DNA of 64,000 nucleotides from positions 25,161-89,160 of the forward strand of contig JBBHKE010002219.1 of the NCBI GenBank assembly GCA_037447655.1, written 5' to 3'. Below are positions 1 to 64,000 of the stretch, piece by piece (the stretch's first letter is position 1; the number at the start of each line of letters is the position of its first letter). The notes under the pieces were generated by a model. That model worked only from the letters and a program-made list of their open reading frames with translations. It ran no database searches and had not been told where the DNA came from. Source of the stretch: Zygnema cylindricum (taxonomy: Eukaryota; Streptophyta; Zygnematophyceae; Zygnematales; Zygnemataceae). Both the position numbers and the translations under genes were made by a program.

Positions 1-1167
1 GAAAATAAGTAAAAAGAACCATTTTTTTTGGGTAAAAAAAGTTTAAATTAGTTTTAAAGAGCTAAACTAGGTCAACTAGTAATTTAAACACTTTAGAGTA
101 GGGATTTTTGCTTTAAAACTTTTTCTTTTACCGACGGGTTTTTAGGAGTTTTAAGGATTACTAAGACAGAAAATATAAAGAAATTAACTGAAGGGTAAAA
201 ACAATGCCACTTTATTCGCTTTTTTGATCGCCTTTTAAACAACAATAACCATGATTTTATTCTAAAAGAAAAAACAAGGAGAGATATTAAAACCCACGAC
301 AAAACTGTTTGTCATACAACTATATTTTCTTTCCTTCATAAGTTAGCAAGGAAATGGCAAGCAAATCCATGTGAAAAAAAAATAAAAAAATGAAGATTAT
401 AGAGAGGAACAAAAAAGAAAATCTTATTTTAGTACCAATAACAACAAATTTTCCGCTAGTTTTTTCGCTTATTTCACCGTAACAAAAATGGGAAGTCAAT
501 TAAAGAAATATAAAAGACAGAATCATTAGGAATTTTGAGGATTTTTGGGCAGCCATTTTCTTTTTCAAAATTTCGTTTTTAGGGATGAGATTTCACAAAT
601 TTAATGATCAACTGGATCAAATCGAGAAATTTTGATTAAATTTGAAAAAAATGGGTTTTTTTTACCAAGAAAAATGAATAAAAGTATTTGAAACTAATAA
701 AAATTCAATGATTTAATAAAATTCAACGAATCTGGTGAAAATCACTAGAATTTAGTGAAATCAAATCTCAAAATTGCAAAAAAAATCGGATGTAAATAGA
801 TCAAAGAGACGTGTTGTAACTTTAAATTGTAGGTCAATTAGAATACCTTTCTATAATTTGTAAAGAGACCAACATTTTTCCATGAATATATAATGCTTAA
901 AAATCACGAATAGCTTAATACATGATTTTTAGGGACTGATTTTGTCGGGGTCGCGGAAATCTAGGGCATACGTAGCATGCTTAGATTGGCAAATTTATAA
1001 ATTTTTAGGTAGACGACAATATCGAGTTGGGATAATTGGCGCGATTTGCATTATCGGCGGAAGAGATCGAGCCGAGCCACCAAGCAGAAATTATGGATAT
1101 TATGGAAATTCACGCGGCTGAGTACGCGTATTTCGACGAATACCGATTTGTGTACAGCAGGTCAGTA
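1..1167. other. AT-rich stretch without a recognised gene
   Basis: The sequence is rich in A and T runs. The open frames are short and have low-complexity Lys/Phe/Leu composition. No transposon protein, LTR end or RNA gene was recognised. It may be old, decayed repeat sequence. Confidence 0.5.
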
Positions 1168-1420
1168 CAGTACATTACCTGTACACCGTGTATCGCTATT
1201 AGTGTTAATGCTTTTTTTCTCCACTTAAAACATCTTTTCTCCGTACACACTTGTCCGATTTTCAATTTAAGACCGCCAATCGGATGCTGAGAATCTTGCC
1301 TTTCAATCAAAACCATGAGATTGGAAATCAAACAAATGTGTACGGATAAATGATGTTTTAAGTGGCGAAAAACATTAACACTAATAGCAATACACTGTGT
1401 ACTATACATGCAATGTACTA
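1168..1420. mobile_element. Foldback / MITE-like element flanked by TA
   Basis: Two arms of about 100 bases form an imperfect inverted repeat around a core of about 50 bases. The left arm (about 1168-1275) begins CAGTACATT, and the right arm (about 1318-1420) read on the reverse strand begins TAGTACATT. Both contain TGCTATTAGTGTTAATG-like and CCACTTAAAACATC blocks. A TA dinucleotide flanks each end (1166-1167 and 1421-1422), as expected for a Tc1/mariner-type target duplication. There is no coding capacity. The family assignment is inferred from the TA flanks and the CAGT-like start only. Confidence 0.55.
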
Positions 1421-2272
1421 TACGAGGATTGCCCATCGAGTGAGTCGATCATATCGGAATGTACAACGTACGAATAAATGAGATAAGATTTAGCGTTTCG
1501 GGAAAATCTAAGGGTACATTCGCATGTAGCCGAAACTTTAGTTTTGTAACTTTGTTTTTAGCGAAGATTCTCTGTACTACTTTCAGATCATTCGTATGTA
1601 AAGAAATGAAATCGCTACTTTAGATTGTAACAGATGTAGACGTGGGTGAAATTTGTGACGGCTGTAGACGACTACAAAACTTGCGACAATTGATGACGTT
1701 TACAAAATAGTGAGGGTTGTAGACGTTTAGCTACTTGTGACATTGTAGATGTTTGGGGTTTGTGACATTTTGACGTCACGCTCACATTATGACAACGTCG
1801 AGGTCACAAATTCTAAAACTTTCCGCCATGGTTTCCCAATTTTGTTTTTTAGTCTTTTCTCACTCTACTTGCTATCAAAATACGCCCAAAGATAGTAAAA
1901 TGAAATACTTTTTAGAGATATTTCATTTGAATTCATTATTGACGTTTTTCACATTTTTCATTGCAAGAATTATGAGATAGAAGCGGTAGTGGGAGAGGAA
2001 GAGAAAAAGAGGCGCTTTCACAAACTTCACTTTTGCGAAATGGCGTCCGTTGGTCGAGATTCCCTCCACGGCCCCTGTACGGACAAAATCGCACCAAAAA
2101 AAGCCACGCACAGGCTAGGAAACGTGCAGTGGGTCTTTTTTTTGGTACTCCGCGCACAAAAAATGTCAAAAACCTTCGATACGTGAGACATCATCTGCCT
2201 ATTCGCTTACCTCATGGAATTTAATCTAGAATCACATCGCGAGTAATTTTATAGAAAAAATGAAGATGAGCT
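1421..2272. other. Stretch without a recognised gene
   Basis: No conserved protein or RNA gene was seen. The last 50 bases, ending at the LTR start at 2273, are purine-rich and could be a decayed polypurine tract of the chromo-gypsy element whose LTR follows. That is a weak inference. Confidence 0.4.
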
Positions 2273-2630
2273 TGTAACATTAATAGTGGATGGAACTTGT
2301 TCGTAAATGGGTATTTAAAAGTTACGAATATAGAGTTATGAATTTGGTAGACGCTCGCGAAAGAATCGCACGATTTAGGGTGACGTTCCATCCAGCGAAA
2401 TGTGGGGTAGTTTACAGAAATCCGTGACTCTCCGTACCAAATCGTACCGCCTATTTTGATTTTATACAAAAAACAACATTACAAAGAATCTTGCCGACAC
2501 TCTCCGAAGGCCTTCGAGGTAATACTGGCCGTCGGATGATAATCTGTGAGGAGTTCGCTTCACTTTTCTAACTGTGAACCCACCTCGAGGAGATGGGTTG
2601 GCAAATACAGAAAAAAAAAAATTGTGACAC

Positions 2631-3806
2631 TGTCAAGCTCGTGTGCTTTTCAGGCACACCTTTATACCCTTAAGGATTTCCGAGCTCTTTCTCCCTTGTA
2701 CGGTCCTTAGAGTACGGAAGAATTAGCGCACCGAGCCAGACGAGATCCTTGTATTCCCTAAACTGAGCGGAACGCACTTTATTTCGCGCCTAATAGAGGT
2801 CGGAAGACAAAGTTATACCGTCTCAAAGATTGCAGTTCAGTTACACAGTACCATCTTCCGCTAGCCCTAGTGGGGGGTACATTAAGGATTACAGCGTAAA
2901 CTTTCGGATTGCAGTTTAGATTGTGCTGTTACTTGTCTGTAGCAATTTAGTTCAGGTACAGCTGGCTTTTGGTCCATTTATTACATTAGGTCAAAGTCTG
3001 GCAAGTCAGTTCCCTTTTTAGTACTTTGTCTTATAATAGTGGATCAAATAATAACTTCCGGCCGCGGATCCAGCCGCAGTCTGGAGCAAAAAAATTTGCC
3101 CTGAGTGTAGTACGGATTAATTTCTCTTGTGTCAGTTCCCTTACACTTACTTGCCGCTCATTGGTTAATAGTGTAGCTTTGACTTTTGGACCTGCAATTT
3201 TGACAAACTTTGATGTATAAGGCACTTGGGGTCGAAGGAGACAGGTTGCTTTTCAGTACTGTCTCTTGTGAAAACCCTCAGAAAATCCAACAAACTTTCT
3301 TTTGGAAGAATCTTTGCTTTGTTTGACTCTATTGCCATCTTTGTTTTGGATCTGTCCATTGTGGGAATCATAGTTCGGGCTGGTAGTTGGCACTATCGTC
3401 CCTTTGGGGGATTTTTGGATCTTTCGCTGCTTAAAACTGAGAAGAGTCTGGTCGGTTCCGAAATGCGGACACCGAGGGTTGAAGGAGTACCATACCTATT
3501 TCCACTACCATCGGGAGAGAGTTCGCCCTTGTCTCTTTATCCTTGTAAATTGCCGGGGTATGTTAAGCTTGCTTCGCCATCTTTTATATCTTCCATTTTA
3601 TATTTTATTTTTGTGGTCAAGGTGATATTGTTAAATCTGAAACAACCATTCCTATTTATTTCTATGTGTCCACGTGGTAGTGCATTTGTGTATTCACTTG
3701 TAGTTTCTTTTGATTTGGCGTGAGCTTCCCGAGTAAAACTGCAACTTCGTTGTATCGAAACAGTGGGTTAAAAGGGAACAAATGCTATAGACTTCCCGTG
3801 GAAAAG
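2631..3806 (+). mobile_element. DNMT-gypsy LTR, divergent copy
   Basis: It starts TGTCAAGCTCGTGTGCTTTTC, the same terminus as the LTRs ending at 17217 and 34121 on the reverse strand and as the copy at 63492. It keeps the internal hairpin about 605 bases from the start, the same offset as in the reverse-strand copies, and the later block GGTGATATTGTTAAATCTGAAA. The 3' end is uncertain (about 3760-3810). No gag follows, so it is probably a solo LTR. It lies inside the TIR transposon. Confidence 0.65.
3216..3265 (+). promoter_or_regulatory. LTR core promoter and self-primer hairpin
   Basis: TATAA at 3216-3220 is followed about 29 bases later by the loop of a hairpin with stem GGAGACAG (3237-3244) and CTGTCTC (3259-3265). 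The loop GTTGCTTTTCAGTA matches the self-primer loop of the other DNMT-gypsy LTRs with small changes. The TATA spacing puts the predicted transcript start near the loop. The start site is inferred. Confidence 0.5.
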
Positions 3807-5375
3807 ATAAATTGGGGCACCGACCCGATTACCGAGAACCAAAATCCCTTTCCCCAGCCCAATGGGAAAGGAAAGGGGAGGGGAGATCTTTTCGCCTTCC
3901 CATGCACTTACTCTTACTCTCGATTCAGGTGTCTCTCTTATCTTTGCATGCATATTGATGGGAAGTATGGGGGGTCAGCAGTGGGCATGATCATTATTCT
4001 GGGAAGCATTCGCATTTGGGGGTTATTTGCAGGACTCCGAGGCCAGCGGCTCCGGGTTGTGGGCCCTTCCCTTACGTTACTCAGTCATGCTCGACAACAT
4101 GCTGAACGATTAAGCTACGTGTCATGATGGAAAACCAATGAAAAATCTTAAGATTGGCACATGACACGCGCTTTCCAAAATTAAACCGAAAATAAAGACG
4201 AAATATCGTAACATTCTTTCGTCACGCTATTTTTCGATAACTTTTGTTTGTCTCACTATTTCTCTTACAGGACTTTCGTTATGTTTGAAAACAAAAACCT
4301 TAAAAAATGAGCTGTGGTAGAGACTGGCGTATTCAAAAAATATAGAAGTTCTGTCGTATGATGATTTCGTACGTAGATACATGATTCGCAAAAGAAGATT
4401 TGAATTTAAGTTTGTCGGTGTTAAAAATATGAAAGATATTCACTATCGGATCGTAGCTTGCGTGGCGCCAGTCAATTTAGAACACGTGGTTGACAAAGTC
4501 TACGTGATAGAACATCGACTCAATCGACCCGATCTATAGAGTTGGCCGTACGATTATAGAAACGTATGATGGAACTTCACCCTTAGAGTTGTTTTTTTAA
4601 AGAAATAGCGATTGGTGTATTTAGGCGACAACTCGAGGTCAAAATACCGAGCGGGTGTTCATTGTTACGGGTTAAGGGTCAAACTAGCCACGAAATTTCA
4701 AGCGCATGTTTATAAAGTACTAAATGAATCAATATTTCGTTTGGTACGCACGATGGTTGGTTTGGTACAATTTTAGTACGAAACGTCACTTTAACTTTAT
4801 GGAATTTCGTAGGTAGTTTCGTATGTGAAATTTGTGACCCACGTTTGTGTAAAGTTGCGTTTTGATTCGTGCGCGCCTTTGCACGTAAATGTTACGTAGT
4901 CAAAAGTAGCGTTCGAGTGGTTAGAAATGCTACATAGTTAGTGAGAGATTTCGCACGTTTTTGCATTGGTCAGTCTGAGTCCTAGCTAATCAATGAGTGG
5001 CCCAGGTAAGAGGCTGCTGGGAAGGGCAGGCCGACTGCAGCTTCCGGTTTTGGGACAGGATTGTTTGGTCCTGAGCGAATAACAACATATTGGAGCAATG
5101 ACATTTTTGCACTGAAATCTTTTACTAGTGTTTTAGTAGTTAAAAGATATAATTATTTAAGAGTGGAGAGTAGAGGAAAACACTTTAAAAGAAGGGTTGA
5201 GCCACGAGGGCAAGAGACCAAGCTAATGCTATATGGACATAAACTTGTTCTAGATTAAAGTTTATCTTTATGTGAGTGTTTTCTGATGTGGATGTGTATT
5301 TTCCAATGTGTGGAATGTGTGGGTGAAATTGGTTGTAGTAATGGAATTTTTTGAGAGGTAGGAAATCCTATTACA

Positions 5376-7447
5376 AACCTAGAAGGATGCAAAAGTGGTA
5401 CGAAACGCGCTAGACGACAAACTTCATCACGCTAAACGACAAACTCAAGTACATATAAAGCTTCAAAGCAACCCCACTCGTACGGTGTTGACATCAATTT
5501 TTTGGTACTACTGCGAATTTTCTCGTTTTTTTCTAAGTTATGAAGGAAAACGATACAAAAGAATTACAACTTTAGCACATGCGAAAGTACCCTAATTTGG
5601 TCATGTAGGACCGCAAATAAAGTTTCAATTTGTACAGTTTTATCATTTTTATTCCACAAGACACTACGGTACAGTAAACCGTGAATCTTTATTGGTGTGA
5701 GTGAATGGAAACAATTTGTGTTTTTACGCAATTTTGGGTTTAATGACTTGAAGCCTACAAAGTATTAACACTTAGGGTACGCCCCGATATGGCTAAGTAA
5801 GGGTTTTTTTTCCGTTGTTCTCGTCAAAAACTTGGCGTCATATTGTAGGAGTTACAACCGTACGAAGAAATCCCAAAAATGTAATGTACAATTTGAGTAA
5901 TCTTCAAACTTATTTGCGTCATCGTCGAACTTAGGATGTATCACAAGTTGTCGTCTTTTGTATTTTCAACCCACTTCCACGTCATCTGCAGAATACCTTA
6001 ATGAGTTTTAAAATAAAGTAACACCGCTTCACAAATAGAAAAACAGATTGCACATGTCAAAGGTTTTCAAAAGTTGTTGAAAAAGAGAAAAGGTACACGA
6101 TTGTTTCTTTTTGTGTGCTTGCATCTTGCTCGGATTTTTTTTTGCATAGGGTCTCAAGGTTGCAGTACCTTTTCACGGAACGATGAAAAATCCGCGAAGG
6201 CACTAAACTGCACTCAATCCTCTCACCTTGCGCCCCATTCAATTTTAAAACTTCAACATCTCATATTCTATTACAATGTGGCTTTAATTGCACATGTAGG
6301 AAGAAAGAAAAAATATTCAAAACAATGTTTTTTAACCACCACAAAAGGTATATAAGCACTTCTTCCGCCGTTATACAACCACTCGGGAATTCTATGTCCA
6401 TTCACAAGGTCCGCACATGAGAGGCAAACGCAAAAGCAACTTGTTCAGCCATGGTTCCAAGGCTATACATCTACGATGTCACGCAAACATATGCGACGTA
6501 CCAAAACGTTTTAAAAAATAGGATGTGTCTTGCGACTATTCAAAATTGTTTAAAAAATACGTTCCGTTAAGACAGATTGTCGACGTTGACAACGGTTGCG
6601 GTCGTTGTTGACGTATACAATTGTAACAACCCTAAGGAACAATGTCGTTGTTATACATTGGGATACTTCAAAACACTCTACAGAGAAACTTCACTTAAAC
6701 ACAAAGTAAGTTCGCGAAGTTAGGATTACATGGGGTTGTACCCTAACTAGCACACCTAACTCTAATTTATCTACACATTCGCATGTATAACCACTAATGT
6801 TCTTGTTCACATGGCCGACGTTTGAGCACGTGAGTCTCCATAACAAAAAAACAAATTTGAGTACGCTTCCCGTGTAGACGCTACAGACTTTCTCGTGTTG
6901 AAGATGTTTTTGAGTCTTTATATGTACTTTTGTACAAAACAACTAGAAGTCAATATACTTAAATATAATACATTCTTCTAAAATACTTTTTGAACAACAT
7001 CGCCTATCGCTAAATGTTAGCCATTTCATATAATGTTTTTAAAAAACGGACAAAGGTCCACGTGACATCTATCTTTTACAATGTCAATAGAGTTCCAATC
7101 ATAATAGCTTATACCCGACAAAAATTACTTAATATAAACCATAAAATAAGGTAAAACAACCTAAAATATTGCTTAATTTTATTTTAATTTGTATGTTTTG
7201 TATGATTTCTAAAATTTCACTCTTTTGGGTGTAATTGGGTCCGCCAATATTGACACTTCCTCAGTTCGTTTTTTGGCTTATTATTTTCGTTTTTGCGGCC
7301 AAATTTACCGTTCAAGTAGTCAAAAAAAAGGATTCCAATACACCTTTCTTCAAGACTCACACTTAGCTCGTTTAGTTCCCTTTTGGTGAGCTGATTGGGC
7401 CCGCAAGATTCGGTTGGCTACTTTATTTTGGCCATTTCGCCATCGAT
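5376..7447. other. Long stretch without a recognised gene
   Basis: About 2 kb of AT-rich sequence with only short frames. No reverse transcriptase, integrase, gag, transposase, tRNA or rRNA feature was recognised. It may be unique or strongly decayed repeat sequence. Confidence 0.45.
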
Positions 7448-8266
7448 TTGGCCTCAACTAGCGCATTTGTTTGCCCACAAACAGGTGCTCTTTATTACCT
7501 TTTTTCCACCACTTTTCGTTTTCCAAGGGGGAGATTTTCGGGTGAATTTTACCCTTCCCACGGCGCGCGAGAGCACACACGCTCACTATCCAATGGCCCC
7601 TACTCTTACGACCCCTCACAAGCGACAAGCGTTGCACTCCAAGTTGCACACTTTTTTGATCATGCTCCACCCCGTTTGGAAGCCTCGGATGGGAACCTTA
7701 TCCACTCCCTCCCCCCCTTTCTAGATCGCCATTTTTCTCCGTCCCAAATTATAATTACCCACACACACCATTCTATCCAGAATTATTCACCCTTTTAAAA
7801 ACCCTTATCGATATGTATATCCAAATGAAGGCACACCACCACTAGCTCATGTAAACCCTATTCCATCCCCATCTTTAAGCACAAAGTCTTGCCGTATCGT
7901 TGTTGTCCCTTACCGTCCCTCCCATTTAGGTAGCATTCTCAAAATTATCATGCCATTCCTCAATTCTTAGCAACCTCTCCCCGCGCCACATCTCTTTGGG
8001 TTGCTTTTTCTTTTCCACCCTTGCATCATTCTCACCACCCCACAAACAAATCATCTCTTATCCTCTCTTACGCGGATCCTTCAATTTTTCAACCCGCTAG
8101 GACGCCACTATCGAATGTTAGCCTACGTAAAGTGTCATGCCCTCAATGTATCAAGTTACATGTTGAGGACGAGGGTTTGTCGAGGCATTTGAAGTCATGT
8201 CCTCTCACTCTTGAAGGTATTCCGCCCCTCAATAGCGGACATAGTTATTCCTTAACTGTCCACTAA
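7448..8266 (+). pseudogene. Broken Pro/Ser-rich frame ending in a C2HC-like zinc finger
   Basis: A single reading frame, broken by three stops between about 7796 and 7931, runs from a Ser/Pro/Thr/His-rich region into a finger with the pattern CPQC...GLSRHLKSC at about 8132-8205 (two Cys, then His-x3-Cys). Fingers of this type occur near the N-terminus of some non-LTR retrotransposon proteins, but no reverse transcriptase follows, so the identity is open. The frame stays coding-like across the stops, which suggests a decayed gene rather than chance. No start codon or promoter can be defended. Confidence 0.3.
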
Positions 8267-8546
8267 CAGCCGTCGCCTACTGATTGTCAATAAAATCGTG
8301 GCCTCGACGTTCTATATTATTACCACCTGGACTAACCTCGCCCTAAGTTATACACTCGTATCCCTAACCATTTTCGTGAACCCGTCCAAATAGCTTTCAA
8401 CTTCTTCTGACATTATTTGTTGAAAACATCACCAATAACGCCACGTGGTACTCATTTTTCTTGTTTCCGCTTTAGGTTTTAGTTTCACCACAAATGAGGG
8501 CACGTGCGGGGCTCGTGAAACTAAAGCATGCTACTAACCATTTTTA

Positions 8547-8547
<1 letters not shown>

Positions 8548-8576
<29 letters not shown>
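8548..8576. repeat. 29-base G homopolymer
   Basis: An uninterrupted run of 29 G. Its true length is uncertain because homopolymers are poorly resolved by most sequencing methods. Confidence 0.9.
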
Positions 8577-8578
<2 letters not shown>

Positions 8579-9116
8579 ATAGTCCTTGCAACAAGAGCAC
8601 ACGGATAACATCGTAAGTATTTCCATGACCCCACCCAAAGTCGCGCCCCATTATCAAGCTCCACGGCTAGATTGCATTAAGCGAGGAGTATTATTGGAGT
8701 GCTCGTACCTTCCGACATTTAACCCTATCCCCATCTTTATAGGCAACTGTTCAAGCTTTAAGTTTGTTGCATCCTCTTCACCCTAACGAGATCCTTATTT
8801 TTGTAAAAATGCATAATCCTCTTGAATCATTCGAGTTGGAGTGAAAGGCAGTTAATAAAGCTTTGATTCAGTCCCATTGTCTTTCTACTAGAGGTCCTTC
8901 AAGCATAGTTTTTGAACTCTTCTAGGTGAGCGAGAGCAAAAAAAATGGCTCTTCAAAGGTCACCTTGACGATTACGAGTTATGATTCCAAAGTGTTAGCA
9001 TCCCCCAATAAAACTTCTATTGAAAGCGCTCGATTTGGAGTAAATCACACGGACAAAATGGAAAATTTGGTTAATAAGAGATGGCGATGTCAGAGCTCAC
9101 GGAAAATGGTGCTATA
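8577..9116. other. Stretch without a recognised gene
   Basis: Short frames with no recognisable domain. It ends where a reverse-strand copia LTR begins. Confidence 0.4.
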
Positions 9117-10163
9117 TGTAACTTTGAGACACCCATTGGTCCTCAGAGTAGGCAGCTAACATTAAGCCTCTAGGATAACTCTGACCCCTTTTTATTTGAC
9201 CAAAAATAGCTGCCACCCTAGCAAACAAAAATTCTGACTACCTTTACTCATGTGAAGGCAAGACTCCTTTGAGTCTATAACAAAAAGAATCTCTGAATTT
9301 GCTCCCCTGAGGAGTAAGTTATGATTCGTCAAAGCTGACCTTTTGTACAAAAGCTCTCTAGGAGAGAGGGTGTTATCTACCAAATTTTCTAAGTCCTATC
9401 CCTCTCTAAAACTCTATCTATTGACATATGGCAAAAATCATATTACTCTGTCGTACAAAAAGGTACAGCTGCCGGTGTACTTTCAGTACGGACATTGTAC
9501 GACATGGCCAAAAAGCGACATTTGTCATATCCGGATTCGTTCACGTAATCTCCGAAGATGTCGCGATCCAATGCCGTTGCGTCACGTGTCATCTTAAGTG
9601 GCGATGACCGCAATCCGCCAAAATCCTCTTCCGCGATCTCGACACCCTTTCAGGCCATCCGATCGAAACCATATTTCAATCGTAGCCTTCATAAATACTT
9701 GCGCGGTATTTATTTTCCCTATCGTAACAAAATGCGCGTTATCTCTTTCTTTACCGTATCGTACTGTGTACTTTACATAACTGAATATATGCATTTCGTA
9801 TATAGTCGTTGTTAAATGAACTAGTCTACATGTAATTGTTTATCTAGTTATCAAACCCTATATCAGTTAACACTAGCTCTATATTAAACGGAAAAAGCTA
9901 CCGGCTATTGGGAAATTCAACGGAAGGTAGGTACCAGGATCAATTCCTGGGTCCGTCAGGCCCCTTTTTGGTAAATCAACCCAACTACTGCCTGTCTTCC
10001 TCTGGATAGTATAGGCAGCCATGGCTCTATCTCCCTCTCTAGCTTTTATGACTGCGACAAGTGTGGGAGTTGAAGTGAGGAGGTAGAGGCAGACTGCTTC
10101 GGCTTCTTTTCTGCAATTCATTTTAGACATAGAAAATACTAAAAAGAACCATTAATTTCTACA
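9117..10163 (-). mobile_element. Ty1/copia 3' LTR
   Basis: On the reverse strand the LTR starts TGTAGAAATTAATGG at 10163 and ends ...AAGTTACA at 9117 (1047 bases). Just upstream on that strand is a purine tract (AATGGGAG) and then the C-terminal end of copia RNase H, so this is a 3' LTR. It carries features shared by the family: the CTAGAAAATA block near the start, a stem-loop at about 10022-10094, a tRNA T-arm-like CCAGGATCAATTCCTGG, and a CACGTGTC G-box. The rest of this element is missing. Confidence 0.85.
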
Positions 10164-10176
10164 CTCCCATTATTTT

Positions 10177-10290
10177 CTAGTCACCTTTTAATTTCAGACC
10201 ACAGTTCTCCCTGCAGAAAATTACCTTAGGGGAAGTCACAGGTTTGGTCATCATATCTGCTACCATTTCACTATCTGGTCTATGTCGAAC
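10177..10290 (-). pseudogene. Ty1/copia RNase H C-terminus (remnant)
   Basis: The reverse strand encodes HVRHRPDSEMVADMMTKP, the conserved end of the copia RNase H domain (compare VEKVADIMTKP at about 57490). The frame continues upstream, without a stop, into a 205-base sequence found three times in the window that is not obviously copia. The chain is therefore a fusion of RNase H tail and repeat block. The rest of pol is absent. Confidence 0.75.
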
Positions 10291-10487
10291 GTGCCTGAGA
10301 ACCGGAACGTTCAGGTAAGATGTCCAAGGAGGTGTGCATGCGAAACCTGCAATCCACTCCACACGCTGATGCTTCCCCGGATCTGTGACAATGCCCATCT
10401 CTGTTCCTTACCCCCCCAGGGATATGCATAGATAATAATGAGGAATAGAGTGGAAAAGAAAAAGTACCCGGTACCCCCCCCCAGATT
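10283..10487 (-). repeat. 205-base dispersed block, copy 1
   Basis: It runs from TGTCGAACGTGCCTGAGAAC to a C-run plus AGATT. Near-identical blocks occur at 14330-14535 and 17220-17423. On the reverse strand it encodes a short frame (starting MGIVTDPGKHQ) of unknown origin. Here it is fused to copia RNase H. Confidence 0.8.
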
Positions 10488-10993
10488 GTGTGCTGTTGTT
10501 TTTAGGAAGATTCAGTTTCGTACATGCGTGCGCGTATTTGTGTGCGCACGTAATGATTGGAATTACTGTGGAGGCTTGAACAGATTTGCGGATTGGGGGA
10601 GTAAGTGTACGAGTGAAATTAAAGTGACGTGGGGAACAAATTGAGTGGTGCAGAATACGCTTGGAAATGAACGGCGGATCGCGAATCGATCCGATATGAA
10701 ATGCTTGAAATATTTAAATTGTACGCCGGCCGTACGGAACCTAATGTTACGGGCGACAATTATGGAAAGTACGCGATGGTACAAAGAATCTACTTTGGAC
10801 AAGTGTACTTTATTTGCGACGCATTTATCAAAAATAATGTGTACCTTATATGCGACAAGGCGCATTTATGACGAAGTACGCGGTTTTGGTACGGACAATA
10901 TTTGGATGGTACTGTATCGTTTCGACAGTGGATTGTGTTGTACTTTGAGGCGTCGGCCGGTTTTTTGATGATTCACACTATTTTGAGGATGTA
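10488..10993. other. Stretch without a recognised gene, ends at assembly gap
   Basis: Contains TGTGCTG directly after the repeat block, resembling the reverse complement of a DNMT-gypsy LTR end (AGCACA), but the following sequence does not clearly match that LTR. Nothing else was recognised. Confidence 0.35.
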
Positions 10994-11003
10994 NNNNNNN
11001 NNN
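10994..11003. other. Assembly gap (10 N)
   Basis: Ten unknown bases, a conventional placeholder length rather than a measured distance. Confidence 0.99.
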
Positions 11004-11398
11004 CAAAGTTCGCGTGCAAATAATTCATGATTTACTTCGTTATAAAGCAAACCATGCGTGCTACCAAGCAAAGCATGTCAAAAATCAAGCTTTGCAGTGA
11101 AAGTGAAATACCTTAAAGCATCCATCAAAGCGCACACTTTAAACACTGCGCGCTGGCACATTTAAGCGCAAATCTAAGCGCGCGTGAAAACGTGCATTCA
11201 CAATACTTCACTTTTCATTGAAAGCTAACCAATCTTTACGATGTATCAATCACTCTCTAAAGCGAGCAAAAACGTAACCAGTCAGACACAGAATCGATTA
11301 GTTACTAGCCGGGTCCATTTTCGTACAAGTTGCCTCGCAACTGAGACTGGACCGACCAGGTTCCGTTACTACCTATTTACCACTTCGATTTGTCTTTT
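11004..11398. repeat. Mirror-image (reversed, not complemented) copy of 11426-11820; probable assembly artefact
   Basis: Every base compared at position p equals the base at 22824-p on the same strand. For example, the segment starting at 11094 (GCAGTGAAAGTGAAATACC) is the exact reversal of the segment ending at 11730. The arms are 395 bases with no mismatch in the parts I checked, and the 27-base centre (11399-11425) is not mirrored. No known duplication mechanism yields reversed, uncomplemented DNA. The segment starts immediately after the gap. Treat it as not real genomic sequence. Confidence 0.9.
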
Positions 11399-11425
11399 CA
11401 TCCGTAGAAAGGGAAACCTTTTAAA

Positions 11426-12034
11426 TTTTCTGTTTAGCTTCACCATTTATCCATCATTGCCTTGGACCAGCCAGGTCAGAGTCAACGCTCCGTTGAACAT
11501 GCTTTTACCTGGGCCGATCATTGATTAGCTAAGACACAGACTGACCAATGCAAAAACGAGCGAAATCTCTCACTAACTATGTAGCATTTCTAACCAATCG
11601 AAAGTTACTTTTCACTTCATAACACTTACGTGCAAAAGTGCGCGCGAATCTAAACGCGAATTTACACGGTCGCGCGTCACAAATTTCACACGCGAAACTA
11701 CCTACGAAATTCCATAAAGTGAAAGTGACGTTTCGAACTAAAAACTGTACGAAACGAACCATCGTGCGTACCAAACGAAATATTGCTTCATTTAGTACTT
11801 AATAAACGTGCGCTTGAAACTCCGCGGCTAGTTTGACCCTTGACCCGTTATAATGAACACGAATTCGTTATTTTGACCTCGCGTTGTCGCCTAAATACAT
11901 CAATCGCTCTTTATTTAAAAAAACAACTCTAAATTGTGCGATTCTTTCGCGGACGTCTACCAAATTCATTACTCTATATTCGTAACATTTAAATACCCAT
12001 TTACAAACAAGTTTGATCAACTCTTACTATTACA
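11426..12034 (-). mobile_element. Chromo-gypsy 3' LTR, 5' part (truncated)
   Basis: On the reverse strand it starts TGTAATAGTAAGAGTTGATC at 12034, directly after a polypurine tract (AAGAGGGGATGA). It aligns with the first roughly 600 bases of the LTR at 51221-52195, then runs into the mirror artefact. The end of the LTR is lost at the gap. Confidence 0.85.
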
Positions 12035-12046
12035 TCATCCCCTCTT

Positions 12047-12584
12047 TATTTTTAACTTACCCAGTTAAAACAAATTTTATTCTTAAGACGGGACTTCTAT
12101 ATTGTTATCCATCCAATACCTTTGTAAAAACTCAAATTTTTTATCCTCTAATGTAAACTCATCTTTTGGCCTTACTAGATAATGCACTTGCCAAAATATG
12201 GTATTGCCGACCTTAAACCGTTGACCAACCTAATCTATTACCATCTGTGGACCTCAAGTTTTATAATTATTGAGGGATCTAATTCCAATTCTCTTTCATT
12301 TGGTTGAAGATTTGTTGGTTTCAACAGACTGATGTGTATTAGTTGATGAATTTTTGTTGAAGGAGGAAAGTCCAATTTGGCAGCAACTACCGATATCATC
12401 TCGATTACATTAAATGGTCCGATGTCGTTAGGAGCAAAATTCCCCGTAGGATTTGATTGTCCTTTGATCTTGCACCTGTATCTAGTTTTTGAAAGCCAAA
12501 CCTTGTCACGTGTGCTTACCATCTAATCACCCCGTTTGCGGTTAAAATTAAACTTTTGCCTCTTTTGTGCCTCCACTAATGCAT
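12047..12584 (-). pseudogene. Chromo-gypsy integrase C-terminus and chromodomain
   Basis: The reverse strand encodes GDKVWLS-like and FAPNDIGPFNVIEMI stretches typical of the integrase C-terminal (GPY/F-like) region, then PSTKIHQLIHISLLKP, the usual lead into a chromodomain. A decayed chromodomain-like stretch (GQRFKVGNTIFWQVHYLVRP) follows before the polypurine tract. The copy is truncated upstream at 12585 by a forward copia LTR inserted in the same gene at the site seen intact near 50668. Chromodomains bind modified histones and bias integration in chromoviruses; here the frame is broken. Confidence 0.8.
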
Positions 12585-13642
12585 TGTAAAAATTAAAGGT
12601 TCTTTTAGTATTTTCTAGGTTGAAACTTGTAAAGATAAAATAGAGAAAACAAGCAGATGTAGTCTGCCTCTAACTCCTCTCTTCAACTCCCACATTTGTC
12701 GCAGTCACTGAAGGTTAGAGAGGGAGCTAGAGCCATGGTTTCCTATACTCTCCAGAAGGAGACAAGCAGTAGTTTGGTAGGTTTACCAAAATATAACTTG
12801 ACGGACCTAAGAATTGATCCTGGTATTTGCCGTCTGTCAAAGTCACCATTGGCCGTTGGCTTTATCCTATTAGTCTAGGACCAGTGCTAATGTATATAGG
12901 GTTCGATAATTATATAAATGTGTACACGTAGACGAATTCGTTAAACGACACTAATAGATTCTTAGGACATAGATACAATTTAGTATAGTACGGTTTAATA
13001 TACTTCGCAAAAGGAATACGACGCATTTGTTTCGACGCCAAAACAAATACAACGCATTTGTTTTCGACGGCTAGAATTGGAAGCCGGTTTGATCAAACGA
13101 CCACTATAGATTCCGAGATCGCGGAATAGGCGTTTTGGCGGTTTTCGGTCACCGCCATGTCAAGTGACACATGGCACACTCTCATTGGCTTGCAGCATCT
13201 TCGCAGAATATGGGAAAGAATATGGATATGGCAAGGGTCATCTTTTTGGCCATGGAGCACGATGGCCGTGTAGAAAGTACTTCCGCACGTGTACTTTTCT
13301 GTATGATACAGTAATCTGATTGGTGGCGTACTCTAGTAATAGAGGGTTTAGAGAGGGGTTTAGGACTTAGAAAAATTTGTAGGTAGCCGCCACTCTCCGA
13401 GAGTGCTTCTATACAAAAGGTCAACTTTGACCCTCCATAACATATTGCTCAAGGGAGAAGATTAAGAGATTCTCTTTGATATCGACTCAGTGGAGTTTTG
13501 TCTTCACAAGGAAGAAGGTGGCTAGAGTTTTTGTCAGCCAGTGTCGCAGTTATTCTTGTTGAAACACAAAAGGGTCAGGGTTTTCTTAAGGGCTTCGTGT
13601 GTGTTGCCCATTTTGAGGACCTATGGAGGTCTCACAATTGCA
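12585..13642 (+). mobile_element. Ty1/copia 5' LTR
   Basis: It starts TGTAAAAATTAAAGG and ends ...GGTCTCACAATTGCA, 1058 bases. A primer-binding site and gag follow directly, so it is a 5' LTR. It contains the CTCTAACTCC...GGGAGCTAGAG stem-loop near its start and a GAATTGATCCTGG T-arm-like motif. The gag ATG at 13623 lies 20 bases inside the LTR end. Confidence 0.85.
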
Positions 13643-14329
13643 GGTTATGGGCCCACCCTCTAAGGTGTCCATCTTTAATGGATTTCCCTTCATATACTGG
13701 GAGAGTATGATGACATGAGCTCTATGAAAGAAAAGGTTTTGGGGAATAGTGAGTGGACGGGTGAGGCGTCCATCTGGTCTTGACATCCCTTCAGGGTTTC
13801 AAGGAAGCAGATTCACCATAGATGCAAATCCATCTCCAATAGAGGAGACAAAGGAGGGGGAGTTGGTGGACAAAGGAAAGGAGAAGGAGACGATCACACC
13901 GATAGCAACCGGTTCAACATTTAGGTCACCTATTCCGAGGAACAAGGAGAATGATAGTGATACTTGGGATTATAACAATATGGCGGCAAAGCACTTCATC
14001 CTCCGTTATCTTACTCAAGGTGTTGCATCTTTTCATTTGCAGGTAGAGAGGGCATCCGATCTTTGGGTGGCTCTCATAGAGATGTATCAAAGTGGTACAA
14101 TTCAACAACAATAATTGGCTAATAAAAAAATTAATGCATATGTATAAAAACAAGGGAAGATGTAATGAGCTTGCAACACACTTCATGGAGCTAGAGATTG
14201 CTGGAAAAGTAAAAACTAAAAATGAGAAGGTTAACTGTTTGCTCATGAAATTCCTAGATAAGTTCGAGAATATAGTCAACCGTGTGCACGACTTGCCAAA
14301 ATCAAGTTGGATATAAAATTTTGTGGTAG
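13623..14329 (+). pseudogene. Ty1/copia gag (broken)
   Basis: The frame begins with the LTR ATG (MEVSQLQVMGPPSK) and continues with YWESMM, WDYNNMAAKHFILRYLTQG, a DLWVALIEMYQSGTIQQQ segment and a later LPK segment, all typical of copia gag (UBN2-like) capsid. Stops are present early (in YWESMM..AL) and after QQQ. The copy is cut at 14330, where a 205-base repeat block begins, so the zinc knuckle and pol are absent. Its relatives are at 35427-36005 and 62184-62742. Confidence 0.8.
13643..13657 (+). promoter_or_regulatory. Primer-binding site for the anticodon half of initiator tRNA-Met
   Basis: GGTTATGGGCCCACC directly follows the LTR end and is the reverse complement of GGTGGGCCCATAACC, the anticodon stem-loop region of plant initiator tRNA-Met. 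Drosophila copia uses the same half-tRNA priming. The same site, also read as gag codons for VMGPP, occurs at 35971-35985, 47667-47681, 53994-54008 (one change) and 62728-62742 (one change). Confidence 0.85.
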
Positions 14330-14535
14330 TGTCGAGTGTGCCTGAGAACCGGAACGTTCAGGTAAGATGTCCAAGGAGGTGTGCATGAGAAACCTGCAAT
14401 CCACTCCACACGCTGATGCTTCCCCGGATCTGTGACAATGCCCATATCTCTTCCTTAACCCCCAAGGGATATGCATAGATAATAATGAGGAATGGAGTGG
14501 AAATGAAAAAGTACCCGGTACCCCCCCCCCAGATT
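14330..14535 (-). repeat. 205-base dispersed block, copy 2
   Basis: Same block as at 10283-10487, running from TGTCGAGTGTGCCTG to a C-run plus AGATT. On the left it abuts copia gag. On the right a DNMT-gypsy LTR end (TGTGCTAC at 14537) follows one base later. Confidence 0.8.
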
Positions 14536-14536
14536 A

Positions 14537-15449
14537 TGTGCTACCCCGCTGGAAGCCCACTAAATGCCACACTCCTAGCTACTCTCCAAAGAATAGGAAG
14601 GAATTGAGAGTCGTCCGATCCGTTCCGCAAAAACGCCTGACAAAACCAAAGATGACAACAAGAGTGTGCAAATAACTCCCACGCAGAAATATAGAAATAA
14701 TAAATATCGGCTTTTCAGATTAAACAATATCACCTTGCCCCAGAGAAGGGAATAAGATATAGGTAAACAATAATGGCGAAGCAAGCAAACATACCCCGGA
14801 GTGCAAATATGACCAAATTCAGAAGAAAGAGACTCTCCCAATGGCCCCGAAGACAGGTATGAGTCTCTCTCACCCCTTGGTTCCGCTGTACGGATCCGAC
14901 AAGACTCTTGTAAGTTTCAAACAGCGAAATTCCAAACCGCCCAAAGAGAGAATAGTGCCAACCACCCACCCGAGCTACGGTCTCCACAAAAGACAATCCA
15001 AAACAAAGATGGCAATAGAGTCAACGCCACAATGCAAAAGAAAGGTTGATTTAATTCTTTGAGGTTTTTCTCAGGAGACAGTACTGAAAAAGCCACCTGT
15101 CTCCTCCTGCCCCAAGTGCGTTATACAACCAGAGTTTGTCCTACTGCAAGTGCCAAAGTCAAAGCAATGTGACAAGCCAATCAGCGGATAACAATTGTTA
15201 TCGTAGGGACATAAGACAAGACAGACTGTACTACACTCAGGGCTAAAAGTTAGACGCCTGGTCCCAGCTGGATTAGCGGCCGAAGGTCCTCCTATAATAC
15301 ACAAAAGGGCAACAAAGTTCTGACTCGACGTGAAACCGCCTAACTTTGACCCAACGTCATAAATTCTTTGCCCGTCTGTTGGGCCTGAACTGACATCTTA
15401 CAGACAGCTAACAGTAACATCTACGGGATAATCCCAAAGGTTGCGTGTC
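14537..15449 (-). mobile_element. DNMT-gypsy partial 3' LTR (5' part missing)
   Basis: On the reverse strand this is the last 913 bases of the LTR, ending GGTAGCACA at 14537. It is almost identical to 16046-16960 of the neighbouring full LTR, including the hairpin at 15074-15104. It joins gag directly at about 15449, so the first roughly 260 bases of the LTR and everything between gag and LTR were deleted. Confidence 0.85.
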
Positions 15450-15949
15450 TTAACCTTCAACTCATGGATATTGTGAAGGGCTAAAATCTCCTTACGGCCG
15501 TGTCGGTTAGGATCCGAGAGAAGTTCAGGATCCATGTATGTCTCCACTATCAGAGCCTTGGATCTGGTATAACGTACCACCTCGAGAGGGTGGTCTGCGA
15601 CCGCCTCTTTATGAGCCAAACCTTTCCTACGGGATTGGGGAGCAAAAGTCTGTCTTTCTACCTTCTCCGTAGCCCTGGCGGCCTCGGACAATGTCGGAAA
15701 GTTTTCAAGGGAAAAGACCGGAGGAGGTGGAGGAGAGGGTTGCCTCTCTGGCATCCTCGGAGGAGTCTCAACTACAACAGGCACGGGCATCATTCCGTTA
15801 AGAAACTGTTCAATGTTCAAAGTTGAGGTGAAAGGGACTGCTTCCTCAAGCACCTGTGACTCTTCCTCTTGTGCTACAACTTCTTGTCTCTCTTGTTCTT
15901 CCGGACTGACACCGGAAGGATCCCTATCCTGAGCTTCCCCTCCGCCCAT
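15450..15949 (-). CDS. DNMT-gypsy gag, N-terminal part (partial)
   Basis: The reverse-strand frame starts at the ATG at 15949 (MGGGEAQDRDPSGVSPEE). It shows a Glu-rich region, then PSPPPPPVFSLENFPTLSEA, then basic QSRRKGLAHKEA and GRKEILALHNIHELKVK. The same N-terminus is found at 26974, 32834 and (forward) 37629, so the start is well supported by conservation. This is the matrix-like, low-complexity part of gag; capsid and zinc knuckles are missing. The last residues run into partial LTR sequence. The copy is open but truncated, and cannot make a working capsid alone. Confidence 0.75.
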
Positions 15950-16045
15950 GACTTACAAAAGCAGATAAGCTAGATCTCTCTGATAAAGTCCACCACCCTA
16001 AGCAGCTATCCTCTTAAACAAAAGGGGACAATGGCTTTTCAGTAC

Positions 16046-17217
16046 TGTGCTACTCCGCTGGAAGCCCACTAAATGCCACACTCCTAGCTACTCTCCAAAG
16101 AATAGGAAGGAAATGAGAGTCGTCCGATCCGTTCCGCAAAAACTCCGGACAAAACCAAAGATGACCACAATAGTGTGCAAATAACTCCCATGCAGAAATA
16201 TAGAAATAACAAATATCGGCTTTTCAGATTAAACAATATCACCTTGCCCCAGAGAAGGGAATAAGATATAAATAAACAATAATGGAGAGCAAACAAACAT
16301 ACCCCGGAGTGCAAAGATGAGCAAACTCAGAAGAAGGAGACTCTCCCAATGGCCCCGAAGACAGGTATGAGTCTCCCTCACCCCTCGGTTCCGCCGTACG
16401 GATCCGACAAGACTCTTCTAAGTTTCAAACAGCGTAATTCCAAACCGCCCAAAGAGAGAATAGTGCCAACCACCCACCCGAGCTACGGTCTCCACAAAAG
16501 ACAATCCAAAACAAAGATGGCAATAGAGTCAACGCCACAATGCAAAAGAAAGGTTGATTTAATTCTTTGAGGTTTTTCTCAGGAGACAGTACTGAAAAAG
16601 CCACCTGTCTCCTCCTGCCCCAAGTGCGTTATACAACCAGAGTTTGTCCTACTGCAAGTGCCAAAGTCAAAGCAATGTGACAAGCCAATCAGCGGATAAC
16701 AATTGTTATCGTAGGGACATAAGACAAGACAGACTGTACTACACTCAGGGCTAAAAGTTAGACGCCTGGTCCCAGCTGGATTAGCGGCCGAAGGTCCTCC
16801 TATAATACACAAAAGGGCAACAAAGTTCTGACTCGACGTGAAACCGCCTAACTTTGACCCAACGTCATAAATTCTTTGCCCGTCTGTTGGGCCTGAACTG
16901 ACATCTTACAGACAGCTAACAGTAACATCTACGGGATAATCCCAAAGGTTGCGTGTCATTTCCTATTATATCCCTCTACTAGAGCTACATAGAACACACA
17001 ATATAATGGAGCAGACACTTTGCACCGGACTAACTCCGGCGTTTGACCTCCGTTTAAGGTGGACTAAATTGCGTAGTGCTCCAGGGTGAAAATATAAAGA
17101 TCTGATCCGGTTGGCTGCCACTCCCCCTTCTCCGTATGCTCGAGTCCGTACAAGGTGGAATGAAACCCCGGAACTCCTGGGAGTGCAAATGTGTCGAAGA
17201 TGCACACGAGCTTGACA
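16046..17217 (-). mobile_element. DNMT-gypsy full-length LTR
   Basis: On the reverse strand it starts TGTCAAGCTCGTGTGC (17217) and ends GGAGTAGCACA (16046), 1172 bases with TG...CA ends. Downstream on that strand come a leader and gag (15949). It may be the 5' LTR of the short unit or the 3' LTR of the long copy at 17431-27995 in a tandem arrangement. The surrounding sequence fits both readings. Confidence 0.85.
16582..16612 (-). promoter_or_regulatory. Self-primer hairpin in the DNMT-gypsy LTR
   Basis: On the reverse strand: stem GGAGACAG, 15-base loop GTGGCTTTTTCAGTA, stem CTGTCTCC. The loop plus the start of the 3' stem (GTGGCTTTTTCAGTACTG) pairs with the bases spanning the end of the LTR and the following leader (CAGTACTGAAAAGCCA here, a longer match at 32909-32934). 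A TATAA lies about 30 bases upstream of the loop, so the transcript probably begins within the hairpin, as needed for Tf1-like self-priming. Equivalent hairpins are at 15074-15104, 27618-27648, 33486-33516 and (forward) 3237-3265. Confidence 0.7.
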
Positions 17218-17219
17218 GC

Positions 17220-17423
17220 TGTCGAACGTGCTTGAGAAACGAAACGTTCAGGTAAGATGTCCAATGAGGTGTGCATGAGAAACCTGCAATCCACTCCACA
17301 CACTGATGCTTCTCCGGATTTGTGACAATGCCCATCTCTATTCCTTACCCCCCCAGGGATATGCATAGATAATAATGAGAAATGGAGTGGAAAAGAAAAA
17401 GTACCCGGTACCCCTCCTAGATT
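17220..17423 (-). repeat. 205-base dispersed block, copy 3
   Basis: Same block as at 10283 and 14330. On the reverse strand it lies between the poly-G tract after the PHD-finger gene end and the LTR start at 17217. In this position it could be the 3' untranslated part of the element, but the other two copies have different neighbours. Confidence 0.75.
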
Positions 17424-17467
17424 CCCCCCCCCTCTTAGTCCCGCATGACTTAAGAGGATAAGACAGG

Positions 17468-18060
17468 TTAGCCGCCAAACTCGCAGTCCCCACAGAACCA
17501 CGGATTTGCGGGTTGAGAGCGGGGCTCCCAATTCAGAGGTAGGTAGCAGTCATGCCAACCCTGGTGACAGCGTTCACACACCAACAGGATGTCGGGTATG
17601 GAGGACACATGACAGGCAGATGAACAGGATGGCGGGTCTACAAAGTAAGTGAGGTGGACAGTGGGTTCATCTTTTAACCCTCGCAGGTGGCAAGGGGCCA
17701 CATTGATCTGATTTTCTTTAATTTTGCGGCCGTCCTTCCCTTCCAAGGTGAGAACCCCTTTGTTTGAGACCTCCACAACTTTCAAAATCATCCGTCGGGC
17801 CGAAATGTCCAAAGTGTCCTTCTTTTGTTGCATGGGATACACGAAATCCCCGGGCACAAATCGCCGTTGCCAGGGGACATAATTGCCGCTCCGGCGTTGG
17901 GAATACCAAAGTTGATCCCTGTGTTGAGCAGCCTGTAAATTGCCCATGGCCAGAGGTATTTCCCGCTGAAAGACCTTAGCCTTGTCGGCTATCAGTTTTT
18001 CCACAATCCCCGGTTGTCCATCTCCGGATGCACAACCGCCTAAGCCGATGCAGCCCCTGG
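17468..18060 (-). pseudogene. Integrase C-terminal region with terminal PHD-like finger
   Basis: This is the last part of the gypsy polyprotein. RFVPGDFVYPMQQKKDTLD is the integrase C-terminal domain, followed by MILKVVEVSNKGVLTLEGKDGR and a linker. The last 55 residues contain CSSAC, then LLVCERCHQGWHDCYLPL, then NPWFCGDCEF. The order Cys pair, Cys pair, GWH, Cys, W-x-C-x2-C is that of a PHD finger, a reader of histone H3 tails. The spacing differs slightly from the consensus (C-x3-C at the first pair, one residue rather than two between His and Cys), so one residue may be lost here. It sits where chromoviruses carry a chromodomain, which suggests a role in choosing integration sites. The frame is open from 18100 to the terminal stop. 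Confidence 0.7.
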
Positions 18061-18950
18061 TAGGTTGGGATGTCGGCCGAAGAGAATGAAGTAAGGGCAA
18101 TTGGAGTGGAGAGATGCCTGCCTGCTGAACCTGTACCCCATGGCAATCCTAGGCACCCTTGTGTCCCACTCCCCCAAATCCTCTACCACTTCATATTTCC
18201 GTAGTGACCGCTTCACTGTCTGTACGCACTTCTCGGCCAATCCGTCAGCTTGGGGGTGGTCTCGGCTGGTCAACCTGTGGTCAATGAGGCACTTCTCCAG
18301 AAGGTTAGAAAATTCTCTGGCAAACTCGGACCCCTGATCTGTCAGAACTTGGCCGGTGCTCCAAATTGAGACAACACTCTCTGCAAGAATGTGTCTGCGA
18401 TCGCTTTGGACTCATTTCGGGGAAGAACCACCAATTCAATCCATTTAGAGAAGCGTTCAATCATGACCAGAACAAAACGGTTCCCCCTCCGGCTAGTGGG
18501 AAGTGGTCCCAACAGATACAGTGACCATCTGTAAAACATCTCCCGGATGGGGAGGGAGTGAAGGTCAGTCCCACCCTTTTTCTCAAAAGCAGCTTTCACC
18601 CGGTCACAGGAAGGGCACGTCTGCACCACACGATTGACGTGGGCTCGCAACCCATACCACCAATACGACCCTGTGACCAATGAGGTGGTTCGTTTCTGTC
18701 CGAAGTGCCCGCATTGCTGGTGAAGCCGAACAATGAGCGTTTCCCGATCTGCCGGAGGAGGAACCACTTTCCTCGTCCTATCGGCCCATTTTCGGAGAAG
18801 AATGCCTCGGTCCCATTCATAGGCCGCCATTCGGTTCTGAACACGGGACAATTAACTTCCGGCAAGGTGGGGTAGAGGAGAACCCTTCTGGATAGACTGG
18901 AAGGAATCGGTGTCATTCCATATATCCTTCCGGCCAGCTCCAATGGGGGC
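18040..18950 (-). pseudogene. Ty3/gypsy integrase (zinc and catalytic domains)
   Basis: It joins cDNA into host DNA. The zinc-binding domain reads RLHQQCGHFG...VQTCPSCDRVKAAFEKK (about 18590-18740). The catalytic core reads RWSLYLLGPLP, RFVLVMIERFSKWIELVVLP and later HPQADGLAEKCVQTVKRS. The first catalytic Asp (expected in RWSxDLLGP, seen as Asp in the copy at 45390) is Tyr here. A stop and a frame change near 18342 separate the middle from the GLAEK segment with the catalytic Glu. It follows RNase H and precedes the PHD-bearing tail. Confidence 0.85.
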
Positions 18951-18958
18951 TTGCCCCT

Positions 18959-19805
18959 CTACATCTGCAGCAAAAGTTGATAGTTCTCCTTCAGCCCGAG
19001 GCAGCCAAATAAAAGCAGAAGAAGCCCGGATAAGTCCCAGGCTGAGCTCAGGGTCCTCGTCGTGCCGCGCCCCAGTAGAGTCTCTGGTGGACGGGTCCGG
19101 ATTCCTGCTGAGTCCGTCGGCATTCCCATGAATCTCCCCGGCTCTATGGATGATGCTGAAGTCATATTCCTACAAGATGAGAACCCATCTGGCTAACTTT
19201 CCAGTCAACTTACTGTTCTCCATGATCCATTTGAGGGGCCGGTGATCCGTAATAAGGGTGAAGTGTACTCCATAGAGGTAAGGCTTGAAGTGCTGGATGG
19301 CCCACACCGCAGCAAGTAATTCCCTATGGTAACTGCAGTAATTCCCCTCAGCTCTATTATTACTCTGGCTTACGTAGGCCACTACATACTGAGCCCCGGC
19401 ATCGTCCAATTCAACCAAAATTGCTCCCAATCCGAACCTGCTCCAATTTGTGTAAAGGAGAAAAGGCCGCTGGTGATCGGGCATCCGGAGCACAGGATGC
19501 TGTTTGAGGGAATCCTTCATGAATTGGAACGCTATCTGCTGTTCTTCTTTCCATTCCCACTCTTGGTCCTTTCGCAACAATTGATTCAATGGCTGAGCGT
19601 GGCTACTGAATTCAGGAATAAACCGCCGGTAATAGTGGGCCAGGCCCAGGAAAGTACGAAGAGCGGAAATGTCCTGCTGAGGTGGGAGAGCGTTTAGGGC
19701 TGCCACCTTAACCATGTGGGGACCCACTGTCCCAGGAGTCACCTCATGACCTAAATAAATGATTTTCTGCACCCCAAAGATGCCCTTCCCCGGGTTGCAC
19801 CTCAA
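18959..19805 (-). pseudogene. Ty3/gypsy RNase H domain and connection
   Basis: The connection YLGHEVTPGTVGPHMVKV and FLGLAHYYRRFIPEFSSHA is followed by RNase H (LLYTNWSRFGLGAILVELDD, then HRELLAAVWAIQHFKPYLYG, then LITDHRPLKWI). RNase H degrades the RNA strand of the RNA-DNA hybrid and, in a self-primed element, would also release the primer. The first acidic residue (Asp in YTDWS of the forward copy at 44463) is Asn in this copy. A stop follows at 19170, and the tail before integrase (19165-18959) is in another frame. Confidence 0.88.
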
Positions 19806-19835
19806 GCCCGGTGCTATGAGCGCCCGGAGAACAAT

Positions 19836-20680
19836 CTATATATGCTCCAAGTGTTCCTCGAATATATTGGAGAAGATCACATCGTCGATGTAGCATCGCG
19901 CAAAGTCTGTTCCCCGGAGAGCCTCGTCCATGGCCCGTTGGAATTTGGTAGGTGCATTTTTGAGGCCAAAGGGCATGTATAGCCCCTCATACAGCCTGGA
20001 TCCTGCCCAAAAAGCGGTCCTCTCCCGGTGCTTCGGCTCCATTGCAATCTGGTGAAATCCATTCTTCATATCCAACGTGGAGTAGATGGTGGCCCCAGCA
20101 AGAGAGTTAAAGATCTCTTCCGGGGTAGGCATAGGGTAACAGTCGGAGACAGTTACCGCGTTGAGCATCCGGTAGTCCCCACACATTCGGAAATCTACCG
20201 TTTTTCCGAAGGAGTCTTTCTTTGGCGGTAGCACGGTTGGTGAAGCAAACCCATGTAGCCCTGTACTCTTCGAACCAACCCTGCGTCCACCAAAGTCTGC
20301 ACCTTTGAAGTGATGAACTCCTTCTCCTTGAAACTGAGAGGGTACTGTTTCTGCCAAACAGTTTCCGTCTCGTCGATCAGGTCGATCCAAAAAGGGGTCC
20401 CCTTATAGATCCCTACATCTATGTCAGACCAGGCGAACACCTGCCAGTTCTCTTCTAACAGCTTGGAGAGCCGGGCCTTCTGATGTGGGTCTAGTTGTTC
20501 ACCTAGAGTCCAGTCCATCTTCCCGAGTTCCACTGCCTCCAATGCTTCCGGTGGCCTACCCAAGAGGGAGATGTCGAAGTTCAGCTCTACCTGTGGATTT
20601 GTCCCTTGTTCCGCTGTTAAAACGCTGCTGTTGACAACCTCCCCTAAGCTGTCGTGTTTTGAGCCTCTGTTCCCCCCCAC
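19836..20680 (-). pseudogene. Ty3/gypsy reverse transcriptase
   Basis: RT motifs in order: DWTLGEQLDPHQKARLSKLL (N-terminal lead), LSFKEKEFITSKVQTLVDAG, SPTVLPPKKDSFGKTVDFRM, CGDYRMLNAVTV, YSTLDMKNGFHQIAM (first catalytic Asp), MPFGLKNAPTKFQRAMDEAL and YIDDV (19875-19892; the two other catalytic Asp). All three Asp are intact. A frame change around 20200-20390 divides it. It follows the methyltransferase with a spacer of roughly 100 residues (including VELNFDISLLGRPPEALEAV). RT copies element RNA into cDNA in virus-like particles. Confidence 0.9.
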
Positions 20681-20696
20681 TGAGGAAACTTCTAGG

Positions 20697-22004
20697 TCAG
20701 TGTGTTATCGCTCCCCCCACTGAGGAAGTTCCCGGGTTTGGTATGCTATTTAAATGTAATTTGGTGAATTTGAATTTTTCCCTCCTTGTCTCTCTCCCCC
20801 CCTCAAGCTTTAGAGTTGCTTGCATGGCCAACAACTGTGGAGCTTGAAGGTATGTTGTCCGTGATTGTGGAGACTGAAAGCTTGAGAATGCAAGAGAATG
20901 TTTTAGCACCCAGGAAATTGCATTTAAATCCATATTTTGTCCGATTAAACTGCACCTTCTTGAGGCCGAGACCCCTGGCGCAGCTGTGGTTCCCTGTTGA
21001 AATCCCATTGCCGTTTCCCGTTCTGCAATATTCGGCGTTCTCCATGTGGCGGTTGTACCGTCAAAGATCATTCCTGGTGCGCCCTTCCGGTAAGCGTGGC
21101 TGTTTGGTAAAGATACCAGGGTTGGTAGGGCCCTCCTTGGATTCCCGGGCTTAATACAACAGAAGAAGGGTGCTTCGTCGGCTGTGGTCACCGGTGTGGC
21201 CATTCGCTCCGGTCCGAGGATCTGTTGGACCGTGATGTTAGGATGTGGAACTTTTGTTATCAGCAGCTGTTGGAGGATTGGAAGAGGAACCAAGTTGGTC
21301 CAATATGCCCGAACTCTGTGGGCTCTCGATCCGATCTAAGCTGCATCAAAAACTATGGGAGTCCCTAGAACCTTGGTCACTTGGTTCCAGCTGTTGACCA
21401 CCTGTTTTCTCTTATCATCTGTGGGGTGAACGTTCTCCAAGACGTACCCCACTGGTGTGTCCTGGCGTTCCTGTAACCTTGTTATTAGTCTTATCATTTG
21501 AAAGAAAGTTCTGCTACCGACGTTCTGGTGTCCTCGTCTCTGTCCTGCTAACGAATACCCTTGGCATGGCCATCAAGAGACCACCAGGTCCACCCTTTCG
21601 AGCTTTTCCAAATGGGAATCCGTGATATTGTCCACATTTTGGGGAAGCGTGCGATGAGAGTTAGACATGGCGGACACCGGGAGTTGCAGTGGGTAAAGTT
21701 GGTGCAGCTGTTGCAGTCGGTACTCACTAACTGCACGGGCGTCCGGGTCAATCTCGACTGCCGAGTAAGTTTCTACTTGGTATCCAGCTTTCAGGACAGC
21801 TTCCAGATCGGAACTAATGCCAGAAAATAGTGATAGAATCTTGAGTCTTGAAGGCGAGATTTGTAGTGACACCACTTGTGGATCAAAGTCTTTCCTTTTG
21901 TTAGGAACCGTTGGAAGTTCCGACCGAAGGAATTTTGCTTCTCCGGGTGATATTGCAGCAAAGCTCTTGTCCACTTCCCGCCGAAGTGTGGCCATCTGTA
22001 CCAA
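20697..22004 (-). pseudogene. Retrotransposon-encoded cytosine-5 DNA methyltransferase
   Basis: It transfers a methyl group from S-adenosylmethionine to C5 of cytosine. Motifs in canonical order: I LKILSLFSGISSDLEAVLKAG-like stretch (about 21819-21842), II YSAVEIDPDAR, III NITDSHLEKLERVDLVVS, IV WPCQGYSLAGQRRG with catalytic Cys at 21564-21566, VI YVLENV (about 21429-21445), VIII SRAHRVRAYWTNL (about 21300-21332), and IX-X ETAMGFQQG...LIGQNMDLNAISWVL (about 20890-20990). The order I to X, unlike plant DRM, resembles DNMT3/DNMT1-type enzymes. It lies between protease and RT in the same orientation. Two in-frame stops break this copy, at 21573-21575 just before PCQ and at 21336-21338 before motif VIII. 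Its C-terminal part recurs in the forward copy at 42796-43080, so it is a family trait rather than a chance insertion. Confidence 0.92.
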
Positions 22005-22049
22005 CCGGTTCTGATACTTACTTTCCCACCACTTAGAAATAGGGAATTG

Positions 22050-22748
22050 CTAGATGGAATCGACGATATTGTTAGAGTAGTTGAACAGCTCCGAAGGGGT
22101 TGAGGCAGAGTAGACGAGATAGCATCCAGACACCGGGACAGTCGTTTTTCCCTGGTTCCAAAAATCCAAGGGGACCACCACCTTTGTGCCTTCCGGATCC
22201 TCCGGGTCTGAGACTGTAACTTGTTCCTTCCATACGCTCAACTCTATGTTCAACCTTGTCCACGTAGCCATACCCAGCAAAACTTCAAATTGCTTACCTT
22301 CCACCACTAGGAAGGGAAGCCGAATTTGCACGTGCTGGCCTGCGTCATCAGCAAATTCAATTTCCATGGCTTTTATGATCCCATATACTGGTTGGCTCCC
22401 ACTGCTAACTGTACTCAAGCATATGTCACTTGGACTGATTTTTGGTCAGAGTTCTTCGGGCATTTGTTGTAATGCTGATGTGGTTATTAAGTTAGGAAGA
22501 GCTCCGGTATCCACCACGACATTCTGGTACCCGCCGTATCCATTAAGTTTAAAATTTCTCGTCCTGTTGAGAATAAGAGCCACCAAAAGGGCCTTATAAT
22601 CCCTATCTGCCATAGAAGTTTTTGGTTTTGCCGACATGAAAACTGTCTTGGGGGGTTCTGCCAACGGGACCCTTTCCCTCCTAGTGTGAATCTCTTCCCC
22701 TAATGCCTGAATGAGGGTTTTTTCGGGCAGACTGTGGGAGGAAGCCAA
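22050..22748 (-). pseudogene. Ty3/gypsy aspartic protease
   Basis: It cleaves the polyprotein. VVVDTGALPNLITTSAL (about 22460-22520) is the retropepsin active-site motif DTGA in its hydrophobic setting. Downstream, LPFLVVEGKQFEVLLGMATW (about 22265-22330) matches the second half, where retropepsins have a hydrophobic-LLG stretch. A stop at 22446 and a frame change separate the halves. It precedes the methyltransferase and follows the gag C-terminus. Confidence 0.8.
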
Positions 22749-23529
22749 GTTTTGACATGCGTCAAGGCGTAGGGCATCAAGTGCCGTACTAGCATAATTG
22801 CCAGTTTGGAGGAAAGAGGGAGAGCATTGGGCAATGTAATGGGTGAGTCCTCGTTTTCGGAGTTTTCGTCTTCGATTTCCCCGGTTTCCCCCCCCCCTTC
22901 TTCCTCACTCTCTGCGTCAGAATTCCCCGTAGGAGGTGTAACTGGCTGATCTGTTGATGGTCTCTCAGCTATGTATCTGTCGAACCACTCTTGGTCTGTT
23001 TTAGTGGTTGAAATATTTTCTTTCGGCTGTGTCCTCTGGTAATCTTCAAAACCAGGAGGAAGATTCCTTGGAGCCGGAGGAGGCGGTTAAGTCGGGTTGA
23101 GTCCCAGTCCAATGTTACTGTTCAGAAAGACTGCTCGAGGTGTGAAGGATAAGGGACCGGTGGATTTGCGGCTGTGAACTTTTTTTTCCATCGATTGTTT
23201 GTCTTTCCTCTGGGAGGACGTTGTAGAGTGCAGTTGCCTGCGACTGTCCCCTACACCAACGTTCTAGGCTCCAGACAGAAATGTCCGAGCATGATGAGCC
23301 TTTGGAGGCTCCATATCCCAGCCCATTAGGTCATCATCATCTCCACCCAACGTGGTCTGCTGCTGAAGCTCCGCTAGCATTTGTAGCAGTTCTTTTTTTT
23401 GCTTCTGCAATTTCTAAGCCGGCGTAAGAGGTTGAGGAGTGGCGGCAGGGGATTTTAGTCGGAGAGCAGCTAGTTCTGTTGCCAAAGCGGCCAACTGAGT
23501 GCTCTATTGCTGAATGATATGTTCTGGCG
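22749..23529 (-). other. Gag-protease linker of DNMT-gypsy
   Basis: A low-complexity, acidic and Pro-rich coding region on the reverse strand, without a known domain: segments such as GWDMEPPKAHHARTF and GPLSFTPRAVFLNSNIGLGL, then a Glu/Ser-rich stretch near 22880. The forward copy at 42520-42795 has the same protein (GWDMEPLKAHHAQTLLTGAW). Stops are present. Confidence 0.6.
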
Positions 23530-24057
23530 TCAGTCTGCTAGGTCTCGGTTCATTTGGAGATTGACATCCCAGGGATACAAAAGTTGCAACGGCAAAAGAT
23601 TAACGGTAGTTTCCCCTTCACCCGTGAACAAAGAATATTGCATCATCTCCTTTGGAACCCCATTCTTCCGAAAGCATTGCCCTTCTTTGTTGCCCATGAA
23701 CCCACAAGCTTCACATTTTGACCCCTCAGTGGTATACTTTCCCTTTAGCTCATTAGAGATTTGAGCGTCATCAAATTTCGGAAGTCGGATTTGTCTCAAC
23801 TGGGATTGAGACATCTTGGCAGTTTCAGAGCGTGGAGTAGGTTTATATGTATCCTTGGTGACCGAGGTTTGGTCTCCTCCTGCGCCTCCTTGCTTACGTT
23901 CCTGCTGCTTCTTTGTTCTTTCTGCACGCTCTCTCTCAAACTCCTTCTGCTTGATGGCGAGTTCTGGTTTGAGCTTTCGGGGACACCTTTTCCATCCGTG
24001 ACCGGGCTGGTTAAAGTTCAGGCAGTCGTAAAGAAAAACTTTTTCATCTGCCCCCAT
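23530..24057 (-). pseudogene. DNMT-gypsy gag nucleocapsid with two zinc knuckles
   Basis: It binds element RNA. The first knuckle reads YDCLNFNQPGHGWKRC, where the second Cys of C-x2-C-x4-H-x4-C has become Phe; the relatives at 28560-28620 and 40640-40690 keep CLNC. A basic Glu/Lys/Arg-rich helix follows (FERERAERTKKQQERKQ). The second knuckle reads CEACGFMGNKEGQC with His replaced by Asn; relatives have MGHKEG. It ends with KNGVPKEMMQYSLFTGEGE. Both knuckles are damaged in this copy. Confidence 0.8.
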
Positions 24058-24759
24058 TGCAGGTTCTGGTCGGGCATCCGCTTCTTGTTTCCCCTTAAGC
24101 TTTCGAAAAGCTTGCAGTTATGTCTTTTCATCGTGGCTCAGCGATGTTTCCCCGGCAAAACCTGCAAAGTTGGCTCTTGATTTCTTGGTAACAGCCTTTT
24201 CTCGTGCCTCGCTATGAACAAAATGATCATACAATTTCATAGCCGCCAATGAAATTTCTTGAGCTGTGGGATTCCGGTCGTGTATAGCCTGACTGGCACT
24301 CCAATTGTTCAGAGCTGCCTGTCCTGTTGGCCCGAAGGAATTTCGAACAGCGACAAAATATTTGTTGGCCATAGCCGGTGTATCGATGTTGGACAGTTTA
24401 GTCTTCTGGCAGAGGTTGGAGAGGCGGTTGAACAGCGTCTAGGGAGTTTCATTCTTCAAACAGCGGAAGTCTGTGAACTCCTTGATGGCAGTTTTGTTCC
24501 TTTCTGTGTAAAGGAGTCTCCAAGCGTCCAAAATAGTGGTACAGGGATTAGGATTGGCAACCATCCGGGTGTTTGCTTCGGCTGCCTGTACAGCCTGTAG
24601 GTGGTTGACAGAGGCCCTGCCTTGGGCCTGAGGTTTCATATCCATGGTGAAAGTAGGGGTGAGAGGAGTTGCTGCTGCGGCAGCCAGGTCAGCTGCAGCC
24701 TGAAGAGCCTCGGCGTCCAGAGTCGAATACGATATTTTGATACTAGGAGCCATCAACAA
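24058..24759 (-). pseudogene. DNMT-gypsy gag capsid
   Basis: The reverse strand encodes MAPSIKISYSTLDAEALQAA, an Ala-rich stretch, AWRLLYTERNKTAIKEFTDF, then (after a stop at 24439) a segment with MANKYFVAVRNSFGPTGQAA, NPTAQEISLAAMKLYDHFV and SRANFAGFAGETS. The same protein is found at 28524-29340 and, forward, at 39903-40335. The length and helical composition fit a gypsy gag capsid; the call rests on position between the matrix-like N-terminus and the zinc knuckles. Confidence 0.7.
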
Positions 24760-26974
24760 AAGGTTGACGCTCCTTATAATCGGCCAAAGCTCCTCTGGCT
24801 TGATAATTTATCATCATCGGAAACAGGGTTTTTTCAAAATCTGCCGGGATGGCCCCTCCCGTGTATTTGTTGATTTCGGACTTCGTGAAGGATTTCCACA
24901 GCAGTTCAAAATCAGAGAAAGCAATTCTCGAGTTGTCCTCGGTGAAGATCTGGACGTCTTTCATTCTCCTTTCTTCTTCGGTAAGATTGGTAAACCTTGG
25001 TGACGCTTGTCCGATTGGGCTGACAAACTGAGCCAGTGAGATTGCCCTAGGATCTGCTACCTCGAGATCCGAACCAGTCCCTCCTTCAATAAGAAGGGCG
25101 GTTGTACCAGCGGTGCCCCCCCCCCCCCCCCGCTGAGGAAGGTCTTGCTCTTGAAAAAGTTGGATTGTCGTCTGCTCCTCTATATCCAAGAGAGGCGCGT
25201 GCTTGACGGAGAACTTCGTCTTCCGATGGTATGTGAAGACGAGGTCTAGGTCCCCGGGGAATGGAGGAAGGCTGAGAATGTGAGGAGAGGAAGCTTCGAG
25301 GAGAAGGGGATTGTTTCCTGAAAGGAGTCTGCTTCCAAGGCCTCCTCTGGGAATCTTCGGGAGGAGGAGTTCCAAAACTAGAGGATGGCAAACGTCTGTG
25401 AGGAGGCGAGTTAGACGTCGGGGTTCTAGGGTAGGCAAAGTGGACTGGGTGACCCACGGACTGCTCCCGCGGGAAAATGGACTGCGAGGGGGAAGAGGCG
25501 TGAGTGGGTGATGGAGGAGGAGTGGTAAGTCAGAGGGAAATGTGTAGTCTCCGGTCAGGTTGTAGCTGCACCACTGCCTCCACGGTAGAAGATCCCGCGA
25601 CCGAGACAAATGTAGGGAGATCTATAGCCGAGGCTACCGGATTACCCGACAAATCTACACCCAACCCCTCTTTGTTAGGCCCTGTTGTTTCCTCCCCTTC
25701 CCGCTGAAGAGGAGATTCTGGTCTCGGTTCTGGTGAAGTCGTAGGATGTCGCGTGACATGAGGAGTTGCTTGATCCAGAGGTTGTACTTCCGTCTCTGGG
25801 CTTGTTCTACGGGGAGGTGCTACCTGTCCACTAAGGATTCCCATAGATCTCCGTCTTGCATCCCGTATCAGGATCAGCTCCTGTTCTAATGCTCTCCTTC
25901 TTTCCTCTTCAAGAGCATCCCAATCTATTGCGACTGGTTCGGCCCCCGCCGGAGCCTTATCCTGCGATCGCAAGATCTCAACCAATTTTTGGGTGCTTCT
26001 CACCACACCCAAGAGATCCGCAATCCCCAAGCCGGGTACCTCGGGGTCCGTAGGCCTGGATCGCCATAGTCCATCGGATGGTCGGACAACTGGTACGGAA
26101 GGAGACATAGAACTTTGGGGAATTGAGGCCGAAGGAAAGAATTAATTTTCTTTGACTAGGGGAGCAAATTGACCTTTTCTGTCCCGATGGTTGAACCGGA
26201 AATCTCTCTTAGGCTCGGGTATCTTCCCTTTGCTACTCACTTCCCTGGTCCGGCCCCGAGAAGCTGTTCTGCCCTTAGAAGGCCTACTGGTAGTAGTTTC
26301 CTGAGATATGGTGGGTTGTTGTCGTGAAGTAGACGGCATCTCCGGGTGCTCTCGGGCTGAGATGGGAGAACCACTCTCGGACGAGCTACTTAGGATCTCC
26401 TCTACTCCTCCCACTGGGCGTATGATCCGGGCTTGGTCGCTTCTGGCAACCCGCTGCACTAGCTCCTTCTTAACCTTTAACTCATGGGTATTGTGAAGGG
26501 CTAGAATCTCCTTACGACCGGGTCGGTTAGGATCCGACAGAAGTTCAGGATCCATGTATATCTCCACTATCGGAGCCTTGGATCTGGTATAACGTACCAC
26601 CTCGGGAGGGTGGCCTGGGACCGCTTCCTTATGAGCCAAACCTTTCCTACGGGATTGGGGAGCAAAAGTCTCTCTTTCTACATTCTCCGTAGCCCTAGCC
26701 CTAGCGGCCTCGGACAATGTCGAAAAGTTTTCAGGGGAAAAGACCGAAGGAGGTAGAGGAGAGGGTTGCCTCTTTGGCTTCCTCGGAGGAGTCTCAACTA
26801 CAACATGCTCGTGCATCATTCCCTTAAAAAGCTGTTCAATGTTCAAAGTTGAGGTGAAAGAGACTGCTTCCTTAGGCACATGTGACTCTTCCTCTTGTGC
26901 TATAGCTTCTTGTCTCTATTGTTCTTCCGACTAACACCGGAAGGATCCCTATCCTGAGCCTCTCCTCCGCCCAT
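24760..26974 (-). pseudogene. DNMT-gypsy gag N-terminal half
   Basis: It begins at the ATG at 26974 (MGGGE-type start shared by all copies) and passes through frames 26879-26142, 26108-25530 and 25609-24743. Visible segments: EILALHNTHELKVKKELVQR, HRDRKGQFAP, VVRPSDGLWRSRPTDPEVPG, LGVVRSTQKLVEILRSQDKA, EERRRALEQELILIRDARRR, then a long Pro/Ser/Arg-rich linker, and finally IAFSDFELLWKSFTKSEINK leading into capsid. No known domain was recognised in the linker. A run of about 14 C at 25119-25132 probably disturbs the frame. Stops and frame changes make it non-functional. Confidence 0.7.
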
Positions 26975-27071
26975 GACTTACAAAAGCAGATAAGCTCGAT
27001 CTCTCTAATAAAGTCCACCACCCTAAACAACTATCTTCTTAAACAAAAGGGGACAGTGGCTTTTTCACTGC

Positions 27072-27995
27072 TATGCTACTCCGTTGGAAGCCCACTCGAT
27101 GCCACACTCCCAGCTACTCTCCAAATAATAGGAAAGAAATGAGAGTCGTCTGATCCGTTCCGCAAAAACTCCAGACAAAACCAAAGATGACCACAAGAGT
27201 GTGCAAATAACTCCCACGCAGAAATATAGAAATAACCAATATTGGCTTTTCTGATTAAACAATATCACCTTGCCCCAAAGAAGGGAATAAGATATAGGTA
27301 AACAATAATGGTGAAGCAAGCAAACATACCCCGGAGTGCAAAGATGACCAAACTCAGAAGAAGGAGACTCTCCCAATGGCCCGAAGACGGGTATGAGTCT
27401 CCCTCACCCCTCGGTTACGCCGTACGGATCCGATAAGACTCTTCTAAGTTTCAAACAACGAAAGTCCAAACCGCCCAAAGAGAGAATAGTGCCAACCACC
27501 CACCGAGCTACGGTCTCCACAAAAGACAATCCAAAACAAAGATGGCAATAGAGTCAACGACACAATGCAACAGTTCTCCAACAGAAAGGTTGATTTAATT
27601 CTCTGAGGGTTTTCTCAGGAGACAGTACTGAAAAAACCACCTGTCTCCTCCGGCCCCAAGTGCCTTATACAACCAGAGTGTGTCCTATTGCAAATGCCAA
27701 AGTCAAAGCAATGTGACAAGCCAATCAGCGGCCAGCAATTGTTATCGTACGGACATAAGACAAGACAGACTGTACTACACTTAGGGCTAAAAGTTAGACG
27801 TCTTGTCGCGGCTAGATTAGCGGCCGAAGGTCCTCCAATAATACACAAAAGGGCAACAATGTTCTGACTCGACGTGAAACCGCCTAACTTTGACCCAACG
27901 TCATAAATGCTTTGCCCGTCTGTTGGGCCTGAACTGACATCCTACTAACAGCTAACAGTAAGATCTACGGGATAATCCCAAAGGTTGCGTGTTGT
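27072..27995 (-). mobile_element. DNMT-gypsy 5' LTR (cut by gap)
   Basis: On the reverse strand it ends at 27072 (TAGCATA, a mutated AGCACA). It aligns with the LTRs at 16046-17217 and 32933-34121 but lacks their first roughly 260 bases, lost at the gap. The hairpin is at 27618-27648. The leader next to the LTR reads GCAGTGAAAAAGCCACTGTCCCC, a mutated self-primer site. Confidence 0.85.
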
Positions 27996-28005
27996 NNNNN
28001 NNNNN
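27996..28005. other. Assembly gap (10 N)
   Basis: Ten unknown bases, followed directly by a second mirror-image segment. Confidence 0.99.
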
Positions 28006-28165
28006 GTCTTCCTCAAACTCTCTCTCGGACGCCTTTCTTGTTGCTTTGTCGTTCTTGCGTTCGTTCCTCCTCCTCCTCCTCTGACTTGGGGTCAGTGATT
28101 CCTTTGTATATTTGGATGAGGTGCGAGACTTTGCCGGTTTTACTTAGTTAGGGTCAACTCTGTTT
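28006..28165. repeat. Mirror-image copy of 28378-28537; probable assembly artefact
   Basis: The base at p equals the base at 56543-p on the same strand for all 160 positions checked (for example 28006-28020 against 28537-28523). The mirror relation stops exactly at 28165/28378. It is the reversal, not the reverse complement, of gag sequence. As with the first artefact, it begins immediately after a 10-N gap. Confidence 0.9.
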
Positions 28166-29512
28166 CAAAAGTTGCATTGGCAGAGGATTAACGGCAGTTT
28201 TCCCTTCGTCTGTAAACAAAGCATACTGCATCATCTCCTTTGGTACTCCATTTTTACGAAAGCATTGCCCTTCTTTGTGGCCCATGAATCCTCAAGCTTC
28301 ACATTTCGACCCCTCAGTAGTATACTTCCCCCTTAGCTCATTAGAGATTTGAGCGTCATCGCATTTCGGAAGGCGGATTTGTCTCAACTGGGATTGATTC
28401 ATTTTGGCCGTTTCAGAGCGTGGAGTAGGTTTATATGTTTCCTTAGTGACTGGGGTTCAGTCTCCTCCTCCTCCTCCTTGCTTGCGTTCTTGCTGTTTCG
28501 TTGTTCTTTCCGCAGGCTCTCTCTCAAACTCCTTCTGCTTGATGGCGAGTTTTTGGTTTGAGCTTTCGGGGGCACCTCTTCCATCCGTGACGGGGCTGGT
28601 TACAGTTCAGGCAGTCGTAAAGAAACACTTTTTCATCTCCCCCCATTGCATGTTCTGGTCGGGCATCCGCTTCCTGTTTCCCCTTAAGCTTCCGCAAAGC
28701 TTGCAGTTCTGTCTGTTCGTCGTGGTTGAGCGATGTTTCCTCGGCGAAACCTGCAAAGTTGGCTCTGGATTTCCCGGTAACAGCCTTTTCTCGTGCCTCG
28801 CTATTGACAAAATGATCATTCAATTTCATAGCGGCCAATGAAATTTCTTGAGCTGTGGGATTTCGATCGTGTATAGCCTGACTGGCACTCCAATTGTCCA
28901 GAGCTGCCTGTCCCGTTGGCCCGAAGGAATTTCGAACAGCGACATAATATTTGGTGGCCATAGCCGAGGTATCGATGGTGGACAGTTTGGTCTTCTGGCA
29001 GAGGCTGGAGAGGCGGTTGAACAGCGTCTGGGGAGTTTCATTCTTCAAACAGCGGAAGTCTGTGAACTCCTTGATGGCGGTTTCGTTCCTTTCTATGTAA
29101 AGGAGTCTCCAAGCGTCCAGAAGAGTGGTACAGGGATTAGGATTGGCAACCATCCGGGTGGCTGCTTCGGCTGCCTGTACCGCCTCCAGGTGGTTGACAT
29201 AGGCCCTGCCTTGGGCCTGAAGTTTCATATCCATGGTGAAAGTGGCGGTGAGAGGAGCTGCGGTTGCGGCAGCCAGGTCGGCTGCTGCCTGAGAGCCTCG
29301 GCGTCCAGAACCAGATCCGATATTTTGATACTGGGGGCCATCAACAAAGGTTGACGCTCCTTGTAATCGGCCAAAGCTCCTCCAGCTAGATAATTTACCA
29401 TTATTGGAAACAAGGTTGTTTCAAAATCTGCTCGAATGACCCCCCCCCCTGTATTTGTTGATTTCAGATTGGGTGAACGACTTCCACAGCAGTTCAAAAT
29501 CAGAGAAAGCAA
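28166..29512 (-). pseudogene. DNMT-gypsy gag capsid and zinc knuckles, second reverse copy
   Basis: The reverse-strand frame 29234-28524 is open for 236 residues: MDMKLQAQGRAYVNHLEAVQ, AWRLLYIERNETAIKEFTDF, YYVAVRNSFGPTGQAALDNW, then an intact zinc knuckle CLNCNQPRHGWKRC (C-x2-C-x4-H-x4-C) and the basic stretch after it. The second knuckle region at about 28260-28310 keeps MGHKEG. Upstream, 29512-29235 (LNCCGSRSPNLKSTNTGG in a shifted frame) continues the N-terminal half. The copy stops at the mirror artefact, so protease and pol are missing. Confidence 0.8.
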
Positions 29513-30782
29513 TTCCCGAGCTATCTCTTGTAAAGATCCTTACGTCTCCCGTTTCTTTTTCCTCCTCTGCAAGGTTGGTGAACTGTGAAGAGGATGGTCC
29601 TGTAGGGCTAACAAACTGAACCGGTTAAGTTACCCCTGGATCTGCGTCGTCTAGCTCGGGCTCACCTCCTTCTTTGGTAGAGGGAGCGGTTTGACGAGAG
29701 ATGGCACTCCCCCCCACTGAGAAAGTTCCGGTTACTGGTGGGATAGTGAGATGACCAGTATCTCGCGGGAGTTGGCCCTTGGGAAACGAGGAGCCTATCA
29801 CCTTGGGAAAAGCTGCCCGAAGTCCTGCTCCTCTATACCCAGGAGAGGCCCGTTCCTCCCGTTGAAGTGTTTCCACAGAGGGAATGTGGAGAATAGGTTT
29901 AGTCACAGGTGGTACTTGAGGGATTGGTGGAGAAGGGGATGGAGATGACCGAGGACTACGATGGAAAGGTGTTTGTCTCCGGGTACGCCTTTTCGAGGTT
30001 TCGGGTGGAGGAGTTCCTTCGCTGGAAACGGGAGAACGTCGGTGAGGAGGAGAGTAGGCAGGAACGTCGTACTTGTAGGGTAAGACTGGTGGTCCCGGTG
30101 ACCCACGGACTACAGCAGCCGGAGAAACAGAAGGTGAAGGAGAGGATGCCTGAGGTGGCGTTGGAGGAGGAGTACTAAGTCCGAGGGAAATGTGTATTCT
30201 CCGGTCTGGTTGTAGCTGCACCATGTAGAAACTAATGGTTTTATTAGTATTTTCTAGGTCTGAAAAGAAATATAGAAGTCGAGGCAGTCTATCTCTAACT
30301 TCTCTCTCCAACTCTCAAACTTGTCGCAGTCACTGAGAAATTGGAGCCCAACCCCTTTTTGTTAGGCCCTGTTGTTTCCTCCCCTTCCCGCTGAAGAGGA
30401 GATTCTGGTCTCGGTTTTGGTGAGGTTCGGGGATCTCGCGTGACAGGAGGAGTAGCCTGATCCAGAGGTTGTACTTCCGTCGCGGGACTTGTTCTACGAG
30501 GAGGTGCTACCTGTCCACTAAGGATTCCCCCAGATCTCCGTCTAGCCTCCCGTATCAGGATCAGCTCCTGTTCCAATGCTCTCTTCCTTTCCTCTTCAAA
30601 GGCATCCCAATCTATTGCGACGGGTCCAGCCCCCGCCGTTGCTTTATCCTGCGATCGGAGAATCTCAACCAATTTCTGGGTGCTGCTCACCACATTCGAG
30701 AGATCCGCAATCCTCAAACCGGGTACCTCGGGGTCCGTAGGCCTTGAACGCCTTGGTCGGACAACTGGTGCGGAAGGAGACA
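29513..30782 (-). pseudogene. DNMT-gypsy gag N-terminal half, second reverse copy
   Basis: Segments match the first copy: MSPSAPVVRPRRSRPTDPEV, LRIADLSNVVSSTQKLVEIL, EERKRALEQELILIREARRR (30783-30347), then a Pro/Ser/Arg-rich linker (30220-29625). A fragment of a copia LTR (30224-30346) replaces about 105 bases of gag. A complete copia solo LTR splits the gene at 30783. It is not functional. Confidence 0.75.
30224..30346 (+). mobile_element. First 123 bases of a copia LTR inside gag
   Basis: It begins exactly at an LTR terminus (TGTAGAAACTAATGGTTTTA) and ends at ...GAGAAATTGGAG, inside the second stem strand of the conserved LTR hairpin. The gag sequence that should follow is missing about 105 bases compared with the copy at 25576-25680. 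An inserted LTR was probably removed by a deletion that started within it. Confidence 0.8.
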
Positions 30783-31964
30783 TGTTGATATTTGTGTACT
30801 TTCTAGGTCTGTAAATAGGATAGAAAAAGGCTAAGGCAATCTGCCTCTAACTCCCCTTTCCAAGCCCCCACACTTGTTGTAGTCACTGAAGGCTGGATAG
30901 GGAGCTAGAGCCATGGCTGCCTAAGCTCTCTAGAGTAGACAAGGGGTAAGCTAGGTACTCTTACCAAAATGTAGTTGACGGTTCCAGGAATTGATCCTGA
31001 TACCTGTCGTCTGACAATCGGTAATAGCCGGTAGCTTTAACCGTTTAGTAAAGCGCTAACACTAAGACATATTAGGTTTGATAAGTATTTATTTAGTTTC
31101 AAGTAGACTTTATCATTTAACTAGAAATGTATACGTAGTGCATAGATACAGTTATATAAAGTACGAAGTACGATACAGTTACGAAATAAATACCGCACAT
31201 TTTGTTAAACATCAAAAAGAATACCGCGCAAGTATTTATGACGGCTACGATTGAAATCCGGATTTGATCGGACGGCCGCGAAGGATGCCGAGATCGCGGA
31301 ATAGGATTTTGGCGGTTTGCGATCACCGCCACATCGAATGACACGTGGAACAAAAACCACATTGGATTGCGGCAACTCTGGAAATTACAGAAACGAATCC
31401 CGATATGACATGTGTCGACATTTTGGCCATGTCGTACAATGGCCGTACATAAAATACACCGGCACCTGTACTTTTATATACGATACAGTATTTTAATTGG
31501 TGCCGTACTTCAGTAGATAGAGTTTTAGAGGGGGGATAGGACTTAGAAAATTTTGGGTAAGTAGCTGCCTCTCCCAGAGAGCACCTTGTATAAATGGCAA
31601 ACTTTGGCCAGCCATAACTATCAATTTACTTGACAATTTTCAGTGATTCTTTTTGCTGCGGACTCACGGGAGTCCATGCTACACAGAGGTGTAGTCGGTC
31701 AGAGTTTTTGTTTGCCAAAGTGGCTGTATTACTAAGGGAAAGTCAAAGTGGGTGAATGTGTCCAAATCACATATTTTAACTTTGCATTCTGTCGTGGAAC
31801 TGAGCACACAGAAAGTGTTATTTCACAAGGGTGAATCTATATTGGGGTTTTGAGTGTGAAGGGGTCAGTCATTTGGGTTTATATCAACTTGGAGTCGGCA
31901 CTATCTAGATTAGCTTCTTTTGGATCTGCATACTCTGAGGGCCAATGGAGGTCTCAGAGTTTCA
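30783..31964 (+). mobile_element. Copia solo LTR inserted in DNMT-gypsy gag
   Basis: TGTTGATATTTGTGTACTTTCTAGG to ...GGAGGTCTCAGAGTTTCA, 1182 bases. The flanks rejoin as the gag sequence seen at about 26096-26125 in the first copy. No perfect 5-base duplication is visible (AGACA left, CAGAG right). It contains a TATAAAT box at 31589-31595, an ACACGTGG G-box near 31341 and the 5' stem-loop. Confidence 0.85.
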
Positions 31965-32834
31965 CAGAGAACTTGGGGAAATTGAGGCAGAAGGAAAGAA
32001 CGGCTCATCTTTGACTACGGGATCAAATCGACCTTTGCTCTCCCGATGGTTGAACCGGAAATCTCTCTTATGCTCAGGTAACTTTCGCTTGCGACTCCCT
32101 TCCCTAGTCCGGCCCCGAGAAGTTGCTCTGCCTCTAGAAGGTCTACTGGTAGCAATTTCCTGAGATATGGTGGGCGGATGTCGTGAAGTAGACGGCATCT
32201 CCGGTTGCTCTCAAACCGAGATGGGAGAGCCACTTTCGGACGAGCTACTCAGGATCTCCACTACTCCTCCCACTGGGCGTATGATCCGAGCTCGGTCGCT
32301 TCTGGCAACCCGTTGCACCAGCTCCTTCTTAACCTTCAATTCATGGATATTGTGAAGGGCTAGAATCTCCTTACGACCGGGTCAGTTAGGATCCGACAAA
32401 AGTTCAGGATCCATGTATGTCTCCACTATCGGCGCCTTGGATCTGGTATAACGTACCACCTCAGGAGGGTGGCCTGGGACCGCTTCCTTATGAGCCAAAC
32501 CCTTCCTACGGGATTGGGGAGCAAAAGTGTGTCTTTCTACCTTCTCCGTAGCCCGAGCCCTAGCAGCCTCGAACAACGTCGGAAAGTTTTCAAGGGAAAA
32601 GACCATAGGAGGTAGAGGAGAGGGTCTCCCCTCTGGGGGCGTAGGAGGAGTGTCGACCGCAACCCCCCGGGGCATTTCTCCCTTAAGAAACCGCTCTATG
32701 TGTACAGGTGAGCCAAAGGGGGGTGCTCTCTCGGGCACCTGTGACTCTTCCTCCTGGGCCGCCGCTTCCTGCCTCTCCTGCTCTTCCGATCTGACATCCG
32801 GAAGATCCTTATCCTGGACTTCTCCTCCCCCCAT
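31965..32834 (-). pseudogene. DNMT-gypsy gag N-terminus, second reverse copy
   Basis: It starts at the ATG at 32834 (MGGGEVQDKDLPDVRSEEQE) with VPERAPPFGSPVHIERFLKG, PMVFSLENFPTLFEAARARA and FAPQSRRKGLAHKEAVPGHP. It is interrupted by a stop near 32385 and continues with HELKVKKELVQR-type and QPTISQE-type segments to 31965. It is the same protein as at 26974 and 37629. No catalytic domain is expected. Confidence 0.8.
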
Positions 32835-32908
32835 AGCTGACTAGAGAAGAAGATCTAAATCCCCTTATAAAAGTACTTCGATCTGAGAACCTATCCTCTT
32901 AACCTAAA

Positions 32909-32932
32909 GAGACAGGGTGGCTTTTTCAGTAC
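32909..32932 (-). promoter_or_regulatory. Putative self-priming primer-binding site of DNMT-gypsy
   Basis: On the reverse strand the leader directly after the LTR (which ends at 32933) reads GTACTGAAAAAGCCACCCTG followed by TCTC. It pairs with the LTR hairpin region GACAGG-TGGCTTTTTCAGTAC with one extra C, and the pairing extends into the terminal CA of the LTR. No match to a tRNA 3' end was recognised at this site. It fits intramolecular priming as known from Tf1. Confidence 0.65.
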
Positions 32933-34121
32933 TGTGCTACTCTACTCGAAGCCCACTAAATGCCACACTCCCAGCTACTCTCCAAAGAATAGGAAGGAAA
33001 TGAGAGTCGTCTGATCCTTTCCGCAAAAACTCCGGACAAACCCAAAGATGACCACAAGAGTGTGCAAATAACTCCCACGCAGAAATATAGAAATAACAAA
33101 TATCGGCTTTTCAGATTAAACAATATCACCTTGCCCTTGAGAATAGATTTAAAGATAGAAATAAATAATAATGGTGAAGCGAATTCACATACCCCGGAGT
33201 GCAACGGTGACCAAACTCAGCAGAAGAAAACCTCTCCCAATGGCCCCGAAGACCGGTATGAGTCTCCCTCACCCCTAGCGGTTCCACCGCAAGGATGCGA
33301 CAAGACTCTTTTTAGTTTCAAACAGCGAAAGTCCAAACCGCCCAAAGAGGAGATAGTGCCAACTACCCACCCGTGCTACGTTCTCCACAAAAGACAATCC
33401 AAAACAAAGATGGTAATAGAGTCAACAACACAATGCAACCATTCCCCAAGAGAAAGATTGATTTAATTCTCTGAGGGTTTTCTCAGGAGACAGTACTGAA
33501 AAAACCACCTGTCTCCTTTGGCCCTAAAGTGCCTTATACAACCAGAGTTTGTCCTACTGCAAGTTCCAAAGTCAAAGCAATGTGACAAGCTAATAAGCGG
33601 CCAGCAATTGTTATCATACCGACAGAAGACAAAACAGACTATACCACACTCAGGGCTAAAAGTTAGACAACTGGTCCCGGCTGGATTAGCGGCTCAGGGT
33701 CCTCCTATGATACACAAAATGGAAACAAAGTTATGACTCGACGTGAAACCGCCTAACTTTGACCCAAAGTCATTAATGCTTTGCCCGGTTGTTGGGCCTA
33801 AACTAACATCCTACTGACAGTTAACAGTAGGATCTACGAGATAATCCCAAAGGTTACGTGTCGTTCTCTAATGTATCCCTCTACTACAACTAGATAGAAC
33901 ACACAATATAATGGAGCAGACGCTTTGCACATGACTAACTGCGCTGTTCGGCCTCCGTTTCAGGTGAACTAAATTGCGTAGGGCTCCAGAGTGAAAATAT
34001 AAAGATTTGATCTGGCTAGTTTACCTCTTCCTTCCCCGTACGCTAGAGTCCGTACAAAGTGGAATGATGCCCCGGAATTCCTGGGAGTGCAAATGTGCCG
34101 AAGACGCACACGAGCTTGACA
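32933..34121 (-). mobile_element. DNMT-gypsy 5' LTR
   Basis: On the reverse strand TGTCAAGCTCGTGTGCGTC (34121) to GAGTAGCACA (32933), 1189 bases, followed by leader and gag. The hairpin is at 33486-33516. It interrupts a forward copia LTR whose remainder starts at 34122. Confidence 0.88.
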
Positions 34122-35022
34122 GGTACGATATAATAGGTTTGATAAATATTTATTTTGACACACATAGACTAGTTCATTTAACGGGGTATAGAAACGTAAT
34201 GCATAGATACAGTTTTTGTACGATTTTTATGTATTTTATGAAACACATACGTCGCATTTGTTTCGAACACGAAACAAATACCGCTCGTATATTTTCAACG
34301 GCTATAGTTGTATCCGATTTTGATTGGACGGCCATGATAGGCGCCGCGATAACAAAATATGTACTTTTGGCATTTTATTGTCATTGCCACGTCATATGAC
34401 ACGTGGCGCGAACAACCCTGGATTGCCGAAACTATGGAGATTACGCAAACAAATCCGGATATGACATGTGTCAACATTTTGGCCATGTCGTACGATGGCC
34501 TTACACATAGTACACCGCCACATATAATTTTTTGTACAACACAATAATTTGATTGGTGCCGTACGTTAGTAGATAGAGTTTTAGAGAGAGATAGGACTTA
34601 TAAAATTTAGTAGGTAGCAGCCTCTCTCTGAGAGAGCTCTTGTACAAAAGGTAATCTTTGACCATTCATAACTATCAATTTACTTGACCATTTTCAGTGA
34701 TTCTTTTTGCTGCCAACTCAGGGGAGTCCACGCTACACAAAGCTATAGTCGGTCAGTGTTTTAGCCTTCAAGGGTGGCTGCATTTATAAGGGAAATTCAA
34801 AGTGGGTGAATGTGTCCAAAAGTCATATTATAACTTTGCATTCTGTGGTGGAACTGAGCACACACAAAGTCTTATTTCACAAGGGTGAAACTATAATGGA
34901 TTTGTGATTGTCAAGGGGTCAATCATTTGGGTTTATATGAACTTGGAGTCGCCACTATCCAGATTGGCTTCTTTTAGATCTGCGATTTTTGTGGGCAATG
35001 GAGCACACAGAGTATAAAATAG
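34122..35022 (+). mobile_element. Copia LTR, 3' part
   Basis: It aligns with the last roughly 880 bases of the solo LTRs at 30783-31964 and 41330-42519, from GGTTTGATAAATATTTATTT to GGGCAATGGAGCACACAGAG. Its first part is missing and was presumably separated by insertion of the DNMT-gypsy copy ending at 34121. A CACGTGGCG G-box lies at about 34400. Confidence 0.75.
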
Positions 35023-35426
35023 TTCTTCCACCCAAAAAGGACTCGTCTTGGAAAACGGTAGACTTTTGGATGTGTGAAGACTACTAGATGTTGAAATTAT
35101 GTGGTCTCCATTGACCCACAGAATGAGCAGCCTATGTAAAGCCTCTAGGATAATATTTGCCCCTTCTACTTTCCCGCTGAATAAGCGCCGCCCAGGCACA
35201 CAAATATTCTGACCACTCTCACCCTTGTGAGGACAAGACTCCCCTGAGTCAAACGCAAAAAGAATCACTGAATTTGCTCGGGCTCACCCGAGCAGTAAGT
35301 TATGGCTGGTCAAAGGTGACCTTTATAGTTACAAGCTCTCTTAGAGAGAGAGGTACCTAAATATTACTAAGTCTCGGTCTGCCTACTCACGACTACCTAC
35401 TATTAAACCCTAGTCCAATAGGAACA

Positions 35427-36005
35427 CTATAAAGTACAAGAAGAAGTATAAGCTGCAATCTTATTTTCTGCCAACTGTTGCTGCTGCAATGATCCACTCT
35501 TATATTTGTTAACTAGTGATATCCAAATCAGAGATGAAGATTTGACATGCATAAGGGGAATGGCAATGCCCTTTGCTACACTTTTAAGAATTAAGAGCTT
35601 AGCAACCTTGTCTTTGTAGTTCCACTTTTCATACTCTGATCTTTCGGTCTGAACCCTTGTCGTTGTTGCTGGTGGTGCTGCTGCCGGTATCGCCTTCGGC
35701 AATGGTGTTACTTGAGTTGCAACTCTTTCCTTTTCTCCTTCCATGACAATCTCTTCTCCTTCCTCATCTTCATCCTCGGTGATGGTGGCAGCTGTTCTAC
35801 CAACTGTAGAGGCGGAGGTGCCAGAAAAACGTGTCCCTCCAAACCCAGGTGGAGGTGGGCATCGAATTTGTCCAGACACTATGCCCCATAAATGCTTCTC
35901 AAATAGTTCTCCCTCCATCATCATTTCCCAATAAAGAAAGTCTGATCCATCAAATATGGGCACCCTAGAGGGTGGGCCCATAACCTGAAATTCTGTGGTC
36001 TCCAT
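35427..36005 (-). CDS. Ty1/copia gag, N-terminal part (open, truncated)
   Basis: Open frame of 192 residues starting with the ATG at 36005, which lies inside the LTR 20 bases from its end. METTEFQVMGPPSRVPIFDG is read through the primer-binding site. Then DFLYWEMMMEGELFEKHLWG, a Thr/Ala-rich and acidic spacer, WNYKDKVAKLLILKSVAKGI, LIWISLVNKYKSGSLQQQQL and AENKIAAYT: the copia gag (UBN2-like) capsid. Zinc knuckle and pol are deleted and the last residues come from LTR sequence. It is the cleanest copia gag start in the window and supports the shared start codon. Confidence 0.85.
   Translation of the reverse strand: METTEFQVMGPPSRVPIFDGSDFLYWEMMMEGELFEKHLWGIVSGQIRCPPPPGFGGTRFSGTSASTVGRTAATITEDEDEEGEEIVMEGEKERVATQVTPLPKAIPAAAPPATTTRVQTERSEYEKWNYKDKVAKLLILKSVAKGIAIPLMHVKSSSLIWISLVNKYKSGSLQQQQLAENKIAAYTSSCTL
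35971..35985 (-). promoter_or_regulatory. Primer-binding site (half initiator tRNA-Met)
   Basis: The forward strand reads GGTGGGCCCATAACC, identical to the anticodon arm of plant initiator tRNA-Met, and abuts the LTR at 35986. On the element strand it is GGTTATGGGCCCACC. Confidence 0.85.
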
Positions 36006-36660
36006 TGACCCACAGAATGAGCAGCCTATGTAAAGCCTCTAGGATAATATTTGCCCCTTCTACTTTCCCGCTGAATAAGCGCCGCCCAGGCACACAAATA
36101 TTCTGACCACTCTCACCCTTGTGAGGAGAAGACTCCCCTGAGTCAAACGCAAAAAGAATCACTGAATTTGCTCACCCGAGCAGTAAGTTATGGCTGGTCA
36201 AAGACGACCTTTATAGTTACAAGCTCTCTTAGAGAGAGAGGTACCTAAATATTACTAAGTCTCGGTCTGCCTACTCACGACTACCTACTATTAAACCCTA
36301 GTCCAATAGGAACACTATAAAGTACAAGAAGGTACAATGGGCGATGTACTTATTGTACAACTATTGTACGACAAGGTCTACAAGGTGACACTTGTCATAT
36401 CGGAAGCCCATGGTTCCTCCTCCCATCTTCTCCGGTATCAAATAATGTGGCGCCACGTGGCACCGCGTGACGTTATATCCGTATGCCGCCGAAAAGCTCA
36501 CTTCGCGTGGCGGCTTTAATGCCGGCCGTCCGATCAAAACATATTTTACACGGTTCAGATTCGCGTACATGCAGAAATTGCTCATTTTGGTTAGTGTGCT
36601 GTTAATTAGCTGTTTCGTTAATGTTTATATATTTATGAAACCCGTCACGTGTATCGTTTC

Positions 36661-36735
36661 GTAACGCCTTAATGGTTAAGGCGATAGGCTATAAAGAGTC
36701 TAGAGGTCACAGGTTCAAATCTAGACCTAGGCATC
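36661..36735 (+). other. tRNA-like (Pol III A/B box) module, antisense in copia LTR
   Basis: CGCCTTAATGGTTAAGGCGATAGGCT resembles a tRNA D-arm/A box, and GGTTCAAATCT (36712-36722) fits the B box, flanked by AGGTC/GACCT as a T-stem. Similar modules occur antisense to other copia LTRs at 49225-49292, 57132-57195 and 58549-58620. No complete tRNA cloverleaf could be drawn. Confidence 0.45.
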
Positions 36736-37628
36736 ATTTTATCCAAAATACCCTTATCTGCAAAAACTGCCACTTTCTAAATATGGCGGCAGCCATGGCG
36801 CGCCTTTGATCCTCACTCTCTTTCTTTAAAACAAAACTAAAATAGGGAAGCGAACTATTAATTACCTCTTTTCAACAGATGCTTAACACGGCGATTGTAC
36901 CTTACCGAGTACCTAATGCCAACCTCGGAAGAGATTTTCGATTCGCTAACCGAGGCCACCATTTATTCCACCTTAGACATGAAGAATGGGTTCCATCAGA
37001 TCCCAATGGAGCCAAAGCACTTGGAAAGGAAAACCTTTTGGGTAGGGTCCGGGTTGTATGAATGGCTCTAGATGCCATTCGGGCTAAAGAATGCACCTAC
37101 CAAATTCCAACGTGCCATGGACGAGGCGCTCCGGGCAACTGACCAAGCACGGTGCTATATCGACGATGTTATTATCTTCTCAAAGACCTTCGAGGAACAC
37201 TTGGAGCACATACAGATTGTACTCCGGGCTCTCTAAGTAGCGGGCTTGAGATGTCACCTGGGTAAGGGAATTTTTAGGGTGCAGAAAAGTTTTTACCTGG
37301 GACATGAAGTTACACCTGGGGACAATGGGTCCCCATATGGTCAAGGTGTCAGCCCTTGATGCCCTTCCCCCTCCTCAACACGTCTCTACACTCCGCAAGT
37401 TTTTAGGCCTGACTTACTACTATTAGAGTTTCATCCTTTAATTTAGCAATCAAACTCAGCCTTTGAGCTAGTTGTTGCGGAAGAATTAGGAGTGGCAGTG
37501 GGCAAAATATCATTCCAATTTCTAAAGGATTCCCTGAAACAACAACCTGTCTCTTTAGGTTAAAGAGGATAGGTGCTAAGGGCAGAGTACCTCTTTAAGG
37601 GGATTTAGATATTCTTCTCTAGTCAGCT

Positions 37629-38684
37629 ATGGGAGGAGGAGAAGTTGAGGATAAGGATCTTTTGGGTGTCGGATTGGAAGAGAAGGAGAGGCAAGAAGTG
37701 GTGGCCCAGGAGGAAGAGTCACAGGTGCCCGAGGAAGCACCCCCCTTTGGCTCACCTTTACACATAGAGCGGTTTCTTAAGGGAGAGATGCTTCCGGAGG
37801 TTGCAGTCAACACTCCTCTAATGCAGCCAGAGAGAAGACCCTCTCCTCCACCTCCACCTATTTTTTCCCCCGAGAATTTCCTAACTTTGTTCGAGTCAGC
37901 CAGAGCTTGGGCTGCGGAGAAGGCGGTGAGGCCGCCCTTATCCCCCAAAGCCAGTAATAAGGGGTTATCCCATCAGGAAGCAATCCCTAGTCACCTTCCC
38001 GAGATCAATCGCTATACAAAGTCTAAGGCACCGATCGCAAAGATGTACAAGGATCGAAAGATCCTGGGTGATCTTAACCGGCCAGGTCGCAAAGAAATCT
38101 TAGCCCTTGATAATCTCCATGAGTTGAAGGTTAAGAAGGAGCTGGTGCAGCGGGTCGCCAGGTCATACCGAGCCAGGGTAGTACGCCTACTAGGAGGTGT
38201 AGTGGAGATATTGAGTAGTTGGTCAGAGAGCAGCTCCTCAACCTCAATACCGAAGCAACCGTGGGGGCCCTCAACTTCAAACCAGCAGCCCACCCCATCT
38301 CAGGACAACGCAACTAGCAGGCCGTTTAAGGTCGGGGCAAACCCTCGGACACGGGCCACGGAAGGGGTTAGCAAGCGAGGGTTAGACGAGCCCAAGATAG
38401 GGTACCGGTTCGACCATCGAGACCGCAAGGGCAGGTTCGCTCCCAGACCTAAAGCTGAGCCGTTTTTCCCTTCTGATTGCACCTTTCTGAGCGCCCATTC
38501 TCCTCCTGCCCCAGTGGTTCGACCATCTGAAGGGTTGTGGCGTTCTAGACCCATAAATCCCGAGGTACCAAGTTTGGGGATTGCTGATCTCTCAAGGGTG
38601 GTGAGTAGCACACAAAAACTGGTTGAAATCCTACGATCACAAAGTCGGGCTGCGTCGGGGTCTGGACCCCTCACCATAGATTAA
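37629..38684 (+). CDS. DNMT-gypsy gag N-terminal half (open for 351 residues)
   Basis: The longest open frame of the window. It starts MGGGEVEDKDLLGVGLEEKE, then a Glu-rich region, PSPPPPPIFSPENFLTLFES, basic GRKEILALDNLHELKVKKEL, a Ser/Thr-rich region, GYRFDHRDRKGRFAPRPKAE and VVRPSEGLWRSRPINPEVPS, ending TQKLVEILRSQSRA and ITID at a TAA (38682). The reverse copies read on into WDALEEERRRALEQE, so this stop is a mutation inside gag. No known domain was recognised. It is the structural N-terminal region of the element, of unknown fold. Confidence 0.8.
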   Translation: MGGGEVEDKDLLGVGLEEKERQEVVAQEEESQVPEEAPPFGSPLHIERFLKGEMLPEVAVNTPLMQPERRPSPPPPPIFSPENFLTLFESARAWAAEKAVRPPLSPKASNKGLSHQEAIPSHLPEINRYTKSKAPIAKMYKDRKILGDLNRPGRKEILALDNLHELKVKKELVQRVARSYRARVVRLLGGVVEILSSWSESSSSTSIPKQPWGPSTSNQQPTPSQDNATSRPFKVGANPRTRATEGVSKRGLDEPKIGYRFDHRDRKGRFAPRPKAEPFFPSDCTFLSAHSPPAPVVRPSEGLWRSRPINPEVPSLGIADLSRVVSSTQKLVEILRSQSRAASGSGPLTID

Positions 38685-39702
38685 GAGGCCCTTGAAGAAG
38701 AACGGAAGAGGGCCCTAGAACAGGAATTGTTCCTCATTAGGGAGGCTATATGGATATCAGGAGGGATCATTAGTGGAGAGGAAATTCTTCCTAGAGAGAC
38801 AAGTCCCTTTGCTGAGAAACAATCTACAGGGTAGACAACCCCTACGGAGACGCAATCTCCCAAGATTTCCTCGGAACTCAGATCAGAGTCTCCCTTTCAG
38901 CGGGAAGGTGGGGGAACAACAGTACATAACAAATAGGGGATGGGTGCAGATCTATCGGATAATGTTGCAGCCGCCACCACGAAGCTTCCCACTTTTGACT
39001 TAGTGGTTGGGTCTTCAACTGGGGAGGCCGTGGTGTTCCTATAACCCGACCAGAGACAACACATCTCCCTAAGACTTTCCACTCCTCCACCCTCACCACC
39101 CGAGGCATCTTCTCCTTTGCCATCTTTTTCTCTTGCTGCTGCAGTTTGTGGGTGACCGGGCCCACCAATCTTACCATACAAATACGACGTCCTTGCCTAC
39201 TCACCTCCTCACAGGCGTTCTCCTGCTTCCAGCGAAGGAACTCCTCCACCAAAGACCTCCACAAGGCGTACATGGAGACAGAAACCTTTTCCTCGTAGCC
39301 CTCAATCATCTCCATCCCCTTCTCCACTAATCCCTCAAGAACCACCTATGATTAAACCTCCTCTCCACATCCCCTTAGTGGAAACAGTTCTCAGTGAGAA
39401 ACATGCCTCTCCTGGGTATAGGGGCGCACAATTTTGGACATCTTTTTCCAAACAGATAGTCTCATCTTTTCACAAAGGCAAACCCTAGGGAGATACAGGT
39501 CTTTCCGCTAAATCACCAGTAGCTGGAACTTCATCGGCAAGGGGGGGGGGGCATCTTTCGTCAGACAGCTCCTTCCACTGGAGAAGGAGGCGGCCCTAAG
39601 CCAGACGACGCAGATCCAGGGGTAATTTTACTTGTTCAATTTATCAGCCCCACCGGACCATCCTCTTCTCAGTTCACCAAACTTGCAGAGGAGGAAAAAG
39701 AA
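38685..39702 (+). pseudogene. DNMT-gypsy gag Pro/Ser-rich linker (broken)
   Basis: It continues the gag frame after the stop (EALEEERKRALEQELFLIRE-like), then a Pro/Ser/Arg-rich linker in changing frames (FPSLPSFSLAAAV-like, then SPPTGVLLLPAKELLHQRPP). It has a G-run of 11 at about 39541. It ends before IFTGNSSGIAFSDFELLWKS. No known domain was recognised. Confidence 0.55.
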
Positions 39703-41178
39703 ATGGGTGATGTTAGGATCTTTACAGGAAATAGTTCAGGAATCGCTTTCTCAGATTTTGAATTGTTGTGGAAATCTTTCACTCAGTCCGAAATCAACAA
39801 ATATAGGGGCGGAGCCAATCCGGATGACTTCGAAACCACGCTTTTCCCAATGATGGTTAATTATCTTGCTTGTGGCGCATTGGCAGATTATAAGGAGCGA
39901 CAACCTCTCGTGATGGCTCCCAGCATCAAAATTTCAGACCCTATCCTTGATGAGGCAGTCTTGCAGGCGGAAGCAGTCTTGGCTGCCGCTGCAGCCGCTC
40001 TTGTCACTGCCCTATTCACAGAGGACATGAAACTGCAGTTACAAGGACAAGCCTATGTCAACCAACTTCAAGCCATCCATGCTGCGAGAGCAGCCACTCT
40101 GATGGTTGCCGACACAACCCCCTATACCACACTTTTGAATGCATGGAGACTCCTTTACACTGAAAAAAACGAATCTGCTATCAAGGAATTTACGGAATTC
40201 CGTTGCCAAAAGGGTGAAACTCCCCAGACCCTTTTTAACAAATTGTCAAGCCTCTATCAAAAGACCAAACTATCAACAATTGATCTCTTCGCAATGGCAA
40301 CCAAATACTTCATCGCGGTCCGAAATTCGTTCTGACCCACAAGGCAAACTGCCCTCAATAATTGGATTGCGGGACAAGTCATCCACGACGTCAATCCAAA
40401 CACCAAAGAAATCTGGCAGGCCGCAATGAAGCTTTATGATCACTTCGTCCATAGAGAGGCCAAAAAAAAGGCAGTAACCGGCAAAACCATGGGGAATTTT
40501 GCAAGATTTGTCGGAGAAATGCCTCTTGACAATGAGGAGTCAGCAGAACTCGTTAGCTCTGCGGAAGCTCAACGGGAAACAGGCGACGGATAGCGGATCG
40601 AAACCCGCCATGGGGGTCGATGACCGCGTCTTCCTATACAATTGTTTAAACTGTCAACAAACAAGTCATGGATGGAAGGGCTGCCCGGGGAAGCTCAAAC
40701 CAAAATTAGCTCTTAAGCTAAAGGAACGGGAGAAAGAGAGAGCTGAAAGGACCAAAAGGCACCAAGAAAGGAAACAAGAAGGAGGGTCGGACGACAAAAC
40801 TCCGGTTAACAAAGACAATTACTGTTTGACTCCACGATCTAAGACTGCGAAAATGTCGCAAGCCCAGTTGCAACAGATATAACTTCCAAAATTTGATGAC
40901 ACGCAAATCTCCTATGAATTCAGGTGCAAATATACTGCTGAGGGCTCCAAGTGTGAGGCTTCCGGTTTATGGGTCACAAGGAAGGGCACTGTTTCCGAAA
41001 GAATGGAGTCCCAGAAGAGATGATGCAATATGCACTGTTCACCGGCGAAGGTGAAACTACCGTAAATCCTCTCTCGCTGCAGCTTCTCTACCCTTGGGGA
41101 CGCCGCACCTCTGAAAATCCGCAAAGACAGTCAACAGGTAAAGCACGACTAACACCGGAGATTATAATCCAATATTAG
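39703..41178 (+). pseudogene. DNMT-gypsy gag capsid and zinc knuckles, forward copy
   Basis: 39703-40335 is open: IAFSDFELLWKSFTQSEINK, MAPSIKISDPILDEAVLQAE, AWRLLYTEKNESAIKEFTEF and MATKYFIAVRNSF, with a stop where relatives read GPTGQ. 40499-40882 holds an intact zinc knuckle CLNCQQTSHGWKGC followed by KERAERTKRHQERKQ. A second knuckle at about 40951-40995 reads CEA... then, after a one-base shift, MGHKEGHC, so it is C-x2-C-x4-H-x4-C when the shift is allowed for. Then NGVPEEMMQYALFTGEGE. It binds element RNA. Confidence 0.8.
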
Positions 41179-41329
41179 AGCCTGCACATGGCCGCCATGG
41201 CTGCAGAATTGGCAACCCTGCGATTAGGATCACCTGTAGGACTCATGCTCTGACGGCCGCCAAAAAACTCCACCGGAGACTACTGGAGTTATTACAAAAG
41301 CTGGCGTAGCTTTAACATGAAACCGTGGC

Positions 41330-42519
41330 TGTTGGAACTCAAGTATTTTCTAGGTCTAGAGATTGCAAAATAAAAAGCAAATAGTAGATATTGACAGCCT
41401 GCCTCTAACTCCTCACTCAAGTCCCCACACTTGTCCCAGTCACTGAAGACTGGAAGAGGAGTTAGCCATGGCTGCCTGTGCTGTCTAGAGAGAGAGAGGA
41501 AGTTGCTCCATTGGGTTTTATAAAAGGTATTTTCACAGAGCCAGGATTTGATCCTGGTACCTACCTGTGTCAAACACGTAATAACCGGTAACCGTATCCT
41601 AAATAGTGTAGGTTATGGGATAGAGTGTATTGTGTATGATAGTTATATAAATAGTTACAACTTGACTAATTCATTTAACGAGAACTATATACATAATGCA
41701 TAGAAACAGTTGTGTAAAGTACGATTTACGGTACGGCTACGAAATAAATACCGCGCATTTTGTTTGACGTCAGAAAGAATACCGCGCAAGTATTTATGAC
41801 GGCCACGATTGAAATCCAGTTTCGATCGGACAGCCGCGAACGATGCCGATATCGTGGAGTAGGATTTTGGCGGTTTGCGATCACCTCCACATGGAGTGAC
41901 ACGTGGCAAAGCTACATTGGATTGCGGCAACTCCGGGGATTACGGAAACGAATCTAGATATGACATGTGTCAACATTTTGGCCATGTTGTACTATGGCCG
42001 TACAGAAAGTACACCGGCACCTGTACTTTTCTGTACAACACAGTATTTTAATTGGTACCGTACTTTAGTAGATAGAGTTTAAGAGGGAGATAGGACTTAG
42101 AAAAAATTGACAGATAGGACCCTCTCTCCGAGAGAGCACCTTGTATAAATGGCTAACTTTGGGCAGCCATAACAATCAATTTAAGTGACCATTTTTAGTG
42201 ATTCTTTTTGCTGCAGACTCAGGGGAGTCGAAGCTACAGAGGGGTGTAGTCGGTCAGAGGTTTTGTCTGCCAATTTGGCTGCATTTCTAAGGGAAAGTCT
42301 AAGTGGGTGAATGTGTCCAAATCTCATATTTTAACTTTGCATTGTGTGGTGGAACTGAGCACACAGAAAGTGTTATTTCACAAGGGTGAATCTATATTGG
42401 GGTTTTGACTCTCAAGGGGTCAGTCATTTGGGTTTATATCAAGTTTGGAGTTGGCACTATCTAGATTAGCTTCTTTTGATCTGCCTATTTTGAGGGCCGA
42501 TGGAGGTCTCAAAGTTTCA
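41330..42519 (+). mobile_element. Copia solo LTR with perfect 5-base target duplication
   Basis: TGTTGGAACTCAAGTATTTTC to ...GGTCTCAAAGTTTCA, 1190 bases, flanked by GTGGC on both sides (41325-41329 and 42520-42524). It fixes the LTR ends of the family and proves that the ATGGAGGTC start codon of gag lies inside the LTR. It contains a perfect 10-base-pair stem (41405-41414 with 41456-41465). Confidence 0.95.
41899..42150 (+). promoter_or_regulatory. Copia LTR promoter motifs
   Basis: GACACGTGGCA (G-box/ABRE-like, ACGTGGC) at about 41898-41908 and TATAAAT at 42144-42150. The same pair is found in other copies (CACGTGGC at 56296-56303; TATAAAT at 31589-31595 and 53620-53626). In land plants such G-boxes answer to bZIP factors in stress or ABA signalling. 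Activity here is inferred only. Confidence 0.5.
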
Positions 42520-42795
42520 GTGGCTGCTGAAGACGATGACGAGGTGATGGGCTGGGACATGGAACCTCTTAAAGCACATCACGCACAAACCTTGCTTACT
42601 GGAGCCTGGAATGTCGGTTTGGGGGACAATCGCAGGAAGCTTCGTAACTCAACCTCGGCGCAAAGAAGTGACAGGCAAAGACTGGCTCCAGGAGACCACA
42701 ACAGAAACGCTACTGGACCTTTGTCCTTCACTCCCAGTGCCATCATTTTGAACGACAAAATAGGCATTGGGATCAAATCCACAAACCCCCTCTAA
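42520..42795 (+). pseudogene. DNMT-gypsy gag-protease linker, forward copy
   Basis: The frame continuing from the solo LTR reads VAAEDDDEVMGWDMEPLKAH, then GPLSFTPSAIILNDKIGIGI, and stops at 42795. It matches the region 23330-23110 of the reverse copy. The sequence expected next (rest of the linker, protease, methyltransferase motifs I-VIII) is absent. Confidence 0.7.
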
Positions 42796-43251
42796 CGGCC
42801 ACGAAGAAACTGCCTCCCGAATTCGAAAATTGGCTCCCGAGCACTACCAACATTCGTTTCCTTCCCCAACAACCATGTGTATCGAAGGGGAGCAGCAGGA
42901 ATGATATTTGACAACGGAAATGGAGTTTGGACAACGCCAACAGTGGAAGTACGAGAAGAAGCCATGGGATTCACACCGACAAGCACGGCGGCACCAAGTA
43001 TTTCAGACCTCTAGAGGTGCAGCCTACTCGGACAAAGCATGGACATGAATGCAATAACATGGGTCATAAAACACTCTCTGGCATTCTCTAGCCTACAGTC
43101 TCCGCAGTCAAGGGCTAGCTACCTTCAAGCTCCAAAGTTGTTAGCGGTGCAAGCCTACTTGCAGCTTGAGGGGGGAAGGGAGGCAAGAAAACAAATTTTA
43201 TCATCAAAATTTTCCAGTCCCATTGTTTTTCCATAATTAAGGGATTCCTCA
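42796..43251 (+). pseudogene. C-terminal remnant of the cytosine methyltransferase
   Basis: It encodes LPTFVSFPNNHVYRRGAAGM, EVREEAMGFTP, then (after a stop) CSLLGQSMDMNAITWVIKHS and the tail ASYLQAPKLLAVQAYLQLEG. These match residues after motif VIII, including motif X, of the enzyme at 20697-22004. The catalytic part is deleted, so this copy cannot methylate. It shows that at least two copies descend from a methyltransferase-bearing ancestor. Confidence 0.8.
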
Positions 43252-44310
43252 GTGGGGGGGAGCAGAGGCTCGGCAAGGGACAGCTTAGCGGAAGTTGTTA
43301 GTAGCAGCATTTTGAAGGGAGAAGTGGAGGTAGACCCACAAGTAGGGTTAGAATTCGATATCTCCCGCTGGGGTAGACCCTCTTGGGCATGGGCAGCGGT
43401 TAAACCCGGGAAGATGGATTGGACTTTAGGGGAGCAGTTGGACCCTCAGCAAAAGGCCCGGCTCTCACAGCTGTTGGAGAAAAATAAAGAGGTGTTCACC
43501 TAGTCAGATACAGACATAGGCATCTACAAAGGGACCCCCTTTCGAATCGATTTAATAGACGAGACGTCTACTGTTTGGTAGAAGCAGTACCCTCTCAGTT
43601 TGAAAGAAAAGGAATTCATCACGGCAAAGGTACAAACTCTGGTGGAAAGAGGATTGGTGCACGAAAATACCAGACTCCATGGATTTGGGTCCCCAACCGT
43701 TCTCCCACGCAAGAAGGACTCTTCCGTGAAAACGGTAGACTTTCAGATGTGTGGAGACTACCGGATGCTTAACACGACAACTGTACCTGACCGATACCCA
43801 ATGCCTACCTCGGAAGAGATTTTTGACTCTTTGGCTGGGGCCACCATTTACTCCACCTTAGACATGAAGAATGGGTTCCACTAGATCGCGATGGAGCGAA
43901 AGCACCGGGAAAAGACATTTTTCTGGGCACGATCCAGGTTGTATGAATGGCTCTACATGCCATTCGGGCTGAAGAATGCACCTGCCAAATACCAACGTGT
44001 CATGGATGAGGCACTCCAGCGGATTGACTGTGCACGATGTTACATCAACGATGTTATTATCTTCTCAAAGACCTTCGAGGAACACTTGGAGCACATACAG
44101 ATTGTACTCCGGGCTCTCCAAGTAGCGGGCTTGAAATGTCACCTGGGTAAGGGAATTTTTAGGGTGCAGAAAAGTTTTTACCTGGGACATGAAGTTACAC
44201 CTGGGACAATGGGTCCCCATATGGTCAAGGTGTCAGCCCTTGATGCCCTTCCCCCTCCTCAACACGTCTCTACACTCCGCAAGTTTTTAGGCCTGACTTA
44301 CTACTATTAG
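43252..44310 (+). pseudogene. DNMT-gypsy reverse transcriptase, forward copy
   Basis: Order as in the reverse copy: DWTLGEQLDPQQKARLSQLL, LKEKEFITAKVQTLVERGLV, SPTVLPRKKDSSVKTVDFQM, CGDYRMLNTTTVPDRYPMPT, YSTLDMKNGFH, MPFGLKNAPAKYQRVMDEAL, and YINDV in place of YIDDV, so one of the paired catalytic Asp is Asn. Stops at 43501-43503, 43579-43581 and 43882-43884 replace Trp, Gln and Gln codons of the reverse copy. The part after 44051 is nearly identical to 37162-37535. Confidence 0.88.
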
Positions 44311-44948
44311 AGTTTCATCCTTTAATTTAGCAATCAAACTCAGCCTTTGAGCTAGTTGTTGCGGAAGAATTAGGAGTGGCAGTGGGCAAAATATCATTCC
44401 AATTTCTAAAGGATTCCCTAAAGCAACACCTAGTGCTCTAGATGCGCGATCATCAGAGGCCATTACTCATTTACACTGATTGGAGCAGGTTTGGATTTGG
44501 AGTTGTTTTAGCTCAACTGGACGATGCGGGGGCCGAATATGTGGTGGCTTACGCTAATAGAAGTAAGAACCGAGCGGAGGGGAATTACACCAGCTACCAC
44601 GACGAGTTACTCGCAGCTTTCTGTGCAATCCGACATTTCAGACCATATCTATACGGGGTTTACTTCACCTTGATTACGGATCACCAACCTCTCAAGTGGA
44701 TTATGGAGAACAGTAAATTAACTGGCAAGCTCGCCAGATGGGTGTTAATACTGCAGGAATATGATTTCGACATAATCCACCGGGCTAGAGAAATCCATGG
44801 GATTGTCGATGAACTTAGCAGAAATCTTTACCCTTCCACAAGAGATTCTATCGTGGCCTGTCACGATAAGGATCTCAAAATCAGTTTGGGGCGTATTCCA
44901 GCTTCCACTGCCTTTATTTGGCTTCCTCAATCAGGGGGGGAACTGTGA
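44311..44948 (+). pseudogene. DNMT-gypsy RNase H, forward copy
   Basis: After a short region rich in stops (44308-44440), RNase H is open: LIYTDWSRFGFGVVLAQLDD (first Asp intact), YHDELLAAFCAIRHFRPYLY (Glu), LITDHQPLKWIMENSKLTGK (Asp) and QEYDFDIIHRAREIHGIVDE. It ends at 44946 with a stop. It is the best RNase H of the family in the window. Confidence 0.88.
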
Positions 44949-45059
44949 ACTTTCTCTGCAAGCATAGAGGGGCAAGCGCCAATAGTGGCCGGGCGGAAAG
45001 ATATTTGGAATGACCTTGATACACTTCAATCTATCCAACAAGGTTCCCCTCTTTCCCAT

Positions 45060-45425
45060 TTGTCTATAGTTCAATAATCCCAGGCTCAAACTCGAATGGC
45101 GCCGTACGAGTGGGAAAGAGGCATTTTAATATGGAAATGGGCAGACGCGATGAGGAAAGTGGTTTCTCCCCCGGCTGACAAGGAGACTCTTATTTTTCGC
45201 CTCAACCAACAATGTGGCCATTTTGGGAAAAAACGGATCACCTCCCTAGTCAGACAATCGTATTGGTGGCAAAGGTTATGGACCCAAGTCAACCGGATTG
45301 TGCAAACGTGTTCTCACGTGACCAAGTCAAAGCATCTTTCAACAAAAAGGGAGGTATTCAACTTCATTCCCTTCCCATCCGGGGAATGTTTTATCGGTGG
45401 TCTGTGGATCTCTTGGGTCCTCTCC
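45060..45425 (+). pseudogene. DNMT-gypsy integrase, N-terminal part, truncated
   Basis: It encodes MAPYEWERGILIWKWADAMR, then the zinc domain (RLNQQCGHFGKKRITSLVRQ ... VNRIVQTCSHVTKSK, where the second Cys of the CxxC is lost and a frame change follows), then LHSLPIRGMFYRWSVDLLGP with the first catalytic Asp. It is cut at about 45425 by reverse-strand copia gag sequence. The rest of integrase and the PHD finger are missing. Confidence 0.8.
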
Positions 45426-45600
45426 TCAGAATCATACGAGCTTGTCATGAACTTGAGTCAGAAAAGCCTTTTTCTTTCCTCCATCTTTTGAGGAACCTTG
45501 TCCATCTTTCAGTAAGAGATCTGCAAGTTTGACACAATTTGCCATATAATGTCCCTGTTTCTTACAAAAGTGACATAATCCACCTCGATGAGCTCCTCTC
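45426..45600 (-). pseudogene. Copia gag C-terminus with intact zinc knuckle
   Basis: The reverse strand reads AHRGGLCHFCKKQGHYMANC, with C-x2-C-x4-H-x4-C intact, then VKLADLLLKDGQGSSKDGGK. It is the continuation of the gag at 46778-47681, separated by a solo LTR. Beyond 45426 the element is truncated against DNMT-gypsy integrase. The zinc knuckle packages RNA. Confidence 0.8.
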
Positions 45601-46777
45601 TGTAATTCAATGGGCTCCATTGCCACACAAAATTCGCGATAAAAAGAAGCTAATCTTAATAGTGCCAACTTCGAGTTTATATAAACCCAAATGATTGACC
45701 CTTTGACAATCAAAGCCGCATTACAGCTTCACCTCGTGAAATAAGACTTTCTGTGTGCTCATTTCTACAACAGAATGCAAAGTTAGAATATGTGATTTGG
45801 AAACATTCACCCACTTTGCCTTTCCCTTAGAAATGCAGCCACACAAGCTGGCAAAACCTCGGACCGACTACACCCTTTTGTAGCTTGGACTCCCTTGAGT
45901 CCGCAACAAAATGAATCACTGAAAATTGTCAACTGAGTTGATAGATATGGCTTGCCAAAGTTAGCCTTTTATAAAACATGCTCTCAAAGAGAGGCGGCTC
46001 CCTACCCAAAAATTCTAAGTCCTAGTCCCTCTCTAAACCCCTTCTACTAAAGTACGACGCTTATCAGAAGATTATGCTGTACAGAAAAATACAAGCCCCG
46101 GAGTACTTTTAGTACGGCAACTGTACGACATGACCATACAGATGACAGTTGTCACATCCAAACTTGTTACCTTGCGTTATGAAGATTCCGCAATCCTCCA
46201 TCGCATTTCCACGTGTCATCCGGAGTGGCGGCGCCAGAAAAACGCCAAGGCGGCCATTCGTGAATCTCGACTCTCACCACGACCGTCGATTAAATCTAGC
46301 ATTCAATTCTACCAGTCGAAAATATGTGCGCAGTATTTTTTTCGCCTTTGAAACAAATGCACGGTATTAGTTTCGCGAAGTACCGTAAGCTGTACTGCTC
46401 TAAACTGTATCTATTTACTAAGAATTTATTCGCGCCGTTAAATGAATTCGTCTACGCGTACATGTTTATATAATTATCAAACCCTACATGTCCTAGCACT
46501 AGTCGTAGACTAAACAGATAAAGCGAATGGCTACGGGTTGTATGACTGACGGTAAGTACCATGATCAAATCTTAGGTCCGTGAAGTACCTCTTCAGTAAA
46601 CATACCATTATCTACTCTTGTCTCTTTGGAGAGCTTAGGCAGCCATGGCTCTAGCTCCCTCTCCACCCTTCAGTGACTACAACAAGTCTGGGGGCTTAGA
46701 GAAGGGAGTCAGAGGCAGACTGCCTCTACTCTTTTCCTATCCTAAATAAATACCTAGAAAATACTCCTATATCAACA
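45601..46777 (-). mobile_element. Copia solo LTR inserted in copia gag
   Basis: On the reverse strand TGTTGATATAGGAGTATTTTC (46777) to ...GGAGCCCATTGAATTACA (45601), 1177 bases. It is flanked by CTCTC (45596-45600) and CTATC (46778-46782), a 5-base duplication with one change. The gag frame continues on both sides, so it is a secondary insertion. Confidence 0.9.
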
Positions 46778-47681
46778 CTATCTCCTGTTGGTCAAATCTT
46801 CCACCTCCTTCTCCTCTTCCTCCAAATTTTCGATAGGGATCCTTTCCCTTTTTTTCATCACTCTTCCGCCAATGCTTGCACCCAATGCTTCAACACTTGG
46901 ACTTCCTCTCCTAAGTTCTATCCTACTTTCTTTTACTAAAATAATCCCCAATGTATCATCCCAATTCCAATTGCTATAACCGATATCTTTCAACCCATTG
47001 ATGATATTCCCATACTCTTTAAGTATTTTCATTATCAATGAATTTACTCTTTGTCACTCTGACTATGAGTTACCTGCGCGCTCTAGTTCTCCAAAAATTA
47101 CTCCTAAGTCATTGCAATAATCATTCATACTTCCTCCCTTGTAAGTATAAGTTGTAATCTTATTTTCTGCCAGTTGTTGTTGCTGCAATGACCCAATCTT
47201 ATATTTTTTAAGAAGAGATACCCAAATATAAGAGGAAGATCCAACATGCATAAGGGGAATGGTAATACCCTTCACTACACTTTTTAGGATTAGGAGCTTA
47301 GCAACCTTGTTCTTATAGTTCGAATTTTTATATTCTGACCGTTTGATTTGATTCCGTGTCACCATTACTGGTGGTTCGGCTATTGAGATCGTCCTTCACA
47401 ATGGAGTTCCCCAAGAATCAATTCCTCCCTTTTCTCCTTCCATGATTATTTCCTCCCCTTCCTCGTCATCGTTCGTGATGGTGGCTGATGTTTTAACAAC
47501 AGTTCTGACGGAGGTGCCAGAAAAACGTGTTCCTCCAAACTAAGGAGGAGGTGGGCACCGAATTTGCCTTGACACTATGCCCCATAGGTGCTTCTCAAAA
47601 AGTTCCCGCTCCATCATCATTTCCCAATAAAAAAAGTGGGATCCATTGAATATGGGCACCTAAGAGGGTGGGCCCATAACC
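46778..47681 (-). pseudogene. Ty1/copia gag (capsid), broken
   Basis: On the reverse strand after the primer-binding site (47667-47681): WNYKDK-like NSNYKNKVAKLLILKSVVKG, YIWVSLLKKYKIGSLQQQQL, TYKGGSMNDYCNDLGVIFGE, then (46778-47038) IINGLKDIGYSNWNWDDTLG and KESRIELRRGSPSVEALGAS, an acidic helix and the junction to the solo LTR. It is the same family as 35427-36005 and 62184. Stops and frame changes are present near the N-terminus. Confidence 0.8.
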
Positions 47682-49432
47682 TCATATTATGTGGTCTTCA
47701 TTATCCCACAAAATGAGCAGCCTATGTAAAGCCTCTACGATAATATTTGCCCCTTCCACTTTCCCACTTAGTAAGTGCCACCCATGCACCTAAGTACTCT
47801 GACCACCCTCATCCATGTGAGGACAAGACTCCCGTGAGTGAAACAGAAAAAGAATCACTAAATTTGCTCCCTGAGCAGTAAGTTATGGTTGGCTAAAGAT
47901 TTCTTTTAAATACAAAAGGTCAACTAGAGAGAGGCGTCGCAAACACGCTAAGTTCCTAAACTCCTACTCACAGCTACCTACTACTCTTTTGATTTGTAGA
48001 CTAATCAAAAGAGTGTATAGTACAAGAAGGTATAGTGGCCGATTGTACTTATTGTACGGCTATTGTACAACTTGGCCTTCTAGTTGACACTTGTCAGCTT
48101 GGGAGCCATCATTCCTCCTCCCATCCTTTTCGACATCCAATGATGTGGCGCCACATGGCATAGCGCACTGTAAAGGCTAAAAGCCACCAAAGGTTCACTC
48201 GGGTTTGGCGACGAGTGTTGTTTTTAGAAAGCTTTAGTCCTCTCTATGCCTCAGCAGAGAGGGAGAGAGAGCTATTCAGGACTTAAGCTATTTTTGGTTG
48301 AGTTTGGTTCAGTGGTTACCAAAGTTAGTGTGACAGTGAAGTTGGGAGTTCACGGTTCATTCACACTTGGGACACGCGTCGTCACTTGAGAGAAATGTGT
48401 GAGTATGTCCTCCGTGGACATACGGAAATTCGGCAGGACCACGGGACTTCGTGAAGTCAATTCTACGGTGCCAAGTCCTCTAGTCGGACGGCTAACAGCC
48501 GGCGCCAACAAATACTGACAAGGCGTGACTAGATCACTATCACTTTACGTTGTCTGAACTTCGGTGTAAATATTTGGTAGAATAGAATTTTGTTTGTAGT
48601 GAATTAGTTGTTTAGTGTTGAGAATGTGGTTTATGACATACCTTCAGTACACAGGTATACTCATACTATTTGTTGTGTTAGAATGTTATATGTATGGCTG
48701 GAATGCCTCCGTACAGCTTAGTGTAGTTTCGGTGTATAGAAGTAGGACTTAGTGAATTTGATTCATTAGGAACAAATGATATGAAAACTGTACACTCAGT
48801 TTTATATAATTTCATTTCTGCATTTCTCACATATCTATTAGTGGAATACATTGACATTTTGTGTGTGTTGTTCTTTGTATGTTATCTTCACTGTGGTAAA
48901 ATTTGAGGACCATTGGATCATTTTTCTGAAAGTTATAGTCTTTCAAAGTTGTTGTTCAGCCATCGGTATTTGTGGAAGCTTCCTCTTTTGTTTTGTTCTA
49001 CGATGACTACTGCTGCATCTTCTTCATCTTCAGTGCCAGCAGTTGTCTCAGAACAACGTCGAAGACGTCGTGCGTCCAATGATATATTTTACACGGTTAG
49101 AATTCGCGTCCACGAGGGTCGTTCTCAATATGTGTTGTTTTATCAATTTCGTCTCTTTACGTGAAAGTGGCATCGCGTAAATCTTTAATTAGATGTCAAA
49201 CCACGTACGTGTATTTTTTTATTAACGTCTTAATGGATAAGGCGTATGACTACATAGTATTTTGCAGACCTAGTTTCAAATCTGGTCTAGGGCAACATTT
49301 TGGTCATCTATCAGTTTATTTTGCCTGTTTGTTTGTATTTTTCTGACGATGGGGACATCCATGGTGACTTTCTCTCTCTCTTCACTCTTGAGTATAAATT
49401 AAGAATTGAATATTAATTACTTATTTTAAACA
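47682..49432 (-). mobile_element. Copia 5' LTR interrupted by an unidentified insertion
   Basis: It matches the 892-base LTR at 35986-36877 from the gag end (47682) to about 48222 and again from about 49067 to 49432 (ending TTTTAAACA). Between them lies a foreign segment of about 840 bases. On its far side the chromo-gypsy RNase H begins at 49433, so this copia element was inserted in that gene. Confidence 0.8.
48224..49066. mobile_element. Unidentified insertion in the copia LTR
   Basis: It interrupts the LTR between the GGTTTGGCGAC-like and TGCGTCCAATGATATATTTT parts. The left end starts GTGTTGTTTTTAGAAAGC. It includes TGGTTCAGTGG (about 48311) and GGTTCATTC (about 48354), which resemble Pol III A and B boxes, and near the right end a coding-like start (MTTAASSSSSVPAVVSEQ). 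It could be a solo LTR with a gag start or a SINE-headed composite. Neither is proven. Confidence 0.4.
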
Positions 49433-51180
49433 CATAGGATAAAGAATTACTTGTAATTGTTCATGCATTCGTGAAATGGCGTTGTTATTTGTTTTTAAAA
49501 AAAAATAACAGTTCACTATGATAATTAGGCCCTCTCCTATCTAAAAAGATTAAGTGATGCACTGATTATGTCTAGAAGACAAGATAGGTGGATGCAAAAA
49601 TTGGTATATTTCAAATTTAATGTCAAACATATTCATAGAAAGACAAATGTAGTTGTAGATCCTTTAAGTAGATGTTTTGAAATAAGTGTGATGGTTCGGG
49701 ATGAATTATTTTTAGATGCTGTTAGAAATGGTTATGATAAAGATCCTTATTTTGTTGTGATTCGCAAGAATATTTTGGGAGGGAATTCTTACCCTTTTAA
49801 TGAAAGGCATGTTAAAAACTTTAGAAAAGAAAATGGTTTACTGCAATTGCGAACAAGAGATAGATTATGTATTCCTAAAATGGGACACTTAAAAAAACAT
49901 CAATTACAAGAAGCCCAAGAGCATTTAGGAAATCTACGTGGAGATAAACTCTTAGTCAGTAGCAGAGTACATTGTTTTGGCCCGGGATGGCAAAGCAGGT
50001 GTCAAAAAACGTGGAAGGTTGTGTCATTTGCCAACAAAGTAAACCTAGTAACTAAAAACCTAGAGGTCTCTTTAACCTTTAGATATCCTCGAAAGACCAT
50101 GGGAATCTCTGAGTATCGATTTTATTGTCAAGTTGCCAGCTACATCTAGAAGAAATGACAGTATCATGTTCGTAGACGATAGGTTCAATAAAATAGCAAT
50201 TTTTATCCCTTGCAGAACTAATCGTTCAGTTGTACATATTGCAAAGTTTTATTTTGACAACGTTGTCAGACATCATAGAGTCCCCCTGTCTATAGTCAGT
50301 GATAAGGATTCTAAAATAACGTATGCATTTTGGAAAGAATTGCAAAATAAATTAGGCACTCAATTAAAAATGAGTACCACTTATCATCCTTAGACAGATG
50401 GACAAACAGAAATGATAAACCGTACACTAGAAGAAATGCTTAGGACTGTTGCATTGGAGTTTTGAACACATGGGAATCTAAACTTCCATTAATAGAATTT
50501 GCATACAATTCATGTAGACATGCTAGTTCAAGATTCTCACCGTTTGAATTTGCATACGGATAACAACCGAGAAAAGCATTAGACTTAATAACACGGGTCA
50601 CTCAAGAGAATAGGGGTTCTGGAAAAGAGTTTTGTGAATACATTTAAACAAATTGGAAAACAGTCCCGGATGCATTAGTGGAGGCACAAAGAAGGCAAGA
50701 ATTAAATGTTAACCGCAAACGGGGTGATTGGGTGGTAAACACTGGTGACAAAGTTTGGCTTTCAACAACTCATTACAGATGCAAGTTCGAAAGACAATCT
50801 GATCCTACGGGGAAATTTGCTCCTAAGTACAACGGACCATTTACTCTAATCGAGATGATATCATCAGTTGTTGCCAAATTAGACTTTGCGCCTTCAACAA
50901 AAATTCATCCAGTGCCACACATCAGTTAGTTGAAACCAGCAAATCCTTGACCAATTTAAGTAGAATTCGAATTGGATCCCTGAATAATTATTGAACTTGA
51001 GATCCACAAATGGGTAATAGATTGGGTTGGTCAGCGGTTTAAGTTTGGCAATACTATATTATAGCTAGTGAATTATCTAGGAAGGCTAAAAGATGAGTTA
51101 CTTTTAGAAGATAAAAATTATAAGTTTTTACAAAGCTATTGGAGGGATAATAATATAGAAGACCCGTCTTGAGAAAGAAA
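49433..51180 (+). pseudogene. Chromo-gypsy RNase H end, integrase and chromodomain
   Basis: It begins within RNase H (DKELLVIVHAFVKWR), then RQDRWMQKLVYFKFNVKHIH and KTNVVVDPLSRCFE, the usual end of RNase H. The integrase zinc region is decayed (HLKKHQLQEAQEHLG). The core reads VDDRFNKIAIFIPC, FYFDNVVRHHRVPLSIVSDK and LQNKLGTQLKMSTTYHP, then a stop and TDGQTEMINRTLEEML with the catalytic Glu. The C-terminal region reads GDKVWLSTTHYRCKFER and PKYNGPFTLIEMI, then a chromodomain-like segment (DWVGQRFKFGNTIL, stop, LVNYLGRLKDELLLEDKN). It is the forward counterpart of 12047-12584. Stops and frameshifts make it a pseudogene. Confidence 0.85.
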
Positions 51181-51201
51181 TGTTTTTAACTAAGGTCAGT
51201 T

Positions 51202-51220
51202 AAATATAAAAGGGGGATGA
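51202..51220 (+). promoter_or_regulatory. Polypurine tract of chromo-gypsy
   Basis: AAATATAAAAGGGGGATGA directly before the LTR TGTAAC. This is the usual start of plus-strand DNA synthesis. The reverse-strand copy has AAGAGGGGATGA in the same place (12035-12046). Confidence 0.75.
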
Positions 51221-52195
51221 TGTAACATATAATAGTGGATCAAACTTGTTTGTCAAGTGGTATTTAAGTGTTACAAATATAGAGTTTGAATAAAGTCGAC
51301 GTTTGCAAAATAATGGCACGATTTGGAGTTCTATTTTAAAATATAGAGTGATTGGTATATTTAGGCGACAGCGCTAGGTCAAAATAACGAGTGGGTCTTC
51401 ATTGTAATAGGCTAAGGGTCAAACTAGCCGCGAAATTTCAGGCGCACGTTTAAAAAGTACTAAATGAATCAATATTTCGTTGGTAAGCAAGATGGTTTGT
51501 TTCGTACAATTTTTAGTACAAAACGTCACTTTCACCCTATGGAATTTTGTAGGTAGTTTCGCGTGTGAAATTTGCGACACACTTTCGTGCAAAGTCGCGT
51601 TTCTCTTGGCGAGCACTTTAGCACGTAAATGTTACGTAGTGAAATGTAGCGTTTGATTGGTTAGTAAATCCCACGTAGTTAGTAAGAGACTTCGCACGTT
51701 TTTGCATTGGTCAATCTCAGTCCTAGCTAATCAATGATTGGCCCATGTAAAACCTGTTCAATGGAGCGTTGACTCTGGCTTGGCTAGTCTAGAGCGATGA
51801 TGGATAAATAGTGAAGTCGAAGAGAAGAGTATACTTCTTTTCCTTTGGAAAAATTTGTGGAAATTTTGACTGATTTTGGTCCAAAGCAATTAATACCAAA
51901 TTGGAGCAATGACATTTTTGCAATGAAATCTTTTACCAACTAAGTAGTGTATTTGTAGTTAAAAGATAGAATTATTAAGAGTGGAGAGCATAGGAAAATA
52001 CTTTAAAAAGAAGGGTTGAGCCACTAGGGCAAGAGACCAAGCAAATGTTATGTGGACAGAAGCTTCTTCTAATTTAAAGTTTATCCTTATGTGAGTGATG
52101 TCTGATATAAATGTGTAATTTTCCAATGTATCAAATGTGTGGTTGAAGTTGGTTGTAGTAATGGGATTTCGTGGGAGGTAGGAAATCCTATTACA
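51221..52195 (+). mobile_element. Chromo-gypsy 3' LTR, complete
   Basis: TGTAACATATAATAGTGGATC to GGAAATCCTATTACA, 975 bases with TG...CA ends. It gives the reference for the family; other copies are at 2273-5375 (split) and 11426-12034 (truncated). Confidence 0.88.
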
Positions 52196-52857
52196 GTTCA
52201 CATGATCGACAAATGGACATGTGCGAACAAGATCGTGCAATTTTCCGAAGTTTTTATTACTCGAAATCAAATATGAGCGTGCTTTCACGTGTCTTCGTCA
52301 TTATTTGACATTTCCACACCCCTTTATACTTTAGAATAGAATAAAGAGCTGTTTTAGTACCAATGAGAACATTTATTGCATCATAATGTTTAATTGCCTC
52401 ATGAATTGTTCTGAAGTGAGTAATATAACCGTACCTATGTTAGCGTCAAGAAAAAGGTTTTATGAATTTAACTTTAGGTTCAAGGGTAATTTAGGGGTGC
52501 CAATATAGGTTTTTAACACTTAGCAATTCACGATGTAGTATGAGTTTTAGATGTCTATTTTTACCCTTTCGGGGCCTCTCATACGAATGCATTAAAGCCA
52601 TATCTGTACATTCCAACTATACATCGTACAAAAGGTGACAATTCTAAATAATTTTTTTGTCAGTCACATCTCTATGAGGACGACACTCCTATTTTTGGAG
52701 AAAAGGATAAGATTTTATAGGATTTTCAACGACACATAGGGAAAGACCCAAATTTATGTACATTTTTTCCTATCTTGATAAATCTTTTCAAGGTGGATTT
52801 GTATCCACCCTGTTTGAAGGCACATGGCCTATACCACGTGTAAGTATTTCAACTTTT
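52196..52857. other. Stretch without a recognised gene
   Basis: It lies between a chromo-gypsy LTR and a copia LTR. No coding frame or repeat was recognised. It may be an original target sequence. Confidence 0.45.
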
Positions 52858-53993
52858 TGTTGAGATTTGTATATTTTCAAGTTCTGTATTAGGATAAGAA
52901 AAAGGCAGAGGCAGTCTGCCTCTAACTCCCTTCTCCAAGCCCGCACACTTGTTATAGTGACTGAAGGCTGGAGAAAGAGCTAGAGGCATGGCTACCTAAG
53001 GTGTCTAGAGTGACAGGTAGGAGATAGGGTAGATTTACCAAAAAAATTATAACAAACCAAGGAATTGATCCTGGTACCTGTCGTCCCTCAAGTCCCCCAT
53101 AGCCGTTAGCTTTATCCAACAGCCTAAGACTAATGCTAAACTACAAAAGGTATGACACATATTCAAATATATGCACGCTAAACATTCCATTTAACTACTA
53201 GAACGGAATCATAAAGTATACAACCTACTGTTCTTTATATACCATACGAAATAAATGATACGGATATTTATTTTGACGGTCCGTATCAAAAGCTGACATT
53301 GATCGACGGTCGTGGTGCGAGTTGGTATTCTAGAATGGCCGCCTTGCCGTTTTCAGGCGCCACCACACCGGATGACATGTAGCAATATCCAAGAGGATTG
53401 CAGATTTTTGGAACGCGAGATGACTATTCCAAATGTGACAAATGTCACATTTTGGCGATGTCGTACAAGGACGGTATATAAGGTACTCCGGCACCTGTGC
53501 TTTTTTGCATGGTACAATCATGTAATTGGTGCGTACCTTAGTACTAGGGGGTTAAGAGAGGAGTTTTAGGACTTAGAATATTTTAGAAGATAGCCGCCTC
53601 TCTCCCAGAGAGCACCTCGTATAAATGGCTAACTTTTAGCAGCAAAACAATCAACTCAGTTGACCATTTTCAGTGATGTTTTTTGTTGCAGACTAAGTGG
53701 AGCCCAAGTTACACAGGGGTGTAGTTGGTCAGAGTGTTTGCCTGCCAGGAAGGTTGCATTTCTAAGGGAACGTCTAAGTGGGGAAAGTTATCCAAAACTC
53801 ATATTTTAACTTTGCATTTTGTGGTGGAACTGAGCACACATAAAGTCTTATTTCATAAGGGTGAAGATGTAATAAGGTTCTGATTGTCAACGGGTTAATC
53901 ATTTAGGTTTATATAAACTAAGAGTCGACACTATCTCGATTAGCTTTTTTGGACCTACGGATTCTCTGTGGCAATAGAGCCCATAGAATATCA
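52858..53993 (+). mobile_element. Copia 5' LTR of a gag-only element
   Basis: TGTTGAGATTTGTATATTTTC to ...CCCATAGAATATCA, 1136 bases, followed by the primer-binding site CGTTATGGGCCCACC (one change). TATAAAT is at 53620-53626. The stem-loop is at about 52915-52985. The gag ATG of relatives is mutated to ATA here. Confidence 0.88.
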
Positions 53994-55142
53994 CGTTATG
54001 GGCCCACCAACTAGGGTTCTTATGTTTGATAGAACAAACTTCACTTATTGGGAGTTCATGATGGAGGGATTGCTTTTCGAAAAGCACTTATGGGGATTTG
54101 TTTTGGGACAAGTGAGGTGTCCGCCACTTGTCTTTAGTGGAACTCACTTTGGGGATTCATCAGGGGCTTCCAAGAAAACCAATTAGAGTTTAGATGCAAC
54201 GGAAGGTAAGGGGAAAATCATTCCCATGGAAGAGGGAAGAAGGGAGAAACGAAAAGGAATACCTATAGTGAGGGGAGCTAGGCTCTTGGTTACGGTTCCA
54301 CTTGTAGGGGTTATAACAACAACTGAAGAAAATGACAATAAAATTTGCGAGTTTAAAAACACTATAGCAAAACATCTCATGCTTAGATACGTGTCTTAGT
54401 CTATAGCTATCACTCTTTTAAACCTAACGAAGTCTTCAGAAATTTGGGAAACACTTATTCTGATTTATAAGAGTGAAACTATACAAAGGCAGCAATAAGT
54501 AAAACAATTAATAGAGGCCTATGCTTATAAAGGCGGTAGCATGATAAAGTTTTGCAATGATATTGCTCCATTATATGTTGAGTTTGTTAGTGTAGGTTAT
54601 GTAGAATCTGAGGTGAAAAAAATTAACACACTAAACATGAAACTTCCAGATGAGTACAAATACATAATTACCGTATGGAGGCAATGGATTGCTCCTTATA
54701 AACTTGGAGCATTACCATGGGGATGATTCTTGTGAGGGAAAGCACTTTAGAGCTTCGTAGGGGAAGTGACAGGGTGAATGCACTGACAGGTGGTGGTGAC
54801 TAGCGCAAGCGTGATAAGGGGAATGATGGTGATTGGCGGATGCGTGATGAGAGGAACGACGGTGACTTGCGGAAGCATTATATGAGGAAGAAAGAAAAAG
54901 GTAAACCTTATTGGAACTTCGGTGGAATGAGAGGGAGAAGAAAAGAAAGGGGAGCTTTGGAAAAAAGGGTTTGCTACGCTTGTAGGAAACTTGGTCACTA
55001 TATGAAGTAGTTTCTTTGTTAGGAAGAACTTAGAAGTTGGTATGTGAATAAGGAAGAAGAAGGGAAAGAGGAGAAAGAGGATGAAGATATTTGGGAGCTT
55101 CTTCATATTAGTAGAATGGAGAAGAGAGAAAAGCACACAGAA
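53970..55142 (+). pseudogene. Copia gag of a gag-only element
   Basis: VMGPPTRVLMFDRTNFTYWE, MMEGLLFEKHLWGFVLGQVR, then stops and frame changes around 54183-54540, AYAYKGGSMIKFCNDIAPLY-like and KKINTLNMKLPDEYKYIITV, LELRRGSDRVNALTGGGD, repeated Arg/Asp-rich units, and a zinc knuckle VCYACRKLGHYMK whose last Cys is lost. An acidic Glu/Lys region follows. The length fits copia gag. No protease, integrase or RT follows. Confidence 0.8.
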
Positions 55143-55771
55143 ATTTCATGAAAGCAACAATGTGCTTTTGGAGGTATAAGGGAAGTAAGGGAAGGGAGGT
55201 ACTTGAGGGAGTTAGATATGATGAGGATGTCAAGGAGTGTAAAGAGTATCAATTTCAAACAATAAAGTCAAATCTAGGATCCATAATTAAAAAAGGGAAA
55301 ATTAAAAATAATGAGGATAATTTTTTAAATATTTTGGAAACAGAAAACTTGTCGGAAAGGGAGACTTGAATGGATTTTGAGAAAAATGGAGAAGTAAATC
55401 TAGAGGGGGTTTTAAAGGATAGGAGAGAAGTGGAATTTTTATGAAATGTTTAGGGGAGGAGAAATATTTATTGGGAATAAAATTAGAAAATTAAGGTGAA
55501 AAGAATTTTATAGGAGAGAGTGAGGAAAGTTCAAAAAATGGGGTAAGTATCATGGACAACAATATCAGTACGTAAGATATAGATTTTATGAGGAACTTTT
55601 TTTAGATTTTATGAGCACCAAGATGGAATGTTTATTTCATCTCATCTAGTAGACCTTTTGAAATATGAGGGTATCTTCTTAAAATTTTAAGAAAGGAAAA
55701 GAAAAAAAAAGAAAAAAAAAGAGCAAGTGGTTGTTTTTTTTTGTGTGGGAGTTGAAAATAAAATAGACTAG
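55143..55771 (+). other. AT- and purine-rich region between gag and polypurine tract
   Basis: A frame of 73 residues at 55148-55369 (KATMCFWRYKGSKGREVLEG, then Lys/Glu/Asn-rich) resembles no known domain. In a complete copia element more than 3 kb of pol would stand here. The region appears to replace pol. Confidence 0.5.
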
Positions 55772-55784
55772 AAAATAAAAGGAG
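55772..55784 (+). promoter_or_regulatory. Copia polypurine tract
   Basis: AAAATAAAAGGAG immediately before the 3' LTR start TGTTGAGATT. The reverse element has the comparable AAAATAAGGAGAA at 57411-57423. Confidence 0.7.
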
Positions 55785-56406
55785 TGTTGAGATTTGTGTG
55801 TTTTCTAGGTCTGTATTAGGATAGGAAAAAGGCAGAGGCAGTCAACCTCTAACTCCCATCTCCAAGCCCCCACACTTGTTGTAGTCACTGAAGGTTGGAG
55901 ATGGAGCTAGAGTCACGGTTGCCTAAGCTATCTAGAGTGACACGTAGCAGATAGGGTAGATTTACCAAAAGGGTTCTGACGGAACAAGGTAATGATCCTC
56001 GTACTTACTGTCTGTGAAGTCGCTCGTAGCCTTCATCTTTATTCAATAGCCTAGGGCCAATGTTAAATTACATAGGGTATGACAAATATTCAAATACATA
56101 CCAGCCTAACATTCCATTTAAATGCTAGAACAAAATCGTAAAGCATAAAACCTATTGTACTTTATATACGGTACAAAATAAATGATACGGACATTTATTT
56201 CGATGGTCCGTATCAAATGCCGACATTGATCGACAGCCATGCTGGGATTCCGGAATGGCCGCCTTGGCGTTTTTGTGCGCCGCCACTCCGGATGACACGT
56301 GGCAATATCCTACAGGATTGCAAGATCTTTGGAACGCGAGATGACAATTGTTGATATGACAAATGTCACATTATGGCGATGTCGTAGAAGAACCGTACAA
56401 AAAGTA
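55785..56406 (+). mobile_element. Copia 3' LTR, cut by the next element
   Basis: First 622 bases of the LTR, closely similar to 52858 onward. The stem-loop at 55847-55912 has paired differences from the 5' LTR. CACGTGGC is at 56296-56303. It is interrupted at 56407 by a reverse copia element. The rest would lie past 63492, beyond the window. Confidence 0.88.
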
Positions 56407-57410
56407 TGTAATTTTATGTCCTCCATTTGACTACATGATTCAAAAAGCCTTTATATAACTTTTAACTAACCCAATGCAAGCCACAACCATTGCTGGCCAA
56501 GAGGGCAAATTGATATTCTGACAACTACCTTGTGCAACTTAGACTCCCGTGAGTCCGTAGCAAAAAGAATCACTGAAAACGGCAAACCAACTGATAAGTT
56601 ATGAGCCGGAAAAAATGCCAATTTTATACAGATCTCTCTAAGAGAGAGGTGGCTACCTGCCAAATTTTCCTAAGTCCTAAACTCCTCTCACAACCCCTAT
56701 CTACTAAAGTACGAACTAATCACACGTCTGTACAGTGCAGAAGGTATTACGGCCGATGTACTTTCTGTACTGCCTGTGTACGGCAAGGCCATTGAGTGGA
56801 CGCCCATCTCTATATGATTCGTCCTTATGCTCCCCGTGATTTCTTCTTTCCAATGTTATCCAGCCATTTGGCGCTAAGTCATGCCACGCCTTAAAACCGC
56901 CAAAACAGTCATTTTGAGATCTCAGCAGTAGTATGGGCCATCGGATCCACATCGGTTTTTCATGTTAGCCATTGAAACAAATGTTTGATTCATTTGTTTC
57001 GTGCGTGACGTGTGCAATTATATTTTACTGAAGTTCTATGTTTACTATCCGTCATTCCGTTAATCAGTTTGGTTTTTTAAAACCATACTTAAATAAATAT
57101 CAAACTCTATATGATGTAACAAACTCCTACGACTAACCGGTTAGAGGTGACGGCTACGCGACGCTCTACCGGTCGGAGGTTCGAGTCTTAGCGGACTCAA
57201 CTTTTTGTTGAGAGTGACAAAAGTCACTAATTAAACCTACCTCTTGAACTAAGGCAGCCATGGCTTAACCACCCTCTTTATTCTTCAATGATTACAACAA
57301 GTATAATGGCTAGAGAGAGGAGGTGGAGGCATGTTGTTGTCCTTTTCTTGTCCTTTAATACTGATCTATTTAGACCTAGAAAATACTCTTTAAATCTAGT
57401 AATTTCAACA
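56407..57410 (-). mobile_element. Copia 3' LTR of the near full-length reverse element
   Basis: On the reverse strand TGTTGAAATTACTAGATTTAA (57410) to ...GGAGGACATAAAATTACA (56407), 1004 bases. The polypurine tract precedes it. It contains the tRNA-like antisense module at 57132-57195 with B box GGTTCGAGTCT. It belongs with the LTR at 62743-63491. Confidence 0.88.
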
Positions 57411-57780
57411 TTCTCCTTATTTTTCTAGTCTTACTTTAACTTCAGTTTTAATCAACACTTTTCTCTGCAATATTTTAACTTGTGAGAAACTCTGGTTTTG
57501 TCATTATATCAGCCACCTTTTCCACATCAGATTTATAAACAAGATTCACTATCTTATTCTCAACTTTTTCTCTCACAAAACTCAATCTTATGTCCATATG
57601 CTTAGCCTTGAAATGATTTTTTGGATTAGCTGCAATTGCAATGGCAGCTTGATTATCACAAAATACTTCATGTACTCCCTCCTTCATGTACCCCATTTCT
57701 TGCAACAAGGACTTGACCCACATCAACTCTTTCACAACAGGACAACAGGCCATGTACTCAGCCTCTATAGAAGACTGAGC

Positions 57781-58829
57781 TGAAACTCTGAGACCTCCTT
57801 AAGTCCTCACAGTGGACAACTTCCAAGAAGCCTCTAGGATAATCCTGACCCCTTTGTGTTTAAGCAAAAATAACTGCCACCGTGGCGGACAAAATCTCTA
57901 ACCACCTTCACCCTTGTAAAGACAAGACTCACCTGAGTCGATAGCAAAAAGAATCTCTGAATTTGCTCCCCTGAGCAGTAAGTTATGGAGGGTCAAAGTT
58001 GACCTTTTGTACAGAAACTCTCTGGGAGAGAGGGTCTTATCTCCTAATTTTTCTAAATCTTATCTCACTCACAGACTCTATCTACTGATGTACGAAACCA
58101 ATCACAATTGAGCTCCGTACGCAAAAGTACAGCTGCCGGCGTACTTTAGGTATGGACATTGTAAGACAAGGCCTAAATGTCGACACATGTTTTATCCGGA
58201 TTCGATGCCATAATCTCCGGGGATTCCACGATCCAACGAAATTTCGCCACGCGTCATCCGATGTGGCGTTGGCCACAAACCGCCGAAAACTTCCTCCACG
58301 ATCTCGGCGCTAATTTCGGCCGTCCGATTAGAATCTAATTTAATCGTAGGCGTAATAAATACATGTGTGGTATTTGTTTCATTTACGAAACAAATGCGCG
58401 GTATTGATTTATAGTCCGTACCGTAATCCGTACTTTATATTTTACCGGATCTATGTATCCTGTAATCTATTATAGTTTAATTAATAATCGTACGTATACC
58501 TACTTAAATAACTATCAAACTATATACTACGTATCATGACTACTAGACTTAACGGCTAAGGCTACCGGCTGTTTCCTGTCTGCCGGCCGGTAGGTACAAG
58601 GATCGATTCCTGCCGCCGGCATATACCTTTTAAATAAATAAACCCGAACTAATATAAATTTCCCGTAAACCTCAGGATAGCCTAGGTAGCCATGGCTCTA
58701 GCTTCCTCTCCAATTTCTCAGCGACTGCGACAAGTTTGAGAGTTGGAGAGAGAAGTTAGAGGTAGACTGCCTCGACTTCTTTATTTCTATTCAGACCTAG
58801 AAAATACTTTAAAACCATTAGTTTCTACA
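57781..58829 (-). mobile_element. Copia solo LTR with perfect target duplication
   Basis: On the reverse strand TGTAGAAACTAATGGTTTTAA (58829) to ...GGTCTCAGAGTTTCA (57781), 1049 bases, flanked by TGAGC at 57776-57780 and 58830-58834. It was inserted in the RNase H gene. It carries the stem-loop (58696-58713 with 58743-58761) and the tRNA-like antisense module (58549-58620). Confidence 0.95.
58549..58620 (+). other. tRNA-like module, antisense in copia LTR
   Basis: ACTTAACGGCTAAGGCTACCGGCTG resembles a D-arm/A box, and GGATCGATTCC (58600-58610) with flanking AGGTACA/TGCCGCC resembles a T-arm/B box. It lies 210-280 bases from the LTR start, at the same place as in other copies. Confidence 0.45.
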
Positions 58830-59276
58830 TGAGCAACCACCTTTTGATGCTTGCTGCTTTAACAACAAGCACCTTCCCCCATATACAACACATACCCAGA
58901 AGTACATCTTCATATAGGTGCATCCCCATAACTGGCATCACTCCAAGTTGTGATATCAGTGTGCTCCCCTCCCAAATGCAACCATAACTCTCTGGTTCAT
59001 ATCAGATATCTCATGACTCTCTTCGTTTCCCTCCCAATCTCTTTTTCTAGGATCGTTAAGACTCGTACTGAGGACTCGTATTGCTGTCGCTATATCCGGC
59101 CCAGTAGAGTTGATAAAAGAGATCAAACTTCCTACGATGTTTTTGTAAGGAATAAACTTTATAAACTCTCTCTCCTTAGAATTCATCTGATTACTAAGAT
59201 TATCACTCCTACACTCCAATCACTTTTTTTTTTCAAGTTTCTGGGAGAGGAACAACTAATTGCCTTTTCCATCTAG

Positions 59277-60330
59277 AATTTCTGAAGCATATTACCTATT
59301 GCTTGTTTTTGAGTAAGTTTGATAATCCTTTTCCCCATATCTCTCTCCATTTGGATCACCAAAATATATCTTGCCTCCCCTAAATCCTTCATATCAAATC
59401 AGCTTCTAAGATCTTTTTTTGACTTATTGATCATTTCCAAAGACTTACTTAACACCAGCAGATCATCCACATAAATTGCAATAAAAATAACACCATTCTC
59501 ATCTTCAAACATATAGATAAAATGGTCTGAGCTGATCCGGATATATCTTAGACCGGTGAGAAACTCATCTAGTTTCTTATTCCACTTTCGGGGAGCGTGC
59601 TTCAGTCCGTAAAATGACTTTATGAGCCTACAGAATTTTCTCTCTTCTCCTTCCTCCACAAACCCCTGGTCGCCTCATGAAAAATTCTTCCTCTAACTCA
59701 CCATTTAATATCCATCTGGTGTATTTCCATGTCTTCTGCTGCTACCAAAGTGAGGGGAATCGTTACTAATGGGAACCGAAGAACTAGAGCAAAAGCCTCC
59801 TCATAGTCAATCCCCTCCTTTTGGGTAAACCCTTTTGTTACCAATCGAGCTTTATATCTCTCAATGGCATTATCTGGGTTTAGTTTTAGTTTAAACACCC
59901 ATTTACAACCAATTGGTATTCTATTTAGAGAATAATCCGGTAATTCTGAAGTGTTTGCTTCCATGATGAAGGCCATATCATCATTTATAGCTCTAATCCA
60001 TTTGTCTTTCTCCACACTATTTACAGCCTCCGAGTATGAGTGAGGCTCATCTGGGTGAAATAGATAGGTTACCTTGTGAGCGGCCTATTTTTCTTAAATC
60101 CTTTTGCTGCTCTTTCTCCCTCCCTCAAACTCCAAAGCTGGGATGGAGGGAAGTCTTGGAAATTTCCTTACTGTCTCATTAAAGTCTATAGGAATATGTG
60201 AGGTTTCCGGTGGATCTCATGTATTCTGGATCTCCCCTAAATATACAATCCTTATTTCACTTTTATCCCTTTCAGGAAAGATGGAGTCCTCCTCACCTTC
60301 AGACTCAAATCTCATTCTTATCTTCTAGGT
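59277..60330 (-). pseudogene. Ty1/copia reverse transcriptase
   Basis: 60015-59698: EKDKWIRAINDDMAFIMEAN, IPIGCKWVFKLKLNPDNAIE, YKARLVTKGFTQKEGIDYEE, then TIPLTLVAAEDMEIHQMDIK with the first catalytic Asp. After a frameshift near 59680, 59659-59399 reads FCRLIKSFYGLKHAPRKWNK, GLRYIRISSDHFIYMFEDEN and AIYVDDLLVLSKSLEMINKS with the YVDD pair. All three Asp are present. RT lies downstream of integrase, which defines Ty1/copia. 60330-60016 is the variable integrase-RT linker. Confidence 0.9.
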
Positions 60331-61514
60331 ATTTTTAAATGGGGCGAATGACTTCCTTTCATTTATGACAACTAGGTGCTTGACCAAAATGATATCTCTC
60401 TTTGCTAAGTCATACAATCTATATCTCTTGACATCCTCATCATATCCTACAAAGTATCGAGGTTTTCCCTTAGAATCTAGTTTCTAATTTTCCTATCCGT
60501 GTAAAGATTATAAACTTGGCTACCGAATACATTAAGGTGAGAGATATCTGGTTTCCTTCCAACCCATCTCTCATAAGGTGTCATTCCATTGACAGCTGAG
60601 GTAAGGACTTTATTTTTAATAAAGTTGGAATGGGTCATGGCTTTTGCCCAAAATCTCTTTCCTATTTTCTTGTCGGCAAACATAATGCATTCACAATCTT
60701 TAAGTGTTCAATTGAACCTCTCAGCTACCCTATTTTGTTCCGGGTTATATGGTACAATAATTTGGTGCTCAACTCCCTCATCTCTCAAATATTCCTCAAA
60801 CTAGTTAGAGGTATATTCCCCCCCACTCTCACTCCTAAATCTTTTAACGGGGGTTCCATGCAACTTCTCACTCCAAGCTTTATTTTCTTTGAAGTAGGTT
60901 GATGTTTCAAACTTTGTTTTGAGGAAGTAGACTCTAGATTATCTAGACCAATCATCGGTTATTTTCAACATAAACCTCTTTCCTCCAACCGAAGGTTATT
61001 TTGTAGATCCCCAGATATCTGTGTGGACCACATTTAGTACTTTCTCACCTCTATGTGAGGCGGCTTTGGAAAAGGGAAGTTTGTGAGCCTTACCTTGAGC
61101 ACAGCCACTACAATCATCCGTCATTTCATTATCCTCAAACTGAATGCCTTCTACTACACCGAGCTTTTTCATTTCCCTCAACCTGTCAAAATGCACATGC
61201 CCCAATCTCTTATGCCAAATCATCAACTTTTGAACAGCAACATAGTAAGCATTATTATTTTCAAGACCCAAGTTAAGCGTAAACATTCCTTTGCTACCCT
61301 TATCTGGCATGAAGTATACATCATCCCCATACTTAGTTGTTAAGACTCTGATTCCAGTGAAGGTATCAAACTCTTTGTCATCTGAAACTGACATAGAGAG
61401 AAGATTTTTACTCAGCTGAGGAATGTAGAGTACATTTGAGAAGGTGAGAATAGAAGTGTTTCCCTCCACTAAGACTTTCAGATCTACCGACCCCACTAAA
61501 ATTATTGTAACCAC
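60331..61514 (-). pseudogene. Ty1/copia integrase
   Basis: 61514-60996 is open: NVLYIPQLSKNLLSMSVSDD (gag-pre-integrase region), then the HHCC zinc domain (IWHKRLGHVHFDRLREMKKL ... DCSGCAQGKAHKLPFSK) and VLNVVHTDIWGSTK with the first catalytic Asp. Farther on, with stops: FRSESGGEYTS, where the usual Asp of SDNGGE is Glu, and PEQNRVAERFN with the Glu. The end (60683-60477) reads GKRFWAKAMTHSNFIKNKVL, MTPYERWVGRKPDISHLNVF and GSQVYNL. The second catalytic residue change and stops make this copy inactive. Confidence 0.9.
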
Positions 61515-61640
61515 TCTCCCATCCCCATACTATATCTCGACGGTAAGGATTTTTCTTAGCTTAGTAAAGAGATGCTTATCACGACACATTTGGATGGATG
61601 CACCTGAGTCGATAATCCATCATTCTTGTCGAGCTTCTTG
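61515..61640 (-). pseudogene. Ty1/copia protease
   Basis: The reverse strand reads WIIDSGASIQMCRDKHLFTK with the DSGAS active-site motif, then a decayed YGDGRVVTIILVGSVDL leading into integrase. There is a stop inside. It cleaves the gag-pol polyprotein. Confidence 0.8.
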
Positions 61641-62742
61641 AATTGCTCCAAGAGCACACTTCTGTTTCTGAGGGATCTCCTTCTCTTCCACACTCTCTTC
61701 AAGAAGAAGCTCCCTATCCTCCTCAATGGACTCGTCCTCGGTCTCTCCTTTCAATTTTGTGACCATATGTGCCTTCTTCTTCCCTCGAGAAGGACCCCCT
61801 CCACAGTTCTCTAAGAGCTTCAACTTCAACAGCTTGATAGAATCCTCTATGAAATGTCCCAGCTTTTTCCAAAAGTGATAAAGACCGTTTGGGGTCCTCG
61901 GTCCTCCAAACTGATCTCTCTCTCCTTTGAATGGTTTCTTTGGATCCTTCCCCCATCAGTTTCCTCCTGCAGCCTAAGCTTGGATGCTCTTCCCCCCCAT
62001 CCTAATCTCAATTGTGTTCTTTACATAAGTATCATCTAGACCACTGTGTTCCTTTTTCTTGAACTGTCAGTCATTTCCTATACTCGGTACGCTATGTTTT
62101 CATATTCGTCATGTAACTTCATTATGGGAGTGTTAACTTTCATCTTCATTGTACTTGTCCTCTTTGGCGCTCTCCATCTCCATTTACAATAAAGAGAGAT
62201 CATTACAATAGTCTAACTTCTTTCCCCCTTTGCAAGTATAATTCCCTAACTTTTGTTCGGCGAACTGGAGCTCCTGAATAGTACCAGCTCTATTGATTTC
62301 CCCCAAACTCACCCACAACTCCTCGGCCTTGTTAATATGAAGATGGGGGGTTGCCAAAGCCTGAGTGAGGTGTCTAAGAATGAAGTTTTTGGCAGCCATG
62401 TTGATGCCTTCCCACATTTGGGTGTCGTTTTTTGCGGTCTTCACGGTCGTCATTTGGGGTGTCGTGGTAATAGGAGCAATAAGAGTAACAGGCGTCTCCT
62501 TCTCATTCCCCTTTTTGGACACTCTGGTGTCCCCATCATCTACCTTATTTGCTGCAGCAGATGTTGATGCATTAATCCTTATTCCACCTAACCCTGGTGG
62601 AGTTCTTTGATGTGGACATTTCATTTGTCCACTAACAATACCCCAATATCGTTTTTCTCACAAAGCCCCAATCATCATGGCTTCCGTATAGATGAACCGT
62701 GAACCATTGAAGGTGGGCACCCTAGAGGGTGGGCCTATAACC
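61641..62742 (-). pseudogene. Ty1/copia gag
   Basis: From the primer-binding site (62742-62728) on the reverse strand: GPPSRV-type start, then 62624-62184 MKCPHQRTPPGLGGIRINAS, WEGINMAAKNFILRHLTQAL, KAEELWVSLGEINRAGTIQE, KLGNYTCKGGKKLDYCNDLS. The zinc knuckle near 61860-61890 is decayed (YHFWKKLGHFIEDSIK, with the Cys residues replaced). An acidic Glu-rich tail (61740-61650) leads into protease. Stops lie near the start and around 62100. Confidence 0.82.
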
Positions 62743-63491
62743 TAGAATTACGTGTCCTCCATAGGACTACAAAATTCATGAAGCCTCTAGATAGCTTTTA
62801 ACTAACCCATTTCAAGCCACAACCACTACTGCACAAGAGGGCAAACTGATAGTCTAACTACACCAGTGTCTAGCGTGGACTCCCCTGAGTCTGTAGAAAA
62901 AATAATCACTGAAACCGGCAACCAGGCCGATAAGTTATGATTTGGCAAAAATGCAAATCTTATACAAAGCTTTGGGAGAGAGAGGTGGCTACCTACCAAA
63001 TTTTCCTAAGTCCTAAGCCCCTCTCACAACCCCTATCTATTAAAGTACGATCGAATCACACGACCGTACAGTATTGAAAAGAACTATGGCCAATGTACTT
63101 TGTGTACGGCTTGTGTACGGCAAGGCGATTGAGTGGACGCTTGTCTCCATATAATTGTCCTTATGCTCTTTAGGATTTCCTCATTTCAATGTTACTAAGC
63201 CAAGTGGCGCCAAGTCATGCCACGCCTAAAAATTGCCAAAACGGTCATTCCAGGATATCGACGTTAGTACCGGCTGTTAAATCCATTTAGTTTTTCATGT
63301 CAGCCATTGAAACAAATGTGTGATTCATTTGTTCGTGCGTGACGTGTGCAATTATATGTTACACGATTTGTATGTTAGCTATCCGCAATTCCATTAATCG
63401 GACTAGTTCTTTAAATCCATGCTTAAATAAATATGAAAATCTATGTGATGAAATAAACTCCTACGACATACCGGTTAGAGCTAACGGCTAC
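62743..63491 (-). mobile_element. Copia 5' LTR of the near full-length element, cut by a gypsy LTR
   Basis: It matches 56407 onward from the gag side for 749 bases, with the terminal TG mutated to TA, and stops in the tRNA-like module (GAGCTAACGGCTAC), where a forward DNMT-gypsy LTR begins. Its remaining roughly 250 bases should follow outside the window. Confidence 0.85.
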
Positions 63492-64000
63492 TGTCAAGCT
63501 CGTGTGCTTTTCAGGCACACCTGTATATCACCAAGGATTTCCGAGCCCTTTTTACCCTGTACAATCTTTAGAGTGCGGAGGAGTGAGTGCACCAAGCTGG
63601 ACGAGATCCTTGTATTTTGTAAACTGAATGGAACGCTCTTTATTTCGCGTCTAATAGAGGCCGAATGACCAAGTTCTACCGTTTGAAAGATTGCAATTCC
63701 GTTACATAGACCAGTTTTCGACAGCCTCCTTCGGGGGTACATTGTGGATTGCCACGTAACTTTCCGGATTTGCATCTAGATTATGCTTTTAGCCGTCAGT
63801 AGGAATTTAGCTGAGGGTCCATTGACTTTTGGTCCATTAATTACATTAGGTCAAAGTGTGGCAAGTTAGTGTTCTTTTAAGGACTTTGTCTTATAATAGT
63901 GGACCAAATAATTACTTCCGGCCGCGGATCTAGCTACAATCCGGAGCAAAACTTTTTGCCCCTAGTGTAGTACGAATTATTTTGTCTTATGTCAGTTCAA
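63492..64000 (+). mobile_element. DNMT-gypsy LTR, runs off the window
   Basis: TGTCAAGCTCGTGTGCTTTTC and the next 500 bases align well with the LTR starting at 2631, the same divergent subfamily. It was inserted in the copia LTR. The part with the hairpin lies beyond the end. Confidence 0.8.

What the first reader, a model, noticed from the sequence alone, without database searches (positions are those of the whole stretch)
17424..27995. A gypsy retrotransposon that carries both a DNA cytosine methyltransferase and a PHD-like histone reader
Seen: between protease (DTGA) and RT (YIDDV) lies a reverse-strand protein with C5-methyltransferase motifs I, II, IV (PCQ), VI (ENV), VIII and X in canonical order, and the polyprotein ends in a Cys/His pattern of a PHD finger. 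Established: methyltransferases captured by retrotransposons were reported in charophytes and dinoflagellates (de Mendoza and colleagues, 2018), and chromoviruses use a terminal chromodomain to target integration. Inference: one element may combine a DNA-methylation writer and a histone-tail reader, so new cDNA could be methylated and placed by chromatin state. I do not know of this exact combination being described.
Basis: partly seen in the sequence, partly recalled or inferred. Interest (0 to 1): 0.92.

Follow-up and report, generated by a model that had tools for sequence, protein, structure and literature searches.

The report
Retrotransposon with DNA methyltransferase and PHD
A jumping gene with probably hundreds of copies in its host genome carries, in one protein string, an enzyme of the kind that methylates DNA and a finger domain of the kind that reads histone tails, and evolution has conserved both, which suggests that the element brings its own chromatin tools when it copies itself.

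The parts
27074..27995 (-). A1: 5' terminal repeat unit A (about 915 bp) of copy 1; begins at a 10-N assembly gap (27996-28005)
   Evidence: Repeat families; boundaries; gap
23530..26915 (-). gag-like region (several broken reading frames)
   Evidence: Position; repeated in copy 2 (28166-30783, 31964-32929) and copy 3 (37547-41098); the pieces scanned have no Pfam gag hit, so the label is by position
22050..22904 (-). protease region with VVDTGA, same frame as the MTase
   Evidence: one frame 22904-20697; no Pfam hit on the window pieces; weak, below-cut-off Asp_protease_2 in homologues P0002 and P0014
20790..22049 (-). DNMT3-type C5-cytosine methyltransferase, canonical motif order
19839..20402 (-). 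reverse transcriptase (YIDDV)
   Evidence: RVT_1 8e-19
19173..19835 (-). end of RT and RNase H
   Evidence: RT_RNaseH 2.4e-31
18043..18851 (-). integrase: H2C2 zinc site and rve (DDE) core, split by a frameshift
   Evidence: Integrase_H2C2 7.8e-16; rve 5e-4 and 0.017, both below the Pfam cut-off; family profile matches Ty3 and PFV integrase
17723..18040 (-). integrase C-terminal helix and SH3-like barrel
17471..17722 (-). end of the polyprotein with the PHD finger (C4HC3 at 17626-17483)
   Evidence: 431 candidate places in the genome, 40 scored, all match
17220..17425 (-). B1: repeat unit B (about 206 bp) after the PHD stop
16958..17219 (-). X: about 261-bp spacer between B1 and A2
16046..16957 (-). 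A2 (first of two tandem A units)
15448..16039 (-). start of gag between two A units (tandem duplication or deletion derivative)
14537..15449 (-). second A unit, joined directly to B2
14330..14536 (-). B2: terminal repeat unit ending in CTCGACA
   Evidence: same sharp end in other copies before unlike DNA
42796..43233 (+). copy 3 of the family: C-terminal part of the MTase before its RT; the rest of the MTase and the protease region are missing from this copy
43582..45529 (+). copy 3: RT, RNase H and start of integrase; no PHD found for this truncated copy

Best explanation
This is a decayed copy of a Ty3/Gypsy retrotransposon family, probably hundreds of copies strong, whose pol polyprotein has two built-in chromatin tools: a DNMT3-type cytosine methyltransferase between protease and RT, and a PHD finger at the end of the integrase. 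SHOWN: anatomy; family and predicted fold of the MTase; presence of both domains in many copies; purifying selection on both; DIRS-like split repeats (A1 - coding - B1 - X - A2 - B2) around a Gypsy-type pol with a DDE integrase. INFERRED: after proteolytic release the MTase stays with the particle or pre-integration complex and methylates CpG on newly made double-stranded cDNA, so that a new copy arrives already methylated and is tolerated; the PHD on the integrase tethers the complex to nucleosomes, most likely at unmodified H3K4 (many of its solved relatives are such readers, and it has GWH where trimethyl-K4 readers have a cage Trp two residues before the His; both recalled), steering insertion away from active promoters, as chromodomains steer other Gypsy elements. 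Rough confidence: anatomy and conservation 0.95; cDNA methylation 0.5; PHD as integration tether 0.5.
For: MTase identity. One frame with the protease region. MTase and RT in one open frame in the nearest relative P0001 (51%). PHD; zinc ligands kept in 23-25 of 25 copies, except the Cys of the H-x-C pair, 19 of 25 in window register. Catalytic residues among copies: motif IV Cys 37 of 37, motif VI Glu 36 of 37, Asn 37 of 37. Copies: 417 and 431 candidates, 40 of each scored; both domains in 24 of 39 fetched copies. Selection, in frame (other two frames): MTase thirds 0.46 (0.57, 1.02), 0.36 (1.14, 1.12), 0.38 (1.01, 1.02); PHD 0.36 (0.79, 1.07); RT 0.32 (0.74, 0.98); integrase 0.24 and 0.30. 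Window copies 1 and 3, 118 codons of the MTase end and what follows it: dN/dS 0.13 (bootstrap 5-95% 0.07-0.22 from 271 of 300 usable draws), 1.06 and 2.4 in other frames. Wider family: 82 of 120 listed PHD-terminal proteins have the MTase. Repeats. Precedent: SymbioDIRS-Dnmt3 MTases methylate CpG de novo in yeast (PMC5890265 section 10).
Against: No activity or binding was or could be measured. The MTase of the nearest published kind (KnitGypsy-Dnmt3) gave no methylation in yeast, which its authors call inconclusive. 8 of 59 relatives spanning RNase H to integrase have no MTase match, so it seems dispensable in some. dN/dS among copies mixes selection with neutral decay; MTase third 1 is hardly lower than its +1 frame (0.46 vs 0.57). 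Most copies are decayed: all three MTase thirds open in 5 of 34. This copy shows no clear CpG decay signature (CpG o/e 0.64 vs GpC 0.80, TG+CA not raised). The PHD reader class rests on sequence relatives only; the fold search did not test the PHD.
Confidence: 0.6

Rival explanations
1. One reading: the PHD and the MTase act together on host chromatin (as ADD and catalytic domain do within DNMT3), methylating the insertion neighbourhood or sibling copies rather than the cDNA.
For: Both sit on one polyprotein and both are constrained; PHD matches in PDB include CHD4, KDM5, ATXR5 and BAZ2 (that these and the DNMT3 ADD read unmodified H3K4 is recalled).
Against: The PHD sits on the integrase end, separated from the MTase by RT and RNase H here; a Gypsy protease would separate them if cleavage is complete (not tested).
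Confidence: 0.25
2. The PHD-like cluster is a zinc finger for DNA, RNA or integrase assembly, not a histone reader.
For: The window copy alone is below the Pfam cut-off; reading of histones cannot be tested here.
Against: The family profile matches many solved PHDs (e.g. KDM5-type lid 4.5e-19, PHF12 1.4e-18, ATXR5 1.1e-16); its position is that of chromodomain and Tudor readers on other Gypsy integrases (PMC12477816 passages).
Confidence: 0.15
3. The MTase is a protection or counter-defence enzyme: it shields element DNA from nucleases, or acts against DNA viruses for the host.
For: Defence against DNA viruses is proposed for transposon methylases in PMC6338049 (passages).
Against: No test here; DNMT3-type enzymes write CpG marks used for silencing (recalled).
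Confidence: 0.08
4. The MTase is a separate insertion limited to this locus, or a chance run of motifs.
For: None found.
Against: One frame with the protease region; 417 candidate genome places, 40 scored and all matching; 35 of 39 fetched copies carry all three MTase parts, 35 the protease region and 34 the RT; protein relatives in other organisms.
Confidence: 0.01

Closest known systems
KnitGypsy-Dnmt3 of Klebsormidium nitens (de Mendoza et al. 2018, PMC5890265; sections 9 and 10 and passages read; figures and supplements not seen)
   Same: Dnmt3-type, unrearranged MTase inside a Gypsy Pol ORF; repeats like DIRS with Gypsy domains (legend text); purifying selection on the MTase; several copies.
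   Different: The paper's main text has no word 'PHD' (0 occurrences; its figure 4c was not seen); it describes an acquisition in the K. nitens lineage. Here a PHD ends the integrase and relatives occur in chlorophytes and bryophytes. No K. nitens sequence was compared.
SymbioDIRS-Dnmt3 of Symbiodinium (same paper)
   Same: Dnmt3 in a retrotransposon with split repeats; shown to methylate CpG de novo in yeast.
   Different: Tyrosine-recombinase DIRS element, not Gypsy.
Chromoviruses and Ectocarpus reader-bearing Gypsy elements (chromodomain, Tudor; PMC12477816, passages only)
   Same: A histone-reader domain at the C-terminus of a Gypsy polyprotein.
   Different: Reader is a chromodomain or Tudor domain, not PHD; no MTase is mentioned for them in the passages seen.
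DNMT3A/DNMT3B
   Same: Best sequence and fold match of the MTase, canonical motif order.
   Different: 23-26% identity in the structural alignments; no PWWP or ADD match in the MTase piece scanned; part of a retrotransposon polyprotein.

Membership tests
Ty3/Gypsy LTR retrotransposon | Pol order PR - RT - RNase H - IN with DDE (rve) integrase | tested here: met
   family integrase profile matches Ty3 7q5b at 1e-30; an MTase stands between PR region and RT; PR itself by motif and position only
KnitGypsy-Dnmt3 kind | Dnmt3-type MTase inside the Pol frame, not rearranged | tested here: met
   P0001 has MTase and RT in one frame
KnitGypsy-Dnmt3 kind | DIRS-like repeats A - coding - B - A - B with Gypsy domains | tested here: met
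   Window; PHD-B-X-A in 20 of 39 fetched copies; A-B2 joint in L092 and L062. Limits: the window's A1 side abuts a gap; A1 was not read in other copies; most copies were not read past A2
KnitGypsy-Dnmt3 kind | MTase under purifying selection | tested here: met
   (weaker among genome copies, 0.36-0.46, than the paper's Ka/Ks under 0.2)
KnitGypsy-Dnmt3 kind | Same sequence clade as the K. nitens element | not tested
   No protein named as K. nitens is in the hit lists
DNMT3 (catalytic domain) | C5-MTase motifs in canonical order; DNMT3 nearest | tested here: met
DRM (plant) | Rearranged motif order | tested here: not met
   Motif order canonical
Chromovirus | C-terminal chromodomain on integrase | tested here: not met
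   C-terminal piece has only a (weak) PHD match in Pfam
DIRS | Tyrosine recombinase | tested here: not met
   H2C2 and rve integrase instead; no recombinase match in the 10 pieces scanned
PHD finger | C4HC3 zinc ligands | tested here: met
   Pattern in 126 of 127 related proteins and read whole in an open frame in 15 of 25 genome copies
Histone-reading PHD | Binds histone H3 tail | not testable with these tools
   Only sequence kinship

The most novel reading that the evidence does not exclude
An old, green-lineage-wide Gypsy clade moves with a built-in writer-reader pair: it methylates its own cDNA de novo and uses a PHD that recognises unmodified H3K4 to insert into silent chromatin, so each new copy is born silent in a silent place and is tolerated. 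The pair was kept although the MTase changed place in the polyprotein (PR-MTase-RT in streptophytes, RNaseH-MTase-IN in chlorophytes), on an element that combines DIRS-like split repeats with a DDE integrase.
Probability: 0.3. Interest if true: 0.88.

Novelty: new variant of a known kind. Interest (0 to 1): 0.72.

Why it matters
Retrotransposons are usually seen as targets of DNA methylation. A family under selection to keep both a DNA methyltransferase and a histone-reader-like domain would be a clean case of an element that manages its own silencing and placement, and it offers a comparison: relatives with PHD but without an MTase match exist (8 of 59). It also widens the known MTase-bearing Gypsy elements from one charophyte to chlorophytes and bryophytes: the 2018 authors describe an acquisition in the K. 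[quoted passage not shown]

Tried and rejected

Literature: ten searches of open-licence PMC listed no paper that I recognised as describing a Gypsy element with both MTase and PHD; I opened five papers in sections or passages (PMC5890265, PMC6338049, PMC12344493, PMC12477816, PMC3286476; the last proved irrelevant). Subscription papers, bioRxiv, figures, supplements and Repbase entries were not searchable, so the combination may be described there.
Full report
WHAT IS THERE. The window holds several copies of one retrotransposon family. Copy 1 lies on the minus strand. Its frame from 22904 to 20697 is one frame of 736 codons with five stops, the last at its end, and it holds the DTGA protease region and then a complete C5-cytosine MTase. 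RT, RNase H and integrase follow with frameshifts, and the last piece ends in a C4HC3 cluster. Copy 3 on the plus strand (37547-45529) keeps the last part of the MTase before its RT, although it has lost the rest of the MTase and the protease region. Copy 2 (28166-33862) is a gag-side fragment.

THE PHD. Alone it is weak: 12.7 bits against a cut-off of 24, best PDB matches MTF2 and ATXR5 PHD at E 0.007, and 11 bits against a home-made five-seed PHD profile. In context it is firm: the 226-residue C-terminal piece matches 127 of 167 collected proteins, and in 121 the alignment runs into the PHD, with up to about 41% identity. The family profile finds Ty3 and PFV integrase over the integrase and CHD4, KDM5, PHF12, KMT2D, ATXR5, BAZ2 and other PHDs over the finger (60 of 126 matches shown). 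That many of these read unmodified H3K4 is recalled, not from a call.

IS IT LOCAL? No. The genome of the window (352,776,454 bases, 2689 contigs) has 417 candidate places for a 477-base MTase probe; the 40 scored, the window's included, all match at 89-100%. A 252-base PHD probe has 431 candidates; the 40 scored all match at 90-100%. I fetched 7 kb around each of the 39 scored MTase places other than the window's. Of 39, all three MTase parts are present in 35, the PHD in 25 and both in 24; RT and RNase H each in 34, the protease region in 35 (presence means at least 70% of the probe covered). The 15 without both include copies cut by insertion, truncation or the edge of my fetch (L054 and L071 have PHD sequence beyond or at the edge). 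The fetched copies are those with the best MTase matches, so the share with an MTase is biased upward; the PHD was not selected for. Most copies are decayed: the three MTase thirds are all open in 5 of 34 measured, MTase thirds and PHD in 4 of 24. The zero or near-zero 'no frameshift' counts for PR, RT, IN and CT there probably reflect indels of the window copy used as register.

SELECTION. Pooled pairwise dN/dS in frame, with the +1 and +2 frames as control: MTase 0.46 (0.57, 1.02), 0.36 (1.14, 1.12), 0.38 (1.01, 1.02); PHD 0.36 (0.79, 1.07); RT 0.32 (0.74, 0.98); RNase H 0.24 (0.91, 1.27); integrase 0.24 (1.04, 1.45) and 0.30 (0.85, 1.22); its C-terminal part 0.24 (0.77, 1.31). Pairs are not independent, and post-insertion decay pulls values up. 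The first MTase third and the protease (0.48 against 0.59, 1.01) separate poorly from one control frame. Between the diverged window copies 1 and 3, dN/dS over 118 codons is 0.13, against 1.06 and 2.4 in other frames, with saturated dS. Catalytic residues are kept: motif IV Cys 37 of 37, Glu 36 of 37, Asn 37 of 37; PHD ligands 23-25 of 25, one ligand 19 of 25 where the window copy has an odd spacing.

RELATIVES. A search with the MTase gave 14 proteins, among them a single-frame MTase-RT fusion (P0001, 51% identical) and Marchantia proteins. A search with the integrase-PHD part of P0008 gave 389 matches, 120 listed; by home-made profiles all 120 have the PHD and 82 the MTase. Of 59 that span RNase H to integrase, 51 have the MTase between them and all 59 end integrase-PHD; 8 have no MTase match. 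Most records are unnamed metagenome contigs. Named members with MTase and PHD in one protein are from Haematococcus lacustris (P0096), Pleodorina starrii (P0085), Volvox reticuliferus (P0129) and, by its record name, Chromochloris (P0041). A search with a Marchantia MTase gave 40 proteins, 16 named Marchantia, one Calypogeia fissa and one Sphagnum fallax. In the four bryophyte proteins that go on past the MTase (P0137, P0140, P0144, P0155) RT or RNase H follows it. None of these four reaches the integrase C-terminus, so whether bryophyte elements end in a PHD is open; among proteins in the lists only P0167, from an unnamed contig and on a long branch, shows MTase-RT-RH-IN-PHD like the window. 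In the MTase tree the window groups with P0001 and bryophyte rows (16 rows, 99/99; the DNMT3A outgroup also falls there on a long branch, and chlorophyte-type P0040 lies next to it); 65 other chlorophyte-type rows and P0167 form the other group (98/86). Among 96 near-complete MTases, motif IV Cys is kept in 92 and Glu of motif VI in 93; the motif IV Pro is Glu in 42. One member with all domains has a record name like that of an assembled transcript (P0059), a hint of expression.

REPEATS. Unit A (about 915 bp) stands before the coding region and again after it; unit B (about 206 bp) follows the PHD and again the last A. In 20 of 39 fetched copies the order PHD-B-X-A is seen (one with a shortened A); L092 and L062 show A running into B; in ten copies B ends at the same CTCGACA-type terminus before DNA unlike X. 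This is the DIRS-like arrangement that the 2018 paper states for KnitGypsy-Dnmt3 (figure legend text).

HOW IT LIKELY WORKS. Shown: the element family carries and conserves a DNMT3-type enzyme and a PHD finger on its integrase. Established elsewhere: retrotransposon Dnmt3 domains of SymbioDIRS methylate CpG de novo in yeast, while the KnitGypsy domain did not, inconclusively; reader domains at integrase ends are associated with targeted insertion (passages). Inferred: the MTase marks new cDNA and the PHD places it. The order and timing of cleavage, packaging and methylation are unknown.

KNOWN OR NEW. MTase in a Gypsy pol and the split repeats are known from one charophyte. New here, as far as ten searches could tell: the PHD partner, the conservation of both within a genome, and the spread over chlorophytes and bryophytes. 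I file it as a new variant of a known kind.

Noticed in passing
proteins P0008, P0016-P0133 and P0137, P0140, P0144, P0155: In chlorophyte-type relatives the MTase sits between RNase H and integrase, in the window and bryophyte relatives before RT: the domain moved or was captured twice.
   Followed up: partly
96 near-complete MTases: Motif IV, nearly always PCQ in C5-MTases (recalled), has Glu for Pro in 42 of 96 relatives; the window keeps Pro, as do 35 of 37 genome copies measured.
   Followed up: no
alignments A3 and A4: Many chlorophyte-type members have a further conserved block after the PHD (WGRV...RPxYFxV.F.DG) that looks Tudor-like to the eye; no Pfam Tudor match was listed for the members scanned.
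   Followed up: no
P0042, P0060, P0061, P0070, P0073, P0078, P0084, P0098: Eight relatives with PHD but no MTase match between RNase H and integrase: a natural comparison group.
   Followed up: no
window 10283-10490: A lone B unit next to copia-like sequence, with the same sharp CGACA end as the element terminus.
   Followed up: partly
window 14537-16957: A - start of gag - A arrangement next to B2, apparently a tandem duplication or deletion derivative of the same family.
   Followed up: partly
window 36878-37544: Further RT fragment of the family, 91% identical to 43764-44428 on the plus strand.
   Followed up: no
window 9117-13758, 30774-31964, 41341-42519, 45605-46786, 52858-58831, 60996-63145: Many diverged copies of a second repeat, with copia-like reading frames in places (assigned by eye), some lying inside the Gypsy copies.
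   Followed up: no
L001 and L002 (bacterial MAG records): Gypsy-type RT, RNase H and integrase in records titled as bacterial MAGs, probably eukaryotic contamination.
   Followed up: no
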